From Sphingobacteriales bacterium (GTDB taxonomy: Bacteria; Bacteroidota; Bacteroidia; Chitinophagales; Chitinophagaceae): a stretch of 64,000 nt of DNA. Positions 1-64,000 of this stretch are shown piece after piece. The notes under the pieces are model-generated. The model did no database searches, was not told the DNA's origin, and was given only the letters and a program-made list of their open reading frames with translations. The stretch covers positions 248,001 through 312,000 of the forward strand of contig SEFP01000001.1 in the NCBI GenBank assembly GCA_004144185.1, given 5' to 3'. A program made the position numbers and the translations under genes. Position 1 is the stretch's first letter. Every line of letters begins with the position of its first letter.

Positions 1-582
1 CGGAAGCTGGGATACCAGACACTTTTAATCGATTTTGCAGGCTCCGGCGCATCCGAAGGGTTCGCCACGACCATTGGCTTTAAAGAAGCTGCACAGATCA
101 CCACCGCCTATCACTATATCCGTCAGCGGAGCACCGGAAAACTGTTTTTGATGGGTGCTTCAATGGGCGCGGCAGCGATCCTGAAAGCAGTTGCTGAAGA
201 TTCGCTTCAACCGACCGGCATTTTGCTGGAATGTCCGTTCAGCACCCTATATCGCACGGTGTGCCAACGGTTCCGGATTGCAGGGATTCCGGAAGTTCCT
301 CTGGCCGGACTGCTCACCTTTTGGGGAGGTGCGCTCAACGGCTTCAATGCATTTTCGTATGCGCCCGTAGACTATGCCCGTGCGGTTCGATGTCCGGTAT
401 TGCTGATGCACGGCGCGCAGGATCCGTTGGTAAGCGCGGATGAAATCCAACAGCTCTATGAAGCCATTCCGGGACCTAAAACAGTACTCACCTGTCCCGA
501 AACCGGTCATTTTGATTTTATGGAAACCTGCGCCGAACGCTGGGAAACGGTGGTGTGCACGTTTGTAGATTCGCATTTCTAA
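1..582 (+). CDS. Alpha/beta hydrolase, 5'-truncated by window edge
   Basis: The frame is open from base 1, so the start codon lies outside the window; 193 codons are visible. The sequence has the alpha/beta-hydrolase order: an oxyanion-side segment DFAGSGASEG, a nucleophile elbow GASMG with the catalytic serine, an acidic residue in LMHGAQDP and the catalytic histidine in ETGHFDF. This layout is typical of DUF1749/FrsA-like or BAAT-like serine hydrolases, often annotated as lysophospholipase or peptidase S9-like, but the substrate cannot be read from the sequence. No signal peptide can be judged because the N-terminus is missing. The next gene is co-directional after 128 bp. Confidence 0.85.
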   Translation, partial: RKLGYQTLLIDFAGSGASEGFATTIGFKEAAQITTAYHYIRQRSTGKLFLMGASMGAAAILKAVAEDSLQPTGILLECPFSTLYRTVCQRFRIAGIPEVPLAGLLTFWGGALNGFNAFSYAPVDYARAVRCPVLLMHGAQDPLVSADEIQQLYEAIPGPKTVLTCPETGHFDFMETCAERWETVVCTFVDSHF

Positions 583-710
583 AGTCTTCATCCGGAGTCA
601 ACCGTTTAGTCCCGCTTTATTTGAGTTTATAAAATGTAAGGCTTTCGGTCATTCCCGCGCAGATCCCGGCAGGATTGCGGAAATTTGCATCTTCCTGAAC
701 TGACTGTTGA

Positions 711-2480
711 TTGGCTGCTCCTCCTACTACTACCCAAAAATCGTTTGACTTCCGCATCCTGGTGCGGCTGCTGAGCTATACCCGCCCGTATCGTAAAACG
801 CTGATCCTGGCAATTGTGCTCAGCGTGGTGTTGGCAGCCTTGTCGCCGGTCCGTCCGTGGATGATCCAACAGTCGGTGGACGTATACATTTCCGGAAAAG
901 ACTGGACCGGACTGTTGTGGATTTCCGCAATTCATCTGATCGTGCTGTTTGCCGAAAGCGGGCTGCGGTTTTGGTTTATGTACCGGACGTCCTGGCTGGG
1001 CCAGCGGGTGGTGACCGATCTGCGCGAAAGCGTGTTCAAAAAGCTGCTGTTTCAAAACCTCGGGTACTACGACCGCACACCGATCGGCACCCTGACCACC
1101 CGGACAGTCAATGATCTGGAATCGGTCAACGATGTATTTTCGGAAGGCATGCTTTCGATCATCGCCGACGTACTGGTGATTGTATTCATCATCGCAGCTA
1201 TGCTGCTGACCAACTGGAAGTTGACGCTGGTCTGCCTCGTGCCGTTCCCGCTGCTGATCTGGGCTACCTACTGGTTTAAAAATTCGGTTAACGCTTCGTT
1301 TCAGCGGGTCCGGAATGCCGTTTCGGCTTTGAATGCGTTTGTACAGGAGCGGCTGGTGGGCATGCATCTGGTGCAGGCGTTTGCCGCAGAAGAACGGGAA
1401 GCCGGTAAGTTCAACGCCATCAATACCGAGCATCGGGATGCCAATATCAAAGCCATCTTCGCCTATTCGGTATTTTTTCCGGTCGTAGAGATTATTCTGG
1501 CGGCCAGTACGGGATTGCTGGTCTGGTATGGTGCCGTACAGATCATGGGTGCCGAAGCCTCCGCTGGTGTGATCATCGCCTTTGTGATTTATCTCAACAA
1601 CCTGTTTCGCCCCTTGCGGCAGATGGCGGATAAGTTCAACGTCTTGCAAATGGGGTTGGTAGCCGGTGACCGGGTGTTTAAAGTCTTGGATTCAGAAGAA
1701 AAGCTTCAGGACAATGGGACGCTGACAGCCGCTTCGCTGCAAGGAGAGGTGCAGTTTGAAAAAGTTCGGTTTTCATACGACGGTGAAACGCCGGTATTGC
1801 GCGGCATCAGTTTTCATCTGCCCCCCGGTACAACCATGGCCGTGGTAGGACCTACGGGTGCAGGCAAAACCTCGCTGGTTGCATTGCTGGGCCGACTGTA
1901 CGAGATCGATGGTGGACGCATCCTGATTGATGGCCACGAACTAAAAGCGTATGATGTGTATTCGCTGCGCCGGCAGATTGGTGTGGTGTTGCAAGATGTG
2001 TTTCTGTTTTCCGGAAGCATCCTGGAAAACATTACGCTGCGCGATCCCGCCATTTCCAAACAACAGGTGATCCAGGTATGTCAGTTACTAGGCTTGCACG
2101 AGCATATTATGCGGCTGCCGGGCGGGTATGACTTCCCGGTCCTGGAACGCGGCGGCACCCTTTCGCAGGGACAACGCCAGCTGGTTTCATTTGCCCGTGC
2201 GTTGCTATACAATCCAGCCATTCTCATTCTGGATGAAGCAACTGCTTCGGTCGATTCTGAGAGTGAAATTTTGATTCAAAAAGCGATTGATACGCTGATT
2301 GCCGACCGGACCAGCATTGTCATCGCCCACCGGCTGTCGACCATCCGGAAGGCAGATAAAATTCTGGTTTTACAGCGGGGCGAAATCGTGGAGGAAGGCA
2401 ACCACGAAACGCTTTCCGGACAGGGCGGTATCTATGCACAGATGCTGCACGCCGCAGCCGAAGGACAGCAGTTGCTGTAG
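711..2480 (+). CDS. ABC exporter, fused permease and ATPase (MsbA/MdlB type)
   Basis: A 589-residue half-transporter that should work as a homodimer in the inner membrane and export a lipid, peptide or drug. Residues about 20-310 form the six-helix permease. The nucleotide-binding domain follows, with Walker A GPTGAGKT near 380, an intact Q-loop (VVLQDVFLF), signature LSQGQ near 483, Walker B LILDEA near 505 and the H-loop histidine in IAHRLST near 539. All catalytic motifs are therefore present, unlike the ABC protein at 22840. The start is TTG: an in-frame stop lies directly before it, and the next ATG would cut away the first helix. Substrate is unknown. Confidence 0.93.
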   Translation: MAAPPTTTQKSFDFRILVRLLSYTRPYRKTLILAIVLSVVLAALSPVRPWMIQQSVDVYISGKDWTGLLWISAIHLIVLFAESGLRFWFMYRTSWLGQRVVTDLRESVFKKLLFQNLGYYDRTPIGTLTTRTVNDLESVNDVFSEGMLSIIADVLVIVFIIAAMLLTNWKLTLVCLVPFPLLIWATYWFKNSVNASFQRVRNAVSALNAFVQERLVGMHLVQAFAAEEREAGKFNAINTEHRDANIKAIFAYSVFFPVVEIILAASTGLLVWYGAVQIMGAEASAGVIIAFVIYLNNLFRPLRQMADKFNVLQMGLVAGDRVFKVLDSEEKLQDNGTLTAASLQGEVQFEKVRFSYDGETPVLRGISFHLPPGTTMAVVGPTGAGKTSLVALLGRLYEIDGGRILIDGHELKAYDVYSLRRQIGVVLQDVFLFSGSILENITLRDPAISKQQVIQVCQLLGLHEHIMRLPGGYDFPVLERGGTLSQGQRQLVSFARALLYNPAILILDEATASVDSESEILIQKAIDTLIADRTSIVIAHRLSTIRKADKILVLQRGEIVEEGNHETLSGQGGIYAQMLHAAAEGQQLL

Positions 2481-2601
2481 CCCGGCATTCATGCGTCTCC
2501 GGTTTAAGGGGTAGTTGCTTTGAAGCGATAGGCCTGAACTGCTATGGATTCCTGATTCCCCTTAAAAAGATTCAACAGCATCTTTTAGGTATCTTTAAGG
2601 G

Positions 2602-3987
2602 ATGCGTATTATCCTGGTTTTAATATTTAGCCTGTTGGCGTTCCGGAAAGCGGATGCCCAACAGTCCTCCAATATTCAGCTACGATGCCACTGGTTTGAC
2701 ACAACGGGACTTACGACTCCTATCGGGCAACTCTTCAACGATGTCTGGGGGTTTACCGCCAACGGTATAGAATATGGGGTTATTGGCTCTCATAAAGGCG
2801 CGCACATTATCCGGGTCGATGATTGTCAGCAGGTAGCCTCTTATCCGGGTCGAAGCGGTTCGGGCTTTGTTTTTCACCGCGATTACAAAACCTACGGTCA
2901 TTACCTCTATGCCGTAGCGGATGAAGGGCTGGCTACCCTTCAGATATTTGATCTGAATTATCTGCCCGATTCGCTGCATCTGGTGTACGAAAGCAGTCCG
3001 GATACGCCCCTGTTGGCACATACCTTGTTTATTGACACCGCTACGTCACGGTTGTACCTGGCTTCAGCCAAGGCTCCCCGCTTGGGAAGAGTCGATTTTT
3101 TGCAGGTGTATTCCCTGGCCAATCCGGAAAAGCCGGCACTTACCCATCGGCTCAACGCAGCAAATGGGATTCCGGATCTGGTTCATGCCTTGTATGCCCG
3201 AAATGATACGGCTTACCTCAGCGCGTCGAATCAGGGGTTGGTCGTAGGACGCTTTACCCCATCCAATCAGTTTCAGATTATCGGCGGACTGCCTACGTAT
3301 CCGCAGCAGGGCTACAATCATTCCAGCTGGCTCAACAACGCCAATATTGGTGTGATGATCGATGAAACACACGGCATGGCCATGAAAGTGATTTCATCCG
3401 ACCAATTGCCTGCCATACAGGTTTTGAGTCTTTTCAGTCCCTGCAGCGGCGATACCTGTGTGCCGCACAATACGTTTATGAAAGGCAATATTGCCTTCAT
3501 AGCACACTATACGCAAGGCCTTCAGATTTACTCCCTGGCCGATCCGACCAATCCGGTACGCCTGGGCTACTACGATACTTATCCACAAGAAACCACTCCC
3601 GGAGGCTATGCCGGTGTATGGGGCTGCTATCCGTATCTCTCCGGCAATAAAGTACTGGTCAGCGACATGCAAACCGGGTTTTATGTATTTGATGCCGCTC
3701 CGGCGCTGCGCATGGCGAAGCTGTCCGGAGAGGCCGCTGCTGTGTTACAAGTGACCCCTAACCCGGCAACCGACCGGATTGAAATCCGTGTTCCGGAAAT
3801 CACCCAGCCAGGCAGTACTGTCGAAATTTTGGAGGCCGTTTCCGGAAAACTGCTGCAACAACTGCCGGTAGCAGCGGGTGACAAGACGCTCCGCGTACCT
3901 TTGCCCGCATCCGCACCTGCCGGTTTGTACTTCGTCCGCCTTATTTCCGGATCTACAACGGCAACCGTGCGCTTTCTAAAACATTAA
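2602..3987 (+). CDS. Choice-of-anchor B / LVIVD-repeat protein with T9SS sorting domain
   Basis: A 461-residue secreted protein. It has an N-terminal signal peptide (hydrophobic to about residue 19, ending in ADAQ), then a repeated beta-propeller-like region with LVIVD-type blades such as LQIFDLNYLPDS and LQIYSLADPTNP. The last 80 residues match a T9SS type A C-terminal domain: TPNPATDRIEI, a central turn, then APAGLYFVRL and a final short strand. It should cross the inner membrane by Sec and the outer membrane by the T9SS, whose parts SprA and PorQ are encoded in this window. A near-consensus -7 box TATCTTTA lies 4 bp before the ATG. The ligand or activity is unknown. Confidence 0.85.
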   Translation: MRIILVLIFSLLAFRKADAQQSSNIQLRCHWFDTTGLTTPIGQLFNDVWGFTANGIEYGVIGSHKGAHIIRVDDCQQVASYPGRSGSGFVFHRDYKTYGHYLYAVADEGLATLQIFDLNYLPDSLHLVYESSPDTPLLAHTLFIDTATSRLYLASAKAPRLGRVDFLQVYSLANPEKPALTHRLNAANGIPDLVHALYARNDTAYLSASNQGLVVGRFTPSNQFQIIGGLPTYPQQGYNHSSWLNNANIGVMIDETHGMAMKVISSDQLPAIQVLSLFSPCSGDTCVPHNTFMKGNIAFIAHYTQGLQIYSLADPTNPVRLGYYDTYPQETTPGGYAGVWGCYPYLSGNKVLVSDMQTGFYVFDAAPALRMAKLSGEAAAVLQVTPNPATDRIEIRVPEITQPGSTVEILEAVSGKLLQQLPVAAGDKTLRVPLPASAPAGLYFVRLISGSTTATVRFLKH

Positions 3988-3997
3988 GCCTTTCACT

Positions 3998-5986
3998 TTG
4001 CGTTCCGGTCGTTGGTTATTGCTGTTAAGTCTGGGCCTTCTGCTCACGGCCACCGTTTTTGCACAGGCACCTAACCTGCCCGGACAACCCGTAGGCCTCG
4101 ACAATACGCCCCAGCGCGATACCAGCCGTCGGCAGCAGGCAACCGATTGGGACAATACCCCACCGGTAATTTATGCTCATAAGGCCTACAACGCAGGACG
4201 CACGTATCCCGATACCAGTCTCAACCATCTGCATCAGCCGCAGGTCAACGGTCTTTTTTACCGCGATCTGGGCAACTTCGGCAGTGCTGCACAGTGGGTC
4301 TACTGGCGTCCTACGCTGGCCAAAGTCAATCCGTCTTTTGGCTATCCGGCCTTTGATCCATACCGGTTCGATGCCGACAGTGTCCTGTACTACAACACCA
4401 CACGACCGTACTCGGAGTTTCAGTACCGGCTGGGCAGTCAACTGGAGCAATGGGCCGAGATCCTCCATACCCAGAATATCCGTCCGCAGTGGAATTTTGC
4501 CGCCCGCTACCGCAAGATTACTTCTACCGGTGCATTCCGGACCCAGCGTACCAACCATGACAACGCTTCGCTGAGCACCCATTACACCAGCAAAGGGCTG
4601 CACTACGAGCTGTATGGCAACGTGGTATTCAACAACTTTCAGCAGGACGAAAACGGTGGAATCCGTTCTGCCGAGGATCTGACCAACGATTTGTACAGCG
4701 ATCGCGCTACGGTTCCCATCCGGGTCGCATCGGCCGGGTACAGCAACCGTCGTTCGCCGGTCTACAATACCCTGCGCGAAGGGCAGGTTTTACTTCAGCA
4801 CGGTTATACATTCGGTAGGGTCGATACGGTTTACAATGAAGACTCTACCCGCTACGAAGCCAACCTGAAATCCCGGTTCCGGATTTTACACCGGTTGAGC
4901 CTCGGTAGCTCCCGGCATATCTACAACGATCTGCGCCCCGATTCGCTCCGGTATGCATCGCTGTTCCAACGCTTATTTTCCGGAAGTGACTCGGTCTATG
5001 CCCTGCAACGTCACCAGTGGACCGATAACAACGTACAGCTTCAGACGTTTGTAGGCAAAGGACCGGTACCGCTGCTGGTCAGCGCAGGCATCGGCATCCG
5101 TACCGACAAATTCTCGTCTGAAGCGCCTGATGTGTACTCCGGCGAATCGCTCTTCAATACCTACCTGACCGGGACGCTCACCAACGAAGCTTCGGACTCG
5201 TTGCGCAATTGGCGGCTGAATGCGCAGGGCATTTTCTATATAGCAGGTCCTTCGATCGGCAATTTTGATGTGTCGGCTACCGTATCCCGGACACTGGGAA
5301 GCCGTTTCCTGCTTACGGCAGATGCCCGGCAGCAGCTTGGCGAAGCACCTTATGCCTTCCGGAAGTATCAGAATGCGTTTTACAACCAGGAGCTCAGCTT
5401 TTCCAAAGAAACGTATACCCGCATAGGTGCAACGATCCAACTGCCGTCCAGCCGGTTGGCACTGGGCTTTCATACCGTACTGATTGGCAATTACCTGTAT
5501 ACCGACAGCCTCAACAATGCGCTTCAGCAAAGTGGCGTATTTCAGGTGCTCCAGGCTACAGTCCACAAGCAGTTTAGGTTTGGGAAATGGATCTCAGACA
5601 ATGAACTGGTGCTCCAACAGCGCAACGGCGATGCCCCGCTCAATCTGCCGCTTTACAGCGGCCGTCACAGCCTGGCCTGGCAGAGTGCACTGTTCAAAGA
5701 TGCCATTCTGATTTACAGCGGACTGGAACTGCGATACAACACGCCCTGGTACGCCGATGGCTACTCGGCTGTGCTGGGACGCTTTTATCACCAGTCGGCT
5801 GTGCAGCTGTCCAACCCGCCGGAACTGACTGCCTTTTTCAACTTCCGGGTCAAACGTTTCCGGGCCAGCCTAAGCATCGATCAGATCCAGCAACTCATCA
5901 TCCGGAAAAACGTTCAGCGATACCTCTACTACCCGGCACCGGGCTTTGGATTCCGCTTCGGCTTTAGCTGGGGGCTGGTAAATTAA
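3998..5986 (+). CDS. Putative outer-membrane porin of Bacteroidota
   Basis: A 662-residue protein with a clear signal peptide (RSGRWLLLLSLGLLLTAT, cleaved after FAQA). The rest is rich in alternating aromatic/polar strands, for example LHYELYGNVVFNNF and SVWQ-like segments, and it ends in a strand terminating FRFGFSWGLVN, as expected for an outer-membrane beta-barrel. It looks like the 'putative porin' family common in this phylum. The start is TTG, placed 10 bp after the stop of the preceding T9SS cargo gene; no ATG gives an intact signal peptide. The tight spacing suggests co-transcription with the gene at 2602. The transported solute is unknown. Confidence 0.75.
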   Translation: MRSGRWLLLLSLGLLLTATVFAQAPNLPGQPVGLDNTPQRDTSRRQQATDWDNTPPVIYAHKAYNAGRTYPDTSLNHLHQPQVNGLFYRDLGNFGSAAQWVYWRPTLAKVNPSFGYPAFDPYRFDADSVLYYNTTRPYSEFQYRLGSQLEQWAEILHTQNIRPQWNFAARYRKITSTGAFRTQRTNHDNASLSTHYTSKGLHYELYGNVVFNNFQQDENGGIRSAEDLTNDLYSDRATVPIRVASAGYSNRRSPVYNTLREGQVLLQHGYTFGRVDTVYNEDSTRYEANLKSRFRILHRLSLGSSRHIYNDLRPDSLRYASLFQRLFSGSDSVYALQRHQWTDNNVQLQTFVGKGPVPLLVSAGIGIRTDKFSSEAPDVYSGESLFNTYLTGTLTNEASDSLRNWRLNAQGIFYIAGPSIGNFDVSATVSRTLGSRFLLTADARQQLGEAPYAFRKYQNAFYNQELSFSKETYTRIGATIQLPSSRLALGFHTVLIGNYLYTDSLNNALQQSGVFQVLQATVHKQFRFGKWISDNELVLQQRNGDAPLNLPLYSGRHSLAWQSALFKDAILIYSGLELRYNTPWYADGYSAVLGRFYHQSAVQLSNPPELTAFFNFRVKRFRASLSIDQIQQLIIRKNVQRYLYYPAPGFGFRFGFSWGLVN

Positions 5987-6159
5987 GGAGCCCAAGCGCC
6001 TTCCAGAACAAAAGGAGTTTTACCATTTTTGATAGTGGTTTTCCGGATTTTGCAAACAGCATCGGTAACAGGGGCGTCATTTTTGCACCCTGCAAGACCA
6101 GAAAGGTCATCCCGATGACAAAGGCCTTGCCAGTGCTATCCCTTAACTGTTTTCAAATC

Positions 6160-6297
6160 ATGACCCGTCATTTTTTTCTTCCTAAACGCTGGGTTCAGCG
6201 CACCCGTAAACTGGGCATCTGGGCATTTCTGTTTTTCCTTATCAAAGGCCTGATCTGGCTGGGCATCGCTGCCTGGGGACTGTATAAGGTTTCGTAG
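6160..6297 (+). CDS. Small one-helix membrane protein, 45 residues
   Basis: The short protein starts with a basic segment (LPKRWVQRTRK) and continues with one hydrophobic helix (WAFLFFLIKGLIWLGIAAW) ending in a short YKVS tail, so an inner-membrane single-pass protein is likely with the N-terminus in the cytoplasm. An in-frame ATG 45 bp upstream (6115) is possible, but the later ATG leaves the more natural basic N-terminus. The gene is followed after about 45 bp by a strong bidirectional terminator. I do not recognise a named family. Its reality rests on composition and on the downstream terminator only. Confidence 0.55.
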   Translation: MTRHFFLPKRWVQRTRKLGIWAFLFFLIKGLIWLGIAAWGLYKVS

Positions 6298-6341
6298 TCC
6301 TTCCGGAACGGCTTCATATCCGGAAATGCCTGCCATAAAAA

Positions 6342-6368
6342 AGCACCTGAAAATCAGGTGCTTTTTTT
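6342..6368. terminator. Bidirectional terminator between small membrane gene and sucA
   Basis: Nine-bp perfect stem AGCACCTGA / TCAGGTGCT with a 3-nt loop (AAA), followed by seven T on the plus strand and preceded by six A, so it can stop transcripts from both the rightward small gene and the leftward sucA. Confidence 0.9.
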
Positions 6369-6386
6369 ATGCAAAAAATGAATGCT

Positions 6387-9122
6387 TTATACGGCGAAGG
6401 CTTCATCCAGAAGTCCGGTCTGCTGTTTTGCGTGGATTTTGCTGAACCCGGTGGCCGGCGAAGCAGCGGCTTTCCGGGAAATGCACCGCAATGGAGCTTC
6501 ATAGGTGGTTGCCAGGAACGTCCAGGCACCCATGTTGCGCGGTTCTTCCTGTACCCAGACCCATTCCGCACCGGCGTATTTTTTCCGGAGGGCTTCCAGT
6601 TGCGCTACCGGTGTCGGATAAATCTGTTCCAGTCGTACAATGGCGACATCGGTGCGGCCTTCTGCCTCCTGTTTTTCTATCAGATCGATGGCGATCTTTC
6701 CGGAACACAGCAACACACGCTTTACGCCTTTAGCCTTTTTAATGGTGGCATCGTCGATCACCTCGCGGAAACCGCCGGTTGTAAAATCAGCCATCGGCGA
6801 GTACGAGCGCGGGTGACGCAGGTTGGCCTTGGGCGAGAAGTTGATCATTGGCTTCCGGAACGGCCAGCTTACCTGCCGGCGCAGCGCGTGGAAGAAATTC
6901 GCTGAAGTGGTGATGTTGGTAATGACCAGATTGGTTTCGGCACAGGCTTGCAGGAAACGTTCCATCCGGGCGCTGGAGTGCTCCGGACCTTGTCCTTCGT
7001 AGCCATGCGGCAACAGCAACACCAGGCCGCTACGTTTGTTCCACTTGGTTTCGGCAGAGGACAGGTATTGATCGATTACCGTCTGGGCACCGTTTACGAA
7101 ATCGCCAAACTGGGCTTCCCAGAGGGTTAGTGCGGTAGGGCTGGCGATGCTATAGCCATATTCAAAACCGAGTACGGCAAATTCGCTGAGCAGCGAGTTG
7201 TAGATCCGGAACTGCCCTTGTTTCTCGGCCAGCTGGCTCAGGCGGTTGTATTCTTCATTGGTAGTTGCATCGTGCAATACCGCATGACGGTGGGAGAACG
7301 TGCCGCGCTGCACATCCTGACCACTCAGGCGCACATCACTTCCGGAAGCTACAATTGAAGCGTAAGCCAGCAGTTCGCCGGTCGCCCAGTCGATCATGCC
7401 TTTCTCGTCGAGCAGCTTTGTTTTTTCATCCAGCAGCTTTTTGATTTTCGGCAGCGGTGTAAAGTTTTCCGGAATGGCCATCAGCCCTTTAAACAGCTTT
7501 TGTACCTCTGCTTCCGGAATCGCGGTATCCGGGGAGTGTTCAAAATCGGCCGGGGTATCCGGACGCATCTCGGACCAGGTTTTTTCCGGTGCCTGCATTT
7601 TGTACGGCAGCGGCTTCTGCTTCACCTCGTCCAGGCGTTCCTGAAGCGTACCCCAGAATTTGGTTTCCATTTCCTTCGCCATAGCAGCGTCTACATCGCC
7701 CCGCTGCACCAGCACTTCGTTGTACACCTCACGTGGGTTTTCGTGCTTTTTGATGGCCTCGTACATATCGGGCTGCGTGAAGCTCGGATCATCACCTTCG
7801 TTGTGGCCATGGCGGCGGTAGCAAACCATGTCAATAAAAATATCGGCGTTGAACTGCTGGCGATAGGCTACAGCAAAAGCTGCGGCTTTCACGACCGCTT
7901 CCGGATCATCTCCGTTCACATGCAGCACCGGTGCCTGCACCATCGCAGCAATCGACGTGCAGTAATCGGCCGAACGGGCATCGTCAAAATCGGTGGTAAA
8001 ACCAATCTGGTTGTTGATCACGAAATGAATGGTACCGCCCGTACTATACCCTTCGAGGCGGCTCATTTGCAACAGTTCGTATACCACACCTTGTCCGGCA
8101 ACGGCGGCATCGCCGTGAATGAGCACCGGCATCACCTTGTCGTAGTCGTCGGCGTAGAGCGTATCGGCTTTGGCACGGGCCAGTCCGGATACAATCGGGT
8201 CTACGACTTCGAGGTGCGACGGATTGGGTGTGAGTTGCACGCTAATGGCAGTGCCGTCGGGCGTGGTGATATCCGACCGGAACCCGAGGTGGTATTTCAC
8301 ATCGCCCGAACCCATGGTATCGGTGGGCGTGATGCCTTCAAATTCGGTAAAAATCTGTTCGTAGGTCTTGCCGAGCGTATTGGCCAGGATATTAAGCCGG
8401 CCCCGGTGGGCCATCCCGATGATCACTTCCTTCACGCCACCGGCAGCAGCGTTATTGATAATGGTGTCGAGGGCTGCAATCGTACTTTCGCCGCCTTCGA
8501 GCGAAAAGCGCTTCTGGCCAATGTACTTGGTATGCAGAAACTTCTCGAAGATGACGCCTTCATTGACTTTCTCCAGAATCCGGCGTTTCTGGTCGATCGA
8601 CAGCGTAGCCGTAATCATGGCCTCATACTGCTTTTTGACCCACTCAAAGGTGTCGTTGTTGTTGATGTAGGTATACTCGATGCCTACATGACCGCAATAC
8701 AGCTGCTGCAACCGGGCAATGATGTCCCGCAGTGTGGAACCTGCCATATCTACGGCGTACCCTGCGGCAAACGGCGTATCCAGGTCGGCATCCGACAGGT
8801 TGAAATCGGTTAATTCCAGCTGGGCATGGCGGTCGCGGCGTTTCCGGATCGGATTGGTATCGGCGATGAGGTGCCCGCGCTTCCGATAGGATCGGATCAG
8901 GGTATAGACGGCAAATTCCTTGGACAGGTCGGTGGCGGCGGTTCCGGAAGCGGCTGGTACCGTTCCGTTGGTTTTAGAGCCATTCCCGTTCTGGGCAAAG
9001 TCAAAGCCTTCAAAAAACTTACGCAGGTCCGGATCCACCGAATCCGGGCTGCTTACGTAGTCTTTGTACAGCGACTCAATATAGGAAGGATGCGAATGGG
9101 TAATAAAGGAAAAGTCTTTCAT
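6387..9122 (-). CDS. sucA: 2-oxoglutarate dehydrogenase E1 component
   Basis: A 911-residue thiamine-diphosphate enzyme that decarboxylates 2-oxoglutarate and passes the succinyl group to the lipoyl arm of E2 in the TCA cycle. Family marks are the N-terminal segment after MKDFSFITHSHPSY, GMAHRGRLN, the cofactor-binding HGDAAVAGQG, RRHGHNEGDDPSFTQP and PHGYEGQGPEHSSARMERF near the C-terminus. The ATG at 9122 is chosen because it gives the usual short N-terminus; an upstream in-frame start would add 16 atypical residues. The E2 gene (sucB) is not adjacent; the downstream side is closed by a terminator and upstream is def, 236 bp away. Confidence 0.97.
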   Translation of the reverse strand: MKDFSFITHSHPSYIESLYKDYVSSPDSVDPDLRKFFEGFDFAQNGNGSKTNGTVPAASGTAATDLSKEFAVYTLIRSYRKRGHLIADTNPIRKRRDRHAQLELTDFNLSDADLDTPFAAGYAVDMAGSTLRDIIARLQQLYCGHVGIEYTYINNNDTFEWVKKQYEAMITATLSIDQKRRILEKVNEGVIFEKFLHTKYIGQKRFSLEGGESTIAALDTIINNAAAGGVKEVIIGMAHRGRLNILANTLGKTYEQIFTEFEGITPTDTMGSGDVKYHLGFRSDITTPDGTAISVQLTPNPSHLEVVDPIVSGLARAKADTLYADDYDKVMPVLIHGDAAVAGQGVVYELLQMSRLEGYSTGGTIHFVINNQIGFTTDFDDARSADYCTSIAAMVQAPVLHVNGDDPEAVVKAAAFAVAYRQQFNADIFIDMVCYRRHGHNEGDDPSFTQPDMYEAIKKHENPREVYNEVLVQRGDVDAAMAKEMETKFWGTLQERLDEVKQKPLPYKMQAPEKTWSEMRPDTPADFEHSPDTAIPEAEVQKLFKGLMAIPENFTPLPKIKKLLDEKTKLLDEKGMIDWATGELLAYASIVASGSDVRLSGQDVQRGTFSHRHAVLHDATTNEEYNRLSQLAEKQGQFRIYNSLLSEFAVLGFEYGYSIASPTALTLWEAQFGDFVNGAQTVIDQYLSSAETKWNKRSGLVLLLPHGYEGQGPEHSSARMERFLQACAETNLVITNITTSANFFHALRRQVSWPFRKPMINFSPKANLRHPRSYSPMADFTTGGFREVIDDATIKKAKGVKRVLLCSGKIAIDLIEKQEAEGRTDVAIVRLEQIYPTPVAQLEALRKKYAGAEWVWVQEEPRNMGAWTFLATTYEAPLRCISRKAAASPATGFSKIHAKQQTGLLDEAFAV

Positions 9123-9358
9123 CGGAAACGCCTGCCCACAAATGGCAAGGGTTGCGAAGGTAAGAAGCACTTCGCTGTCGGACGCACTTCGCCGGCCGGA
9201 GAAATCAGGTTCCTGTTTGCTACGGCTATTTCGGAATTCTGACAGCGGGTGGAACGGGCCTGGAGGGGTGCGCGACCACTGCGTGATCGCAATTTCATCG
9301 GTTTAGTTGGAAAGCCTGTGGTTCCGGAATTTGGGGTGCGGAACCACGCGCACAAAAC

Positions 9359-9937
9359 TTACTTGCTAAAGCTCATCCGGTACTCGGTCCGCACTTTCCC
9401 GGCGGAGATATCGTCCAGTTTTTTCTTGATAAGGCGACGCTTCAGCGGTGAGATATGATCGATGAATAGTTTGCCTTCGATATGATCGTACTCATGAAGA
9501 ATCACGCGGGCCGTGATTCCGGAAAAGGTTTGGATCTGGGGCTGAAACTGCTCGTCCAGGTAACTCAAGGTCACCGACTGGTGGCGACGGATGTCTTCCC
9601 GGATCTTGGGAATGGACAGGCAGCCTTCGTTGTAGGCCCAGAGTTCGCCGTCGAGCGCTTCGATCTGTGCGTTGATGAAAACGGACTTGATCGGTTTTTC
9701 GTTTGGATACTCGCGCTTGTCTTCCTCATCGAATCCTTCTACAATCTGTTCCGTATCGATCACGAACAGCCGGATGGGCCGGCCGATCTGCGGGGCCGCC
9801 AGTCCTACGCCCGAGGATTTGTACATGGTTTCCCACATATCGGCGATCAGTTGTTTCAATTCCGGATACTGAGGCCCAATAGCCTCCGCAACCTTACGCA
9901 GCACGGGGTGTCCGTACGCAAAAACCGGCAAAATCAT
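9359..9937 (-). CDS. def: Peptide deformylase
   Basis: A 192-residue metalloenzyme that removes the formyl group from the N-terminal methionine of new proteins. The three conserved motifs are present in order: GVGLAAPQIG, EGCLSIP (metal-binding cysteine) and HEYDH (two metal-binding histidines and the catalytic glutamate, here written with Tyr where HEXDH allows any residue). The length is normal. A -7 promoter element lies 31 bp upstream. ruvX is co-directional and ends 45 bp upstream. Confidence 0.97.
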   Translation of the reverse strand: MILPVFAYGHPVLRKVAEAIGPQYPELKQLIADMWETMYKSSGVGLAAPQIGRPIRLFVIDTEQIVEGFDEEDKREYPNEKPIKSVFINAQIEALDGELWAYNEGCLSIPKIREDIRRHQSVTLSYLDEQFQPQIQTFSGITARVILHEYDHIEGKLFIDHISPLKRRLIKKKLDDISAGKVRTEYRMSFSK

Positions 9938-9968
9938 AATCCTGAAATCGTTTCTTTTAAAGCAGTTG

Positions 9969-9976
9969 CAAAGGTA
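9969..9976 (-). promoter_or_regulatory. -7 element (TACCTTTG) for def
   Basis: Read leftwards, the sequence is TACCTTTG, matching the Bacteroidota TAnnTTTG box. It lies between ruvX and def, and the predicted transcript would have a leader of roughly 25 nt. Confidence 0.5.
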
Positions 9977-9982
9977 TGGATT

Positions 9983-10393
9983 TCAGCGGGCCGAGAGGTG
10001 ATCCTGCAACAGGATACAGGCTGCCGTCTGATCGATCAGCCCTTTACCGGCGCGTTGTCCTTTCCGGAGGCCCATCTGCTGAATGGAAGCGGAGGCCATC
10101 TTGGAACTGAAGCGTTCATCGACCGTATCAATGGGCAGGTGCGCGAACAGTTTCCGGAACTGGCCGATAAATTTCTCGACCAGCGGCGTCGCGTCGGTAG
10201 GGGTTCCGTTGAGGTTGAGGGGATACCCGATCAGCACCTTTTCAACCGTTTCGGCGGCGAAATAAGTTTTCAGAAACCCAACCAACTCTCGTGTTTCCAC
10301 CGTCTGTAAGGGGGTTGCGATAATCTGCATCGGATCCGTTACTGCAATGCCGGTTCGTTTTTTTCCGTAATCGAGGGCCAGAATACGTGCCAT
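9983..10393 (-). CDS. ruvX: Putative pre-16S rRNA nuclease / Holliday-junction resolvase family (RuvX/YqgF)
   Basis: A 136-residue RNase H-fold protein. The N-terminal strand ARILALDYGKKRTGIAVTD carries the first catalytic aspartate, and VDERFSS and the aspartate of LIDQTAACILLQ supply the other acidic residues of the YqgF family. YqgF proteins process the 5' end of 16S rRNA in E. coli; the resolvase name comes from homology to RuvC. Length is normal. It is divergent from the T9SS type-B gene at 10480 and likely shares an operon with def. Confidence 0.95.
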   Translation of the reverse strand: MARILALDYGKKRTGIAVTDPMQIIATPLQTVETRELVGFLKTYFAAETVEKVLIGYPLNLNGTPTDATPLVEKFIGQFRKLFAHLPIDTVDERFSSKMASASIQQMGLRKGQRAGKGLIDQTAACILLQDHLSAR

Positions 10394-10479
10394 AGGCTGG
10401 AATAATAGAAAGGTAAAAACTACGGACCCAAATCCTTTTAAGACCCGAATTCTTGTTTATTTTTACACGAATATCCATC

Positions 10480-12639
10480 ATGAGAACATTTTACCTGAGA
10501 TTGGTGCAGGCGTTCTGTAGCCTGTTGCTGCTATTTGGCACGTTGAACGCACAGGCCCAGTGCCCTACCCTGACCGGCCAGCCCGACACCTTCTACGCCT
10601 GTAAGTTTACACGGCCCTGGCTGCCCACCGATACCATCCGGAATATTTTGCCGGGTACGCAGGTGCTGGATACGCTGTGGACCCCGTCCAATGATTTGAC
10701 CCATCCGGACAGTTTAACGACGGCCGTCTTCCTGACCGATACCGGCCGCCGCCTGCGACTGAGCCTGCGCAGCCTGCGTCCCAACATCAATATCGACAGC
10801 AATTTTGACGGCGGTACCTTCCAATCGGACTATATTGATGGCGGACCCGGTCCAAACGCAACAGTTCTGTCAGGATATTATAGCGTTACAAACAACCCGA
10901 CAAACGGGAGCGCGGGCTTTGCATCTTTTCCGGATCACACCGGCAACCCGAATGGGAAGATGTTGGTAGCTAACGGTGCCAGCGTTCTAGGTTTGCCTCG
11001 TCCTGCTGTATACCGGAAAACGTTTCCAGTAGCACCTGGTATCGCTGCCTACCGTATACGGGTATACGCAACTCCTGTGACTCAGCCTAACCCTGCCGCA
11101 ATCCAGTTTCGGATCAATGGCGTATTACAGGGTCCGGCGCCACTTCCTCTTCCTGCAACTACACTTCCTTTTTGGCGGGAAATCGAAGTTGATTACAACG
11201 TTCCAACCGGTGTCACCTCAATGAATATCGAGATTGTGGATAACGAATCGTCTATTCTAGGAAATGACTTTGCACTGGATGATCTTACTATACAGCCGCT
11301 CTGCATCCAGCGCGATTCGACCTATGTCCGGGTCTTCAACCTGCGTCCGTTGCTGGAGCAGGCACTGGGCTCTCCCCGGTTTGGTTGCGAGCGGGATACG
11401 TTTGATTTCCGGGCCGATACCACCCAACCTGCAACAGGCGTGTTCACCGCAAAAGCCGATGTACCGGACCGGTATTTCTGGGATTTTGGCGATGGTACCA
11501 CCAGCACCCAGCAAAATCCACGTCACTTTTACACCCGCCAGGACACCTTCCGGGTCAAACTGTTTGTTTACAAAGACGGCTTCAATAAAGGCCAGACCAT
11601 CACCTGTGTGGATTCGGCGGTGCGTGCCATCGACAACCGTCGTCCGTTCTATGCCGGTTATATCCAGGATAAAGACACCATCTGTAGAGGCGATATTGTC
11701 AACTTCCAAGACACCTCCAAACCCGCTACGTTGCTGGTGAAGTATTACTTCGGTACGGGAGACAGCTCTACGCTAAAAAATATTGCTTACACGTATGATA
11801 CTGCAGGACGATTCCAGGTATTTCAGGTGGTTACCGATGCCTTTGGCTGTACTGATACAGCCCGAAGTACGGTGATCTCGGTCGGACCGGTTCCGTTATC
11901 GTTTACCCTAACCGATACAGTGATCTGCGAAGGCGAAACCATCCGTGCCCAGGCGCTGATTGATTCTTCCTACCAGAATTACAACTGGGATTTTGGCGAT
12001 GGTCGTATGGTTTCCGATAGTCTTACGGTGGCCCATACCTATGTAAATTCCGGAACGTACAACATCCTGTTCACCGCTACCCACCCGATCTGCCCGGCCG
12101 TCAATGCCAGCCGTCCGGTAGAAGTGGTAGCCACGCCACAGGTAAATCTGGGTCAGGATACCTTTATCTGCCCGACCGGACAGCCGATCCTGTTGCAAAA
12201 CCTGATTCAGACCAATGATCCGGCGACCGTGTATCAGTGGAGTACCGGCGATAAAGTGCCGTCCATTCTGGCACGCCATGATGGAACGTTCTTCCTGAAA
12301 GCGCTGAACAAAGAAGGCTGCTCGTCGACCGATACGCTGACGATTACGAGAAACTGCTTCCTCAGCATTCCGTCTTCGTTCACACCGGATGGCGATGGCG
12401 TCAACGATTACTTCCTGCCGCGTCAGTACCTGGCAGGTGGCCTGATGACCTTCAAAATGCGCATTTATAACCGCTGGGGCCAGCAGATCTATGAAACGGA
12501 GCGTACCGACGGCCGCGGCTGGGATGGCAAGCTCAACGGTGTGGATCAGCCGGTAGGCGTGTACCTCTACTTCATCGAAGCAGGCCTGCAAAATGGTATG
12601 ATGGAGCGCTACGACGGGAACGTAACCCTGTTGCGGTAA
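10480..12639 (+). CDS. PKD-domain surface protein with gliding-motility-type T9SS (type B) C-terminal domain
   Basis: A 719-residue secreted protein. It starts with a signal peptide ending LNAQAQ. Residues about 100-270 form a jelly-roll-like region with NFDGGTFQSDY and DFALDDLTI. Two or three PKD domains follow, marked by YFWDFGDGTTS, YYFGTGDSS and YNWDFGDGRM. The C-terminal 90 residues are the type B sorting domain: IPSSFTPDGDGVNDYF, IYNRWGQQIYET, GWDGKLNG and GVYLYFIEA. Type B domains direct proteins through the T9SS to the cell surface, commonly adhesins of gliding bacteria. The ATG at 10480 is preferred over 10453 because it begins the signal peptide. A strong terminator follows. Confidence 0.92.
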   Translation: MRTFYLRLVQAFCSLLLLFGTLNAQAQCPTLTGQPDTFYACKFTRPWLPTDTIRNILPGTQVLDTLWTPSNDLTHPDSLTTAVFLTDTGRRLRLSLRSLRPNINIDSNFDGGTFQSDYIDGGPGPNATVLSGYYSVTNNPTNGSAGFASFPDHTGNPNGKMLVANGASVLGLPRPAVYRKTFPVAPGIAAYRIRVYATPVTQPNPAAIQFRINGVLQGPAPLPLPATTLPFWREIEVDYNVPTGVTSMNIEIVDNESSILGNDFALDDLTIQPLCIQRDSTYVRVFNLRPLLEQALGSPRFGCERDTFDFRADTTQPATGVFTAKADVPDRYFWDFGDGTTSTQQNPRHFYTRQDTFRVKLFVYKDGFNKGQTITCVDSAVRAIDNRRPFYAGYIQDKDTICRGDIVNFQDTSKPATLLVKYYFGTGDSSTLKNIAYTYDTAGRFQVFQVVTDAFGCTDTARSTVISVGPVPLSFTLTDTVICEGETIRAQALIDSSYQNYNWDFGDGRMVSDSLTVAHTYVNSGTYNILFTATHPICPAVNASRPVEVVATPQVNLGQDTFICPTGQPILLQNLIQTNDPATVYQWSTGDKVPSILARHDGTFFLKALNKEGCSSTDTLTITRNCFLSIPSSFTPDGDGVNDYFLPRQYLAGGLMTFKMRIYNRWGQQIYETERTDGRGWDGKLNGVDQPVGVYLYFIEAGLQNGMMERYDGNVTLLR

Positions 12640-12665
12640 CCTAACACAGTCTCTACGTATAAAAA

Positions 12666-12699
12666 AGTCCGGTAGCCTCAACAGCTACCGGGCTTTTTT
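12666..12699. terminator. Bidirectional terminator between PKD gene and dnaG
   Basis: Stem AGTCCGGTAGC / GCTACCGGGCT (one G-T pair) with a 6-nt loop, followed by TTTTTT and preceded by AAAAAA. It lies between two convergent genes. Confidence 0.9.
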
Positions 12700-12786
12700 G
12701 TATCTAATAATCAAGGGAAAGAAATTGAAGACAATTTTGTCGACTGGTTTTTTGTTTGTTTCCTCAGCGAGGAGGCTTCCGGAACC

Positions 12787-14733
12787 TTAAAGGCCTGTTT
12801 TGAGGATCACGGTACCGTGGCGCTGCATAATCTCTTTTTCTTCTTTCTTGAGTTGCATGTACGCTGCCTGCGTTTCCAGAATGGTTTGCAGATCGGTCGT
12901 GCCTTCCAACATCTGCAGCAGGATTGTTTCCATGTTTTTGAGCTTCTTCAGTTCAAAATATTGCAGGCAGCTTTCCACTTCCATCGGAATGCGCTGCGGC
13001 CCCTGCTGAATAAAAATGCCGTACTTCTCTTCCCAGTTGACGCTTACAATATCATTGGGGTGCAGCAGTCCGGCTACCTTCTGCCGGAGAACCGGATCGG
13101 CATGGTTTACAAACGCCCTGAGGTCCGGCGCGCCCCCACGCTGTCGGTAGGCGGCCAGGTACTCATCAAACAACTGACGAACCTGTGGAGATACAATCAG
13201 TTCCGGATCGACCCGGTCTTCAATGACCTGCGCCGTCGTAAATGTTTCTTCGGCGAGTTCGCCGCCGTGTTCCAGCAAAATGCCGATCAGCTTCCATTCC
13301 TGCGCTTCCTCAGCCGTCTGTGACGTCGAGGCCTGCCCGGTTGCCTCGGAAGGTACAGGGGCTGCTTCCGGAATGGGCTGTGCCGTCTGGACCACATTCT
13401 TTTTGCGGTCGTCTCCTTCGATCCGCTCCCGGATGTGTTTATTGACGAGCGTATTCAGCCCTTCCATATCCACGTTCAACCCGGTAGCAGCCGTTTTGAG
13501 GTAATGATCGCGCAGGGTAAAATCTTCGGGCCGGGTAAACCGGGAAATGCTCTGGGCAATCTCGTTGGCCAGCTTAGAGCGCAACACCGGGTCATTGCCC
13601 GCTTCTTTCAGTCCGGCCTCCAGCCGGAAGCCAATGACATCCCGCTTGTTTTCGACGATAAAGGTCCGGAAGGCATCAGTTCCTTTAGCCTGCACAAACG
13701 AATCGGGATCGGCCCCTTCCGGAAGCAGCACCAACTGAACGTTGAAACCGCTTTCCAGCGCCATATCCAGCCCACGCAGCGCCGCCTTGATCCCCGCCGC
13801 ATCGCCGTCATACAGGATGGTGACGTTTTTGGTGAGCCGTCCAATCAGTTGCAGTTGCTCTTCGGTCAGCGAGGTTCCGGAAGATGCCACCACGTTCTCC
13901 ACACCACTCTGGTGCAGCGAGATGACATCCGTATACCCTTCGACCAGCAAACATTCATCCACCCGTCCAATGGCGCTCCGGGCCTGATATAACCCATAAA
14001 GCGTCCGGCTTTTGTGATACAGCTCGTTCTCGGGCGAGTTGATATACTTGGGCGCACGGTCGTTGGCTTTCAGCAGGCGGGCCCCAAAGCCAATCACCCG
14101 GCCCGTCATTCCCTGAATCGGAAACACGACCCGCCCACGGTACACATCGTAATAACGCCCGTCGCGGTTCCGGACCAGTCCCAGCTGTTCCAGCAGTTGG
14201 GTCTTATAACCTTTGGCAACGGCCGCGTCGTAGAGGGCATGGCCGCTTTCCGGACAGTAGCCGAGCCGGAACGTCTCAATCGCTTCGGTACGAATCCCGC
14301 GATGCTTGTAGTACGACAGTCCGATGGCCTGCCCTTCTTCGGTGGTCTGTAAGGTTTCGGCAAACCAGCCGGCAGCAAACTCCGCCACGACCCGAAGGCC
14401 TTCTTCGGCTTGTTGCTGGGCCAGCTGTTCCTGCGAGCGCTCGGTTTCCTCGATCGGAATCTTGTAGAAATCGGCCAGCCATTTGATGGCTTCCGGATAG
14501 TTCAGCTTTTCGTACTCCTGAACAAACGTGACGGCATTGCCGCCTTTCCCACAGCCGAAACACTTGAAAATGCCCCGTGCCGGATTGACATTGAACGATG
14601 GCGTCCGCTCGTTGTGAAACGGGCAATTGGCCAGGTAGTTGATCCCGCGCCGTTTGAGCTGCAAAAACTGCCCGATCACCTCGACGATGTCGGTGCGCTG
14701 ATTGACGGCGTCGATGGTGGACTGAAGAATCAT
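12787..14733 (-). CDS. dnaG: DNA primase
   Basis: A 648-residue primase that makes RNA primers at the replication fork. The N-terminal zinc-binding domain has C-P-F-H followed after 17 residues by C-F-G-C (residues about 41-65). The RNA polymerase core contains the TOPRIM acid motifs VEGYTD and LYDGDAAG. The C-terminal third is the DnaB-binding region, separated by a linker rich in Ala, Pro and Thr. The ATG agrees with the family start (ILQSTIDAVNQRTDIVEVI). A -7 box 11 bp upstream of the ATG suggests its own promoter inside the leftward gene block. Confidence 0.97.
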   Translation of the reverse strand: MILQSTIDAVNQRTDIVEVIGQFLQLKRRGINYLANCPFHNERTPSFNVNPARGIFKCFGCGKGGNAVTFVQEYEKLNYPEAIKWLADFYKIPIEETERSQEQLAQQQAEEGLRVVAEFAAGWFAETLQTTEEGQAIGLSYYKHRGIRTEAIETFRLGYCPESGHALYDAAVAKGYKTQLLEQLGLVRNRDGRYYDVYRGRVVFPIQGMTGRVIGFGARLLKANDRAPKYINSPENELYHKSRTLYGLYQARSAIGRVDECLLVEGYTDVISLHQSGVENVVASSGTSLTEEQLQLIGRLTKNVTILYDGDAAGIKAALRGLDMALESGFNVQLVLLPEGADPDSFVQAKGTDAFRTFIVENKRDVIGFRLEAGLKEAGNDPVLRSKLANEIAQSISRFTRPEDFTLRDHYLKTAATGLNVDMEGLNTLVNKHIRERIEGDDRKKNVVQTAQPIPEAAPVPSEATGQASTSQTAEEAQEWKLIGILLEHGGELAEETFTTAQVIEDRVDPELIVSPQVRQLFDEYLAAYRQRGGAPDLRAFVNHADPVLRQKVAGLLHPNDIVSVNWEEKYGIFIQQGPQRIPMEVESCLQYFELKKLKNMETILLQMLEGTTDLQTILETQAAYMQLKKEEKEIMQRHGTVILKTGL

Positions 14734-14744
14734 GTTGAAGCTGC

Positions 14745-14752
14745 CAAAGATA
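14745..14752 (-). promoter_or_regulatory. -7 element (TATCTTTG) for dnaG
   Basis: Leftward TATCTTTG, an exact TAnnTTTG match, ending 11 bp before the dnaG ATG. The predicted leader is only a few nucleotides. Confidence 0.55.
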
Positions 14753-14805
14753 AAACCCGGTGGACGGGTTTATCCAGGACAGAGGATTCCGTTGGCCCCT
14801 ACTGT

Positions 14806-15636
14806 TTAAGGTTTCTTATAAATGTGCTTGGTCTGATGGACCGGCTTGCCGATGATTTTGCGCAGCAGGTTGCGCACGTTGCGGTCGGCTTTGAGCACCA
14901 CTTTCTTCAAGGGCTCGTCCGGACGACCGTAAAAGCTGGTGACGTGAAAATAATCATCCGGAAGGTCTGCGGGCCGGTCTGAGAAATAGTAGTTGGACAC
15001 GCAGCACCGGCTGCGGTCAGCCGTTACCTTACTGACTGAATGAATCGATGTTTGATTGGTGATCATCAACACCAGCCGGTTAAATTTCGAGACGATGGTC
15101 CGTTGCGGCTGGCCGGCACCCCGATCCCATAACTCCAGGTTGCCGCCGTTTTCCGGCTGCCAGTTGGGCGTTACATAATACAGCAGATTCAGCACGCGGT
15201 ACCGCTGCCGGTCGTTGTCGTGCGAATTGTCTAAATGCGGATTCAGGAAGTTATCTTTCTGCATCAGGCTGATGCCGCCGGCGTACAACTGCGCATCGGG
15301 TTCCATATCCGGAATCCCGGTAATGGCTTCGACCAGCCGTACCACCTGGGGCTCCTGAAAGGCAAAGACGATTTCTTCGAGCAGCGGGTTATACTGGTCC
15401 ATCTGCGCGGCTACTTTTTTAAACTCCCGGATGCTGCGCCGCTCCGCCATCTGCGTTGGATCAGGAAACGCTGCATACACCGCATGAGCGATCGCTTCCG
15501 GAAGCAGATCGTCTACAAAGCAAGAGCGAATCTGACCGGGTTGGGTAAACCCGGCCTGCAAGGAGTCTTGAACGTCCAGCAGGCGCGCGGCAATCAAAGC
15601 ACCCAGTTCCTGCCGGCGGTACGGTGAAGGCCCCAT
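14806..15636 (-). CDS. 2OG-Fe(II) oxygenase, prolyl-hydroxylase-like
   Basis: A 276-residue member of the 2-oxoglutarate/iron(II) dioxygenase superfamily. The metal facial triad is visible as HLD in LNPHLDNSHDN and the distal histidine in TSIHSVSKV; the arginine about ten residues later (DRSRCCVSNYYFS) is placed to bind 2-oxoglutarate. A double-stranded beta-helix core (YRVLNLLYYVTPNW, GGNLELWD) lies between. The family hydroxylates proteins or small molecules; the substrate is not readable. The ATG at 15636 is preferred because the longer frame enters the preceding intergenic region. It sits between ispD and dnaG with 38- and 72-bp gaps, so co-transcription is plausible. Confidence 0.85.
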   Translation of the reverse strand: MGPSPYRRQELGALIAARLLDVQDSLQAGFTQPGQIRSCFVDDLLPEAIAHAVYAAFPDPTQMAERRSIREFKKVAAQMDQYNPLLEEIVFAFQEPQVVRLVEAITGIPDMEPDAQLYAGGISLMQKDNFLNPHLDNSHDNDRQRYRVLNLLYYVTPNWQPENGGNLELWDRGAGQPQRTIVSKFNRLVLMITNQTSIHSVSKVTADRSRCCVSNYYFSDRPADLPDDYFHVTSFYGRPDEPLKKVVLKADRNVRNLLRKIIGKPVHQTKHIYKKP

Positions 15637-15674
15637 AGAAGAAGTTGGTTTTTTACGGACCTTAAAAATACAGG

Positions 15675-16367
15675 TTATCGCGGTGCAGCTGCCCGACCGA
15701 GTAAAAACGCCGCCCATTCCAGATCTTCAGGCGTCGTGATTTTAAGGTTGGTTTTCTCACCGGGGATGAGATGCACCGGATGACCGGCGTGCTCCCAGAC
15801 GGTCGCTTCATCGGTAAAGGCATCTTGAAACGGCTGCCAGAAAGCGGCTTTTAGTTTGCCGGCATGAAAGGCCTGGGGCGTTTGAACCGATCGCAGGGTA
15901 ATGCGGTCGACCGGCTCGCTGGTGGTTTCGGAAACCTGCCGGATGCTATCTGTCACGGGAATCACCGGTATTGCGTTTTCGTTCTGAAGCGCCTCTTCGA
16001 TACAGTGCTGGATCAGGCCGGGCGAAACCAGGCAGCGGACTCCATCGTGAACGAGCACCACCGCCTGTTCCGGAACAACTGCCAGTCCGTTTTTGACACT
16101 TTCAAAGCGTGTAGACCCGCCCACTACCAATTCAATATCGAGCCGTTCCGGAAACGCCTGCAACACCATCTGGGCTTTGCTGAGATCGGCAGCAGGCAGC
16201 ACCAGTACCAGCTGCATATCGGGGCGGGCCGCCAAAAAGGCTGCCAGCGTGTGGGCCAGTACCGGCTTTCCGGCAAGATCCAGAAATTGTTTGGGAAGCG
16301 CGGTTCCCATCCGGCTGCCGCTGCCTCCGGCAACAATCACGGCGTACACAGGCAAAGATGCATTCAT
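15675..16367 (-). CDS. ispD: 2-C-methyl-D-erythritol 4-phosphate cytidylyltransferase
   Basis: A 230-residue enzyme that couples CTP to methylerythritol phosphate in the non-mevalonate isoprenoid pathway. The nucleotide-binding start VIVAGGSGSRMG followed by LPKQFLDLAGKPV is diagnostic, and the second signature VLVHDGVRCLVS, the segment VTDSIR and the C-terminal GEKTNLKITTPEDL agree with IspD. No other MEP-pathway gene is in the window. A -7 element TACCTTCG lies 7 bp before the ATG, predicting a leaderless transcript. Confidence 0.97.
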   Translation of the reverse strand: MNASLPVYAVIVAGGSGSRMGTALPKQFLDLAGKPVLAHTLAAFLAARPDMQLVLVLPAADLSKAQMVLQAFPERLDIELVVGGSTRFESVKNGLAVVPEQAVVLVHDGVRCLVSPGLIQHCIEEALQNENAIPVIPVTDSIRQVSETTSEPVDRITLRSVQTPQAFHAGKLKAAFWQPFQDAFTDEATVWEHAGHPVHLIPGEKTNLKITTPEDLEWAAFLLGRAAAPR

Positions 16368-16374
16368 GCGGCGG

Positions 16375-16382
16375 CGAAGGTA
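16375..16382 (-). promoter_or_regulatory. -7 element (TACCTTCG) 7 bp before ispD
   Basis: Leftward TACCTTCG, one base from TAnnTTTG, with 7 bp to the ATG. The same spacing recurs at tsaB, panD, fabI and purD. Confidence 0.55.
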
Positions 16383-16392
16383 AGTGGAGTTC

Positions 16393-16992
16393 TTACTCAG
16401 GAAGTTTTGATTGAGCTATAGGCGTTAGCGCAATATCCATTGCCCGCCGGTAAAAGTCAGCAAAGCCGGCTGCATTATAATGAGCTCGCATAGCAGAAAG
16501 AACATCGTAGAGTCCCAAATACTGCCACTCCCAGAGCCTTGTATCGAAATTATAGTGCATCATCTGCTGCCCGATTTCTTCCAGAATCACCGAAACGCGC
16601 TTTCCCGGAATGCCATTTTGCATCAGCCGTTTGGTTCGCTGTTCGTCCGCTTCCGGTGTGAACAGGGTATCTAAATACGGTTCCAGTAAATCGGCCCAGA
16701 CATCATACCGCCGGAGTTCCGGAATTGCATGTTGGCGGGCAAATTCTTGTAGCTGGTTCTGGTACTCCTTAGAAATAAAGATCAGTTCGCTTTCAACTTC
16801 TACGGCTGATGGATTCATCTCCAAATACACCGCACGGATGTGAGCAGCAGGGATACGTTTTTTTCTGAATGCCAGCGAAGTCACAAACGGATAGGATTCA
16901 AACCGGATAGCATCCGGCTCAAAATGAACGCTTCCCATAGCCGGAAACAAGGCATCAGGCGACTGGAACAGGCGTCTGAAGAAATGACTCAT
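16393..16992 (-). CDS. Hypothetical protein, 199 residues
   Basis: I do not recognise this protein. From the ATG at 16992 it is 199 residues with no signal peptide or membrane helix. The first 80 residues look like a PH-like or beta-rich fold: MGSVHFEPDAIRFESYPFV then FRKKRIPAAHIRAVYLEMNP and SELIFISKEYQ. The rest is predicted helical and charged. An in-frame ATG four codons earlier is possible. It lies 25 bp upstream of ispD and 51 bp downstream of a peptide transporter gene, all leftward, so it is probably part of one transcription unit. Codon use resembles the neighbours, so it appears native. Confidence 0.75.
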   Translation of the reverse strand: MSHFFRRLFQSPDALFPAMGSVHFEPDAIRFESYPFVTSLAFRKKRIPAAHIRAVYLEMNPSAVEVESELIFISKEYQNQLQEFARQHAIPELRRYDVWADLLEPYLDTLFTPEADEQRTKRLMQNGIPGKRVSVILEEIGQQMMHYNFDTRLWEWQYLGLYDVLSAMRAHYNAAGFADFYRRAMDIALTPIAQSKLPE

Positions 16993-17043
16993 CCGGAAGG
17001 TCACGATTGGGTTTTCTATCGGTTGGTGAAGCTAAAAATTTGC

Positions 17044-18594
17044 TTACTTCACGTTGCCCATCAAACGACGTACCAGTGGCGAAATGGCAATCACCACGAC
17101 GCCTGCAATCAGGGCATAGACTGCAAACTCCTTATACCCTTCGGAATAGACCGCCAGCTTCTCCGCAGCAGACGCATTTTCACCGGGAGAGATCGCTTCC
17201 CCAAATAATCCGGCTGCATACTGCCCATACGCAGAGGCCAGAAACCACATGCCCATCATAAATCCTTGCAGCTTTTGCGGGGCCAGCTTGGTCATCAGCG
17301 ACAAGCCGATCGGCGACAGGGCCAGTTCGCCAAACGTGAGCACGAAGTACGCCAGCGTAAAAATATTGAGCGAGGCAACGCCGTTGACCGCCGTAAACTG
17401 ACCGGAGAAAAACAGGTAATAGCCCAGTCCGAGCAACAGAAACGCGATCCCGAATTTGACAATACTATTAGGCTCCAGCTTGCGCTTATTGAGGCCCAGC
17501 CACAGCAGCCCCACCAACGGCGCAAAAAGGATCACGAACAGCGAGTTGGCCGAATTATTCACCATGTTGGGATCGATGGCAACCCCAAGTAAATTCTTGT
17601 TCAGATGTTCAGCCGCATACAAACTCAGCGAACCGCCGGCCTGTTCGAAGATGGCCCAGAACACAATCGAAAAAATGATAAAGACCAACCCGGCCAGCAG
17701 CTTTCCATTCTCAGCTTTTGACAGCTTGGTCATCTCGTAGCCCAGGTACACCAGACTGAACGGACCGATGATTTTCATGAATACATCGGTATACGCCGTG
17801 TTGGATACCATGGTGATGATCAGCGGCACAATTACCAGTGAACCGCCATAGACAGCCCACTCGTACCAGCGTTTGTTCCGGAACTGCTTATAGTCGATCG
17901 GCGGCCGGCCAATAGGCCCCAGATGTTTCCGGGAGAACATAAACGTGATCAGGCTGATCAGCATCACGATAGCTACCAATCCAAAGGCTACGTTCCAGCG
18001 ACTGCCTTCCGGAATCGTGCCGGACAGAATTTCGCCTTTACCCACCCCAATCATCAGGATGCCGCCCAGGAAAGCCCCGATATTGATGCCCGAATAAAAC
18101 AGGGAAAAGCCGGCATCGCGACGCGGATCGCCCGGTGCATACAGCTGCCCCACCATGGAAGAAATATTGGGCTTGAAGAATCCGGTACCGATGATGAGAA
18201 ACGCAATACCGGTGAAGAAAAACCGGTTGGGATCCACCGCCAGGATCACACTCCCGACAATCATGAGAATACCGCCCCAGAACAGCGATTTTTGAAAGCC
18301 CAGAATCTTATCGGCAAACATGCCCCCGATGAAGGTGAAGGCATAGACCCAGGCCTGGGTAGCACCGTATTGCAGGTTGGCCACGCCCTTACCCATACCC
18401 AGCTGATACACCATGAAAAAGGTGAGCATCCCGCGCATCCCGTAGAAGCAGAACCGCTCCCACATCTCGGAGAAAAACAGCGCCCAGAGTTGCTTCGGGT
18501 ATTTTCCGGAAAAATTCTGGATGCGCTGCATCTGGGCTTCGTGTTCAGCGAGCGCCGCAGGATCGGTGTATTGCACGTCGGCGGGGGTAGACAT
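17044..18594 (-). CDS. Proton-coupled peptide transporter (POT/PTR family), copy 1
   Basis: A 516-residue inner-membrane protein with about 12-14 helices. It carries the POT proton-coupling motif ExxERFxFY (SEMWERFCFYGMRG), the NISSMVG segment in FFKPNISSMVGQLY and the PTR2-type signature FSLFYSGINIGAFLG. POT carriers import di- and tripeptides with protons. It is the first of three POT genes within 5.6 kb, all leftward. Compared with copies 2 and 3 it has a longer hydrophilic N-terminus (about 35 residues) and an inserted hydrophobic pair in the centre. Confidence 0.95.
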   Translation of the reverse strand: MSTPADVQYTDPAALAEHEAQMQRIQNFSGKYPKQLWALFFSEMWERFCFYGMRGMLTFFMVYQLGMGKGVANLQYGATQAWVYAFTFIGGMFADKILGFQKSLFWGGILMIVGSVILAVDPNRFFFTGIAFLIIGTGFFKPNISSMVGQLYAPGDPRRDAGFSLFYSGINIGAFLGGILMIGVGKGEILSGTIPEGSRWNVAFGLVAIVMLISLITFMFSRKHLGPIGRPPIDYKQFRNKRWYEWAVYGGSLVIVPLIITMVSNTAYTDVFMKIIGPFSLVYLGYEMTKLSKAENGKLLAGLVFIIFSIVFWAIFEQAGGSLSLYAAEHLNKNLLGVAIDPNMVNNSANSLFVILFAPLVGLLWLGLNKRKLEPNSIVKFGIAFLLLGLGYYLFFSGQFTAVNGVASLNIFTLAYFVLTFGELALSPIGLSLMTKLAPQKLQGFMMGMWFLASAYGQYAAGLFGEAISPGENASAAEKLAVYSEGYKEFAVYALIAGVVVIAISPLVRRLMGNVK

Positions 18595-18654
18595 AAGGCG
18601 AGGGACTACGTATAAGGTATGAAGACTTAAAAATAGGGTGCAGCCGTCAACCGG

Positions 18655-19167
18655 TTATGGAAAAATACAGATAGGTACGTTGGGTTGCACGCAGCGGTAC
18701 AACTCGTCTACCTCTTGGTTGCTCACCGCAATGCAGCCATTGGTCCAGTCATCCAGTTTAAAGAGTCCTTCCGGAATGGAAGTCGCATTGGGCAGTCCGT
18801 GGATTTTGACATCGCCGCCGGCCGACTGGCCCTGCGTTTTGGCGTAGGCGCGCTGGGCTTCGGTGGGATATGAAATGCCCAAATTTTTATGGTAACCACT
18901 GGCCGGGTTCCGGTCGTTGATGATGTAGCAGCCTTCCGGCGTCCGCTCGTCGCCTTCAAATTGTTTGGGTCCTACCGGGGCATCACCCAGTTGAATAGTG
19001 TAGGTCTTCAGCAACTGCCTATTCCGGAAGACCTGCATCTGCCGGGCTTTTTTAAATACGGCCAAGCTTTCTATGACCGTTCCGTCCGGAAGCGGTGTAT
19101 CCGGGAGGGTTGGCCGGCAACCGACCAGCAGTTCTAACACTAATAGGCAGGCTAACAGATAGTTCAT
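18655..19167 (-). CDS. L,D-transpeptidase family lipoprotein (YkuD domain)
   Basis: A 170-residue protein with a lipoprotein signal (LLVLELLVGC; lipidated cysteine at about residue 17), so it should sit in the periplasm attached to a membrane. The YkuD domain has the catalytic pattern VKIHGLPN, then DWTNGCIAVSN, where the cysteine of TNGC is the nucleophile (SHGC is the usual form). Such enzymes cross-link or trim peptidoglycan stem peptides, or attach lipoproteins. The gene lies between two peptide transporter genes, which would fit recovery of cell-wall peptides, but that link is inference. A -7 box TAGTTTTG lies 22 bp upstream. Confidence 0.88.
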   Translation of the reverse strand: MNYLLACLLVLELLVGCRPTLPDTPLPDGTVIESLAVFKKARQMQVFRNRQLLKTYTIQLGDAPVGPKQFEGDERTPEGCYIINDRNPASGYHKNLGISYPTEAQRAYAKTQGQSAGGDVKIHGLPNATSIPEGLFKLDDWTNGCIAVSNQEVDELYRCVQPNVPICIFP

Positions 19168-19194
19168 TTCCGGAGCGGCATTCGGGCTTCAAAA

Positions 19195-19237
19195 CTAAAA
19201 AAACCGGCGCAGGACTGGACGTCCTGTGCCGGTTTTA
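19195..19237 (-). terminator. Terminator of the second POT gene
   Basis: Thirteen-bp stem ACCGGCGCAGGAC / GTCCTGTGCCGGT (one G-T pair) with a 5-nt loop. In the leftward direction it is followed by a run of seven T, ending just upstream of the L,D-transpeptidase gene. Confidence 0.88.
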
Positions 19238-19255
19238 AAAAACGTGTACGTATCC

Positions 19256-20701
19256 TTAGTTGACGCCGTGCATCATTTTCCGGATCGGCTTGCTCAGCGC
19301 AATCATGACCAGTCCCAATGCAATTACAAAACCGGCAATGGAGCCGAAGATGGTCCCGGCACCCATGGTTTCGATAAACGCAGCTAAGTAGCCACCTACG
19401 ATATTAGCAATAAACGTTGCCAGCATCCAGACGCCCATCATCAGCGAGGCAAACTTCGGATGTGCCAGTTTGGTTACCACCGAAAGGCCTACCGGACTGA
19501 GGCACAGCTCTCCAAGGGTATGCAGCAGGTAGGTCATCACCAGCCACAGCAGCGCGGCCTTGTTGGCTTCACTGGCCGGATCGCCCTGGCCATTGCGTTG
19601 TGCAACGGCACCCAACATAAAGAAGAAGCCGACACCCAGCAGGATCATTCCCATGCCCATCTTTACAGGTGTGGAAAGCCGCCGACCCAGTTTGCTGGTC
19701 CAGAAGATAGAGAACAGCGGTGCCAGAGCTACAATAAACAGCGGATTCACCGATTGAAACCAAGAGGTTGGAATCAGGAAACGGCCGACCCGACGGTCGA
19801 TAAATTTATCGGTGTACAGGCTCAGCGAAGAACCAGCCTGCTCGAAGCCTGCCCAGAAGAAGATTACAAAGGCCGTCAGGATAAAAATCACCGTCATGCG
19901 CTGCTTGTCTTCTTTGGTTACCGGCCGCGCCAGGTTTCCGGAATCGACGCTACTAACAGCGCCTTTGCCAGCAGGGTTTTTCCCGATCTCGCCCAGATAT
20001 TTAGGTGCAAACGCGTTAAAGATAATCTGTCCCAGCAACATACCCAGCCCCGACAGCAGGAAACCGTAGCGATAGCCGAAGCTCACGACTTCACCGGCTG
20101 CGTTTTTAGTGGCAAACAGATTGTCCGAGAAATACCCGACTGCCAACGGCGCGATGAAGGCACCGATGTTGATGCCCATGTAAAAAATGGAGAAGGCAGC
20201 GTCCCGACGGGGATCATTGGCCGGATACAACCGACCGACCAGCGTAGAAATGTTGGGTTTGAAGAATCCATTACCTAAAATCAGCAGGAACAGGCCCAGA
20301 TACATCCCCGTCTGGTTGTTCATGCCAAAGAGCACAAACTGCCCCGCCATCATCGTGAGACCACCAATGGTAATCGCCATTCGCTGTCCCAGAAACCGGT
20401 CGGCCAGCCAGCCACCAATCAGCGGCGTGAAGTATACGAAGCCGGTAAAGTAACCATAGATAAGCGCAGCATCTTTCGGATCAATCGCCAGACCGCCTTC
20501 AATCAGTTGCTTGGTCAGATATAGAATCAGGATCCCCCGCATCCCGTAGTACGAGAAGCGTTCCCAGAGTTCGGTAAAGAACAACAGGTACAACGCGGGC
20601 GGATGGCCTTTGGAAGGCGTTTCCGGAACATGCGCATCCGGTTGATCGAGCGTAGCGCCCAATTCTTCCGGAGTGTCGATAGAAGAGACAGGAATAGACA
20701 T
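19256..20701 (-). CDS. Proton-coupled peptide transporter (POT/PTR family), copy 2
   Basis: A 481-residue POT carrier with ExxERFxYY (TELWERFSYYGMRG), FFKPNISTLVG and FSIFYMGINIGAFIAP. A hydrophilic loop of about 30 residues (KNPAGKGAVSSVDSGN) separates the two six-helix halves. It should import small peptides with protons. The gene has its own terminator and is 160 bp downstream of copy 3. Sequence is clearly diverged from copies 1 and 3, so the cluster is an old duplication or separate paralogues, not a recent amplification. Confidence 0.95.
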   Translation of the reverse strand: MSIPVSSIDTPEELGATLDQPDAHVPETPSKGHPPALYLLFFTELWERFSYYGMRGILILYLTKQLIEGGLAIDPKDAALIYGYFTGFVYFTPLIGGWLADRFLGQRMAITIGGLTMMAGQFVLFGMNNQTGMYLGLFLLILGNGFFKPNISTLVGRLYPANDPRRDAAFSIFYMGINIGAFIAPLAVGYFSDNLFATKNAAGEVVSFGYRYGFLLSGLGMLLGQIIFNAFAPKYLGEIGKNPAGKGAVSSVDSGNLARPVTKEDKQRMTVIFILTAFVIFFWAGFEQAGSSLSLYTDKFIDRRVGRFLIPTSWFQSVNPLFIVALAPLFSIFWTSKLGRRLSTPVKMGMGMILLGVGFFFMLGAVAQRNGQGDPASEANKAALLWLVMTYLLHTLGELCLSPVGLSVVTKLAHPKFASLMMGVWMLATFIANIVGGYLAAFIETMGAGTIFGSIAGFVIALGLVMIALSKPIRKMMHGVN

Positions 20702-20862
20702 GGAATACGGGTAAAAGCCGACAAGATAATACCTGACAGCCTTAGTTTTCGAATGAATAGCACTGCAACCGGCGTATCAACGATCGAAAAGATGCCGGAA
20801 GCGACCGTACGACGGATAAAGCCTGGATTGGTTTACCAGCATCCGGAATGATATAGCGGCTG

Positions 20863-22605
20863 TTACCGCACGCCTTTCTCGGCCATCACGCGATTCAGCC
20901 AGCGCAGCATCAGGAATGCCAGCAACGCCGCACCCAGCAGCAGGAAGCAGTTGACAACAAAGAAATTGGCTTTGTTCTCGTAGCCATACCAGAGCCCGGC
21001 CAGTACGCCACTCAGCTTGTTACCAATGGATGTGGCCAGAAACGACCCGCCCATCATCAGGGCCGTGTACCGCGGCGGACTCAGCTTGCTGACCAGGCTC
21101 AGTCCCATCGGACTCAGACACAGCTCCCCGATCGTAACCACGCCATAGGTGAAGATGAGATACCAGGCCGAAACCTTGACCGCCCCGTTCAGACTGGCCT
21201 GTACCGCCAGTACCATCACCAGCGTCGAAAGCGCGGAGATCAACAGCCCGATGGCAATTTTGCCCGGTGTGGTCGGCTCTTTACCTCTCCGGCGCAGGGC
21301 CGCAAATACCGCCACGACGACCGGCGTCAGCAATACCACCCAGCCGGGATTGATCGACTGAAACAGTTCCGGAGCGGCTACATATACGGGCCGGCCATCG
21401 GCCGGAATCCGGTCGGGCGGCTGGTTCCGGAAATACACCGGCTGTCCCAGCGCTTTCTTCACTTTTCCGGACGCATCTCTTTCGGCGCGGAACTGCGCAT
21501 CGTATACCGATACTTGTTTCGGCAGTGCACTCAGCTCTTCAGTCTGGTACAGTTTGGTTGCCAACGGCTGCACGGCTCCGGAGATCTCGCGGTCGGTATA
21601 ATACTTGGCCCAGTTGGTCAGCGCGGTTCCGTTTTGCTTGAATACCGCCCAGAAGATAATACTCACCGCGAACACGGCCAGCAAGGCAGCAATCGGTCGC
21701 TTCTCGCCCTCCCGGGCTTTGGCCCATAGCGAAATGTAAAAAATTACCACCGGGATACAGGCAAATAGAAACGCATCGGTACTATGAGAATCCAGCAGTG
21801 TCTTGCCCGGTCCCAGCAACAGTTCCGGAAGAAACCAGCCCAGCGCCCCAGCCACCAATGCGGGCAGAAAGACCGCTCCCAGTACCCGGCCGATTGACGA
21901 GCCGCCGGTATTCTGCGAGGCATCCAGCACTCCAGACGCAATGAGGGACTTCCGCTCGCCGGGCCGGATGTGCCGGAGACCGGAGGTAAAAACAATCAGA
22001 CCGATAAACATCCCCACACCGGCTGTGATAAACGCCGCCGGCCAGCTGTATTTATTGCGCATGAAGGCCGCCAGGATCGGTCCCAGCAAGGCACCAACAT
22101 TGATACCCATATAAAACAAATTGTAGCCCCAGTCTTTCCGGTCTTTGAACTGTGGATACGAATACAGATTACCCAGCAGCGTGGAAATAGACGGTTTAAA
22201 GAAGCCATTTCCGATCACCACCAGCGCAATGGCAGCATAAAATGACTGCATCACGGCTTCCTGTGACAGCGGAACGCCGAATGCCCGCAGCACCGGAAAT
22301 CCCAGTAATAGATAGCCTAAGCCCATCAGTGTACCACCGATATAGACGCTCCGGATATAGCCCAATACTTTATCGGCCAGAAAGCCACCCAGAAACGGTG
22401 TCAGATACGTCAACGCGATAAAGGTGCCGAATACATCATACGATTTGGCGTCGTCGATGGAAAGGCCACCTTTATCGACATCAATCATATACAGCACAAA
22501 AATGCCCAGCATCAGGTAGTAGCCAAAGCGCTCCCACATCTCCGTAAAAAACAGATACGGCAATCCTTTGGGATGCCTGCCGGAAGAAGACGATCGTTTT
22601 TCCAT
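20863..22605 (-). CDS. Proton-coupled peptide transporter (POT/PTR family), copy 3
   Basis: A 580-residue POT carrier with ExxERFxYY (TEMWERFGYYLMLG), FFKPSISTLLG and YNLFYMGINVGALLG. It is longer than copies 1 and 2 because of an insertion of about 80 residues (around TEELSALPKQVSVYDAQFRA to FRNQPPDRIPADGRP) between helices in the C-terminal half, which is probably periplasmic. It is the first gene of the leftward cluster and is divergent from the type I secretion operon, with 234 bp between them. Confidence 0.95.
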   Translation of the reverse strand: MEKRSSSSGRHPKGLPYLFFTEMWERFGYYLMLGIFVLYMIDVDKGGLSIDDAKSYDVFGTFIALTYLTPFLGGFLADKVLGYIRSVYIGGTLMGLGYLLLGFPVLRAFGVPLSQEAVMQSFYAAIALVVIGNGFFKPSISTLLGNLYSYPQFKDRKDWGYNLFYMGINVGALLGPILAAFMRNKYSWPAAFITAGVGMFIGLIVFTSGLRHIRPGERKSLIASGVLDASQNTGGSSIGRVLGAVFLPALVAGALGWFLPELLLGPGKTLLDSHSTDAFLFACIPVVIFYISLWAKAREGEKRPIAALLAVFAVSIIFWAVFKQNGTALTNWAKYYTDREISGAVQPLATKLYQTEELSALPKQVSVYDAQFRAERDASGKVKKALGQPVYFRNQPPDRIPADGRPVYVAAPELFQSINPGWVVLLTPVVVAVFAALRRRGKEPTTPGKIAIGLLISALSTLVMVLAVQASLNGAVKVSAWYLIFTYGVVTIGELCLSPMGLSLVSKLSPPRYTALMMGGSFLATSIGNKLSGVLAGLWYGYENKANFFVVNCFLLLGAALLAFLMLRWLNRVMAEKGVR

Positions 22606-22839
22606 GAGGTGAAAATAATCTTCCGGACCCGGATATCGGTTTCAGACGCTTCCCCAAATCCTCCGGATGGGATGTCATCCGAATCTCCCAAATCGATTTT
22701 TGAACAGTCTTTTATGATACTTCAAGGCAATCGTTTTGCGCCCGGACTGTATTATTGCCTGCCCTATCCAAAAAATCCTGCTTTCGTACCTTTTCCGGAA
22801 CAGCCGAACGCGGATTGAACCCACGGGGAGCAGGCGCCT

Positions 22840-24507
22840 ATGGCTACAACTCAGACAAGTCCTTTTCAAAAGCTGCTTCAGCTACTGCATACCGAACGGC
22901 ACGAAATCCGGTCCGTTTACTTTTACGCCATCCTCAGCGGACTGGTCGCACTGGTATTGCCACTTGGCACTCAGGCGATTATCTCGTTTGTGATGGGCGG
23001 GGTTATCTCCGTTTCGCTGGTGCTGCTGATCGTTCTGGTGATCGGCGCGACGTTTATTATTGGCCTGTTGCAGGTCAACCAGAAAAAGATTATCGAGAAA
23101 ATCGAGCAGAAAATCTTTGTGCGGTATGGGTTTCTGTACAGCCATACCATCCCGCATCTCGACCTGCGCACCACGCAGAATTACTATCTGCCGGAGCTGA
23201 CCAATCGCTTTTTTGACACCATGACGCTGCAAAAAAGCCTGGCCAAACTGCTGCTGTCTATTCCGGAAGCGATTATTCAGATTTTATTTGGCCTCATCCT
23301 GCTGTCGTTTTACAGTCCGATATTTATCGTTTTCGGCCTGCTGCTGCTGGCGATTCTGGGCCTGATTCTGCGGTTTACCGGCCGGCGCGGACTCCAAACG
23401 AGCCTGGAGGAAAGTGATTATAAATACAAAGTCGCCGGTTTTCTCGAAGAACTGGCCCGTGCCCCGACGCCTTTTAAGTTTCAACGCAAAACGGCCCTGC
23501 ACCTGCGCCGGACCGATGAACTGATCAGCGGCTATCTGGGAAGCCGGACGGCACACTTCAAGGTTCTGCTCACCCAATACTGGACGCTGATCATCTTCAA
23601 AGTGCTCATCACCACTGCGATGCTGGTGGTCGGCTCCGGACTGCTGCTGCAACAACAACTCAACATCGGTCAGTTTGTAGCCACCGAGCTGGTGATTATC
23701 ACGGTGATTTATTCCATCGAAAAGCTGATTTCCTCCCTGGAGATTGTATATGACACACTGACTGCCGCCGAAAAAGTCAATAAGCTTCCGGAAAAGCCGC
23801 TCGAAACGGATGGCAGTTTTATGCTGACCGAAACCGAAGGCCTGGCGCTCCGGCTGAAAGACCTGCAATTCTCGTATCTGGGCGAAGATCCGATTCTGAA
23901 AGGCGTTACGATCACCATTGAATCCGGTGAAAAGGTAGTGCTGGGCGGCCCCACCGGTAGCGGCAAAAGCACGCTCTTACGGGTGATCAGCGGACTGCTG
24001 CGGCCGACGGAAGGTGCCTTGCTGTACAATGACATTCCGTTCCGGGAATACAATCTGGACAGCCTGCGCTCGCATATCAGCACGGCATTCGATACCAACG
24101 AAGTCTTTGAAGGCACCTTACAGGAAAACCTGATGTTCGGTGCCGAGCTTCAGAATATCAATCAGCTGAAAGATCTGGCGGCGTTGCTGGGGATGCAGGA
24201 TTTTATTTTCTCCAATCCGGAAGGACTGCAACAGCCGATTGGCATGGCCGGGTCCGGTCTGTCGCCCCGCATCCGGAAGAAAATCATGCTGCTGCGCGCG
24301 CTGCTCAACAATCCTAAACTGCTGGTACTCGAAAATCCGGAACAGTACCTCAATGTCAAGGAGCTGCAAGCTTTTATCCGGTTTTGCGGTACCTCTTTAC
24401 AAGAGGTTACCTGCATCATCAGCAGCCAGAATCCGGTGTTCGAACTGGCCGGCATGCGATCCATTCACCTCGATGAAGGGCTGATTGAGGAGGCCCCAAC
24501 CGCTTAA
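22840..24507 (+). CDS. ABC-type secretion transporter with degenerate ATPase domain
   Basis: A 555-residue HlyB-like protein without a peptidase domain. Residues about 25-320 form the membrane domain, and the nucleotide-binding domain follows. Walker A is intact (GGPTGSGKST, from residue 369). The other motifs are altered: the Q-loop reads ISTAFDTNEVF with no Gln in the usual place, the signature LSGGQ is replaced by LSPRI (474-478), Walker B ends Leu-Glu-Asn (497-499) instead of Leu-Asp-Glu, and the H-loop histidine is replaced in IISSQNP. The frame is uninterrupted, so this is not simple decay. It is the first gene of an ABC-HlyD-TolC operon, with 9 bp to hlyD. It may bind ATP without efficient hydrolysis. 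Confidence 0.88.
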   Translation: MATTQTSPFQKLLQLLHTERHEIRSVYFYAILSGLVALVLPLGTQAIISFVMGGVISVSLVLLIVLVIGATFIIGLLQVNQKKIIEKIEQKIFVRYGFLYSHTIPHLDLRTTQNYYLPELTNRFFDTMTLQKSLAKLLLSIPEAIIQILFGLILLSFYSPIFIVFGLLLLAILGLILRFTGRRGLQTSLEESDYKYKVAGFLEELARAPTPFKFQRKTALHLRRTDELISGYLGSRTAHFKVLLTQYWTLIIFKVLITTAMLVVGSGLLLQQQLNIGQFVATELVIITVIYSIEKLISSLEIVYDTLTAAEKVNKLPEKPLETDGSFMLTETEGLALRLKDLQFSYLGEDPILKGVTITIESGEKVVLGGPTGSGKSTLLRVISGLLRPTEGALLYNDIPFREYNLDSLRSHISTAFDTNEVFEGTLQENLMFGAELQNINQLKDLAALLGMQDFIFSNPEGLQQPIGMAGSGLSPRIRKKIMLLRALLNNPKLLVLENPEQYLNVKELQAFIRFCGTSLQEVTCIISSQNPVFELAGMRSIHLDEGLIEEAPTA

Positions 24508-24516
24508 GCGCCCCGT

Positions 24517-25881
24517 ATGAAATCCCTTCAGGAAACCGTCCAGCAAGAATCTCCCCGCGTAACGCTTCGCTCTTTTGATCAGGTCTACCACGTCCACAAG
24601 AAAAGCCATGTCGGTAAGTGGGTGCTGGGACTGTCGTTGTTCCTCGTGGTTTTGCTGTTTTTGCCCTGGACGCAGAATATCCGCGCCCGTGGCACCGTCA
24701 CGACACTTGATCAGGAAGGCCGCCCGCAGCAACTCAACGCCATTATCGGTGGCCGGATCGTGAAGTGGTATGTCCGGGAAGGGCAACGGGTGAAAGCCGG
24801 CGATACCCTGGCACAACTAGCGGAGATTAAAGACGCGTACCTCGATCCGCAGCTGCTGGAGCGCACCGAGTCTCAGATTCGTTCCAAGGAAGCATCAGTT
24901 GAAGCCTATGGCTCTAAAATCAACGCAACGAACTCGCAGATCGAAGCCCTCGACGCCGGCCGCAGTCTGAAAGTGCAACAGCTCGACAACAAGCTGCAAC
25001 AGACGGTCCGGAAGCTGCAATCCGACAGTATGGAACTGGTAGCTGCCATCAACGATGCCCGCATTGCCGAGCGGCAACTGGAACGCCAGCGTAACCTCCG
25101 CGATAGTGGCCTTTCCTCCCTTCAACAGGTAGAGCAACGGGTGACGGCCTATCAAAATGCGCTGGCGAAACGCACCACCGCTGAAATCAAGTTATCCAAC
25201 ACCCGAATCGACCTGGTCAACATTACGGTCGAGAAAAGCTCTGCGACGCAGGAGTACGCTGAAAAGGTTTTTAAAGCACAGGGCGACCGGGCCGCCGCGC
25301 TCAGCGACCAGGCCACCGGACAAGGGGAAGTCACCAAGCTCGAATCGCAGTATGCCAACTACCGCATTCGTTCCGGACAGTATTATCTCACCGCCCCGCA
25401 GGACGGACAGATCATCGGTATTACCAAGCAGGGCCTGAACGAAATCATCAAAGAAGGCGAAGTATTGTTGAGCGTGGTTCCGGACAAAGGACGCCAGGCG
25501 GTCGAATTGTTTGTGCGCCCGCAGGATCTTCCGCTGGTCGCTGCCGGCCAACCGGTTCGCTTTCTGTTTGATGGCTACCCGGCAGTAGTCTTTAGCGGCT
25601 GGCCGGAAGCTTCGTACGGCATCTTTGATGGTCGGGTGGTTGCCGTGGAAACAGCTGTTGGTGCCAACGGGTTGTTCCGCATCCTGGCCGAAGAAGACCG
25701 TCGCCGCAAGCCCTGGCCGCCGACCCTTACCCTGGGCAGTGGTGCACAGGGTATCATGCTGCTGAAAAATGTACCGATCTGGTATGAGCTGTGGCGCAAT
25801 ATCAATGGCTTCCCGCCGGAGTATTACCAACCTGCCGCTGCAACCGGCGATAAAACCAAGGCAGATGCAGCTAAAAAGTAA
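24517..25881 (+). CDS. HlyD-family periplasmic adaptor
   Basis: A 454-residue membrane-fusion protein. A cytoplasmic N-terminus of about 30 residues is followed by one membrane helix (WVLGLSLFLVVLLFLPW), a biotinyl-lipoyl-like segment (GGRIVKWYVREGQRVKAGD), a long alpha-helical hairpin (about 95-270, rich in Gln, Glu, Lys and Ala) and the returning beta-barrel (YYLTAPQDGQIIG). It should join the inner-membrane transporter before it to the outer-membrane TolC channel after it. Its end overlaps the next gene by 17 bp, which supports translation coupling. Confidence 0.93.
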   Translation: MKSLQETVQQESPRVTLRSFDQVYHVHKKSHVGKWVLGLSLFLVVLLFLPWTQNIRARGTVTTLDQEGRPQQLNAIIGGRIVKWYVREGQRVKAGDTLAQLAEIKDAYLDPQLLERTESQIRSKEASVEAYGSKINATNSQIEALDAGRSLKVQQLDNKLQQTVRKLQSDSMELVAAINDARIAERQLERQRNLRDSGLSSLQQVEQRVTAYQNALAKRTTAEIKLSNTRIDLVNITVEKSSATQEYAEKVFKAQGDRAAALSDQATGQGEVTKLESQYANYRIRSGQYYLTAPQDGQIIGITKQGLNEIIKEGEVLLSVVPDKGRQAVELFVRPQDLPLVAAGQPVRFLFDGYPAVVFSGWPEASYGIFDGRVVAVETAVGANGLFRILAEEDRRRKPWPPTLTLGSGAQGIMLLKNVPIWYELWRNINGFPPEYYQPAAATGDKTKADAAKK

Positions 25882-27268
25882 GGTCGTCGGACTGGTGCTG
25901 GCGTTATTGGGAAGCCTTCCTGCACTGCTGGCGCGGGACAGCACGCAACTGCGGCAACTGGAGCGCGATGCGTATCTGAAGATTATCCAAAGCTACCATC
26001 CGGTGATCCGGGCGGCCGACATTGACGTGCTGAATGCGCGGGCCAACCTGATGCGTGCCCGTGGGGTGTTCGATCCGCAGGCCAAAGCCAACTACCATTC
26101 CAAAACCCTCGACGGCAAGGAATACTACACCTATTTTACACCGGGCATCACCATTCCAACCTGGTACGGACTGGAGTTTAAAGCCGGCATCGACGATGCA
26201 CGCGGCTATTACCTCAATCCGGAAACCACTCCCGGTGCGGTCTCCTATGTGGGCGCCAAGCTGGTGGCCACCAATATCTTTTTTGATGTGCGCCGCGCCG
26301 GTGTAGAGCAGGCGCGGGTGCTGGTGCGGCAGTCGGAAGCCGACCGGCTGCTGGCCGTGAATGACCTGTATTATCAAAGCATCTCCGCCTACTGGAACTG
26401 GTGGCTGTCGTGGGAGCAGCGCCGGATCTGGGAAGAAGCCCGTGTAGTAGCTGCCGAGCGCATGCAGTTTGTCCGGCAGGAATATCTGGCCGGTGCCCGC
26501 GCCGCTATTGACACTACCGAGGCGCTGACGCAGATCCAATCGCTGGACGCCCAGTTTCTGACCTCGGACCTGACCTTGCAGAATGCCGGCGTGACGCTCA
26601 ACACCTATCTCTGGTATCAGAACAATACGCTGGTGCCCTGGGAAGAGACCTGGTTGCCGACCCGTCCGCAGCTCCGCCCCATTCCACCGCTGACGTTTTT
26701 CCTGGAGCAGCTGACCGAACATCCCAAGCTGCAATCGGCCCGCGCCAAGATCGAGTTTCTGAACATTGATCTGCGGATGAAGAACCAGTATCTGTTTCCG
26801 AAGATCAGTGTGGGCGGCAGCGTACTGGGAAAAGACTGGAACCCACTGCCCAATGAGCGTTCCGGAAATTATTTGCGCAGAAACTACAAGCTGGAAGCCG
26901 ATCTGAGCATTCCGTTGTTTTTGCGCGAGGCACGGGGCAACCTGCAAATGGCCCGTCTCAAAACCCAACAGGCCTCGCTGGCGCAGGACATTGCCTATAT
27001 CGACCTCGAAGCCAAGGTGCGGAGCTACTACAACGAAGCCATCAATCTGAGCCAGCAGCAGACGTTGTGGGAAGCCAGTTTTGCGGCCTACGAGCGGTTG
27101 TTGCAGGGCGAGATTATCCGGTTCGAGAATGGGGAAAGCACGTTGTTTCTTATTAATGCCCGCCAGTCGAAGCTGCTGGAAGCCAGCCAGAAGCTGCTGG
27201 ATATCTACGCCAAGCGCGGCAAAGCCGAAGCGGCCCTGTACTGGGCGGCCGGACTGCTGATTCAGTGA
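25865..27268 (+). CDS. TolC-family outer-membrane channel
   Basis: A 467-residue outer-membrane efflux protein with a signal peptide (MQLKSKVVGLVLALLGSLPA, then LLA). Two repeats of long helices and strands follow, with conserved features such as SYHPVIRAADIDVLNARANL and LVRQSEADRLLAVNDLYYQ. It is the exit duct of the type I system formed with the two preceding genes. The ATG at 25865 is preferred over the longer frame from 25769 because it begins the signal peptide and gives the 17-bp overlap with hlyD. No obvious secreted substrate (RTX repeats or double-glycine leader) is encoded nearby. Confidence 0.93.
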   Translation: MQLKSKVVGLVLALLGSLPALLARDSTQLRQLERDAYLKIIQSYHPVIRAADIDVLNARANLMRARGVFDPQAKANYHSKTLDGKEYYTYFTPGITIPTWYGLEFKAGIDDARGYYLNPETTPGAVSYVGAKLVATNIFFDVRRAGVEQARVLVRQSEADRLLAVNDLYYQSISAYWNWWLSWEQRRIWEEARVVAAERMQFVRQEYLAGARAAIDTTEALTQIQSLDAQFLTSDLTLQNAGVTLNTYLWYQNNTLVPWEETWLPTRPQLRPIPPLTFFLEQLTEHPKLQSARAKIEFLNIDLRMKNQYLFPKISVGGSVLGKDWNPLPNERSGNYLRRNYKLEADLSIPLFLREARGNLQMARLKTQQASLAQDIAYIDLEAKVRSYYNEAINLSQQQTLWEASFAAYERLLQGEIIRFENGESTLFLINARQSKLLEASQKLLDIYAKRGKAEAALYWAAGLLIQ

Positions 27269-27433
27269 TTTCCGATTGCGGACTCAGGAACTGGTGATTG
27301 AAACTTGCGGAACGTACATGAGCCGTACACTCTCGTTATGGGCCTTCCGGAAGCCTGCTTTTCCGGGTCATCTCGTATTTGAGTCATCTCGACTGCAATG
27401 CCTGGGTCTCAGTATTGCTGAATGCTGTCTTTC

Positions 27434-27941
27434 GTGAGATTCCTCCTTTGCGGTCGGAATGACTCCCTTTATGGGGCTCAGATCATGCGTTTTTCCGGAG
27501 CTGTACGTTATCCGGGTGCTCGCCCTATATGGGTCATCTCGACCGCTAGGGAGAGATCTCACAGTTGTTGTACATAGTTTTCTTGCGTCCTCCTTTCGTG
27601 AGATTCCTCCCTTGCGGTCGGAATGACGCAGTTGATGTGACTCAGATCATGCGTTTTCCGGAGCTGTACGTTATCCGGGTGCTCGCCCTATATGGGTCAT
27701 CCCGACCGCAAGGGAGAGATCTCACAGTTGTTGTACATAGTTTTCTTGCGTCCTCCTTTCGTGAGATTCCTCCCTTGCGGTCGGAATGACCTATGTTTTG
27801 TGTCTTTTCCGGAGCTATACGTTATCCGGGTGCTCGCCCTATATGGGTCATCTCGACCGCTAAGGAGAGATCTCACAGTTGTTGTACATAGTTTTCTTGC
27901 GTCCTCCTTTCGTGAGATTCCTCCCTTGCGGTCGGAATGAC
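27434..27941. repeat. Tandem array of 97-bp REP-like inverted-repeat elements
   Basis: Three full elements lie at 27531-27627, 27694-27790 and 27845-27941, each exactly 97 bp. A worn first copy ends in a right arm at 27434-27463. Each element has a 30-bp left arm (GTCATCCCGACCGCAAGGGA...), a nearly identical 35-bp core (starting AGTTGTTGTACATAG) and an inverted right arm (GTGAGATTCCTCCCTTGCGG...). The arms pair over 27 of 30 positions. The elements are joined by related linkers of 66 and 54 bp that include TTTTCCGGAGCT and GCTCGCCCTATAT, giving a period of 151-164 bp. Short open frames here are only translations of the repeats. Confidence 0.92.
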
Positions 27942-28007
27942 TCCGTTTATGGGGTTCATGAGAGGTGTTTCCGGAGAAGATATGATCCGGAAGCTCGTCT
28001 TAGGCAG

Positions 28008-28097
28008 GTCATTGCGAGACACGAAGCAATCCCTATCTATACAAGCCACAGGTACCCGTGTTTCACAGATTGCTTCGTCGTTCCTCCTCGCAATGAC
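28008..28097. repeat. Second inverted-repeat family (GTCATTGCGAG type), full element
   Basis: Left arm GTCATTGCGAGACACGAAGC and the inverted right arm GCTTCGTCGTTCCTCCTCGC flank about 36 bp. This resembles the widely scattered 'GTCATTGCGAGG...GAAGCAATC' intergenic repeats of many bacteria. A single left arm of the same family (GTCATTGCGGGGAACGAAGC) stands alone at 28143-28167. Confidence 0.85.
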
Positions 28098-28353
28098 ACC
28101 GATACAGTGAACCCGCAATTAGACAACACACACACTAACCGGGTCATTGCGGGGAACGAAGCAATCCCCTAGCAATTGGTAGCATTTGAAAGAAGCGATG
28201 TACATCCTACAGATGGCTTTGTTTCTCGCATGGACGCAGAAAGAAGCCATCCCGGACCCTACGACCACCGGGACAGTCGAGGCGCATCGCCACAAACCTC
28301 CCGAAACAGTCGAAACTCATGCTTCGAAGCCGGACATATGATTAGGACTACTT

Positions 28354-28542
28354 TACTAAGCGCCAGGTCTGGGCTGCGAAGCACTAGTTTTGATCTGCGA
28401 AGCGCCAGGTTTGATCTGCAAAGCGCTAGTCCTTATCTGCTAAACGCTAGTTCTGGTCTGCGAAGCGCCAGTTTTGGTCTACAGAGCACCAGTTTTGATT
28501 TGCGTAATGTATGTTTCGGTCTGCTGAACGATCATTTGGTCC
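28354..28542. repeat. 21-bp minisatellite, nine tandem units
   Basis: Nine head-to-tail units of 21 bp, each close to TGCGAAGCGCCAGTTTTGAT plus one base, with increasing divergence towards both ends. The unit length equals seven codons, and one frame reads as a heptapeptide repeat (LRSASFD-like), but no convincing gene contains it. It lies between the two blocks of inverted repeats. Confidence 0.88.
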
Positions 28543-28549
28543 TGCTATC

Positions 28550-28709
28550 GTGAGATTCCTCCCTTGCGGTCGGAATGACTTCGTTGATGTGACTCAGATC
28601 ATGCGTTTTCCGGAGCTATACGTTATCTGGGTCATCTCGACCGCAAGGGAGAGATCTCACACTAGCAGAAGTAGATGCCATGAGAGTCCTCCCTTACGGT
28701 CGGAATGAC
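28550..28709. repeat. Further copies of the REP-like element
   Basis: A lone right arm at 28550-28579 (GTGAGATTCCTCCCTTGCGG...) is followed by the linker and then by a shortened element at 28629-28709. The shortened element has left and right arms but only a short core with a different sequence (starting ACTAGCAGAAG). The 97-bp core of the main array is thus missing here. Confidence 0.85.
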
Positions 28710-28774
28710 GCAGTTGATGTGACTCAGATCATGGGTTTTCCGGAAGCGATCCGTTCCGGAACGGCGGAAAGAGA

Positions 28775-28782
28775 TACTTTCG
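28775..28782 (+). promoter_or_regulatory. -7 element (TACTTTCG) 7 bp before purD
   Basis: One base from TAnnTTTG, with exactly 7 bp to the purD ATG; predicts a leaderless purD transcript starting just after the repeat tract. Confidence 0.5.
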
Positions 28783-28789
28783 CGGCTCC

Positions 28790-30061
28790 ATGACACAAAA
28801 CATTCTGTTGCTCGGTAGTGGTGGCCGCGAAAGCGCGTTGGCCTGGAAACTAACTCAAAGTCCGCTGTGCGGCCGGCTGTACATCGCGCCCGGCAACGGC
28901 GGTACCGGCCAGTGGGGCGAGAATGTAACGCTGTCGCCAACCGATTTTAAAGCGATTGAACAGTTTTGTGTGGCGCAGGACGTGCGGTTGATTGTGGTAG
29001 GTCCGGAAGATCCGCTGGTCGCCGGGGTGGAAGATTATTTTGAAGGCTCCGGTATACGGGTAGTAGGCCCCTCGCAGGAAGCGGCCCAGCTGGAAGGCTC
29101 CAAAGCCTTTGCCAAGAAGTTTATGGCCCGGCATAGCATCCCGACGGCACAGTACCGGGAGTTTTCGGAAGCCTCATTTGAAGAAGGTCTGGAGTACCTC
29201 AAAACACATCCGTTGCCCATCGTGCTGAAGGCCGACGGACTGGCGGCGGGTAAGGGCGTGGTGATTGCCCAGACGCATCAGGAGGCTTTGGATACGTTCC
29301 GGGAGATGATTGCAGAAAAGAAGTTTGGCGACGCCAGTGCCCGCGTGGTAGTAGAGCAGTTTCTGGACGGCATCGAGTTATCGGTGTTTGCGCTGACCGA
29401 CGGTGAAACCTATGTGTTGTTTCCGGAAGCGAAGGATTACAAGCGGATCGGTGAAGGCGATACCGGTCTGAATACCGGCGGCATGGGGGCCGTATCGCCG
29501 GTGCCGTTTGCCGGGGAAGCGTTTATGGAGCAGGTAGAACGGGAGATTGTACGGCCTACGATTGAAGGATTTAAACAAGAAGGCATCCGGTATCGCGGCT
29601 TCGTGTTTTTTGGGTTGATCAAAGTGGGCGATGCGCCCTATGTAATTGAGTACAACTGCCGCATGGGCGATCCGGAAACCGAGGTGGTGATGCCACGGCT
29701 CGACGCCGATCTGGTAGCGCTCTGCGACAGTTTGTTTGACGGCACACTGGCGCAGCAGACCGTCCGGCATTATCCATCGGCGGCGGCGACGGTGATGCTG
29801 GTCTCCGGTGGTTATCCGGAAGACTATGGGAAAGGGTTCCCGATTGCCGGTCTTGAGGACTCGAATAGCGGTGACACGTTGGTGTTCCAGGCCGGAACCG
29901 CAGCCAAAGACGGACAGATTGTGACCTCCGGCGGCCGCGTACTGGCGATTACCGCGCTGGCACCGACCCTACCCGAGGCACTGGCCAAATCCTACCAGAA
30001 AGCATCCGGCATTTCCTTCCAGGACGTGTACTTCCGGAAGGATATCGGCTGGGAGTTTTAG
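28790..30061 (+). CDS. purD: Phosphoribosylamine-glycine ligase
   Basis: A 423-residue ATP-grasp enzyme that joins glycine to phosphoribosylamine, the second step of purine synthesis. Family motifs are the N-terminal ILLLGSGGRESALAWKL, VVGPEDPLVAGV, LKADGLAAGKGVVIA (ATP-grasp), the segment GLNTGGMGAVSPVPF and YNCRMGDPETEVVMPRL (metal site). purN of the same pathway is at 49091, not linked. The gene stands between a repeat tract and two AT-rich orphan genes, but its own codon use is normal. Confidence 0.97.
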   Translation: MTQNILLLGSGGRESALAWKLTQSPLCGRLYIAPGNGGTGQWGENVTLSPTDFKAIEQFCVAQDVRLIVVGPEDPLVAGVEDYFEGSGIRVVGPSQEAAQLEGSKAFAKKFMARHSIPTAQYREFSEASFEEGLEYLKTHPLPIVLKADGLAAGKGVVIAQTHQEALDTFREMIAEKKFGDASARVVVEQFLDGIELSVFALTDGETYVLFPEAKDYKRIGEGDTGLNTGGMGAVSPVPFAGEAFMEQVEREIVRPTIEGFKQEGIRYRGFVFFGLIKVGDAPYVIEYNCRMGDPETEVVMPRLDADLVALCDSLFDGTLAQQTVRHYPSAAATVMLVSGGYPEDYGKGFPIAGLEDSNSGDTLVFQAGTAAKDGQIVTSGGRVLAITALAPTLPEALAKSYQKASGISFQDVYFRKDIGWEF

Positions 30062-30110
30062 TGGTAACGGGAGGAAGGTGGCTTACTGGTTACCGAGATA
30101 ACGGAAGTTT

Positions 30111-30482
30111 TCAGGACAGTTCGAACGTGTCGCCAGTATCGAGCACGAGTGCCAATGAAGATCCAACTATAACATAGTTGTCATTTTCGTGCGGTTCACC
30201 GAAGTTTCCATAAGGGTCTAGAGAAAGGTAAAACGTACCATCAGATAGTTTGGCTAAGGTGATATCGGAATAGGTACCGCTTGTTCTGAAATCTTCTGAA
30301 ATGTCGATACTGTCACACTCAGAAAATACCAGCTCGATCTTGCATTCCTGAAACGTTTGTTTCCCGATTATCTTTCTTACAAGTAATCGGACAGCAAAAC
30401 TGCACCTAGCAACATCAACGGTATAGGATAGTATTTCCCCATCACATAGAGCATAGTCGTCGTGAATATCTTCAATTGTCAT
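30111..30482 (-). CDS. Orphan hypothetical protein, 123 residues, AT-rich
   Basis: I do not recognise this protein. It is acidic (many Asp and Glu; N-terminus MTIEDIHDDYALCDGEIL), has no signal peptide or membrane helix, and the C-terminal part looks beta-rich (NYVIVGSSLALVLDTGDTFEL). It is clearly poorer in G and C than the neighbouring purD and contains no TTCCGGAA motif. Size, acidity and isolation would fit an immunity-type protein, but no partner toxin is visible, so that is only a guess. Confidence 0.65.
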   Translation of the reverse strand: MTIEDIHDDYALCDGEILSYTVDVARCSFAVRLLVRKIIGKQTFQECKIELVFSECDSIDISEDFRTSGTYSDITLAKLSDGTFYLSLDPYGNFGEPHENDNYVIVGSSLALVLDTGDTFELS

Positions 30483-30689
30483 ACTAAACTAGATTTAGTA
30501 ACGAGTAATTAGTGACTAGTAATGACAAGATATAGACCTCTGTCAATTACAAACCATTGCATATTTTTTATAAAGTTGGTATTGCGTCATCAAATTCTGC
30601 CAGCAATAGAAGGTGAATACAGTCCCCTATAGAAACAGATTCATTTGATGACTTTTAAAAATGAATTATAATGATTAGCTCCTTATATC

Positions 30690-31742
30690 TCATTCATCAG
30701 TTGGCTTTGGCATGTCGTCAAAAGGATATTCAAATCCATAGTACTCTTCCCATTTGCTCTTTACAATATCTCCATAAATAACCTGACGGACTTCATAGTC
30801 TTTTGTATCCATTGTTCCCACGAATATTCTTTTGTGCTCGGGAACTACTTCATAGGCTTGCTTTAGTTCATCTCGTAGCTTTTTTGTCGGATTTTTCTTA
30901 TACTCTTCAAAGATCCTTGCACATTTCGCAATACTATTTTCACTTCCATTTAGTTCATTAAGCTTGTCTTTCACCTCATTTAATTTATACTTTATATCAA
31001 TTCCATTTCCATCTATAATTTTAAAGGAGCCTAAATTAAGTATTGTCACAGTTTCTCCAACTCTTAATTCTGTAACTAATATTTCATTTTCAACAAGAGC
31101 ATCCAATTCTTCAAACTGGTAAATTTTTCTTTCTGGCAAACTTGTTATTTCTACGCGCCCATTTTTATAGATAGATAATTCAACTAAATAAGTTTTTGTA
31201 TCATCATTTCTATAGAAAAAACGAAACTTCTCTCCGGTTAATTTGTCTGGGAAGAAAGAGTTGGGATCGTCAAGATGGTAGGGTTTAGGATCAGGCGTGG
31301 AGTGTTTTGTAACCTTTACTTTACTACCTACTACTTTCTTTGAATTGCTGCCATTGTAATTATGTAAGTTTTTTAACCTTGGGTTAAGCTGCTTTACCAA
31401 AGAATACACATATTCGTAAAAGGTTTTTCTACTATGCTTCCATTTCCCTTTTTCAATATTCCAATGACCTAGATTAAAAATAGAGATAGGCGCTCCATCT
31501 GGAATTGAAGTGACCACCCAGCCTTCATTCAATTTGTTTTTGAACATTGGTAAATCAACCATCTCCCAACAAGATACAAGACCGTCCTTGTATACTTGTA
31601 TGTCAGTCAAGTGATATTGTATGTTGTGTATTATACCTGGAATGGAAAGGCCTTCAACGATTTCTGTTCTCACTATAGTTGTCAAATCAGCTGATTCTTT
31701 CTTATTAGACTTAAATATCTGGTCAAATAGTTTCATATACAT
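30690..31742 (-). CDS. Orphan hypothetical protein with internal duplication, 350 residues
   Basis: The function is unknown. The protein has two related beta-rich modules. The first (about 45-100) reads TDIQVYKDGLVSCWEM ... EGWVVTSIPDGAPISIFNLG, and the second (about 185-245) reads VELSIYKNGRVEITSL ... NEILVTELRVGETVTILNLG. The shared frame is a strand with Y-K-(D/N)-G, a helix, then a strand ending (F/L)NLG(H/S). A charged helical segment lies after residue 250. No signal peptide is present. The second ATG (31736) may be the true start. The gene is strongly AT-rich with unusual codons for this window and no TTCCGGAA, which suggests horizontal acquisition. Confidence 0.75.
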   Translation of the reverse strand: MYMKLFDQIFKSNKKESADLTTIVRTEIVEGLSIPGIIHNIQYHLTDIQVYKDGLVSCWEMVDLPMFKNKLNEGWVVTSIPDGAPISIFNLGHWNIEKGKWKHSRKTFYEYVYSLVKQLNPRLKNLHNYNGSNSKKVVGSKVKVTKHSTPDPKPYHLDDPNSFFPDKLTGEKFRFFYRNDDTKTYLVELSIYKNGRVEITSLPERKIYQFEELDALVENEILVTELRVGETVTILNLGSFKIIDGNGIDIKYKLNEVKDKLNELNGSENSIAKCARIFEEYKKNPTKKLRDELKQAYEVVPEHKRIFVGTMDTKDYEVRQVIYGDIVKSKWEEYYGFEYPFDDMPKPTDE

Positions 31743-31848
31743 ATAGAAGGACTTTTTAGATAATACCTACAATTCTTTGTTCCGATATTACCGGTCAAAT
31801 AAACTCCAAAAATTTCTTCTTTTCTTAAATAGCATTAATACCTGAACG

Positions 31849-32937
31849 ATGCGACTTTTGCATCGTTTAAATTTTCTCTTTGTGGTACGTTTCGCTTTTT
31901 TGTTTTCCGTTGCCTGCCTGTTGAGCAGCGTGGGCTTTGCCCAGAAAAAATCCTATCAGGTTACCGCCGTTGCCTTTTACAACTTCGAGAATTTGTTTGA
32001 TACGGTCGATAACCCGTACAAGTTTGATGAGGAGTTTACACCCAACGGGCCCTACCAGTACACATCTACGATCTACAACCAGAAGCTGCACAACATCGCG
32101 ACCGTCCTCAAGCAGCTGGGCACCGAGCTAACGCCCGACGGTCCGGCGCTGATCGGCACTGCCGAGATCGAAAACGCAACGGTGCTCAACGACCTGGCCC
32201 GGCAGCCGGAGATTGCCAACCGCCAGTACCAGAATGTCATCTTCGATGGTCCGGATGCCCGCGGCATCAATGTGGCGCTCATGTACAATCCACGCTACTT
32301 TAAAGTGCTCCAGGCGCAGGGCTTAAAAGTGGATCTGCGCGGTGTGCCGGGTTCGGACAGCAAAAGCGGTGGTACCCGCGATGTGCTCTGGGTCACAGGC
32401 ATCCTGGCGGGCGATACCACCCAGGTATTTGTTAACCACTGGCCGTCGCGCCGGGGTGGCGAAGCGGCTTCGGCTCCGTTGCGGGCTCATGCCGCCGGAA
32501 TCGCCAAGCGCGTCATTGATTCGGTAATGGCCGAACATTCCGGAAGCCGCGTCATCCTGATGGGCGATCTCAACGACGATCCCACTTCACCTTCGGTCGC
32601 CAAAGTACTGGGGGCCGTCGGCAAACAAGACAAGGTTCCAGACGGCGGCCTGTACAATCCGTTTGTATCGTTTTACAACAACGGGATCGGTACGCTGGGC
32701 TACAACGACAGCTGGAATCTGTTTGACCAGATCATCGTTTCGTCGGGCTGGCTGAAGGCCGATGCCACCCGCAACTGGAAATACTACAAAGCTGAGGTGT
32801 TTAACCGCGAGTTTCTCAAAACTGCATTTGGTCAGTACAAAGGCTACCCGCACCGGTCTTTTTCCGGAACCAGCTGGATCAACGGCTACTCCGATCACTT
32901 CCCGACGCTGGTGTATTTCGTGCGCGAAGCGAAGTAA
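31849..32937 (+). CDS. Secreted endonuclease/exonuclease/phosphatase-fold protein
   Basis: A 362-residue protein with a signal peptide ending SVGFAQ. The EEP (DNase I-like) fold motifs appear in order: FYNFENLFDT, a catalytic glutamate in TAEIEN, FVNHWPSRRGG with the catalytic histidine, MGDLNDDPTS with aspartate and asparagine, and the final SDHFPTLV. It should be a periplasmic or secreted metal-dependent nuclease or phosphodiesterase. Similar proteins in this phylum are annotated only as EEP family. It lies directly after the AT-rich interval and has normal composition. Confidence 0.88.
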   Translation: MRLLHRLNFLFVVRFAFLFSVACLLSSVGFAQKKSYQVTAVAFYNFENLFDTVDNPYKFDEEFTPNGPYQYTSTIYNQKLHNIATVLKQLGTELTPDGPALIGTAEIENATVLNDLARQPEIANRQYQNVIFDGPDARGINVALMYNPRYFKVLQAQGLKVDLRGVPGSDSKSGGTRDVLWVTGILAGDTTQVFVNHWPSRRGGEAASAPLRAHAAGIAKRVIDSVMAEHSGSRVILMGDLNDDPTSPSVAKVLGAVGKQDKVPDGGLYNPFVSFYNNGIGTLGYNDSWNLFDQIIVSSGWLKADATRNWKYYKAEVFNREFLKTAFGQYKGYPHRSFSGTSWINGYSDHFPTLVYFVREAK

Positions 32938-33061
32938 AAACACCCCATCTGGTCTTTCCCTTACAGCGGCGCCTAGCGTACAATTTTACCGCTGTCAGAC
33001 CGTCTGAGTTCTGGTTATCAAACGATGCGAAGCTATCTTCGCAAGCTGAACTTTAATTCCT

Positions 33062-33808
33062 ATGAAAATACTGGTTTGTGTCGCTCCGGTACCGGATACG
33101 ACGTCCAAGATTTCGTTTACCGACAACGATACTAAATTCAACACCGCCGGTGTGACCATGATTATCAATCCGTATGATGAGTGGTACGCACTGGTCCGGG
33201 CGCTGGAACTGAAAGAAGCCGGTACTGCCAGCGCGGTACACCTCATTACGGTCGGTCGCGCCGATGCCGAAGCGGTGATCCGGAAAGCCTTGGCGCTGGG
33301 TGGCGACGAAGCCGTGCGCGTGGATATGGACAGCATCGATCCGGCTACGGTAGCTGCGGAGATTGCTGCCTATGCACAAAGCGTCGGTGGCTACGATCTG
33401 ATTCTCTGCGGTAAGGAAAGCATTGATTACAACAACGCCGTAACGCCTGCGATGATTGCCGAAGCACTCGATATGGATTATATCGGTTTCGCAACCAAAC
33501 TGGAGATTTCCGGAACCACAGCCACGGTCAACCGTGAGGTCGACGGCGGCGAAGAAACGGATCTAGTGAACCTGCCGCTGGTGGTGAGCTGCCAGAAAGG
33601 AATGGCGGAGCAACGCATTCCGAACATGCGCGGCATTATGGCGGCCCGTACCAAGCCGTTGAAAGTGGTACCGGCGACCACCAGCGACGAAAAAAGCAAG
33701 ATTGCCAAATTCGAGATGCCTCCTGCCAAAGGCGGTGTCAAAATGTTTGAGGCCGACAATATGGATGCGCTCGTAGACGCCCTTCATTCCCAGGCCAAAG
33801 TCATTTAA
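33062..33808 (+). CDS. etfB: Electron transfer flavoprotein, beta subunit
   Basis: A 248-residue AMP-binding subunit of the ETF dimer, which passes electrons from acyl-CoA dehydrogenases to the respiratory chain. It begins MKILVCVAPVPDTTSKISF and carries NPYDEWYALVRALELKE, the segment LILCGKESIDYNN and the conserved DLPLVV-like stretch VNLPLVVSCQKGMAEQRIPN. etfA follows after 67 bp in the same direction. A TATCTTCG -7 candidate lies at 33034-33041, inside a short hairpin. Confidence 0.96.
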   Translation: MKILVCVAPVPDTTSKISFTDNDTKFNTAGVTMIINPYDEWYALVRALELKEAGTASAVHLITVGRADAEAVIRKALALGGDEAVRVDMDSIDPATVAAEIAAYAQSVGGYDLILCGKESIDYNNAVTPAMIAEALDMDYIGFATKLEISGTTATVNREVDGGEETDLVNLPLVVSCQKGMAEQRIPNMRGIMAARTKPLKVVPATTSDEKSKIAKFEMPPAKGGVKMFEADNMDALVDALHSQAKVI

Positions 33809-33875
33809 GTTTTCGTAGTATTCCAAACACAACAAACTGTTTTCACTCCAGCGACATTCGGGTGAACCTTCAGAT

Positions 33876-34850
33876 ATGGTTTTAATTCTTGCAGAACATA
33901 CCGCAACCGGTACGTTTAAGAAAAAAGCACTCGAAGCAGTGCAATACGGTGCTCAGATTGCGTCCAAAATGGGTACCGAAGCCGTGGCACTGGTCATCGG
34001 CAGCGGGGAAGGCAATGCAGCCGAACTGGGTGCCTATGGCGTTCAGAAAGTACTCCAGGTGACCGATGCACGGCTGAAAGATTTCAACGCCCGTGCCTAT
34101 ACCAAAGCTATAGTAGCCGCCGCTGAAAAAATCGGCGCTAAAGTGATTGTAGCGTCGCACGATCAGGTCGGATTGCAGGTCGCGCCCCGCGTAGCGATGC
34201 GACTGAACGCCGGGATCATCGCCGGTGCCATCGGATTTCCGGAACTGGCGAACGGCGGGTTCACCGTTCGTAAGGCCGTATTTGCCGGTAAAGCCTTTGC
34301 AGACGTATCACTAACCACCGATGTAAAAGTGCTGACGTTAATGGCCAATACCTTCCCGGTACAGAAAGGTGAAGGCAGCGCAACCGTTGAAAAACTGGAT
34401 GTGGCTTTCGATGATAAAGACTTTGGCGTAAAAGTGCAAAGCACACAGGTCGTTTCCGGAACGGTGCCGCTGAGCGAAGCCGAACTGGTCGTGTCTGGCG
34501 GTCGGGGTATGAAAGGTCCGGAAAACTGGGGTGCCCTCGAAGATCTGGCCTCGGCCCTGGGCGCGTCGCTGGCCTGCTCCCGTCCGGTAGCCGACAGCCA
34601 CTGGCGGCCACACAACGAGCACGTGGGTCAGACCGGCGGTACTATCCGTCCCAACCTGTACATCGCTGCCGGCATCTCCGGGGCTATTCAGCACCTGGCC
34701 GGTGTCAACGGTTCCAAGACCATCGTAGTGATCAACAAAGATCCGGAAGCACCGTTCTTCAAAGCCGCCGATTATGGGGTCGTTGGTGACGTACTCGAAA
34801 TCCTGCCCCGCCTCACAGAAGCCGTGAAGAAATTCAAGGCAGCTCAATAA
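33876..34850 (+). CDS. etfA: Electron transfer flavoprotein, alpha subunit
   Basis: A 324-residue FAD-binding subunit. The C-terminal FAD domain is typical: VVSGGRGMKGPENW, ACSRPVADSHWRPHNEHVGQ, TGGTIRPNLYIAAGISGAIQ, then VINKDPEAPFFKAADYGVVGD. With the preceding etfB it forms the heterodimer that connects fatty-acid oxidation to the quinone pool. A strong terminator closes the pair. Confidence 0.97.
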   Translation: MVLILAEHTATGTFKKKALEAVQYGAQIASKMGTEAVALVIGSGEGNAAELGAYGVQKVLQVTDARLKDFNARAYTKAIVAAAEKIGAKVIVASHDQVGLQVAPRVAMRLNAGIIAGAIGFPELANGGFTVRKAVFAGKAFADVSLTTDVKVLTLMANTFPVQKGEGSATVEKLDVAFDDKDFGVKVQSTQVVSGTVPLSEAELVVSGGRGMKGPENWGALEDLASALGASLACSRPVADSHWRPHNEHVGQTGGTIRPNLYIAAGISGAIQHLAGVNGSKTIVVINKDPEAPFFKAADYGVVGDVLEILPRLTEAVKKFKAAQ

Positions 34851-34867
34851 GATCTAAGCTAACCTGT

Positions 34868-34902
34868 AAAAGCCTCCGTTGATACAACGGAGGCTTTTTT
34901 CG
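34868..34902 (+). terminator. Terminator after etfBA
   Basis: Perfect stem AAAGCCTCCGTTG / CAACGGAGGCTTT with a 3-nt loop (ATA), followed by further T residues. Confidence 0.92.
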
Positions 34903-34949
34903 GTCTGGCGAACCTTATGCAACAAAAGTCACTTTTCCGAAGGACTTGT

Positions 34950-35342
34950 TTATGGAATCAGGGCGATCATAGAAATCTCGACGCGGGCGCCTTTCGGCAA
35001 ACCGGCTACGGCGATGGTTTCGCGGGCGGGTGCCTGCATTCCTTCGAAATAGCGGCCATACACTTCATTGACCGCTCCGAAAGCGGCCATATCCAGAATA
35101 AAGATGCTGGTTTTTACAGCCTGGCTGAAGTCGCTGCCGGCAGCATTCAGGATCGCTTGGAGGGCGTCCATCACCAGCCGGGTTTCTTCGGCGATATCGC
35201 CGCCATCGTACAGCAGGCCGGTTTGAGGATCCAGGGCAATCTGACCGGAGATAAACAGCATGTTTCCGGCCCGGACAGCCTGATTGTAAGGTCCGATCGG
35301 CGCAGCGGCCTGTGAGGTCTGAATAATTTCGCGGGTGTTCAT
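34950..35342 (-). CDS. ridA: RidA-family enamine/imine deaminase
   Basis: A 130-residue protein that hydrolyses reactive 2-aminoacrylate and related imines. It carries GPYNQAVRAGNMLFISGQI, the arginine of PARETIAVAGLPKGA that binds the substrate carboxylate, and the final VEISMIA. The length and trimeric-barrel fold match the family. It is divergent from tsaB with only 42 bp between the two ATGs, and a -7 box lies 8 bp before its start. Confidence 0.95.
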   Translation of the reverse strand: MNTREIIQTSQAAAPIGPYNQAVRAGNMLFISGQIALDPQTGLLYDGGDIAEETRLVMDALQAILNAAGSDFSQAVKTSIFILDMAAFGAVNEVYGRYFEGMQAPARETIAVAGLPKGARVEISMIALIP

Positions 35343-35350
35343 AGCGCCGT

Positions 35351-35358
35351 CAAAACTA
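35351..35358 (-). promoter_or_regulatory. -7 element (TAGTTTTG) 8 bp before ridA
   Basis: Exact TAnnTTTG match reading leftwards, 8 bp before the ridA ATG and 11 bp from the opposite tsaB box. Confidence 0.6.
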
Positions 35359-35369
35359 CACGCCGGCTG

Positions 35370-35377
35370 TAGATTTG
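35370..35377 (+). promoter_or_regulatory. -7 element (TAGATTTG) 7 bp before tsaB
   Basis: Exact TAnnTTTG match with 7 bp to the tsaB ATG. Its upstream promoter region must overlap the ridA promoter. Confidence 0.6.
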
Positions 35378-35384
35378 CGGGTTC

Positions 35385-36050
35385 ATGGCTGCCATTCTTT
35401 TTATAGACACTTGCACATCAACAGGTCTGATCGCATTCTTTAGTTCAGGAAAAGATCCGGTTGTCCAGCTACTTCCGGATGCGCAGCGGTTTGCCGAGCA
35501 GCTTCATATCGCGATCAATCAGTTGTTGCAGCAAAACGGAAAACAGCTGTCCGATCTGGACGCGGTAGCGGTGGTTAGCGGTCCGGGATCGTATACGGGA
35601 CTGCGGGTTGGACTTTCGGCTGCCAAAGGCCTTTGCTTTGCTTTAGACCGGCCGCTGTATGCCTTTAACCGGTTGATTTTGCTGGAAGAACAGTTCCGGA
35701 AGCATACCCTTATTTCCGGAACGGCAGCAGTTTTAATTCCGGCCCGTAAAGAAGAATGGTTTGTAGTGGCAACTGACGACCAACAAAACCTCCTGCTTCC
35801 GCCCCAACACCTGACAGAAGCCGACTGGCAGCAGTGGAGCGCTTCCAACGAAGACCAACTGACCGTTGCGGTCGCATCAGACGGTGAAAAACCCGCAGAG
35901 GGTTGGGTCTCTGAGGCACTTTATTTCGACAACCGGCTCGATCCGATTGCGCTTGCTTCATTCGTATGGAAGGCCTACCAAGCCAAAAAGGAGGTTGATT
36001 TGATCTCCATAGGCCCTGATTACCTGAAAAATGCGTACGTAACCAGCTAG
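35385..36050 (+). CDS. tsaB: tRNA t6A biosynthesis protein TsaB
   Basis: A 221-residue ASKHA-fold protein that partners TsaD in adding threonylcarbamoyl to A37 of ANN-decoding tRNAs. It has the diagnostic N-terminus AAILFIDTCTSTG, then VAVVSGPGSYTGLRVGLSAA and KGLCFAL. The C-terminal half is shorter and less conserved, as usual for TsaB. Predicted to be transcribed without a leader. Confidence 0.95.
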   Translation: MAAILFIDTCTSTGLIAFFSSGKDPVVQLLPDAQRFAEQLHIAINQLLQQNGKQLSDLDAVAVVSGPGSYTGLRVGLSAAKGLCFALDRPLYAFNRLILLEEQFRKHTLISGTAAVLIPARKEEWFVVATDDQQNLLLPPQHLTEADWQQWSASNEDQLTVAVASDGEKPAEGWVSEALYFDNRLDPIALASFVWKAYQAKKEVDLISIGPDYLKNAYVTS

Positions 36051-36165
36051 TTACATTTTAGTAACTTTCTTACACAGAAGGAAACACGGTGACACATTTT
36101 ACTTGTTTATTAACTTTTGAAAACTAGTTTTCTGTTATTTATAGCAAGTAGTAGGGTTACATTTG
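36049..36165 (+). promoter_or_regulatory. Promoter/operator region of the ArsR-type gene
   Basis: AT-rich region holding three marks: an inverted repeat AGTTAC-N6-GTAACT at 36049-36066, a perfect 14-bp palindrome GAAAACTAGTTTTC at 36119-36132, and a -7 box TACATTTG at 36158-36165. The palindrome lies about 26 bp before the -7 box, where a repressor dimer would interfere with initiation, so self-regulation by the following gene is plausible. The leader would be about 80 nt. Confidence 0.55.
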
Positions 36166-36249
36166 CAGTTCGTTCGGTATACTTCCCCCAATGACCGTTC
36201 GGAATACATTATCCTTTTCCCACCCCTAAATTTTTCATTTCAAACACCA

Positions 36250-36693
36250 ATGGAAAACAACCATCAAAATGAGGCGCCTGTGATGCGTGAAGAGCAAACA
36301 ACTGCAACCCCTACTTTGCAGCACAGTACTTCTAAAGAAGAAAACACGCAGCGCGTTTCAGATCTGCTGGATTATACTGCTTCCAAAAATGCGGCTATGA
36401 CGTTGCGCGCGATTAACCACAAGTTGCGTCAGCAAATCGTTAAGCTGCTCGAAGAAAACAAACGCATGAACGTAACTGATATTTACGTGAAGCTGCGTTT
36501 GGAGCAATCGGTTGCATCACAACATTTGGCGATTCTGCGTCGGGCTAACATTGTGAAAACCGTTCGCGAAGGCAAGTATATCCACTACGCACTGAATAAC
36601 GATCGTATTGCTGCCATTTCCAAGTTCGTTAAGGAACTGACCAGCGATGCTTCCGACAATCAGGCCCGTAGCACCGAGAACGCAGCCGCTTAA
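36250..36693 (+). CDS. ArsR/SmtB-type winged-helix regulator
   Basis: A 147-residue DNA-binding protein. The first 40 residues are hydrophilic and probably disordered (rich in Glu, Gln and Thr). The winged-helix domain runs from about 45 to 130: TLRAINHKLRQQIVKLLEENKR-like first helices, the recognition part VTDIYVKLRLEQSVASQHLAIL and the wing VREGKYIHYALN. There is no cysteine in the whole domain, so the classical metal sites of ArsR/SmtB are absent. The ATG at 36250 fits the position of the upstream promoter. The tail ends in a Ser/Asn-rich stretch. Confidence 0.88.
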   Translation: MENNHQNEAPVMREEQTTATPTLQHSTSKEENTQRVSDLLDYTASKNAAMTLRAINHKLRQQIVKLLEENKRMNVTDIYVKLRLEQSVASQHLAILRRANIVKTVREGKYIHYALNNDRIAAISKFVKELTSDASDNQARSTENAAA

Positions 36694-36722
36694 TCAAGCT
36701 GTTGACAGCCTCCACAGTATCT

Positions 36723-36762
36723 AACGCGGTTCCGGAACAGGTGTTCCGGAACCGCGTTTCTT
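36723..36762. terminator. Bidirectional terminator with two TTCCGGAA copies
   Basis: A perfect 16-bp stem, AACGCGGTTCCGGAAC / GTTCCGGAACCGCGTT, with a 4-nt loop (AGGT), lies between the convergent regulator and paaY-like genes and is followed by TTCTTTTA. Each arm contains a full TTCCGGAA, so the motif is used as an inverted pair like uptake sequences in Neisseria terminators. Confidence 0.85.
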
Positions 36763-37359
36763 TTAGGCATTTTTGATGCTCACCCACGTTGCGTATAAAC
36801 TTTCCTGCGTGGGCCGGTCGGCCGGCATCTCCGTCAACGGGTCGCAGGCACGCAGGCTTTCGAAGCATTCGGCCGGCAGCGCCTGATACAAGGCTGTTCC
36901 GCGTGTTTTCCAGTTGAGCATTTCATCTGAGACCTGTTTTACGACTTTAGCGGGGTTGCCCACCACTACGGAGCGTTCCGGAATCTTGGTACCGGCCGGA
37001 ACAAAGGCTAATGCGCCGATAACGCTTTCCTTGCCTACCACCACTTCATCCATCAGCACGGCATTCATCCCTATCAGGCAGTTTTCGCCTATGGTAGCAC
37101 CATGTACAATGGCTCCATGCCCAATATGTGCACCGGCATGCAGGGTAATGGTAATGCCCGGAAACATATGAATGGTGCAGTTTTCCTGCACGTTACAGCC
37201 TTCTTCCAGTACAATACCGCCCCAGTCGCCCCGCAATGCCGCACCGGGGCCGATATAGCAGTGCGCACCAATGATGACATTACCGGTTACAACGGCCTGT
37301 GGATGCACAAATGCCGTGGGATGGACGACCGGAATAAAGCCTTTGAATGCGTAAAACAA
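36763..37359 (-). CDS. PaaY-like / gamma-carbonic-anhydrase-fold hexapeptide protein
   Basis: A 198-residue left-handed beta-helix protein with hexapeptide repeats throughout (NVIIGAHCYIGPGAALRGD, ATIGENCLIGMNAVLMD). Histidines in HIGHGAIVHG are placed as in the metal site of gamma-class carbonic anhydrases. Length and C-terminal helix resemble PaaY, a thioesterase of phenylacetate breakdown, but no paa genes are nearby, so the role is unsure. The start appears to be TTG; no ATG occurs early in the frame. Confidence 0.82.
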   Translation of the reverse strand: MFYAFKGFIPVVHPTAFVHPQAVVTGNVIIGAHCYIGPGAALRGDWGGIVLEEGCNVQENCTIHMFPGITITLHAGAHIGHGAIVHGATIGENCLIGMNAVLMDEVVVGKESVIGALAFVPAGTKIPERSVVVGNPAKVVKQVSDEMLNWKTRGTALYQALPAECFESLRACDPLTEMPADRPTQESLYATWVSIKNA

Positions 37360-37436
37360 AATCTGACAATTCTTTGATGCTAAAGTTCCGGAACCGGAGC
37401 GAACTTGGACAAAATTTTTCTGTTACCTAGTTACGT

Positions 37437-38159
37437 ATGGCCCCAACCCGAAATGCCCGTCCCAAGGCTTCTATTTTGGTAGTAGAAGATGAAGAAAGTC
37501 TGCGAGAAGCACTGAAGCTCAATCTGGAACTGGAGGGCTATGAAATCACGACTGCCGAAACCGGTCCGGGAGCACTCAAAGCGGTCAAAGGTGAGTATTT
37601 CGACTGTTTGATCCTGGATATCATGCTTCCGGAAATGGACGGCTTGGCGGTTTGCGAAGCGGTGCGGCTGCAACACAATGAAGTTCCCATCCTGTTTTTG
37701 TCGGCCCGGAATAGCGGTGCCGACCGTGTAGAAGGGTTGCGGAAAGGCGGCGATGACTACCTGACCAAGCCATTTAATCTGGAAGAATTGCTGCTCCGGG
37801 TCGAGAAGCTGATTGAGAAAAGCAAGCGCATCCAGACACCGGGGGCCATCCCGCAGAACTATGTGTTTGGCAACGGCTGCGAGGTCGATTTTGCGGCCCA
37901 TGAAGCCGTTACCAAGTCGGGCGAGAAAGTGGAACTGTCTAAAAAAGAAGCGGCTTTATTGAAACTGTTGCTCGAAAACAAAGGCGACGTCGTGAGCCGC
38001 GAGCATATTTTACAGGTCGTCTGGGGCTATAATGTGTATCCGACCACCCGGACCATCGACAATTTTATTCTCAACTTCCGGAAATACTTTGAAACCGACA
38101 GCCGGGCGCCCCGCCATTTTCATTCCGTACGGGGTGTCGGTTACAAGTTTACCGAGTAA
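37437..38159 (+). CDS. Response regulator, OmpR/PhoB family
   Basis: A 240-residue transcription factor. The receiver domain has the acid pair in VVEDEE, the phosphorylation aspartate at residue 61 (LILDIMLPEMDG), the serine of FLSARN and the lysine of DYLTKPF. The winged-helix output domain follows from about 135, with SREHILQVVWGYN, TIDNFILNFRKYF and the closing RGVGYKFTE. No sensor kinase is encoded within the window, so it is an orphan here. Confidence 0.95.
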   Translation: MAPTRNARPKASILVVEDEESLREALKLNLELEGYEITTAETGPGALKAVKGEYFDCLILDIMLPEMDGLAVCEAVRLQHNEVPILFLSARNSGADRVEGLRKGGDDYLTKPFNLEELLLRVEKLIEKSKRIQTPGAIPQNYVFGNGCEVDFAAHEAVTKSGEKVELSKKEAALLKLLLENKGDVVSREHILQVVWGYNVYPTTRTIDNFILNFRKYFETDSRAPRHFHSVRGVGYKFTE

Positions 38160-38260
38160 GAACGTCGTCTTTAATTCCGGAGCCTCGAAACACTGATGTT
38201 CGGCGGTTATACGGTTTACCGCGCGCTCCTTATCTGCTGTTAGAAAACACTTCCATCGCC

Positions 38261-38268
38261 TATCTTCG
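38261..38268 (+). promoter_or_regulatory. -7 element (TATCTTCG) 7 bp before fabI
   Basis: One base from TAnnTTTG and 7 bp from the fabI ATG. Confidence 0.5.
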
Positions 38269-38275
38269 CTGCCCT

Positions 38276-39112
38276 ATGGCTTCTCAACTGCTTTCCGGAA
38301 AAAAAGGAATCATCTTCGGTGCGCTCGACGAGCGCTCCATTGCCTGGAAAACCGCGCTGAAAGCGGTTGAAGAAGGCGCGCAGATTGTGCTCTCCAATGC
38401 CCCCATCGCCCTGCGCATGGGTAAAATCAAAGAACTGGCGGCCCAGTGCGGCGATGCGCCTGTGATTGGTGCCGATGCTACGTCTGTAGAGGATCTGACC
38501 AAGCTGTTTGAAGACGCGCAGGCGCACTTCGGCGGCAAAATCGACTTCGTACTGCACAGCATCGGGATGAGTCCCAACGTGCGGAAGAGCGTCGAGTATA
38601 CCGATACCAACTATGATAATTTCCTGAAAACGCTGGATATTTCGGCTTTATCCCTGCACAAAGTATTGCAGACGGCCATGAAGCTGGATGCGATCAGCGA
38701 ACACGGCTCCGTAGTAGCGCTTTCTTACATTGCCGCCCAGCGCACGTTCCCAGGGTACAACGATATGGCTGAAGCCAAAGCACTGCTGGAAAGCATTGCC
38801 CGCTCCTTCGGCTACCATTACGGCTTTGCCAAAAAAGTACGGGTCAACACCGTCAGCCAGTCGCCTACCGTAACCACTGCCGGCTCCGGTGTGGGTGGCT
38901 TTGACGCGTTTTTCAGTTATGCCGATCAGATGAGTCCGCTGGGCAATGCCCCTGCCGAAGACTGTGCGGCCTTCTGCTGTACGTTATTTTCCGATCTGAC
39001 CCGTTACATCACCATGCAAAATCTGTTTCACGATGGCGGGTTCTCCTCAACGGGTGTCAGCCAGCCGATTGTAGAAGCCATGGAGCGTGCCGCAGGTCAG
39101 AGTGGTTCATAA
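38276..39112 (+). CDS. fabI: Enoyl-ACP reductase (NADH), FabI
   Basis: A 278-residue short-chain-dehydrogenase-type enzyme of the last reducing step in fatty-acid elongation. It has the altered nucleotide loop GIIFGALDERSIAW, HSIGMSP, the active-site stretch SYIAAQRTFPGYNDMAEAK with the Tyr-x6-Lys pair, and SQSPTVTTAGSGVGGF. This is the normal length for the family. It is the target class of triclosan. A terminator follows 29 bp downstream. Confidence 0.96.
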   Translation: MASQLLSGKKGIIFGALDERSIAWKTALKAVEEGAQIVLSNAPIALRMGKIKELAAQCGDAPVIGADATSVEDLTKLFEDAQAHFGGKIDFVLHSIGMSPNVRKSVEYTDTNYDNFLKTLDISALSLHKVLQTAMKLDAISEHGSVVALSYIAAQRTFPGYNDMAEAKALLESIARSFGYHYGFAKKVRVNTVSQSPTVTTAGSGVGGFDAFFSYADQMSPLGNAPAEDCAAFCCTLFSDLTRYITMQNLFHDGGFSSTGVSQPIVEAMERAAGQSGS

Positions 39113-39141
39113 GCCGTTACTTTAAATACAGGTAGATGAAT

Positions 39142-39172
39142 AGAAACGTCCGATCCGGGCGTTTCTGCTTTT
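39142..39172 (+). terminator. Terminator after fabI
   Basis: Stem AGAAACGTCCG / CGGGCGTTTCT (one G-T pair) with loop ATC, followed by GCTTTT. Confidence 0.75.
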
Positions 39173-39271
39173 AAAAGCGTTGCAGACTGGCGCTGGTATT
39201 CCGGAATGGGTTCGGGTTTGAATCCGCAATATTTTTTCGTTAAAGACGTTTTAAGAAGATCAACTTTGGGT

Positions 39272-40387
39272 ATGCATACGATTTTGCGGTCGGTATCGAT
39301 TGCTTTTTTGCTGGGCAGTAGCGTTTCGGGGATCGCACAGGTCACAGGTGGGCAACGGGCCTTCGAATTCCTGCGGCTTTCGCCCAGCGCCCGTACCACC
39401 GCACTGGGAGGCATCAACGTAAGTGATCCGACGCCCAACATTGCCACGGCCTTGCAGAATCCGGCGCTGATGCGTCCCGGACTGCACAACCAACTGGCTG
39501 TTCAATACAACAATTATCACGCAGGAATCAACATTGTGAACCTGCAACATGGCTATCATTCCGAAAAATGGAATACCTCTTTTTTTGGCGGTGTTCAGTA
39601 TATTAATTACGGTTCCTTTGACGAAACGGATGTGTATGGAAACACCATCGGCTCGTTCCGGGGCACTGATTTTACCGTTGCCGTAGGAGCCAGTAAGCAA
39701 TACCGCGAACGGTGGCGCGGCGGGATGACATTAAAATACGCCAACAGCCGGTATGGGACCATCAGCGCCGGTGCATTGCTGGCCGATGTAGGGGTAATGT
39801 ATGCCGATACAGAACGCCGCATTACGATTGGTGCCGTTGCCAAGAACCTGGGCTTCATGACGCGGAAATACAATCCTTCCGCTACGGCCGAGCCCTTACC
39901 CTTCGATCTGCAAATCGGGTTTTCCAAGCGCCTGGCGCGGGCTCCGCTTCGCTTTCACGTGACGGCTCACCACCTCTACGAATGGGACATCCGGTACAAC
40001 AATCCGGCGGATGTGACCTTCAACAATCTTTCCGGATCGGCTGACAGTAGTGCCGATACCAAAAGCTATTTTACCGACAAACTGGCCCGTCATCTGCTGG
40101 TAGGAGCCGATTTACTGATCGGGAAGCGCATTGCCATCACCGTCGCTTACAACCACCTGCGGCGGGGCGAACTGGCCTTGAAAGAAAAAACAGCTTTAGC
40201 AGGGTTTTCGTTTGGCGCAGGCGTTAATCTGGACCGGTTTCAGATCCAGTATGCCCGCAGCTATTATCACCTGGCCAGCGCAACCAACGAGTTTGGTCTC
40301 AACATCCAGCTTAATAAAACGGTCGGTATCGGCAATGCGACCGAGCGTCTTCGCTGGAATGCCGTGTATCCGGACTGGAACAATTAA
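39272..40387 (+). CDS. porQ: T9SS protein PorQ
   Basis: A 371-residue outer-membrane beta-barrel of the PorV/PorQ (FadL-like) family. It has a signal peptide ending SGIAQ, then GQRAFEFLRLSPSARTTALGGINVSDP, the family hallmark, with NIATALQNPALM. PorQ belongs to the type IX attachment and modification complex on the cell surface (with PorU, PorV and PorZ). The ATG at 39272 is chosen because it starts the signal peptide; the longer frame from 39206 has no signal. It is convergent with sprA. Confidence 0.93.
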   Translation: MHTILRSVSIAFLLGSSVSGIAQVTGGQRAFEFLRLSPSARTTALGGINVSDPTPNIATALQNPALMRPGLHNQLAVQYNNYHAGINIVNLQHGYHSEKWNTSFFGGVQYINYGSFDETDVYGNTIGSFRGTDFTVAVGASKQYRERWRGGMTLKYANSRYGTISAGALLADVGVMYADTERRITIGAVAKNLGFMTRKYNPSATAEPLPFDLQIGFSKRLARAPLRFHVTAHHLYEWDIRYNNPADVTFNNLSGSADSSADTKSYFTDKLARHLLVGADLLIGKRIAITVAYNHLRRGELALKEKTALAGFSFGAGVNLDRFQIQYARSYYHLASATNEFGLNIQLNKTVGIGNATERLRWNAVYPDWNN

Positions 40388-40431
40388 TGCCAGTTCTTTC
40401 AAAGCAACTTAGGGTAACAGAAAAGCCATTT

Positions 40432-40467
40432 AAAAAGGGCCGGAACGTCATACGTTCCGGCCCTTTT
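40432..40467. terminator. Bidirectional terminator between porQ and sprA
   Basis: Stem AAAAAGGGCCGGAACGT / ACGTTCCGGCCCTTTTT with loop CAT, U-tracts on both sides, between convergent genes. Confidence 0.92.
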
Positions 40468-40645
40468 TCTATCTTAACGGGTTTCCAATAGGTATTTTGT
40501 TTCAGAATCCTTGCGTCGGGTTGACCCGATGCAGCACTGAGCTAGTCCTTAGCTTCCAGAACACACCCGTTTGATTTAAAAGCAAGTCTGTATACACAAG
40601 GAGGAACGATTGAAAATTTCGGCTTCTGAAGCTTCCGGAACCTCC

Positions 40646-43600
40646 TTACCGGACGAAGATGAATCGCAGGGTGACACCGCCACGGGTGGTGGTAATCGGG
40701 TACGACGAGGATACGTACGGGATGCTCTGACGGCGGTCGTAGAAGAACCGCAGGGTCAGCTGATCCGAGATAATGTAATCCACGCTCGGTGAGATGCTGA
40801 TTACCTTCTGACCGCCGGTAAACTGCCGCACGTTCTGCGCCATGTAGGTATTTGAGGCTACATCATCCCGGATTCCGACATCTACTTTGACATTCAGGTC
40901 GTTTTTGAGCCGGGTAATGCCCAGGATCGGGAACGGCAGTTTGATATTGCGAGCCCGATATCCCAAGCCAAATACATACTCAGTACTGGCACGCTCGGCA
41001 ATCTGATAATCGATCAGACTCAGACTCACAGTCCGGCTTTTCCGGAATTCAACGCGGGCGGTCAGGTTGTTTTTAAAGGCGATGTCGATTCCCAGCAGCG
41101 GTCCCAGTTGCTCTGATACGGTTACGTTGGGCACCTGGAAGAACGGAATAAAGTTGTTGCTGTTGGAGTCGATAAAGGACGGGAAGCCTAGATTATAGAT
41201 ATCCTGGTACAGCAGCGACGATACAAATGAGTTCATCGCCATTGTACTCGTGTAGCCATGCGTCAGCGAGAATGTGTTCAGACGGGAGCCAATAGCTGGA
41301 ATTTTGGTCAGCCCGTTGTAGGTCAGTCGCCAGTTGGGCAGTGGCAGGTAGTTGCCAAACGGATTCTGGTTGACCCGCGTAGCCCGTCCATTGACCAATG
41401 GAATAGAACCGGCGTCTTTTCCGGAATACGCCGCCAGGAAGGCCGGCACCAGTACATCCTGCGAATAACGGGTATACCCCTTTTTATAGGCCGGATCATT
41501 CGGGTCTGAAAGTCCGTTTACATACGGATTGAGACCGCCCAACCGGTCAGACACCACCGAGCGATTGGCCAGGAACCGCTCGTAAGACGGCGACAGGTCA
41601 CGGCCTACCGGTTCGAACAGTGTTTTCAGGAAAATGCCGGAGATGGTAAACGATCCGGTGGTATATGGGTTGTTGTGCGTAAAGTCGCCGGTCCGGCCAT
41701 ACAGCGTATTGGTGTCTTTAAAAATCTCGCTATACTGTTTGCTGAACGTGCTTGTCAGCGACAAATCGATCCGGAAATCGGGGAACGGCTCTACCTGACC
41801 GGTGATGTTGATGTTGCGGGCAAACTGCTGTAAGAACTGCCCGTTAAAAAGCGAATCACGGCTGACATACCCTTCCCGTGCTTTCTGGTCGAGCCATTCA
41901 TAGCCCGGCTGGTAGCCAAAGGCAAATCCATAACCGGGTTGCAGACTCTGTGTGTTGACACCCAGGATGCGCGTACTATCTAGGAAGCCCGGCAGTACGG
42001 TACCGCCATTCTCCGTATACGAAATCGTGGTCCGCTTCACCATGGTGAGCAACCGGCCCGCAACCCGTCCGGCGGTTGACACATCTGGAACGCTGTTGCG
42101 CCGGGCAATACGGGCCGCCTTGCGATCTGCCTTGCGCTTCGCTGCTTCGGCTTTGGCTTTGGCGCGCTCCTGCGCAACTGCTACTTTCCGGAGCGAGTCA
42201 ATCTGACTATCCGGAAGACCGGCCAGCACCACCGGTGCATTGTTGATAATCAGGACCGTATCCAAAGGCTGTCCTTTGCGACGGGTAATAGGAGTTGGAG
42301 CAATACCACCACCCGGTTGGGGCACATCCGGATTTTTTGTTTCCGGCGCCTGTCCGCGCTCCTCGGGCTTTTGCAGTCCGTTGAGAGCTCCGTTCAAGCC
42401 GCCATTAATGCCGCCGCGGGTCGCACTACCTGGTGTCCGGGGTTTGGGTTGGTTTACAGCCCGCAACCAGCGTTGTTTATTGTACAGACTGGCAAAGTTG
42501 AGCTCGCCATTGACGGATTTGGTCTGGGTGTTGGCAACGGTATTTCCGAGGTTATATGCCAGTCGGGACGCGGCCGTCCACGAATAGGTTGTGCCGTAGG
42601 TAAGCCGTAGCGTTACCCAGTCTGTCAGCGGCAGCTTGGACAGCGGTACATTATACGACGCGTTCAGGCTTTGCGTAAAGTAGGTATTACGGCCAAAAGA
42701 CCGGATCAGCCCCCAGACGGTATCGCGCTTTTCCTTGCTGTCGAGGCGACCATACGGCTCGTCAATCCGGCTGTTGTTAGTAGCGTTGTAGTCCAGCGCC
42801 AGCGAGCGGGTCAGCTCCCAGCGGGTGTTGTAAGTACGCAGCCAGGTAAAGTTCTTGTAATAGGTAGGCTGCACCCGATAGCCATCGCCGCCCACCGTCC
42901 GCACGAGGGTTTCGTCAAAAGTCCGGTTCAGCTCCGTCCGGAAACTGAAATTGGCCGGAAGCGGGTTGAAGTTGAAATCTTTCACCAGCTGCCACCACTT
43001 CGACCGGCTGGTGATGAGTTTCTTGAACGGCTCGATCGGCTTGGGGGTTACTGTATAGGTATAGCCCAGACCCAGCTTCTGATTCACCAATTCATCTTTT
43101 TCGATGAGCGGGTTACGGCGGTATTGCTTGTTGTAGGAATATGAGGCATCAAAGTTGCGAACACTCCAGGGCTTCGCTTTTTGACTGGCCTTCGCAGGGC
43201 TACCCGTGATACGGGCGTTGGCAATGTTGAAGGAGGTAATAGAGGTATAATCCTGAGCGGCTTTCCGGATCGAGTCGCGCTGTTCGGCGCTGACTGCGGT
43301 AGAAAGTTTGTCTTTTAGTTTGACATCCAGATCATACGGATCGTACTGCGGCGTACTCACGTTTTCGGAATAGCCACCAAACACCGGTAGCTGGACTCCC
43401 CAGGTGGTAGGCATCAGTTTGCCCAGATTCAGGTTGGTGCTGCCATCATACTGATAGAAGTTGTCGCGCTGACGCTGGTTCAGCTTCTGGTCGATATTGC
43501 CGTAGCCGATGGTATGCATGCTGCCGGAAAGCCGTAGGTTTCCGAGATCCGCCAGTTGCAGCGCCACTTTTCCGGTGGCTGCATAGCCGGGTTGTTCATT

Positions 43601-46600
43601 CAGGCCGGTGGCGCGCAGTTCATTAAACCAGACTTCGGCACATTTAGGCAGGCCGTCATCCGCCGGGTTGGACGCATCTGCTTTGGGATTGACGATGCCC
43701 AGCATGATGGTTTTCGCATCGCCCACGTTGGGGTTTCCGACTACGATAATGCGTTTTCCGGAAGGATCCGTTTCGCTGTATGGAATATAGGCTGGTAGTC
43801 CCTGGTTGTTCCGGATGGTTTTGACTCGTACCAGGTCGCTGAGGGCCAGATCGAGCCGGTTTTCCAGCGGCCAGATATCTTCCCCGGAGCGGCTGCCATT
43901 GGCAGTAACTTTCAGCGGAATCTGATACTCGTAGTAGTTGTTTACAAAGTCAGATCCAATCCGGACAAAGGCCCGGACGTCGCCATCGCGCAGCGGTTGC
44001 TGGCCGGTGCGGCTTTCGCCGTGAATAAACATCCGCAGCCGTTCAAACTGACGCATATCCACCCCTACTTCCTTGTATGCGGCACGGGCATCACCGTCTT
44101 TCAGATTGCAGACCTGAAGCGAGAGCGCCTGTTCATTGAGGGCTACGTTCTGACCGTTGGATACCGCTGCCTGCTGTCGGTCTACGCCCGGTGGGATAAC
44201 ATACGGAATGGGCTGGCGGGCGCTGTTTTCTTCTAGGCTCACCGAAGTGAGGTTGAATTCTACGTTTTCCAGATCCTGTTCCGGAATGTTTTCGCCCGGT
44301 GCCGTCAGCGAGAAGTTGTAGCGGCGCCACTGGTTGCGGCCCAGTTCCAGACGGGCAAACCGCAGGATTACGCTGTCTTCAAACCCATTCAGGTACATCC
44401 GCATAAACCGGATCGACCGGAAGTCGGCAATACCCCCCACTTTGTGCTGGTATTCGCGGATGGGCACTTTAAACTGATACCAGGTTTCCGGTTCGGTATT
44501 TCCGTTGGGCAGCTTTACGTTGACGGTTTGTTTGTTGACGATAAAGTTCTGCCCTACCTGCATCCGCGGGTCCGTAGCGGGATGCATGTCCACCCGATAC
44601 TGGAAATAATCTTCCGACTCGTTGAGGGTATTGTCGCGGTTGATGTCTTCACTTTCCGGAATGGTAGTCGCAGCAAAGGAATAGGCAGAAGACGCGTCGG
44701 TGATGGGCGAGTTGCCATGCGGGTTGTTGAATGCCTTATAGTGCGTGAGTGCGCTGATATTGGGACCGTCGTAAAAGCCATCCCGATAATACCGGTAGTT
44801 GTCCGACGAAGGGTCGTTATTCAGTGCATTCACAACCGCCTGGTTGGATACACGAGCTGCAATCTGTTGCAGGAAATTGCCGTAGAAGGTTTTTTCTTCG
44901 GCATCATCAAATCCATCATAGCCTACGTCCTGTACAATACGGGCGGACGGATCATTGTCGAACGCACGCGTAATCTGTTGCTGGAAGCGTGGCACGTAGC
45001 CCCAGCGGGTCTGATCGAGCGTACTGGTATTTTTGGGATAGGTAATCCCATTCTCAAAAAACTTACGCGAGTCTTTGAGCACATCTTCACTAACGTTTCC
45101 GAGGTTGATGTACAGCGAGCCGCCGGTACCGGTGGGGTTGTTGATGTACGGATCCATCACCCAGAACTCCATGAACTCCACGTTGGAGGCTTCGAAATCG
45201 GAGTATTCAATGGCCCGCTGAATGCCCCCCCAGTGGGTACGCGGTGCATTCAGGGAGCCATCAGGCGCTACATCGAGGCTGTAGTTATACGGTCCTCTCT
45301 CTTTAGGATAAAAGCCTAAATCGAGGGTCGCCAGTGCATTCTGCAAGGTGATGTTACTGGCCTGCGGAAAGACCTCCTGGCGTTGCACCAGCCGTACATA
45401 GTGCTGATTGGGATCGTTTTTTACAAAGTCCGGGACGCCATTGGTTCCGTCTACCAGATTGGGTTCCAGCGTGTACCAGGCCAGTTTGGAACGCTTATAG
45501 CCATAAGATAAGGAATCAAACAGCCGGGCTTCCGGAAACAGCTCTACGTTGTTGGCATCGCGGGCATCCACTGGCGTCGACGCCAGGAACCAGGACGAGG
45601 CCGGTGTACGCAGGTCGTAGGACGAGCGGCTGCCTTCAAAATCATCGATGTACACGGCACCGGTACCACCGTCGAGTGCGTCAATCTGCACCGGGTGACC
45701 GGGCAGGATAGCCGCTACCTCTGCTGATGCGTTGATAAAGGATGCGGCGGTGGTACTATAAATGGGCAATTTATCCAGCAGGCGGGTAATGCTGTTGGAT
45801 TCGCTGGCGTAGGTGGCATCCAGCCCCAGAACGGTGTTCTTGATAGGATCTTCACCGAAGTTTACTTTCTGGGTAAACGGCCGCTCGGTGAGCCGCATCG
45901 CCGTACCGCCCAGCGTCAGTTTATTATTGACATAGTAATCCAGCCGCGTCCCCATGAAGTTTTGCTGCTGGAAGCCAAACGTCGCATTGTCTTCGTAGGC
46001 AATATTGATCGGGATTCCGGAATTGAGAATGCCTGCGTTCAGGATTTTGATCCGGCCAATGCCATAATCGATCTGATAATCTTGGTTTTCGGCCAGTAAC
46101 TGTCCACCGGCGGTCACCGTCACAGAGCCCTGCGGGATGTTGAAGGCATTGAGGAAAATCTCTGACGACGACGAGGACTTGTACGATCCCCGCATGATGT
46201 AGCGGTTGTTCTGCTGAAACTGCCGGGCAATCGTCTTGGTAGAATCGTACAGGATGTTGTAGAGATACTTGCGCTCCAGCTGTGGTGCGCCGGCAAAAGA
46301 CGGGGCCAGATCGCGCCCGAACGGCTCCAGTACCGGAAAGATAATCTTGCCTTGTTGTGGATTGATCGTGATGCCTTCTACATAGTCAAAGATTCCATCC
46401 GGCTGCGGATCGTTCTGGAAGTTGAGCCGGTCGAGGTTCAGCACCTGCAACAGCAGGCGACCTTCGCTCGGACCTTCCGGAAGGTAGCGCAACTCGCCGC
46501 CGCCCGGATTCTGGTACAAAACATTCAACCGGAAATCTTCTTTCTGAAGTCCGTAGCCGCCGAGGGCATACACGTTCTTCATCATCAGATCCCAGATCGG

Positions 46601-48142
46601 CAGATTGACCCGTGGAGCGGTGCCTTTGAGCAACTTCAGATACAGCAGCTTCTGATTAGTGCTGTCCGGCGGCAAATCTTCCGAAAACTCACCCACCTGA
46701 TACGTTTTACCATTGTACGTATACCGATAGGCTACGGCAACGATATCGTCCGGGTTGGGCGTAGACGTGAGGGATACATACCCCAGCTGCGGGTTGAAGC
46801 TATACTCGCTGGGTTGTAGCTTACGGGCAGTGACGCGCTGAAATTCTTCACCTTCGGTCAGGCCCAGCACACCGGTAATGGCATTGGTAGCCGTTCCCTG
46901 CTGGCGGGTGGCGGGCTGGCCCTGAAGCAAACTATAGAGCCGGTTGACATTGTTGGCCGGCAGATTCCGGACCGTTGCCGCAGCTGCCGGATCATTCAGA
47001 TCCTGCCGGTACGGAGTCGCTTCGCCCAGATCCATAAAGGCCACCAGGTCGCGCACATCATTTACGGCACCGGTGCGGTTGGTGACCCAGACTTCAATTT
47101 TATTAATCGCTACCTGCGACCGGATGACCGGGAATTCGCTCAGCGCTGTGTTATAATTGTTCCGGAAATACTGCCCCAGCAGGAAGTTTTTGTTTTCCTC
47201 GTAGTCATCGGCTTTGATGGCGAACTGCTGCGTCTGGGCACCGCCCTGCACGCTGAGAGACGCGCGTTTGCTTTTCTGCTGACTGAGTGCTGCGGTGACC
47301 CACAACCGGCCAAACTGCAATTGGGTTTTAAGACCAAACAAACTCTGAACGCCCTGAATCAGCGACGACCGCAATGGAAAGCTTACGTTACCGGCTTCAA
47401 TCTTTTTAAGAATCTCGTCTTCCTTGCCGGTGTACTCAATCTTTTGCAGGTTCTGATAATCAAACTGCGCTTTGGTGTTGTTGGAGATATTCAGCTTCAG
47501 CTTATCCCCGATGGTAGCCAGCAGACTGATATTCATCTGCAGGTCAAAGTCGAACACGCCATACTTCTGCGCACGCTGCACCAAGGTCGGGTTCTGGATA
47601 TTCTGCCAGTTACCACCGATGGTGACATCTACGTTGCCCTGAGGCCGTACCTGGATCGTGTTGCTACCGAAAATCCGGTCGAAGATGCCTTCGCGGTACA
47701 TCTGCGGCAGTTTGGGCTTGGTATTGAACAGCGACAAAGCATCCAGCCGGCGCTTCCAGTAGGCCTGCTCATCCAGACGGCCCTGCTCCCGCAGGTATTC
47801 TTCGTACGTGAGGTATGTAGGGTTGCGGATAAACTCATCCCCAACTTTCTCAGACAGGTAATAGCGACGGGTTTCCGGATCGTATTCGACTTCGCGGCGG
47901 ATGTTGGCAGGATCTTGTAGATCAAAGCCGGAACCCCGCCGGTCCATCAGCGGCTCTCCGGTTTTATCGGAAATAGGGAACCGAAGCGTTTCCGGTGTAT
48001 CCGGTGGCGCATCTTCCGGAAAATCATAATCCGGCGCGGGTACACGAGGCCCACCGGGAACCCGTGCACCTGCGTGAGCTAAAAAGCCCAGGGTGACGAT
48101 CACCAGTAAAAACCGCAATCCGAAAGAGTGCTTTCCCTTCAA
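40646..48142 (-). CDS. sprA: SprA, outer-membrane translocon of the type IX secretion system
   Basis: A 2498-residue protein, the usual giant size of SprA, which forms the 36-strand beta-barrel pore through which T9SS cargo leaves the cell and which is needed for gliding. It starts with a signal peptide (LRFLLVIVTLGFLAHAG) and runs through repeated barrel and plug segments such as RPQGNVDVTIGGNWQN, GNVSFPLRSSLIQGVQSLFG, YIDDFEGSRSSYDLR and ITRLKNDLNVKVDVG, ending with TLRFIFVR. A low-complexity Ala/Lys/Arg stretch (AKAEAAKRKADRKAARIARR) lies about two thirds along. The start is TTG. ruvA is 60 bp upstream in the same direction, the arrangement known from Flavobacterium. Confidence 0.97.
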   Translation of the reverse strand: MKGKHSFGLRFLLVIVTLGFLAHAGARVPGGPRVPAPDYDFPEDAPPDTPETLRFPISDKTGEPLMDRRGSGFDLQDPANIRREVEYDPETRRYYLSEKVGDEFIRNPTYLTYEEYLREQGRLDEQAYWKRRLDALSLFNTKPKLPQMYREGIFDRIFGSNTIQVRPQGNVDVTIGGNWQNIQNPTLVQRAQKYGVFDFDLQMNISLLATIGDKLKLNISNNTKAQFDYQNLQKIEYTGKEDEILKKIEAGNVSFPLRSSLIQGVQSLFGLKTQLQFGRLWVTAALSQQKSKRASLSVQGGAQTQQFAIKADDYEENKNFLLGQYFRNNYNTALSEFPVIRSQVAINKIEVWVTNRTGAVNDVRDLVAFMDLGEATPYRQDLNDPAAAATVRNLPANNVNRLYSLLQGQPATRQQGTATNAITGVLGLTEGEEFQRVTARKLQPSEYSFNPQLGYVSLTSTPNPDDIVAVAYRYTYNGKTYQVGEFSEDLPPDSTNQKLLYLKLLKGTAPRVNLPIWDLMMKNVYALGGYGLQKEDFRLNVLYQNPGGGELRYLPEGPSEGRLLLQVLNLDRLNFQNDPQPDGIFDYVEGITINPQQGKIIFPVLEPFGRDLAPSFAGAPQLERKYLYNILYDSTKTIARQFQQNNRYIMRGSYKSSSSSEIFLNAFNIPQGSVTVTAGGQLLAENQDYQIDYGIGRIKILNAGILNSGIPINIAYEDNATFGFQQQNFMGTRLDYYVNNKLTLGGTAMRLTERPFTQKVNFGEDPIKNTVLGLDATYASESNSITRLLDKLPIYSTTAASFINASAEVAAILPGHPVQIDALDGGTGAVYIDDFEGSRSSYDLRTPASSWFLASTPVDARDANNVELFPEARLFDSLSYGYKRSKLAWYTLEPNLVDGTNGVPDFVKNDPNQHYVRLVQRQEVFPQASNITLQNALATLDLGFYPKERGPYNYSLDVAPDGSLNAPRTHWGGIQRAIEYSDFEASNVEFMEFWVMDPYINNPTGTGGSLYINLGNVSEDVLKDSRKFFENGITYPKNTSTLDQTRWGYVPRFQQQITRAFDNDPSARIVQDVGYDGFDDAEEKTFYGNFLQQIAARVSNQAVVNALNNDPSSDNYRYYRDGFYDGPNISALTHYKAFNNPHGNSPITDASSAYSFAATTIPESEDINRDNTLNESEDYFQYRVDMHPATDPRMQVGQNFIVNKQTVNVKLPNGNTEPETWYQFKVPIREYQHKVGGIADFRSIRFMRMYLNGFEDSVILRFARLELGRNQWRRYNFSLTAPGENIPEQDLENVEFNLTSVSLEENSARQPIPYVIPPGVDRQQAAVSNGQNVALNEQALSLQVCNLKDGDARAAYKEVGVDMRQFERLRMFIHGESRTGQQPLRDGDVRAFVRIGSDFVNNYYEYQIPLKVTANGSRSGEDIWPLENRLDLALSDLVRVKTIRNNQGLPAYIPYSETDPSGKRIIVVGNPNVGDAKTIMLGIVNPKADASNPADDGLPKCAEVWFNELRATGLNEQPGYAATGKVALQLADLGNLRLSGSMHTIGYGNIDQKLNQRQRDNFYQYDGSTNLNLGKLMPTTWGVQLPVFGGYSENVSTPQYDPYDLDVKLKDKLSTAVSAEQRDSIRKAAQDYTSITSFNIANARITGSPAKASQKAKPWSVRNFDASYSYNKQYRRNPLIEKDELVNQKLGLGYTYTVTPKPIEPFKKLITSRSKWWQLVKDFNFNPLPANFSFRTELNRTFDETLVRTVGGDGYRVQPTYYKNFTWLRTYNTRWELTRSLALDYNATNNSRIDEPYGRLDSKEKRDTVWGLIRSFGRNTYFTQSLNASYNVPLSKLPLTDWVTLRLTYGTTYSWTAASRLAYNLGNTVANTQTKSVNGELNFASLYNKQRWLRAVNQPKPRTPGSATRGGINGGLNGALNGLQKPEERGQAPETKNPDVPQPGGGIAPTPITRRKGQPLDTVLIINNAPVVLAGLPDSQIDSLRKVAVAQERAKAKAEAAKRKADRKAARIARRNSVPDVSTAGRVAGRLLTMVKRTTISYTENGGTVLPGFLDSTRILGVNTQSLQPGYGFAFGYQPGYEWLDQKAREGYVSRDSLFNGQFLQQFARNINITGQVEPFPDFRIDLSLTSTFSKQYSEIFKDTNTLYGRTGDFTHNNPYTTGSFTISGIFLKTLFEPVGRDLSPSYERFLANRSVVSDRLGGLNPYVNGLSDPNDPAYKKGYTRYSQDVLVPAFLAAYSGKDAGSIPLVNGRATRVNQNPFGNYLPLPNWRLTYNGLTKIPAIGSRLNTFSLTHGYTSTMAMNSFVSSLLYQDIYNLGFPSFIDSNSNNFIPFFQVPNVTVSEQLGPLLGIDIAFKNNLTARVEFRKSRTVSLSLIDYQIAERASTEYVFGLGYRARNIKLPFPILGITRLKNDLNVKVDVGIRDDVASNTYMAQNVRQFTGGQKVISISPSVDYIISDQLTLRFFYDRRQSIPYVSSSYPITTTRGGVTLRFIFVR

Positions 48143-48202
48143 GTATCCTGTGCGTTCGGGTTTGTGAGTTTGGAGTCGGTTGGAATGCCGGGATGAGAAC
48201 TG

Positions 48203-48787
48203 TTACAATCGTTGCAGGGCTTCTTTGAGCAATGCTTCTACAGTCATATCGGCGGCTCCATCTATCTTTTTAATGGCAGCTTCGGCAGCATTGCGGGCAA
48301 TACCTAGATTCACCAAAGCTAATAACGCATCATCGGCGGTGGTATTGTGCCAGCTGGTTTGAGTGGCCTGTAGCGGATCGTCTGAAGACGGCAGAATCTT
48401 TCCTTTCAGTTCCAGCACCATGCGTTGCGCGGTTTTAGGGCCAATGCCTTTGACTTTGGAAAGGGCCATATGATCTCCGTTACTTAAAATACGTCCCAGA
48501 TCTGCCGGACTCAATGCAGACAGAATCAGGCGTGCGGTGGCCGATCCAACGCCGCTGACGCTGATCAGATGCCGAAAGGTCGTGCGCTCCGCCTCATCGG
48601 CAAAGCCGTACATCGTCCAGCCGTCTTCGCTCACTTTGAGGTGCGTAAACAAACGCACCGCATCGAGATGCTTTATTTTTTCATGGGTTTGCAGGGAGAT
48701 GTGCAATTCATACCCGACGCCTCCGGCCGCCAGAGTAACCAAGGCCGGAGATTTGTAGGTCAGATTGCCTTCAAGGTACGCGAACAT
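48203..48787 (-). CDS. ruvA: Holliday junction branch-migration protein RuvA
   Basis: A 194-residue protein that binds four-way junctions as a tetramer and loads RuvB. The N-terminal OB-fold (MFAYLEGNLTYKSPALVTL, GGVGYELHI), the middle helix-hairpin-helix pair (LISVSGVGSATARLILSAL and LSKVKGIGPKTAQRMVLEL) and the C-terminal RuvB-binding three-helix domain (DDALLALVNLGIARNAAEAAI) are all present. It is likely co-transcribed with sprA. Confidence 0.96.
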   Translation of the reverse strand: MFAYLEGNLTYKSPALVTLAAGGVGYELHISLQTHEKIKHLDAVRLFTHLKVSEDGWTMYGFADEAERTTFRHLISVSGVGSATARLILSALSPADLGRILSNGDHMALSKVKGIGPKTAQRMVLELKGKILPSSDDPLQATQTSWHNTTADDALLALVNLGIARNAAEAAIKKIDGAADMTVEALLKEALQRL

Positions 48788-49090
48788 ATACAGATAAAAT
48801 ACCGGAAAAAGCTAAAAAGATCCGTTCCGGAAAACGATCTCATTTTTTTAGAAAGCGAAAATAAGCAGCCAGATGGCCTTTTACTAACAGTTTATACAAA
48901 GGAAAGTTGAAGAAGCGCTTCCGGATGCCCTTCTATAGGGAACCGAAAAGCATTCAGGTCTGTTTGGGCGTTAGCTTCCTGTGAACTCATACGTACAATA
49001 CGATTTTTTGTGAAGACTGGTTTGAAGATGCTTTTGGGGCAAGCCTGAACTGCGGACGCAACCGTTTTCCGGAAAAGATACCTTTGCCGC
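48788..49090. other. Divergent intergenic region ruvA/purN
   Basis: About 300 bp between two divergent starts. It contains two TTCCGGAA copies, an AT-rich stretch and the purN -7 box. No open frame here has convincing coding character. Confidence 0.6.
49079..49086 (+). promoter_or_regulatory. -7 element (TACCTTTG) 4 bp before purN
   Basis: Exact TAnnTTTG match, 4 bp before the ATG; the transcript would begin at or just inside the start codon. Confidence 0.6.
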
Positions 49091-49669
49091 ATGCATACGC
49101 TTGTTGTTTTTGCCTCCGGAAGAGGATCTAATGCCCGTGCCATTGCCGAGTATGTTGCGCAGACCGGTTTGGCCCGCATTGGTTTAGTGGTTGCCAATAA
49201 AGCCGGACTGGGCGTACTGGACTGGGCCGAATCTGCCGGTATCCCTACAGTAGTCGCCAATGACGCGACGCTGGCATCCGACGCGTTCCTGCAACAGATT
49301 CAGAATCTAGAACCGTCTATGCTGGTGCTGGCAGGCTTCCTGCGTAAGATTCCGGAATCCCTCATCACCGCGTTTCCGGACCAGATCATCAACATCCACC
49401 CGGCATTGCTCCCTAAGTATGGCGGTAAAGGCATGTGGGGCCATTATGTGCATCAGGCAGTACTGGCAGCAGGAGACACGGAAGCAGGTATCACGATCCA
49501 CCGGGTGAATGCGCACTATGACGAAGGAACAATGCTGCTCCAGGCCTGTTGTCCGGTTTTGCCCGACGATGATGTAGACACACTGGCTGCACGGGTGCTT
49601 CGATTGGAACATTACTACTACCCCCGAACCATCGAGTTTTTATTGACCACTCTAGACCAGACGATTTAA
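49091..49669 (+). CDS. purN: Phosphoribosylglycinamide formyltransferase
   Basis: A 192-residue folate-dependent enzyme for the third step of purine synthesis. It shows the phosphate loop VVFASGRGSNARAI, the catalytic NIHPALLPKYGGKGMWG (Asn and His) and the catalytic aspartate in HYDEGTMLLQ. Length matches the family. It is a stand-alone gene with its own promoter and terminator. Confidence 0.96.
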   Translation: MHTLVVFASGRGSNARAIAEYVAQTGLARIGLVVANKAGLGVLDWAESAGIPTVVANDATLASDAFLQQIQNLEPSMLVLAGFLRKIPESLITAFPDQIINIHPALLPKYGGKGMWGHYVHQAVLAAGDTEAGITIHRVNAHYDEGTMLLQACCPVLPDDDVDTLAARVLRLEHYYYPRTIEFLLTTLDQTI

Positions 49670-49682
49670 ATACCTTTTAAAT

Positions 49683-49718
49683 AAAAAACGTCCTGATAGT
49701 ACTATCAGGACGTTTTTT
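49683..49718. terminator. Bidirectional terminator between purN and SDR gene
   Basis: A 36-bp perfect palindrome: AAAAAACGTCCTGATAGT followed directly by its reverse complement. A- and T-tracts at the ends allow termination in both directions. Confidence 0.92.
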
Positions 49719-49745
49719 ATTCAGTCGGTCTTGGCCGGTTGCTTT

Positions 49746-50498
49746 CTATACAACCGTGTAGCCACCATCAATGAGATAGTAGCCGCCGGTGATAAAGGAA
49801 GCCTTATCGGTACTCAGAAACAGCACGAGTTCAGCCACTTCTTCGGCTTTCCCCAGCCGGCCCATTGGATGCTTTTGCTTAATGGCGTCCAATGCTTTTT
49901 CATCCAGATTGTGTTCCAGCAGTGGCGTCATGATATAACCCGGCCCCACGGCGTTGCACCGGATATTCTTGGCACCATACTCTGCGGCAATATTCCGGGT
50001 AAGACCCACTACGCCGTGCTTGGCTGTAGTGTAGGCGCTGGACTGGGGTGCTGCCACCATACCATGAACAGACGCCATATTTACGATGCTGCCACTACCG
50101 GTTTGGGTCATGGCTTCCAGCTGGTATTTACAGCCATAAAACACGCCGTTCATATTGATATCGATCACTTTTTGCCAGCTTTTGAGATCGTAGTCGCCAG
50201 TCATCGCCGCATCTCCGCCGATCCCGGCATTGTTGCAGGCCACATCAAGCTTTCCGAAGGCCTGTACGGTAGCATCTATCAGCGCTTTGGAATCGTCCGG
50301 ACGGCTGGTATCCGCTTTGAAAAACTGCGCGTTTCCGCCGGCCTGTTTGATTTCGGTGACCGTTTCCTGTCCGCCTTTTTCATCGATATCGGAGACCATC
50401 ACAGCCGCACCTTCCCTAGCGTAGGCCAGTGCGACGGCTTTTCCGATTCCGGAACCGGCACCGGTTACGAGCGCAACTTTGTCCTGAAGACTTTTCAT
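49746..50498 (-). CDS. Short-chain dehydrogenase/reductase
   Basis: A 250-residue classical SDR oxidoreductase. The NAD(P)-binding motif is ALVTGAGSGIGKAVAL, followed by DVACNNAGIGGD, the catalytic serine in VNMASVHGM and Tyr-x3-Lys in SSAYTTAKHG; the C-terminus ends LIDGGYTVV. An aspartate (VSDID) at the end of the second strand favours NAD over NADP. The substrate is unknown; glucose 1-dehydrogenase-like or 3-oxoacyl-type are common labels. The ATG at 50498 is preferred to the longer frame. Confidence 0.93.
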   Translation of the reverse strand: MKSLQDKVALVTGAGSGIGKAVALAYAREGAAVMVSDIDEKGGQETVTEIKQAGGNAQFFKADTSRPDDSKALIDATVQAFGKLDVACNNAGIGGDAAMTGDYDLKSWQKVIDINMNGVFYGCKYQLEAMTQTGSGSIVNMASVHGMVAAPQSSAYTTAKHGVVGLTRNIAAEYGAKNIRCNAVGPGYIMTPLLEHNLDEKALDAIKQKHPMGRLGKAEEVAELVLFLSTDKASFITGGYYLIDGGYTVV

Positions 50499-50667
50499 AA
50501 CAACAATTTTTGGGGATTTAAGAGGGTGAACTGCTTCCGGAAGCAGCAAACGCATGCCGGAAACAGGGTTCTTCTTTTAAAATAGCCTCTCTTTAACAGC
50601 CAGGGCTACCCGGCAAAAACGCTTCCGGAACACAGGAGCGGCACAAGATTTACAGCTTCGCTTAACC

Positions 50668-51381
50668 ATGCCTGTTGCTTCTGCCCTTGCGCCCAATCAG
50701 AATACCGCCTTTGTGCTTCAAGTTCACTACCGGTTAGCGGCGGTCTACGGAAGCGGGCTGACGTATTTCCACAACCTGGATCCGTTAAGCGAGCTGGTGT
50801 CCTCGTTGCTGTCACACCGGACCAAAAACAGCCAGTCGGCGCAGGCCTACCACAATCTGGTTGCGCAGTTTCCTTCCTGGCAGGCCGTACTGGAAGCCCC
50901 AGTCGCCGCCGTTGAAGCCGCTATCAGTCCCTGCACCTGGCCGGAGCAAAAGGCACCCCGCTTGAAACAGGTATTGCAGGAGATTCATACCCGGACCGGC
51001 GCCCTTTCACTTGAGTTTCTGGGAGAGTTGCCGGTAGCAGCGGCCCGGGAATGGCTGGAGCAGTTGCCAGGCGTAGGTCCCAAGACCAGTGCGGCTGTTT
51101 TGTCGTTTTCAACCCTCCGTGCCAGGGCCTTACCGGTCGATTCCCATCATTTCCGGGTGGCGGTACGACTGGGCATTATTCTGGAAAAAATCGGTGAAGG
51201 CAAAGCCAACCGGGTATTGGAACAGTTGCTTCCGGATGCTTTTTCAGCGCAGGACGTGTACGATCACCACCAGTTCCTGATGCGGCATGGTCAGAAAATC
51301 TGCCACTGGCGCAGTCCGGAATGCAGGAATTGTGTATTGCTCGATATCTGCCCGACCGGTCAGCTTGCATTGCTCAAATAA
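50668..51381 (+). CDS. Endonuclease III-like DNA glycosylase with 4Fe-4S cluster
   Basis: A 237-residue base-excision repair enzyme. The helix-hairpin-helix LEQLPGVGPKTSAAVL contains the lysine used by bifunctional glycosylases, and PVDSHHFRVAVRLG holds the catalytic aspartate. The C-terminal cluster loop has four cysteines spaced C-x6-C-x2-C-x5-C (CHWRSPECRNCVLLDIC). The N-terminal third (LDPLSELVSSLLSHRTKNSQ) differs from typical Nth, where a Gln-rich segment is usual (SAQTTD), so it may be a paralogue with other specificity. Confidence 0.9.
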   Translation: MPVASALAPNQNTAFVLQVHYRLAAVYGSGLTYFHNLDPLSELVSSLLSHRTKNSQSAQAYHNLVAQFPSWQAVLEAPVAAVEAAISPCTWPEQKAPRLKQVLQEIHTRTGALSLEFLGELPVAAAREWLEQLPGVGPKTSAAVLSFSTLRARALPVDSHHFRVAVRLGIILEKIGEGKANRVLEQLLPDAFSAQDVYDHHQFLMRHGQKICHWRSPECRNCVLLDICPTGQLALLK

Positions 51382-51389
51382 AATGGCAA

Positions 51390-51792
51390 TTAGGGAGTCC
51401 TTGCACCAGTATCCGAAACAGCTACAGATCGCACCTTCCGGATTCTACATGTATTGAGCAGCACCTCTATGCCTACCAGTTGCAGTTTGGATGCGATACT
51501 GGTCCACGCACCAGCTTCCATCGAAAAGTACTTTCCAAGAATGCAATCCACTGCTGCCCGGCCATAAAAACCAGGTATCGGCTGCCGATTGAGGGTAATG
51601 GCATAATTGGCAGAACTTCCGGAAGAAAAAAGGCCGGTACCAGCCTGTATTCCTGTGTACTGAAATTGGTTTTGAAAGTAATCGGTTATGGAAAGCCAAC
51701 CCGAAAGCAGGGTATGCAACTGAGGCGTTTTTTTGGATTGCCAGCGTCTGGCGACAGCTAAATGCTAGCATCAATAGAGTAATGTCAGGCAT
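51390..51792 (-). pseudogene. Possible frameshifted small secreted/outer-membrane protein
   Basis: Two leftward frames join well at a run of seven T (plus strand 51728-51734). The first gives a start and short hydrophobic N-terminus (MPDITLLMLAFSC, then RQTLAIQK). The second continues TPQLHTLLSGWLSITDYFQ and then alternating strands (QYTGIQAGTGLFSSG, SANYAITLNRQPIPGFYG, FSMEAGAWTSIA) typical of a barrel. Removing one base of the run makes one frame of about 130 residues. It may be a pseudogene, a sequencing error or a slippery phase-variable tract. No family is recognised. Confidence 0.35.
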
Positions 51793-51887
51793 TTTTAAGG
51801 GAGAAATCTACCTTCTTTGTTCCGGAAAATTTCCAAAGGGTCTAAACTACAACTCGGGCCTTTCCGGTTTATTGTATAAATTTTTCC

Positions 51888-51895
51888 TACTTTTG
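51888..51895 (+). promoter_or_regulatory. -7 element (TACTTTTG) of the rpsF operon
   Basis: Exact TAnnTTTG match about 100 bp before rpsF. The leader of roughly 95 nt is long compared with the leaderless genes here and could hold autoregulatory structure, but I could not establish a specific fold. Confidence 0.55.
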
Positions 51896-51994
51896 CGGTC
51901 CCAAAATCGCCCGGCCTTTCAGAAATCAGTTTCCGGAAGCCCAACATTGCTGCCGGCGTGCGGGAATTACATATTTTTTAATCCTTTTTATTGA

Positions 51995-52381
51995 ATGGCA
52001 ACATCCAATCTCACCAGCTACGAGCTGGTCGTGGTATTCACACCGGTTCTGGCCGACGAAGAATATCGCAACGCGCAAAAGAAGTTCAGTGATTATATCA
52101 CTGAAAACGGGGGTAGCATCTCTCACAACGAGCCTTGGGGCATGCGTTCTATGGCGTATCCAATCCAGAAAAAGACTACAGGTCTGTACTGGCTGGTTCA
52201 ATACCAGGCGCCGACGGAAGTCAACGCGAAACTGGAAGTGCAGATGAACCGCGACGAAAACGTCCTGCGTCATATGATCACCCGTCTCGACAAATATGCG
52301 CTCGAGTACAACGATCGTCGTCGTCGTAAAGCATCCGAGAAGCCGGCCGAAGCCGCTACTGAAGCGACTGAGAACGCGTAA
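51995..52381 (+). CDS. rpsF: 30S ribosomal protein S6
   Basis: A 128-residue small-subunit protein that binds 16S rRNA together with S18. The core SYELVVVFTPVLADEEY, the segment WGMRSMAYPIQKKTTGLYWL and the following beta strands match bS6. It has a C-terminal extension rich in Ala, Glu and Thr (ASEKPAEAATEATENA). rpsR and rplI follow in the same direction, as in many bacteria. Confidence 0.97.
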   Translation: MATSNLTSYELVVVFTPVLADEEYRNAQKKFSDYITENGGSISHNEPWGMRSMAYPIQKKTTGLYWLVQYQAPTEVNAKLEVQMNRDENVLRHMITRLDKYALEYNDRRRRKASEKPAEAATEATENA

Positions 52382-52425
52382 TCAATCTGCCGGATTATTT
52401 CCACCACCTCTTTTAATACAATACC

Positions 52426-52692
52426 ATGGCATCACGCCCCGATATTAAGTTCATGACCTCCACCCGTGTGGAGCGCCGTCAGAAGAAGTACTGCCGCTTT
52501 AAGAAGATGGGCATCAAGTATGTTGACTACAAAGACGCCGAGTTTTTGAAGAAGTTCCTGAACGAGCAAGGCAAAATGTTGCCCCGCCGGATCACCGGAA
52601 ACTCTCTGAAGTTTCAGCGTAAAGTAGCTCAGGCCATTAAAAAAGCCCGTCAGCTGGCACTGTTGCCATACCTGACCGACCTGATGAAATAG
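52426..52692 (+). CDS. rpsR: 30S ribosomal protein S18
   Basis: An 88-residue basic protein. Family features are [39 protein letters not shown] and [21 protein letters not shown]. It is 44 bp after rpsF and 127 bp before rplI. Its partner S6 is encoded directly upstream. No TTCCGGAA lies inside this coding sequence. Confidence 0.97.
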
Positions 52693-52819
52693 ACCGGTTT
52701 TCGTTTAAGAAGATCTATTCCCCCAAACGGCAGTCGCCTGTTGCGTCCCGAATCATCCGGAATCTGTTTCCGGGTCTCGTTTCCGGAACCTGAGGCCGCC
52801 TTCAAAAAGAAACAATCCG

Positions 52820-53266
52820 ATGCAAGTCATCCTCACTAAAGATGTAGACAACCTGGGTGGTACCGGCGAACTGGTAACAGTCCGTCCTGGTTATGCCCGC
52901 AACTTCCTGTTGCCGCAAAAGATGGCTGTAGAAGCCAACAAAGGCAATATGGCCATGCTGGAAGAGCGTCAGAAAATGATGCAAAAGCGCGAAGACAAAC
53001 TGCTGGCACAAATCGCCGATGTTCGTCGCGTACTGGGTGAAACCCCGGTGAAAGTGGGTGCCAAAATTGGTACGTCCGGCAAAATCTTCGGTTCCGTAAC
53101 GTCCATTCAACTGGCCCGCGCCATCCGCGAGCAGAAAGGCTACGAAATCGATCGTCGTAAGATCAACATCACCGACGAAGTCAAAGAGCCGGGTACACAC
53201 AAGGCAACCATTGATTTCGGTAGAGAAAACACCGTAGATCTGGAATTCGAAGTAGTGGGCGAATAG
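52820..53266 (+). CDS. rplI: 50S ribosomal protein L9
   Basis: A 148-residue protein with the N-terminal domain MQVILTKDVDNLGGTGELV and VRPGYARNFLLPQKMA, the long connecting helix (about 40-75) and the C-terminal domain with GKIFGSVTSIQLARAI. The length and two-domain layout are normal for bL9. The gene closes the rpsF-rpsR-rplI operon and is followed by a strong terminator. Confidence 0.97.
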   Translation: MQVILTKDVDNLGGTGELVTVRPGYARNFLLPQKMAVEANKGNMAMLEERQKMMQKREDKLLAQIADVRRVLGETPVKVGAKIGTSGKIFGSVTSIQLARAIREQKGYEIDRRKINITDEVKEPGTHKATIDFGRENTVDLEFEVVGE

Positions 53267-53291
53267 TCCTTCCGGAATTCCTGCTTTATTG

Positions 53292-53322
53292 AAAGCCCTT
53301 GCAGTTCTGCAAGGGCTTTTTT
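53292..53322 (+). terminator. Terminator of the rpsF-rpsR-rplI operon
   Basis: Stem AAAGCCCTTGCAG / CTGCAAGGGCTTT with a 2-nt loop, followed by TTT. Confidence 0.92.
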
Positions 53323-53560
53323 GGTTTCCGCCCTCTTTACAAACCATTAGTATCTGTCATATCTTCAGCCTTTTCGCACCTTTCATGCTGGCAGCGGCAG
53401 GCATCAACCAGCACAATTTAGCGGAGAAAGACCGGACCGAGGTTGCACAGGTTCTGGGAGTCGATGCAGGGATTCAAACCAGATCCAGAATGGACAAAAC
53501 CCATGTCGGATGGAACGGCCGTTGTAATGGGCTGCTGCCGGGCGCGTAGGGCCGCACTAA

Positions 53561-53776
53561 CACACGGTTGCCACTCCCATCGACATTCATGACGGCGCCA
53601 CTGGCAATCTTCTCTGGAAATATGATGATCAGGCGCAGGGGTCAGTAAGTTCGTCTCCTCAATCGCTGATAGATGCGCAATGCATCCAGGCATTTTCCTT
53701 ACAAGGAAGATTAATCAACCTATTGAAACCTGGTACAGGCGCCTCTTTTCCGGAAAAGAGGCGCCTGTTTCTTTGA
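53561..53776 (+). pseudogene. Possible remnant of a PQQ-type beta-propeller gene
   Basis: A short open frame reads TVATPIDIHDGATGNLLWKY, then DDQAQGSVSSSPQSLIDAQ. The pattern D-(x)-ATG-x-LLWKY followed by a Gly-Ser-Val-Ser-Ser-Ser-Pro turn is like one blade of the PQQ-binding-like (BamB-type) propeller. There is no start codon, upstream blades are not recoverable in any frame, and the frame runs into a palindrome. It is best read as a decayed fragment. The rest of 53323-53898 shows nothing else recognisable. Confidence 0.3.
53736..53767. repeat. 32-bp perfect palindrome centred on TTCCGGAA
   Basis: Left half CAGGCGCCTCTTTTCC is followed directly by its reverse complement. TTCCGGAA is at the exact centre. 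It may act as a terminator (TTTCTTT follows) but has no clear gene upstream. Confidence 0.85.
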
Positions 53777-53883
53777 AGTCCGGTTTGTATTCCTTCACAC
53801 CATCAGCAGTGCTGATCCAATGGGTTCAGGCAGGCATTTAACCCTTGGTTCAAGTTCTGAATTCACATTGCTGCCTGTCAACC

Positions 53884-53891
53884 TACCTTTG
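53884..53891 (+). promoter_or_regulatory. -7 element (TACCTTTG) 7 bp before panD
   Basis: Exact TAnnTTTG match with 7 bp to the panD ATG; predicts a leaderless transcript. Confidence 0.6.
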
Positions 53892-53898
53892 CGCCGCC

Positions 53899-54243
53899 AT
53901 GACGATTGAAGTTCTGAAGTCTAAGCTGCACCGCGTACGGGTCAGCGAAGCCAATCTGCATTACATTGGGTCCATCACTATTGATGAAGATCTGATGGAT
54001 GCGGCCAACCTGATCGAGCACGAAAAAGTGCAGGTCGTGAATGTTGAAGCCGGCACCCGCCTTGAAACCTATGTGATCCGCGGCACCCGCGGCACCGGCA
54101 TGATCTGCCTGAATGGCGCTGCGGCACGATTGGTACAGGTGGGAGACACCCTTATTATCATGGCGTATGCCCAGATGACTCCGGAAGAAGCACGGACCTG
54201 GCAGCCGGCTGTTGTATTTCCGAAAGAAGGGAACCGGCTTTAA
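53899..54243 (+). CDS. panD: Aspartate 1-decarboxylase precursor
   Basis: A 114-residue pyruvoyl enzyme that makes beta-alanine from aspartate for pantothenate and CoA. The self-cleavage site is the Gly-Ser pair in [17 protein letters not shown]; the serine becomes the pyruvoyl group. Other conserved parts are the arginine of [11 protein letters not shown] and the segment [17 protein letters not shown]. The ATG at 53899 gives the family N-terminus ([15 protein letters not shown]); the longer frame upstream crosses the promoter box. The next gene starts 24 bp after the stop. Confidence 0.97.
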
Positions 54244-54267
54244 TTATTTGATTTAAACCAAACGCTT

Positions 54268-55275
54268 TTGTTTTTCAAAAAGCAGAAAACGGCCCTCCAG
54301 TTATTGCTTTTTGCCCTGTTGAGCGCGGGCGTCATCTGGTACATGTTTGCCCAGATGAGCGTGGCCCAGAAAGCCCAGATGGGACAGTCCATCCGGCAGT
54401 TGCGTTTTGGAATGATTGTGCCGTTTATTGCCGCTACCCTGCTGTCCGACTGGGCACGGGCCAAGCGGTGGCAACTGATGCTGCGCCCACTGGATATTTA
54501 TCCCAAAACGCCCAACACCCTATTCAGCGTTCTGATCGGTTATCTGGTCAATCTGGTTCCGCCCAGAGCCGGTGAGGTCGCTAAATGCACCGTACTGGCG
54601 CGATACGAGAAGGTACCAGCCGATAAGATGGTCGGAACGATCGTAGCGGAGCGGGCCTGGGATGTGGTTTGTCTGGTACTGATTATCATCGGCGGACTGA
54701 CCTGGCAGGCGTCTGTGATGGATGCGCAGACCCAGGCATCCCTGATGGCGCACCTGCCGCGGGGCCGGTCGCTGCTGTTTGCAGGGGGCATTCTGCTGGG
54801 TCTTGTTCTGGTGCTGATTCTCCTTTACCGGGCTCGTCCGGAAGGCCGCCTGAGCCGGCTGATCCGGGGATTGGCTACCGGGGTTTCGTCTATCTGGCGC
54901 CTCCGGGCGCGTGGCGCCTTCCTGCTGTACAGTGTTTTAATCTGGGCCAGCTATGTGGTGCAGATTCTGATTGGATTCTGGGCGCTTCCCGGCACCGCGC
55001 ATCTGGGTATCGGCGCGGCGGTAATGGTCCTTATTTTCGGCTCGGTAGCCATGATTGCAGCCCCCGGCGGGTTAGGCCTGTATCCATTCCTGACAGCACT
55101 GATTTTAAGTTCCGGATACGCCGTTCCGGAAGCGGATGCGCAGGCGTTCGGCTGGGTCACCTGGGGACTGATGACCGGCGTAATTATTCTGCTGGGCATT
55201 ATCGGATTATTTCTCCTACCCTTTTACAACCGTCTTTCAGAACCCCATGAGCGCCCACAAACAAACCTGGATTGA
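54268..55275 (+). CDS. Lysylphosphatidylglycerol synthase TM-region / flippase-like protein
   Basis: A 335-residue inner-membrane protein of the UPF0104 (YbhN/AglD-like) family with about eight hydrophobic helices. Conserved segments are [15 protein letters not shown], the segment [19 protein letters not shown] and [12 protein letters not shown]. The soluble catalytic domain of MprF is absent, so it is unlikely to transfer lysine to lipid; family members are thought to move or flip membrane lipids. The start is TTG. It overlaps the following gene by 29 bp, suggesting coupled translation. Confidence 0.88.
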
Positions 55276-55744
55276 AGCTAAAATTTTTCAGCAGGATGAG
55301 CTGGCCCGGCAGTGCATTATCTGGCGCAACAGCAATCAGAAAATCGTCTTTACCAACGGCTGTTTCGACCTGTTGCACACCGGCCACCTCGATTATTTGG
55401 CCAAAGCAGCTTCATTGGGCAATAGGCTGATTGTTGGCCTGAATAGCGACGCCTCTGTGAAGCAGCTCAAAGGTGACGAACGTCCGATCAACATGGAATC
55501 TGACCGGCTTCTGGCATTGGCGTCCCTACTGGTTGTGGATGCTGTTTGCGTATTTGAAGCGGATACGCCACTGGAGCTCATTAGGGCTTTGCAGCCGGAT
55601 GTATTGGCAAAAGGAGGCGATTACACCCCTGAGACTGTTGTAGGATCGACTTTTGTAAGGCAGCGTGGAGGGCAGGTAGCAATCATTCCATTTGTAGAGG
55701 GATACTCTACAACAGGGCTGATTGGCAAGATCCGAAAACTCTAA
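55247..55744 (+). CDS. rfaE2: D-glycero-beta-D-manno-heptose 1-phosphate adenylyltransferase
   Basis: A 165-residue nucleotidyltransferase that activates heptose phosphate with ATP for lipopolysaccharide core. It has [18 protein letters not shown] with the HxGH nucleotide site, [18 protein letters not shown] and [14 protein letters not shown]. This is the adenylyltransferase half of E. coli HldE alone; the kinase half is not nearby. It overlaps the membrane protein gene upstream, which may link both to envelope building. Confidence 0.93.
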
Positions 55745-55946
55745 AAAGCAGCTGTATAGTCGGTTCCGGAAGAGAAGTTCAAAATTTTTTGTTTCCGGAG
55801 GATTTTTTTTCAGGAAGTCGAAAAGATTGACCCTTAATTCATTACTTCAATGTTGTTAACCTTTTTCTGTTAAACATTGAGTTGTTTGGCTAGACCCGCA
55901 TTTTGTCAGTTGCTTTTTGGATTTATTTTTATCTCCTTAATCTATC

Positions 55947-56267
55947 ATGAGAAAAGCAAACGTTGTCAACAGTATCGCGGAAAAAACCGGCATTGCCAAG
56001 GTAGACATTCTGGTAACATTGGAAACTTTTTTTAAAGAAGTGAAATCTTCATTGGAAAATGGTGAACCAGTTTATGTACGTGGGTTTGGGTCTTTTATCC
56101 TTAAAAAGCGAGCGGCCAAAATAGGCCGCAACATCAAGAAAAATGTATCTGTGGAAATTCCGGAACATTACATTCCGGCGTTTAAACCTGCCAAAGAGTT
56201 TATGACGGCGGTTAAGAATTCGGATGCGATTCCCCATGAAACAACGGACGTAGGTCAGGAAGATTAA
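55947..56267 (+). CDS. HU/IHF-family DNA-binding protein
   Basis: A 106-residue histone-like protein. It begins MRKANVVNSIAEKTGIAKVD and carries the beta-arm region YVRGFGSFILKKRAAKIGRNI with KKNVSVEIPEHYIPAFKPAK. The C-terminal tail of about 15 residues is acidic (DVGQED). It should form dimers that bend DNA. The 200-bp AT-rich region upstream probably holds its promoter and a leader. The neighbours (TPR protein, RNase E/G) keep this order in many Bacteroidota. Confidence 0.94.
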   Translation: MRKANVVNSIAEKTGIAKVDILVTLETFFKEVKSSLENGEPVYVRGFGSFILKKRAAKIGRNIKKNVSVEIPEHYIPAFKPAKEFMTAVKNSDAIPHETTDVGQED

Positions 56268-56318
56268 CGTCTGAAGGCTCCCGGCCGATTTTGGGGCGCG
56301 ACACCCCATCGTTTGTTG

Positions 56319-56326
56319 TACTTTTG
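56319..56326 (+). promoter_or_regulatory. -7 element (TACTTTTG) 8 bp before the TPR gene
   Basis: Exact TAnnTTTG match, 8 bp before the GTG start at 56335. Confidence 0.6.
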
Positions 56327-56334
56327 CAGCCCTC

Positions 56335-57219
56335 GTGCGCAGTCTTCCTTTTATCTCGATTGTAACAGCAGCCCTGCTTGCAGGGTTGTTGTATGCAGCT
56401 GTACCGACTACCCCACCGGCTGGTCCGGCAGCCGCTTCCGGCGGTGCCCCCCACCAGGGTGCTGATGGGGCAACCGGTCCTATGGCAATGGGTGGCGGCA
56501 CACCAGTTGCAGCCGCCAGTACGGCATCCATTCTGGAACAGGCCCGTCAGACCGTGGGAGATCATGGTCTGACAGCGATCCGGATGGTAGAAGACAGTCT
56601 TGCGCAGGCAGCAACCGATTCGGTTCAAATGGCTCCCGGTTTTGCACGTTTAGCGCGGCTCTGGGCCGGTCATCATCAGGGGTCAGCAGCGGGTTATTAC
56701 CTCGCTTTGGAAGCCGGGTTGGAAAAATCGCCAAAAAAGCTCACCTTTGCGGGCCGGTTTTTCCTGAATCTGGTCGCTGATGCGGCAGCCGATTCACCTT
56801 CAGTCCGGATGTGGAATGCCCGGCAGGCTGTCGCCTGCTTTCAACAGGCACAAGCGTTGGCTCCGGCCGACAGCAACCAGGTTGATCTGGCCACAGCCTA
56901 TATTGAAGGTACCGGGGAAACCATGCAGGGAGTGCAATTGCTGCTGGGCATTGTGCGAAAAGACTCCGGCAACGTTCCCGCCCTGTTAATTCTGGGCAAG
57001 CTGGCCATCCAGTCAGCGCAGTGGGACAAAGCCATCGGTCGGTTCGAGCAGGTGTTGCAGCAAGAGCCTCAAAACAGGGAAGCACTTTATTTCCTGGCTG
57101 AAGCATACAAAGGAAAAGGAGATCGCACGCAAGCGAGAGCCACCTTTGAACGGGTTAAAAAAGTAGTTAATAACCCAGCCTTCAGCCGCGATTTAGACGA
57201 GTACCTCAAAACGTTTTAA
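56335..57219 (+). CDS. Tetratricopeptide-repeat protein, exported or membrane-anchored
   Basis: A 294-residue protein with a GTG start. A hydrophobic N-terminal segment (LPFISIVTAALLAGLLYA) could be a signal peptide or anchor. A low-complexity Pro/Ala/Gly/Met stretch (about 25-60) follows. The C-terminal part has TPR units: ALLILGKLAIQSAQWDKAIG, then FEQVLQQEPQNREALYFLAE and GKGDRTQARATFERVKKV. TPR proteins are scaffolds; a specific partner is not visible. The position between the HU gene and RNase E/G is conserved in the phylum as far as I recall. Confidence 0.88.
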   Translation: MRSLPFISIVTAALLAGLLYAAVPTTPPAGPAAASGGAPHQGADGATGPMAMGGGTPVAAASTASILEQARQTVGDHGLTAIRMVEDSLAQAATDSVQMAPGFARLARLWAGHHQGSAAGYYLALEAGLEKSPKKLTFAGRFFLNLVADAAADSPSVRMWNARQAVACFQQAQALAPADSNQVDLATAYIEGTGETMQGVQLLLGIVRKDSGNVPALLILGKLAIQSAQWDKAIGRFEQVLQQEPQNREALYFLAEAYKGKGDRTQARATFERVKKVVNNPAFSRDLDEYLKTF

Positions 57220-57256
57220 TTTATCTCCATTTTTTCAAACCCCTCTGTTCAGGATT

Positions 57257-57346
57257 ATGCCTTGCGGTAAAAAAAGAAAACGCCATAAGATTGCTACTCA
57301 CAAGCGTAAAAAGCGCCTGCGTAAGAATCGTCATAAAAAGAAGTAA
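57257..57346 (+). CDS. 29-residue basic protein, AURKAIP1/COX24-like
   Basis: A very small gene. The protein starts MPCGKKRKRHKIATHKRKKR and ends LRKNRHKKK, so 19 of 29 residues are Lys, Arg or His. Bacteroidota genomes commonly carry near-identical peptides annotated as AURKAIP1/COX24-domain proteins, which are believed to bind rRNA or the small subunit. It is 37 bp after the TPR gene and 308 bp before RNase E/G. Start and stop are clear and codon use is consistent with high expression. A hairpin follows. Confidence 0.85.
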   Translation: MPCGKKRKRHKIATHKRKKRLRKNRHKKK

Positions 57347-57367
57347 GCTTCTTTGAAGCGTGCTGCT

Positions 57368-57420
57368 CTTTTTCCGGAAGTTTCGGCTCTCGTTTGCAGA
57401 GGCTGTACTTCCGGAAAAAG
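57368..57420. terminator. Hairpin with paired TTCCGGAA arms after the 29-residue gene
   Basis: Perfect 14-bp arms CTTTTTCCGGAAGT and ACTTCCGGAAAAAG are separated by 25 nt that can form further pairs. Each arm holds one TTCCGGAA. It may terminate the preceding transcript; no long T-run follows, so its role is uncertain. The rest of 57347-57654 (308 bp) has no recognisable gene. Confidence 0.55.
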
Positions 57421-57654
57421 GCCGGCACCTTTCCTTTTTAGGTCTCGTCTACTGCCGGGACCTATCATTAGGTCGCGCTGCCGGACTGTTACCGGCTATC
57501 GGGACTGCTTTCGCGTATCCGGATTGAAACTTGTTTCCGGAAGCGGAGGGTGTACCGTTTGTTTTCTTCTTTTATGTGTTCCTTTTTATACGCATCATTC
57601 CATACGTGTAGCCGGGTAGTTTGAAGTATTTAAAATGGCGCCGTTGCTGCCATC

Positions 57655-59211
57655 ATGACAAAAGAACTGATTATCAATGCCGCTGAAGGCGGCGTGGAAA
57701 TAGCCTTACTCGAAGACAAAAAGCTCGTTGAGCTTCATTACGAACGAGGCAAGGATGGTTTTTCGGTAGGCGATCTCTACCTGGGAAAAATCAAAAAGCT
57801 GATGCCCGGTCTCAACGCGGCATTTGTCGACGTCGGGTTTGAGAAAGATGCCTTTCTGCATTATACCGACCTGTCGCCCTACTTCGGCTCGCTGTTGCGT
57901 TTTACGCAGGGCATCGTTTCCGGAAATCCACCCTGGGGGGCCGATTTTGGCAATTTTCAAAACCAGCCCGAGATTCTGAAAGCCGGCAAAATCACGGAAG
58001 TGATGCAAGGCAAACCGGAAGTGATTGTGCAGATTCTGAAAGAGCCGATCTCCACAAAAGGTCCGCGCCTGAGCTGCGAAATTTCTTTGCCCGGCCGCTT
58101 TCTGGTTATGACTCCGTTCAACGATACCATTTCGGTATCGCGGAAGATTCATTCCTCCGAAGAGCGGCGCCGGTTGCAGCGGATCGTTGAAGCCATCAAG
58201 CCCAGAAATATGGGCATCATCATCCGTACCGCCGCCGAAGGTAAAAACACGGCCGAGCTTCACGGTGATGTTATGGATCTGGTTACGTCCTGGAACACGC
58301 TACAGGAAAATCTGAAAGGTGCCAAAGCCCCACAGAAGCTTTTAGGCGAACGTGATAAGACGACATCGATCCTGCGCGACCTGTTGAATGACTCGTTTCA
58401 GAAAATCGTTGTCAACGACAAGACGCTCCTGGCCGAAACCCAGCAGTACATTGCCCGTATTGCGCCGGAAAAAGCCGAGATCGTCTCGCTGCACGAGCAT
58501 TCGCAGCCTATTTTCGATACTTACAACATTACCAAGCAGGTCAAGGCGGCGTTCGGTAAAACGGTAAGCCTGTCTTCAGGCGCTTACCTCATTATCGAGC
58601 ACACCGAGGCCATGCACGTCATCGATGTAAACTCCGGTACCCGCTCCGCTGAAGCCAATCAGGAGGCCAATGCGCTGCAGACCAATATGGAATGCATTCC
58701 GGAAATTGCCCGGCAGTTACGACTCCGGGATCTGGGCGGCATTATCACGATTGATTTTATTGACCTGCGGCTTCCGGAAAACCGGAAGAAGGTGCATGAC
58801 GCGATGGAAGCCGCGATGGCAACCGACCGGGCCCGCCATACCATTCTGCCCCTATCCAAGTTTGGCCTGATGCAGATTACCCGGCAGCGGCTGCGTCCGG
58901 AAATCGCCATTTCGACCTCGGAGCAATGTCCCTGCTGTAAAGGCACCGGTAAAACGGGGCCGTCTATCCTGCTGGCCGATGATATCGAGCGGGATCTAAA
59001 GTACCTAATCAGTCAGGGACACCGTTCACTGAACCTGAGCGTGAACCCGATTGTAGGTGCGTATCTGACAAAGGGAATCCTGAACAGCATTTCCAAAAAA
59101 TGGAAAAAAACCTACGAGCTGAAGATCCTGAAGATCGTGGAAGACAATGATGCGGGCATTCTGGACTACCGGTTTTTCGACGCCAAAACGGACGAGATCA
59201 TTAAGCTGTAA
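57655..59211 (+). CDS. rng: Ribonuclease E/G
   Basis: A 518-residue endoribonuclease for rRNA processing and mRNA decay. The S1-like region carries GDLYLGKIKKLMPGLNAAFV. The catalytic domain has the metal-binding aspartates in MHVIDVNSGTRS and ITIDFIDLRLPENR. The zinc-link motif is EQCPCCKGTGKTG. The protein ends shortly after, with no long C-terminal scaffold region, so it resembles RNase G more than E. coli RNase E. Confidence 0.95.
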   Translation: MTKELIINAAEGGVEIALLEDKKLVELHYERGKDGFSVGDLYLGKIKKLMPGLNAAFVDVGFEKDAFLHYTDLSPYFGSLLRFTQGIVSGNPPWGADFGNFQNQPEILKAGKITEVMQGKPEVIVQILKEPISTKGPRLSCEISLPGRFLVMTPFNDTISVSRKIHSSEERRRLQRIVEAIKPRNMGIIIRTAAEGKNTAELHGDVMDLVTSWNTLQENLKGAKAPQKLLGERDKTTSILRDLLNDSFQKIVVNDKTLLAETQQYIARIAPEKAEIVSLHEHSQPIFDTYNITKQVKAAFGKTVSLSSGAYLIIEHTEAMHVIDVNSGTRSAEANQEANALQTNMECIPEIARQLRLRDLGGIITIDFIDLRLPENRKKVHDAMEAAMATDRARHTILPLSKFGLMQITRQRLRPEIAISTSEQCPCCKGTGKTGPSILLADDIERDLKYLISQGHRSLNLSVNPIVGAYLTKGILNSISKKWKKTYELKILKIVEDNDAGILDYRFFDAKTDEIIKL

Positions 59212-59556
59212 GTCGGAAAGCAGCTTTTGCTGGATATCTCTTTTTGACGTTAGCGGACTCACTATCTAATGTCAAATGGCTTGTTTCCGGTTCCGGAAGG
59301 GCGCTTTGGATCGTAATCGCAGCTGGCTCACACTCAAAATCAATTAGTTCGCACTCAAAAAGCCCTTGAGGATGGTATATTCACACAGGTGAAGGTACTT
59401 TTAGACGCAGGTGTTTTTAACTCAAAACACACCTCAAAACGCTGTTGACGCGGCTCCTGCAGAGAGTCTTCTCTGTTGCAAGCCGAGCTATGTCTCTGTC
59501 ACGCAAAAGACACTTGACCAACTTCTGTTAGGGGTGCGAACACAGCTTTGCGTTTT

Positions 59557-59586
59557 GAGACAACGGGCGCATGCGTCCGTTGTCTC
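59557..59586. repeat. 30-bp near-perfect palindrome upstream of the DUF5686 gene
   Basis: GAGACAACGG, then GCGCATGCGT, then CCGTTGTCTC; the sequence equals its reverse complement except for one mismatched pair. It lies 56 bp before the DUF5686 start in a 430-bp interval (59212-59641) with no other gene. No clear T-run follows. It may be an operator or a transcript hairpin. Confidence 0.65.
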
Positions 59587-59641
59587 ACTTTTCATTCCAA
59601 ACAGTCTCACCAGACTGCCTTTTGTTTTCTGCCCTCCCTGT

Positions 59642-62332
59642 ATGCTCTGGCGTTGTCTTGTCTTACTGCTGTTGAATATCGCTGTGCAGTGCGAGGCCTT
59701 CAGTCAAACGCCTATAGCCCCTACAGCCGACAGCCTGAACCACCAGACGCGCGATTCGCTGCTGGCGGATTCGATTACCCGCCGGGTAGATAGCCTGACC
59801 CGGATCGGAGCCCTGCAACAGCTTCCTGTACCGGATTCTTTGCGTTCCGGAACCGCCGACAGCACCACACCAGTAAAAGCAACCGTTCCGTCCGGAAAAA
59901 GCTGGACCCTCACCGGCCGTATTCTGGACAAGAACACCGGCGAAACCCTGCCGTTTGCAACCATCGCCGTTCCGCGCAGCACCATTGGTGAACCTACCGA
60001 TCTGGATGGCAATTTCAAGATCAATATTGTTAATCCACCGGTCGATTCGGTGGTGGTGACGGCGATGGGCTACCGTCCCTGGAAGATGCGGTTGTCCACA
60101 GCCCGTCCCACTCAGGTATTGACCATCGAGATGGAGCGTAGCGAAAATGAACTCAAGGAAGTGGTGATCCGCCCCGGCATCGATCCGGCCCTGAAGCTGA
60201 TGCGCAAGGTAGTGGCCGCCAAGCCTCAGAATGATCCGGAAAAGCTGGACGCATACCGTTGCGAGCTCTACAACAAACTGGAAGTAGATATCCAGCGGCT
60301 GACCCGTGCGCAGTTTGAAAAGCTGCCGGGTATGAAGCCGTTTTCCTTTATCTACGACAACTTGGATACGGTGTCGGAAGCGTTGCCGTTTCTGCCGTTT
60401 TTCCTGACCGAGTCGCTGGCCGACTATTACTTCCGGAGCGATCCCAAGAAAACATGTGAAGTGGTGAAAGCATCCCTAGTCAAAGGCATCCGGAATGAAG
60501 CTATTACCCAGTTTCTGGGCGGTAGCTATGTAAAACTGAATACCTATAAAAACCGGATTCCGGTTTTTGATAAAAACTTTGTTTCGCCGATCTCCGACAA
60601 CGGTGAACTGTACTACAAGTATAAAATTATTGACACCCAAGAGGTTCACGGGCACCAGGTTTTTCGGTTGCAGTATGGCCCCAAGCGGGCGGGTGAGAAC
60701 TGTTTTTACGGCGATTTCTGGATTGCCGACTCCTCTTTTGCCGTTGAACGCATCAGTCTGGAACTGCCGAAAGAAGCCAACATCAACTGGGTCAGCCGGA
60801 TGAGTTTGTACCAGGAATTTACGCTTCTGAGCGATACCCTCTGGACCGTTGCCAAGGATAAATTTGTAGTGGAGTTTAAAATCCCGTATTCCGGAAAGAA
60901 GCTACCCGGATTTATCGCCCGCAAGACAGCAATTTATTCGGATTACATTCCGGGGAGTGCAGCCGCGGATGCCGGACTGGAGAATCCGGCTTACCACCGT
61001 GACGTTGTGATTCTGGACTCTGCCACGCAAGCCACCAATGCCCAATGGGAAACGCTGCGTCCGGAAGCATTGAGTAAAAATGAACGGGCTATCTACCACG
61101 CAGCCGATACGTTGCAGACGATGCCGGCATTTGTACGCGCTAAAAACTGGATCCGGTTTCTGACTACCGGCCGTAAAGAAATCGGCTGGCTTGATATCGG
61201 ACCGATCTGGAGCTTCTACAGCCGCAACCCAGTGGAAGGCCATCGGTTCCGGTTTGGCGGCAGCACCAATGAAAAACTGTTTAAGGATGTACAGCTGGAA
61301 GGCTACCTGGCCTATGGCACCCGCGACGACCGCTTCAAATACAAAGCCTCTGCGCTTTGGTTGCTCAACCGCGAACCGCGGACTGCGTTCTATGCGGCCT
61401 TTACCCATGATGTAGACCGCTCCACCAGCTACTACACCGAGAGCAACAATACCGACAACCTGTTTACCAACATTCTCCGGAAAGGAAGTGTGCCTTGGAA
61501 AGTTGCGTTTAGTGATGAAGCACGGGTGGAATGGCGAAAGGAATACTATAGCGGCTTTAGCCATAAACTGATTGCCGCCCGCCGGGATTTCACACCGTAT
61601 GCGCCGCTGCCTGCAATCTTTCAGTCGCTGGAAGGCGAGCCTACTAATACGCTTGTAACCACGGAAGTAGGGGTGAGTCTACGGATGGCATACAAAGAGC
61701 GGTTTCTCAACGGCCGGTTCCGGCGGCTGAGTCTGGGCAGCCGCTATCCGGTAGGCGAGCTACGTTATGCCCACGGGATGCGCGGGGTACTGGGCGGCGC
61801 GTACAACTACGACAAGGTTTCGCTTACCGTCAATCATTTTATGCGGCTGGGCGGACTGGGCAAGGCACGGGCAACGGTATTCGGCGGTAAAATAGTTGGC
61901 ACACAGCCCTACCCGATTTTGGAAATTCATCCGGGCAACGATTTCTACTCGTACAATCCGCGGGCGTTCAACATGATGAACCGCTACGAGTTTATCTCAG
62001 ATACCTACGCAGGCTTTCTGTGGGAACACGACTTGGGCGGTGGTCTGTTCAACTACATTCCGCTGCTGAAAAAAGCCAAGCTGCGCCAGTTCTGGACGGC
62101 TAAAGGCGTCATCGGGCGACTCTCGGAGGCCAACGAAGCATTGAATCTTCAGAAAGGCTACCCGTTCCGGACGCTGGAGCAAAAGCCGTATATAGAACTG
62201 GGCACTGGAGTTGAAAACATTTTTCAGTTTTTCCGGATCGACTTTGTCTGGCGCGTAGCCCCGGCACCGCTGCCGTTCGAGAACCGGAACCACCATTTTG
62301 GGGTCTTCGGATCGATCAAACTCGAGTTCTAG
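59642..62332 (+). CDS. DUF5686 outer-membrane protein with carboxypeptidase-regulatory-like domain
   Basis: An 896-residue protein. It has a signal peptide (LWRCLVLLLLNIAVQCEAFS), a Ser/Asp/Thr-rich linker, a carboxypeptidase-D-regulatory-like beta sandwich (LTGRILDKNTGETLPFATIAV, with GEPTDLDGNFKINI) and the DUF5686 region, which ends in barrel strands (RIDFVWRVAPAP, HHFGVFGSIKLEF). Such proteins sit in the outer membrane of Bacteroidota; their function is not established. An open frame extends 77 codons upstream (to 59411), but the signal peptide fixes the ATG at 59642. Confidence 0.88.
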   Translation: MLWRCLVLLLLNIAVQCEAFSQTPIAPTADSLNHQTRDSLLADSITRRVDSLTRIGALQQLPVPDSLRSGTADSTTPVKATVPSGKSWTLTGRILDKNTGETLPFATIAVPRSTIGEPTDLDGNFKINIVNPPVDSVVVTAMGYRPWKMRLSTARPTQVLTIEMERSENELKEVVIRPGIDPALKLMRKVVAAKPQNDPEKLDAYRCELYNKLEVDIQRLTRAQFEKLPGMKPFSFIYDNLDTVSEALPFLPFFLTESLADYYFRSDPKKTCEVVKASLVKGIRNEAITQFLGGSYVKLNTYKNRIPVFDKNFVSPISDNGELYYKYKIIDTQEVHGHQVFRLQYGPKRAGENCFYGDFWIADSSFAVERISLELPKEANINWVSRMSLYQEFTLLSDTLWTVAKDKFVVEFKIPYSGKKLPGFIARKTAIYSDYIPGSAAADAGLENPAYHRDVVILDSATQATNAQWETLRPEALSKNERAIYHAADTLQTMPAFVRAKNWIRFLTTGRKEIGWLDIGPIWSFYSRNPVEGHRFRFGGSTNEKLFKDVQLEGYLAYGTRDDRFKYKASALWLLNREPRTAFYAAFTHDVDRSTSYYTESNNTDNLFTNILRKGSVPWKVAFSDEARVEWRKEYYSGFSHKLIAARRDFTPYAPLPAIFQSLEGEPTNTLVTTEVGVSLRMAYKERFLNGRFRRLSLGSRYPVGELRYAHGMRGVLGGAYNYDKVSLTVNHFMRLGGLGKARATVFGGKIVGTQPYPILEIHPGNDFYSYNPRAFNMMNRYEFISDTYAGFLWEHDLGGGLFNYIPLLKKAKLRQFWTAKGVIGRLSEANEALNLQKGYPFRTLEQKPYIELGTGVENIFQFFRIDFVWRVAPAPLPFENRNHHFGVFGSIKLEF

Positions 62333-62369
62333 CCAACCTTCCGGAACCGGTGGTTGTTTGAATTCCATC

Positions 62370-63158
62370 ATGTCCGGAAATTCTTTTGCGTCCCTTCAGA
62401 CGGTGCTCGATGATGCGGTGGCGCAGTACAATACGCCCGATTTTATACCGCACGATCCGATTTCGATTCCCCATCGGTTTTCCAACGCACCAGACATTGA
62501 AATTGCCGGGCTGCTGGCGGCCACACTGGCCTGGGGCAACCGAAAGATGATTATCCGGAATGTAAACCGGCTAATGGAATGGATGGATGAAGCGCCGTAT
62601 GATTTTATCCGGCAGCACCAGGAAAGGGACCTGAAACGATTTGAAGGCTTCGCGCACCGCACGTTCAACACCACCGATCTGCTGCATTTTATCCAGTTTC
62701 TGCGGCATCATTTTCAGACGCACGATTCGCTGGAAGAGTTGTTTCTGAACAGCGAGCCGATCAAAGAGGAGGCCGTTGTTGCGCGGGGACTGGTGCAGTT
62801 CCGGAAGGCTTTCTTTGCCCTGGAACATGCTCCTGCCCGTACGCAAAAGCATGTGGCGTCACCCGAGCGGGGATCGGCCTGTAAACGGCTCAATATGTTT
62901 TTGCGCTGGATGGTGCGGCAGGATACCGGCGGCGTGGATTTCGGCATCTGGAAACGCCTGAAACCCTCTCAGCTCATTGCGCCACTCGACATTCACAGCG
63001 GCCGTACCGCCCGCCAGTTGGGGCTACTGACCCGGAAGCAGGATGATTGGAAAGCCGCTATAGAACTAACCGAAAATCTGCGGTCCTTTTGTCCGGAAGA
63101 TCCGGTGAAGTATGATTTTGCCCTATTTTCAATAAGTGTCGGAAACGGTAAGGCCTGA
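62370..63158 (+). CDS. TIGR02757 family protein (DUF2400)
   Basis: A 262-residue protein of unknown function found in many Bacteroidota and spirochaetes. Conserved parts are DIEIAGLLAATLAWGNRKMI, then FAHRTFNTTDLLHFIQFLR, the segment GSACKRLNMFLRWMVRQD and PLDIHSGRTARQLGLL. The helix pattern is like the helix-hairpin-helix DNA glycosylases, so a DNA-related role is often assumed. The ATG at 62370 is preferred; an in-frame ATG at 62298 overlaps the preceding gene. Its last 30 bp overlap a convergent gene. Confidence 0.88.
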   Translation: MSGNSFASLQTVLDDAVAQYNTPDFIPHDPISIPHRFSNAPDIEIAGLLAATLAWGNRKMIIRNVNRLMEWMDEAPYDFIRQHQERDLKRFEGFAHRTFNTTDLLHFIQFLRHHFQTHDSLEELFLNSEPIKEEAVVARGLVQFRKAFFALEHAPARTQKHVASPERGSACKRLNMFLRWMVRQDTGGVDFGIWKRLKPSQLIAPLDIHSGRTARQLGLLTRKQDDWKAAIELTENLRSFCPEDPVKYDFALFSISVGNGKA

Positions 63159-64000
63159 TGCATTGGATGCTCCCTTATCCGTTTTAGGAATAAAGTCCCG
63201 TACCTGAAACCATTGTAGGCCTTCGCCAGACTTCCGGGAGCGGCTGTCATCCGCCCGGAGTTCATAGGAGAAGGTAAACGACCGCATTTCATCTTTTCGC
63301 TTACTCAGCAAACTTCCGGAAAAGAACATCAGATTGTCGATCGCCTGATACCGCGCAAACCGGTACCGTCCGTCGTCTCCGGCTTCCCACTGCTTGATGC
63401 TGTATGTTTTCTGGGCGGCCTGTTCCGAACGGGCGGCGGTCATCAGCGAATCGGCCTGGCTGTAGGATTTGGCTTTCCGGAAGATCTTAACCAGTTCCCG
63501 GTCAGCCGTGGTGGCCTTGTAAATCGATTCTTCCAGCACCCAGCCTCTCCGGAGAATTGTGTACTGTGAATAGGCCATGATCGTGTCTTCATCCATTTTG
63601 GTAGTGACCATTTTGGAAAGCAGATCGCGCTTAAACGACCGGGGTACAATTACATGATAGCGCAGCGAATCGTCCCAGCCGCTGACGGCATAAAATCCTT
63701 TCTGGGAAACGCTGCTGTAGGCGCGGCGTTCCAGCATCGCCAGCAGGTTGGTGCCCACCGGATACGACGTAAAGTTGAGGATCCGCTGGTGTTCATCTGC
63801 TGACAACCGATCTATAACCGTAGGCGTTTCGGTGGTATCCCGCTTCAGCGCATAGGTATGGTCAGGTTCTTTCACCAGGTAAGCCGGAATCTGGGCGTTA
63901 AACGGGGTATCTCCCGGCTGATACAGCGACGTCTGTGCGATTACGGCCATCCGTTTCGGCTCTACGTAGGATTGAGGGGCATATTTGATTACGCTGTCGA
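63129..64000 (-). CDS. Hypothetical protein, 5' end beyond the window
   Basis: The frame is open to the right edge, so the start may be outside the window (an internal ATG lies at 63950). About 290 codons are visible. I do not recognise it. It is rich in Tyr, Ser and Arg with alternating pattern, for example YRFARYQAIDNLMFFSGSLL and MRSFTFSYELRADDSRSR. No signal peptide can be judged. It is convergent with the TIGR02757 gene and overlaps its last 30 bp, so one of the two stops may be read through or the overlap is natural. Confidence 0.7.
   Translation of the reverse strand, partial: DSVIKYAPQSYVEPKRMAVIAQTSLYQPGDTPFNAQIPAYLVKEPDHTYALKRDTTETPTVIDRLSADEHQRILNFTSYPVGTNLLAMLERRAYSSVSQKGFYAVSGWDDSLRYHVIVPRSFKRDLLSKMVTTKMDEDTIMAYSQYTILRRGWVLEESIYKATTADRELVKIFRKAKSYSQADSLMTAARSEQAAQKTYSIKQWEAGDDGRYRFARYQAIDNLMFFSGSLLSKRKDEMRSFTFSYELRADDSRSRKSGEGLQWFQVRDFIPKTDKGASNASGLTVSDTY

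Follow-up and report, generated by a model that had tools for sequence, protein, structure and literature searches.

ABC transporters are defined by their ATPase. In the heterodimeric exporters TM287/288, TmrAB and TAP one complete nucleotide site is kept, and the pump of EmrAB-TolC has an MFS fold that is unrelated to the ABC membrane domain. Within the parts of the literature available to us, the importer SbmA is the sole natural ABC membrane domain found to work without an ATPase, and we know of no adaptor-TolC operon for it. Excerpts of one report describe SbmA as driven by protons and as having its origin in an ABC membrane domain, with its coupling helices lost and a glutamate ladder present (PMC13316013). 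MsbA without its ATPase domain (NBD) is called drug transport-active in excerpts of another, which also state that the growth defect whose cure requires lipid transport persisted with this protein (PMC8660845).

Here we analyze a stretch of 64,000 nucleotides from a Sphingobacteriales bacterium (the window), in which an operon of the type I secretion kind begins with a catalytically degenerate ABC gene. Members of its family occur in hundreds of species genomes, and some records annotate them as ATP-binding proteins although the protein probably hydrolyses nothing.

Results

A degenerate exporter gene in an intact operon

The window operon lies on the + strand in the order ABC exporter, HlyD adaptor, TolC-type factor, the arrangement of a type I secretion operon. 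Its first gene (22840..24507) is an intact frame for a degenerate type IV ABC exporter of 555 aa, in which ABC_membrane (E 7e-12) and ABC_tran (E 1e-22) both score above their Pfam cut-offs. The membrane domain (TMD), with six helices, spans about residues 20-313, and most of the NBD is encoded at 23902..24507, as placed from protein residue numbers. TIGR03375 (LssB) was the best NCBIfam model for this protein, at 157.7 bits against a cut-off of 693.1. The second gene (24517..25881) encodes an HlyD-type periplasmic adaptor of 454 aa, whose best NCBIfam model, TIGR01843 (type_I_hlyD), reached 81 bits, under the cut-off of 208.65. The TolC-type outer membrane factor (25865..27268) was listed as an open frame from 25769; by eye, the Met at 25865, ahead of a signal-peptide-like stretch, is the likelier start. 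ORF and domain searches thus agree with the first-pass annotation, which had described an intact frame followed by HlyD and TolC genes.

A POT-family transporter (20863-22605, PTR2) lies upstream on the opposite strand and a phosphoribosylglycinamide synthetase gene lies downstream at 28790. Elsewhere in the window, the region 17044-22605 (-) holds three large open frames (17044, 19256 and 20863) that look POT/MFS-like, the PTR2 match being that of 20863, and an open frame of 2498 aa occupies 40646-48142 (-).

An AlphaFold2 model of the ABC protein had a mean pLDDT of 90.5, with both halves confidently folded. It shows the six-helix TMD and NBD of the type IV fold and matched the PDB structures of MsbA (7ph3), PCAT1 (8voz), PrtD (5l22), TM287/288 and TAP, with TMq up to 0.89. 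By sequence, the membrane half alone gave one chance match to solved structures.

Catalytic motifs in the window protein and its family

The same annotation had held that only Walker A is normal, and alignment bore this out. Walker A reads GPTGSGKST from residue 370 (23947-23973), while the Q-loop region DTNEVF at residue 418 (24091-24108) has no Gln, LSPRI at residue 474 (24259-24273) replaces LSGGQ, Walker B ends in Glu498-Asn499 (24331-24336) in place of Asp-Glu, and the H-loop position is Gln530 (24427-24429) instead of His; all lie on the + strand, with coordinates worked out from protein residue numbers. LSGGQ, the Walker B Asp-Glu pair and the H-loop His of ABC exporters are therefore all absent, and the protein would not qualify as the ATP-hydrolysing inner-membrane motor of type I secretion. 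The exporter at 711, cited earlier as a canonical comparison, indeed has normal motifs in the same alignment. It is one of the six other full-length exporters of the genome that were checked, and in all six Walker A, the Q-loop, the Asp-Glu pair and the H-loop His are canonical and the signature reads LSGGQ, LSGGE or LSQGQ, so the degenerate reading is no alignment artefact.

Close homologues with standard motifs would, by the criterion of the first-pass annotation, have refuted its reading; among 22 aligned close members there were none. All 22 lack LSGGQ, which makes sequencing error or chance untenable as the cause of signature loss. In a related alignment the 20 members other than the window protein share 34-51% identity with it. 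Single members of the 22 retain Asp-Glu (L032, L041, L042) or the H-loop His (L026). Closest to canonical is L111 (LSTGQ, Asp-Glu, His), a distant relative of another class.

The pattern extends across 213 short members, defined by an open frame below 660 aa among 225 distinct NBD-bearing members. None has an [LI]SGG[QEK] signature. Asp-Glu is retained in seven, three of them from other classes (L103, L107, L111), the commonest Walker B pairs being Glu-Asp (68) and Glu-Glu (58). At most six have the H-loop His, as the ten commonest residues at that position, His not among them, sum to 207. Substitutes recur: Glu stands at the Walker B Asp position in 155/213 and Asn at the H-loop His position in 98/213. 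Walker A is strict in 145 and its Lys is present in 200, and L112 has an intact frame without any Walker A, its ABC_tran score falling under the Pfam cut-off. Extended forms, which combine an N-terminal extension with a degenerate NBD, have lost the signature in 20/20 fetched cases and keep the H-loop His in three (L363, L365, L366). Of the 11 long forms from other classes, all have Walker A, 10 have Asp-Glu, seven have the His and none has LSGGQ. As read from aligned sequences, catalytic degeneracy is a trait of the whole family.

Family members (E below 1e-60) were found in 22 of 59 near-relative genomes, the bacterium's own included; within the genus, its genome alone of four has one. Across the phylum 97/395 sampled genomes match at E below 1e-80, and a scan of GTDB contigs gave at least 578 relatives, of which 80 were kept, with names that include Chitinophagaceae, Sphingobacteriaceae and Flavobacteriaceae. 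Names given to members in annotated records include "ABC transporter ATP-binding protein", as in Riemerella, and "ABC transporter transmembrane domain-containing protein". A search of open-licence PubMed Central articles found no description of the family.

Constraint on the two domains

TMD identity exceeded NBD identity in 210/210 family pairs (mean 0.489 vs 0.316), and most of the invariant alignment columns fall within the TMD. For the exporter at 711, represented by 30 orthologues, the NBD was the better conserved domain in 368/435 pairs (mean 0.651 vs 0.611 for the TMD); as this control set is less diverged than the family, the comparison is valid for the direction of the difference and not for its size. 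Judged by these identities, the usual constraint is inverted in the family, the membrane domain being better kept than the ATPase domain.

dN/dS was calculated for 18 pairs retained from 297 at 70-97% identity, the others having been dropped for saturated synonymous sites, short alignment or a sequence already used. Medians were 0.080 for the NBD and 0.037 for the TMD. The NBD value was the higher in 18/18 pairs and well under 1 in all of them, indicating that the remaining NBD is still under purifying selection.

Relatives without an ATPase domain

Forty-three genes that end after the TMD were fetched, having been selected for that property. L311 was set aside: its membrane-domain frame (L311:5032-6540) overlaps a separate NBD frame before HlyD, a frameshift split that is either real or a sequencing error. 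All 42 remaining genes directly precede HlyD and then TolC on the same strand, although the TolC frame of L300 is broken in two. By match span alone, not gene by gene, such forms account for 39/87 matching genomes in family code f22, at least 38 of 180 in f29 and 25/101 in f28.

In two TMD trees the 42 NBD-less rows form one clade (support 99 and 100), and a bootstrapped TMD tree recovers the 13 of them that it contains (100/99). This clade is nested among the extended forms with degenerate NBDs, with a support of 99 for 56 rows in one tree and 100/96 for 21 rows and 100/100 for 41 rows in the bootstrapped tree. Its immediate sister is unsure (67 and 77 in one tree, 96/90 in the bootstrapped one), and the 11 long forms of other classes fall outside the group of NBD-bearing extended and NBD-less forms. 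With the root assumed to be outside the Bacteroidia forms, catalytic erosion came before deletion. We rejected repeated NBD loss within genera: a single change suffices on the trees, and the presence of both forms in one genus therefore reflects transfer or old paralogy. On this phylogenetic evidence, one daughter clade has lost the NBD completely while retaining the HlyD-TolC operon.

In a second phylum, plasmids of sphingomonads carry further relatives, with 23-30% identity to a Bacteroidota membrane-domain-only protein. Fifteen records match one such relative, and in all 11 proteins examined the Walker A Lys, Walker B Asp and H-loop His are absent. The order ABC, adaptor, TolC is present in 8/8 annotated regions opened, the adaptor being annotated as HlyD in seven and as a biotin/lipoyl-binding protein in one. 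Novosphingobium aromaticivorans DSM 12444 is a laboratory strain that has the operon, with a dead NBD. The sphingomonad proteins group apart from the rest at the end of a long branch (2.6), so that their catalytic loss may be independent; their placement is unsure. Four plasmid records with family members have no gene annotated there (L408, L414, L415 and L416, from Persicobacter and Novosphingobium).

Conserved residues of the membrane domain

Glu283 (23686..23688, +), placed in TM6 by helix borders from the model, is a candidate coupling residue. The aligned position is acidic in 11/11 long forms, 214/214 other NBD-bearing relatives and 42/42 membrane-domain-only relatives, and the TM6 Glu is retained in 11/11 sphingomonad proteins. 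In 6/6 canonical exporters of the genome the position is non-acidic, membrane-domain alignments being rough at that distance. The long forms, with Walker A and mostly Asp-Glu and His, have Glu283 too, and the residue is hence not tied to NBD loss. Lys132 in TM3 is as well kept. At position 140, also in TM3, the window protein has Ser, as does a Riemerella plasmid member, where 212/214 relatives have Asp or Glu.

Genes near the operon

HlyD follows the family ABC gene in 178/180 loci and TolC is present in 171/180, a set in which a few genomes occur twice under different sources (for example Terrimonas ferruginea). The neighbour clusters that were inspected among those found in at least eight of these loci, assigned mostly by eye, are TetR, histidine-kinase-like, carbonic anhydrase, SulP, LysR, acyl-CoA-synthetase-like and SDR; among them there was neither a likely cargo gene nor a drug- or peptide-pump-like cluster. 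The TetR-like cluster, one member of which was confirmed as TetR_N, occurs in 69/180 loci on either strand, mostly just upstream, and would suit a role in small-molecule or stress export. None was seen by eye beside the window operon.

A beta-carbonic anhydrase gene is present in 17/180 loci (among them L047, L048, L049, L058, L101, L121, L122, L130, L134 and L142), and SulP in 15/180, often alongside it. In L049, L101, L122, L130, L134 and L142 the carbonic anhydrase gene immediately precedes the operon in the same orientation. Of 20 genomes considered for a genome-wide count, three chosen for having such a gene close to the operon were dropped (G581, G667, G332). In the remaining 17, the fetched stretches make up about 0.5% of the sequence, so that about 0.13 carbonic anhydrase genes would be expected in them, against 6/26 genes found, from 4/17 genomes (kinship uncorrected). 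In the eight annotated sphingomonad regions a single neighbour hints at the same, a DUF2309 gene directly upstream in Sphingobium plasmid pHAL16 (L407). A role related to inorganic carbon or pH is a lead.

Discussion

We consider the chances evenly balanced that the window protein belongs to an ABC-derived tripartite exporter which is no longer run by its own ATP hydrolysis, the membrane domain working without an ATPase of its own. Favoring this reading are the catalytic degeneracy throughout the family, the inverted constraint, the NBD-less clade with its HlyD-TolC operon, the lack of a family NBD above background in 14 genomes of that clade, the sphingomonad forms, the invariant acid in TM6, the SbmA precedent and the activity claimed for MsbA without its NBD. 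Speaking against it are the growth defect left by NBD-less MsbA, the well-kept ICL1, the Walker A and NBD constraint of most NBD-bearing forms, and the presence of Glu283 in the long forms. The protein would be the inner-membrane part of a type I secretion-like exporter descended from an LssB-like ABC exporter. Its membrane domain would alternate as a dimer, most likely driven, like SbmA, by the proton gradient, with the invariant Glu283 of TM6 and Lys132 of TM3 as coupling candidates, and cargo, a small molecule or peptide, would be handed to HlyD and TolC. The remaining NBD would at most bind ATP and serve as a structural or regulatory scaffold. The proton gradient is the leading candidate for the energy source, at somewhat less than an even chance. 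With similarly tentative confidence we propose that an exporter class has turned from an ATP-driven to a proton-driven ABC membrane domain inside a tripartite machine, its stages preserved. These stages, in the same HlyD-TolC operon of Bacteroidota, would be near-canonical forms with a loosened signature, forms with a dead NBD and forms with none, and the sphingomonads would hold a separate, fully dead branch.

An ATPase could instead act in trans, by pairing with an active ABC half or by docking of generic NBDs from elsewhere on the coupling helices, which we regard as unlikely. At least six further full-length exporters of the genome carry canonical motifs, and ICL1 is very well kept even in the NBD-less clade (mean consensus 0.80 vs 0.71 overall), perhaps as a docking site for an NBD or some other protein; ICL2 Arg207 is mostly gone from that clade, however, remaining in 9/42 members. 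ABC nucleotide sites are composite, and a chain without its catalytic residues and without its signature completes neither site with a partner. The window protein lacks both, so pairing with one canonical half could restore neither site. The first-pass suggestion of a heterodimer with an active half elsewhere is disfavored because both motif sets are lost, a whole clade has no NBD and no ABC half is linked: another ABC gene was present in 1/20 loci, with no conserved second half and none linked that would complete a consensus site. Pairing with an active neighbour was accordingly rejected as the main reading, there being no linked partner and both half-sites being dead.

Separate genes for TMD and NBD are known in the YddA family, according to excerpts of a published account (PMC13316013), but NBD-less stretches of the present family hold an NBD gene of any kind in 5/42 cases, at differing positions, two of them downstream on the same strand and both of genus code g98. 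A family NBD that had split off and relocated was also looked for, and rejected, by a profile search of 14 NBD-less genomes. Their best matches (168-187 bits, in open frames of 588-636 aa and one of 1008) did not rise above the background of five genomes without the family (171-190 bits), while three with a degenerate NBD gave 230-329 bits; a relocated NBD diverged to background level would have escaped this search.

A second alternative, which we think rather improbable, is that the membrane domain transports nothing and serves a different pump solely as an anchor or gate for HlyD-TolC. Preservation of the operon order without an ATPase would be expected of such a platform, the NBD is still constrained, and other inner-membrane pumps, such as that of EmrAB-TolC, work with a periplasmic adaptor and TolC (PMC8277102, in part). 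On the other hand, the six-helix domain, with its charged helix residues, is the most conserved part of the protein, and the neighbour clusters looked at include no drug- or peptide-pump-like one. The non-hydrolysing platform put forward in the first-pass annotation fits in part: both halves of the model are folded (mean pLDDT 90.5), and purifying selection still acts on the NBD (median dN/dS 0.080).

It is more improbable that the NBD-bearing forms are driven by ATP gating or a very slow ATPase, with Walker A binding and perhaps slow hydrolysis by substitute residues. Such a mechanism would account for the Walker A Lys in 200/213 short members, for the patterned replacements (Glu for the Walker B Asp in 155/213, Asn for His in 98/213) and for NBD dN/dS values well under 1 in 18/18 pairs, but is inapplicable to the NBD-less clade, to L112 with no Walker A and to the sphingomonad forms. 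The mostly kept Walker A and the selection on the NBD do suggest that ATP binding may still matter where an NBD is present. A decaying relic without function is very improbable: the spread is patchy (own genome only among four of the genus) and frameshifted examples exist (L311 and the TolC frame of L300), but both domains are under purifying selection, on which ground a pseudogene was rejected, the operon is intact across families and 97/395 genomes of the phylum sample match.

In this family the loss of the ATPase can be traced stepwise within a single type of operon, for an exporter rather than an importer and as part of a tripartite machine. With these natural proteins it becomes testable whether an ABC membrane domain can act as a secondary transporter in its own right.

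With the type I secretion exporters LssB, HlyB and PrtD the family shares the fold and the operon logic of ABC, HlyD and TolC. Unlike them, it has no hydrolysis motifs, its NBD is less conserved than its TMD and is absent in one clade, and the short form has no N-terminal domain ahead of the membrane domain. The heterodimeric exporters TM287/288, TmrAB and TAP are among the closest PDB folds and also have degenerate nucleotide sites, whereas the window chain has lost the signature as well as the catalytic residues and has no linked partner gene. EmrAB-TolC joins an inner-membrane pump of another energy type to an adaptor and TolC, a possible likeness in working (PMC8277102, excerpts). SbmA/BacA (SLiPT) is likewise a type IV ABC membrane domain that works without an NBD and is proposed to descend from a full ABC transporter; in the available parts of its description SbmA works as an importer and has a TM0 domain and a glutamate ladder but no coupling helices (PMC13316013). 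Compared with SbmA by that description, the window protein has kept ICL1 and has a short helix (residues 8-18) before TM1 in the model, where the SLiPT pattern is a TM0 and lost coupling helices. Unlike SbmA, the present family thus retains ICL1, an export operon and living relatives with degenerate NBDs.
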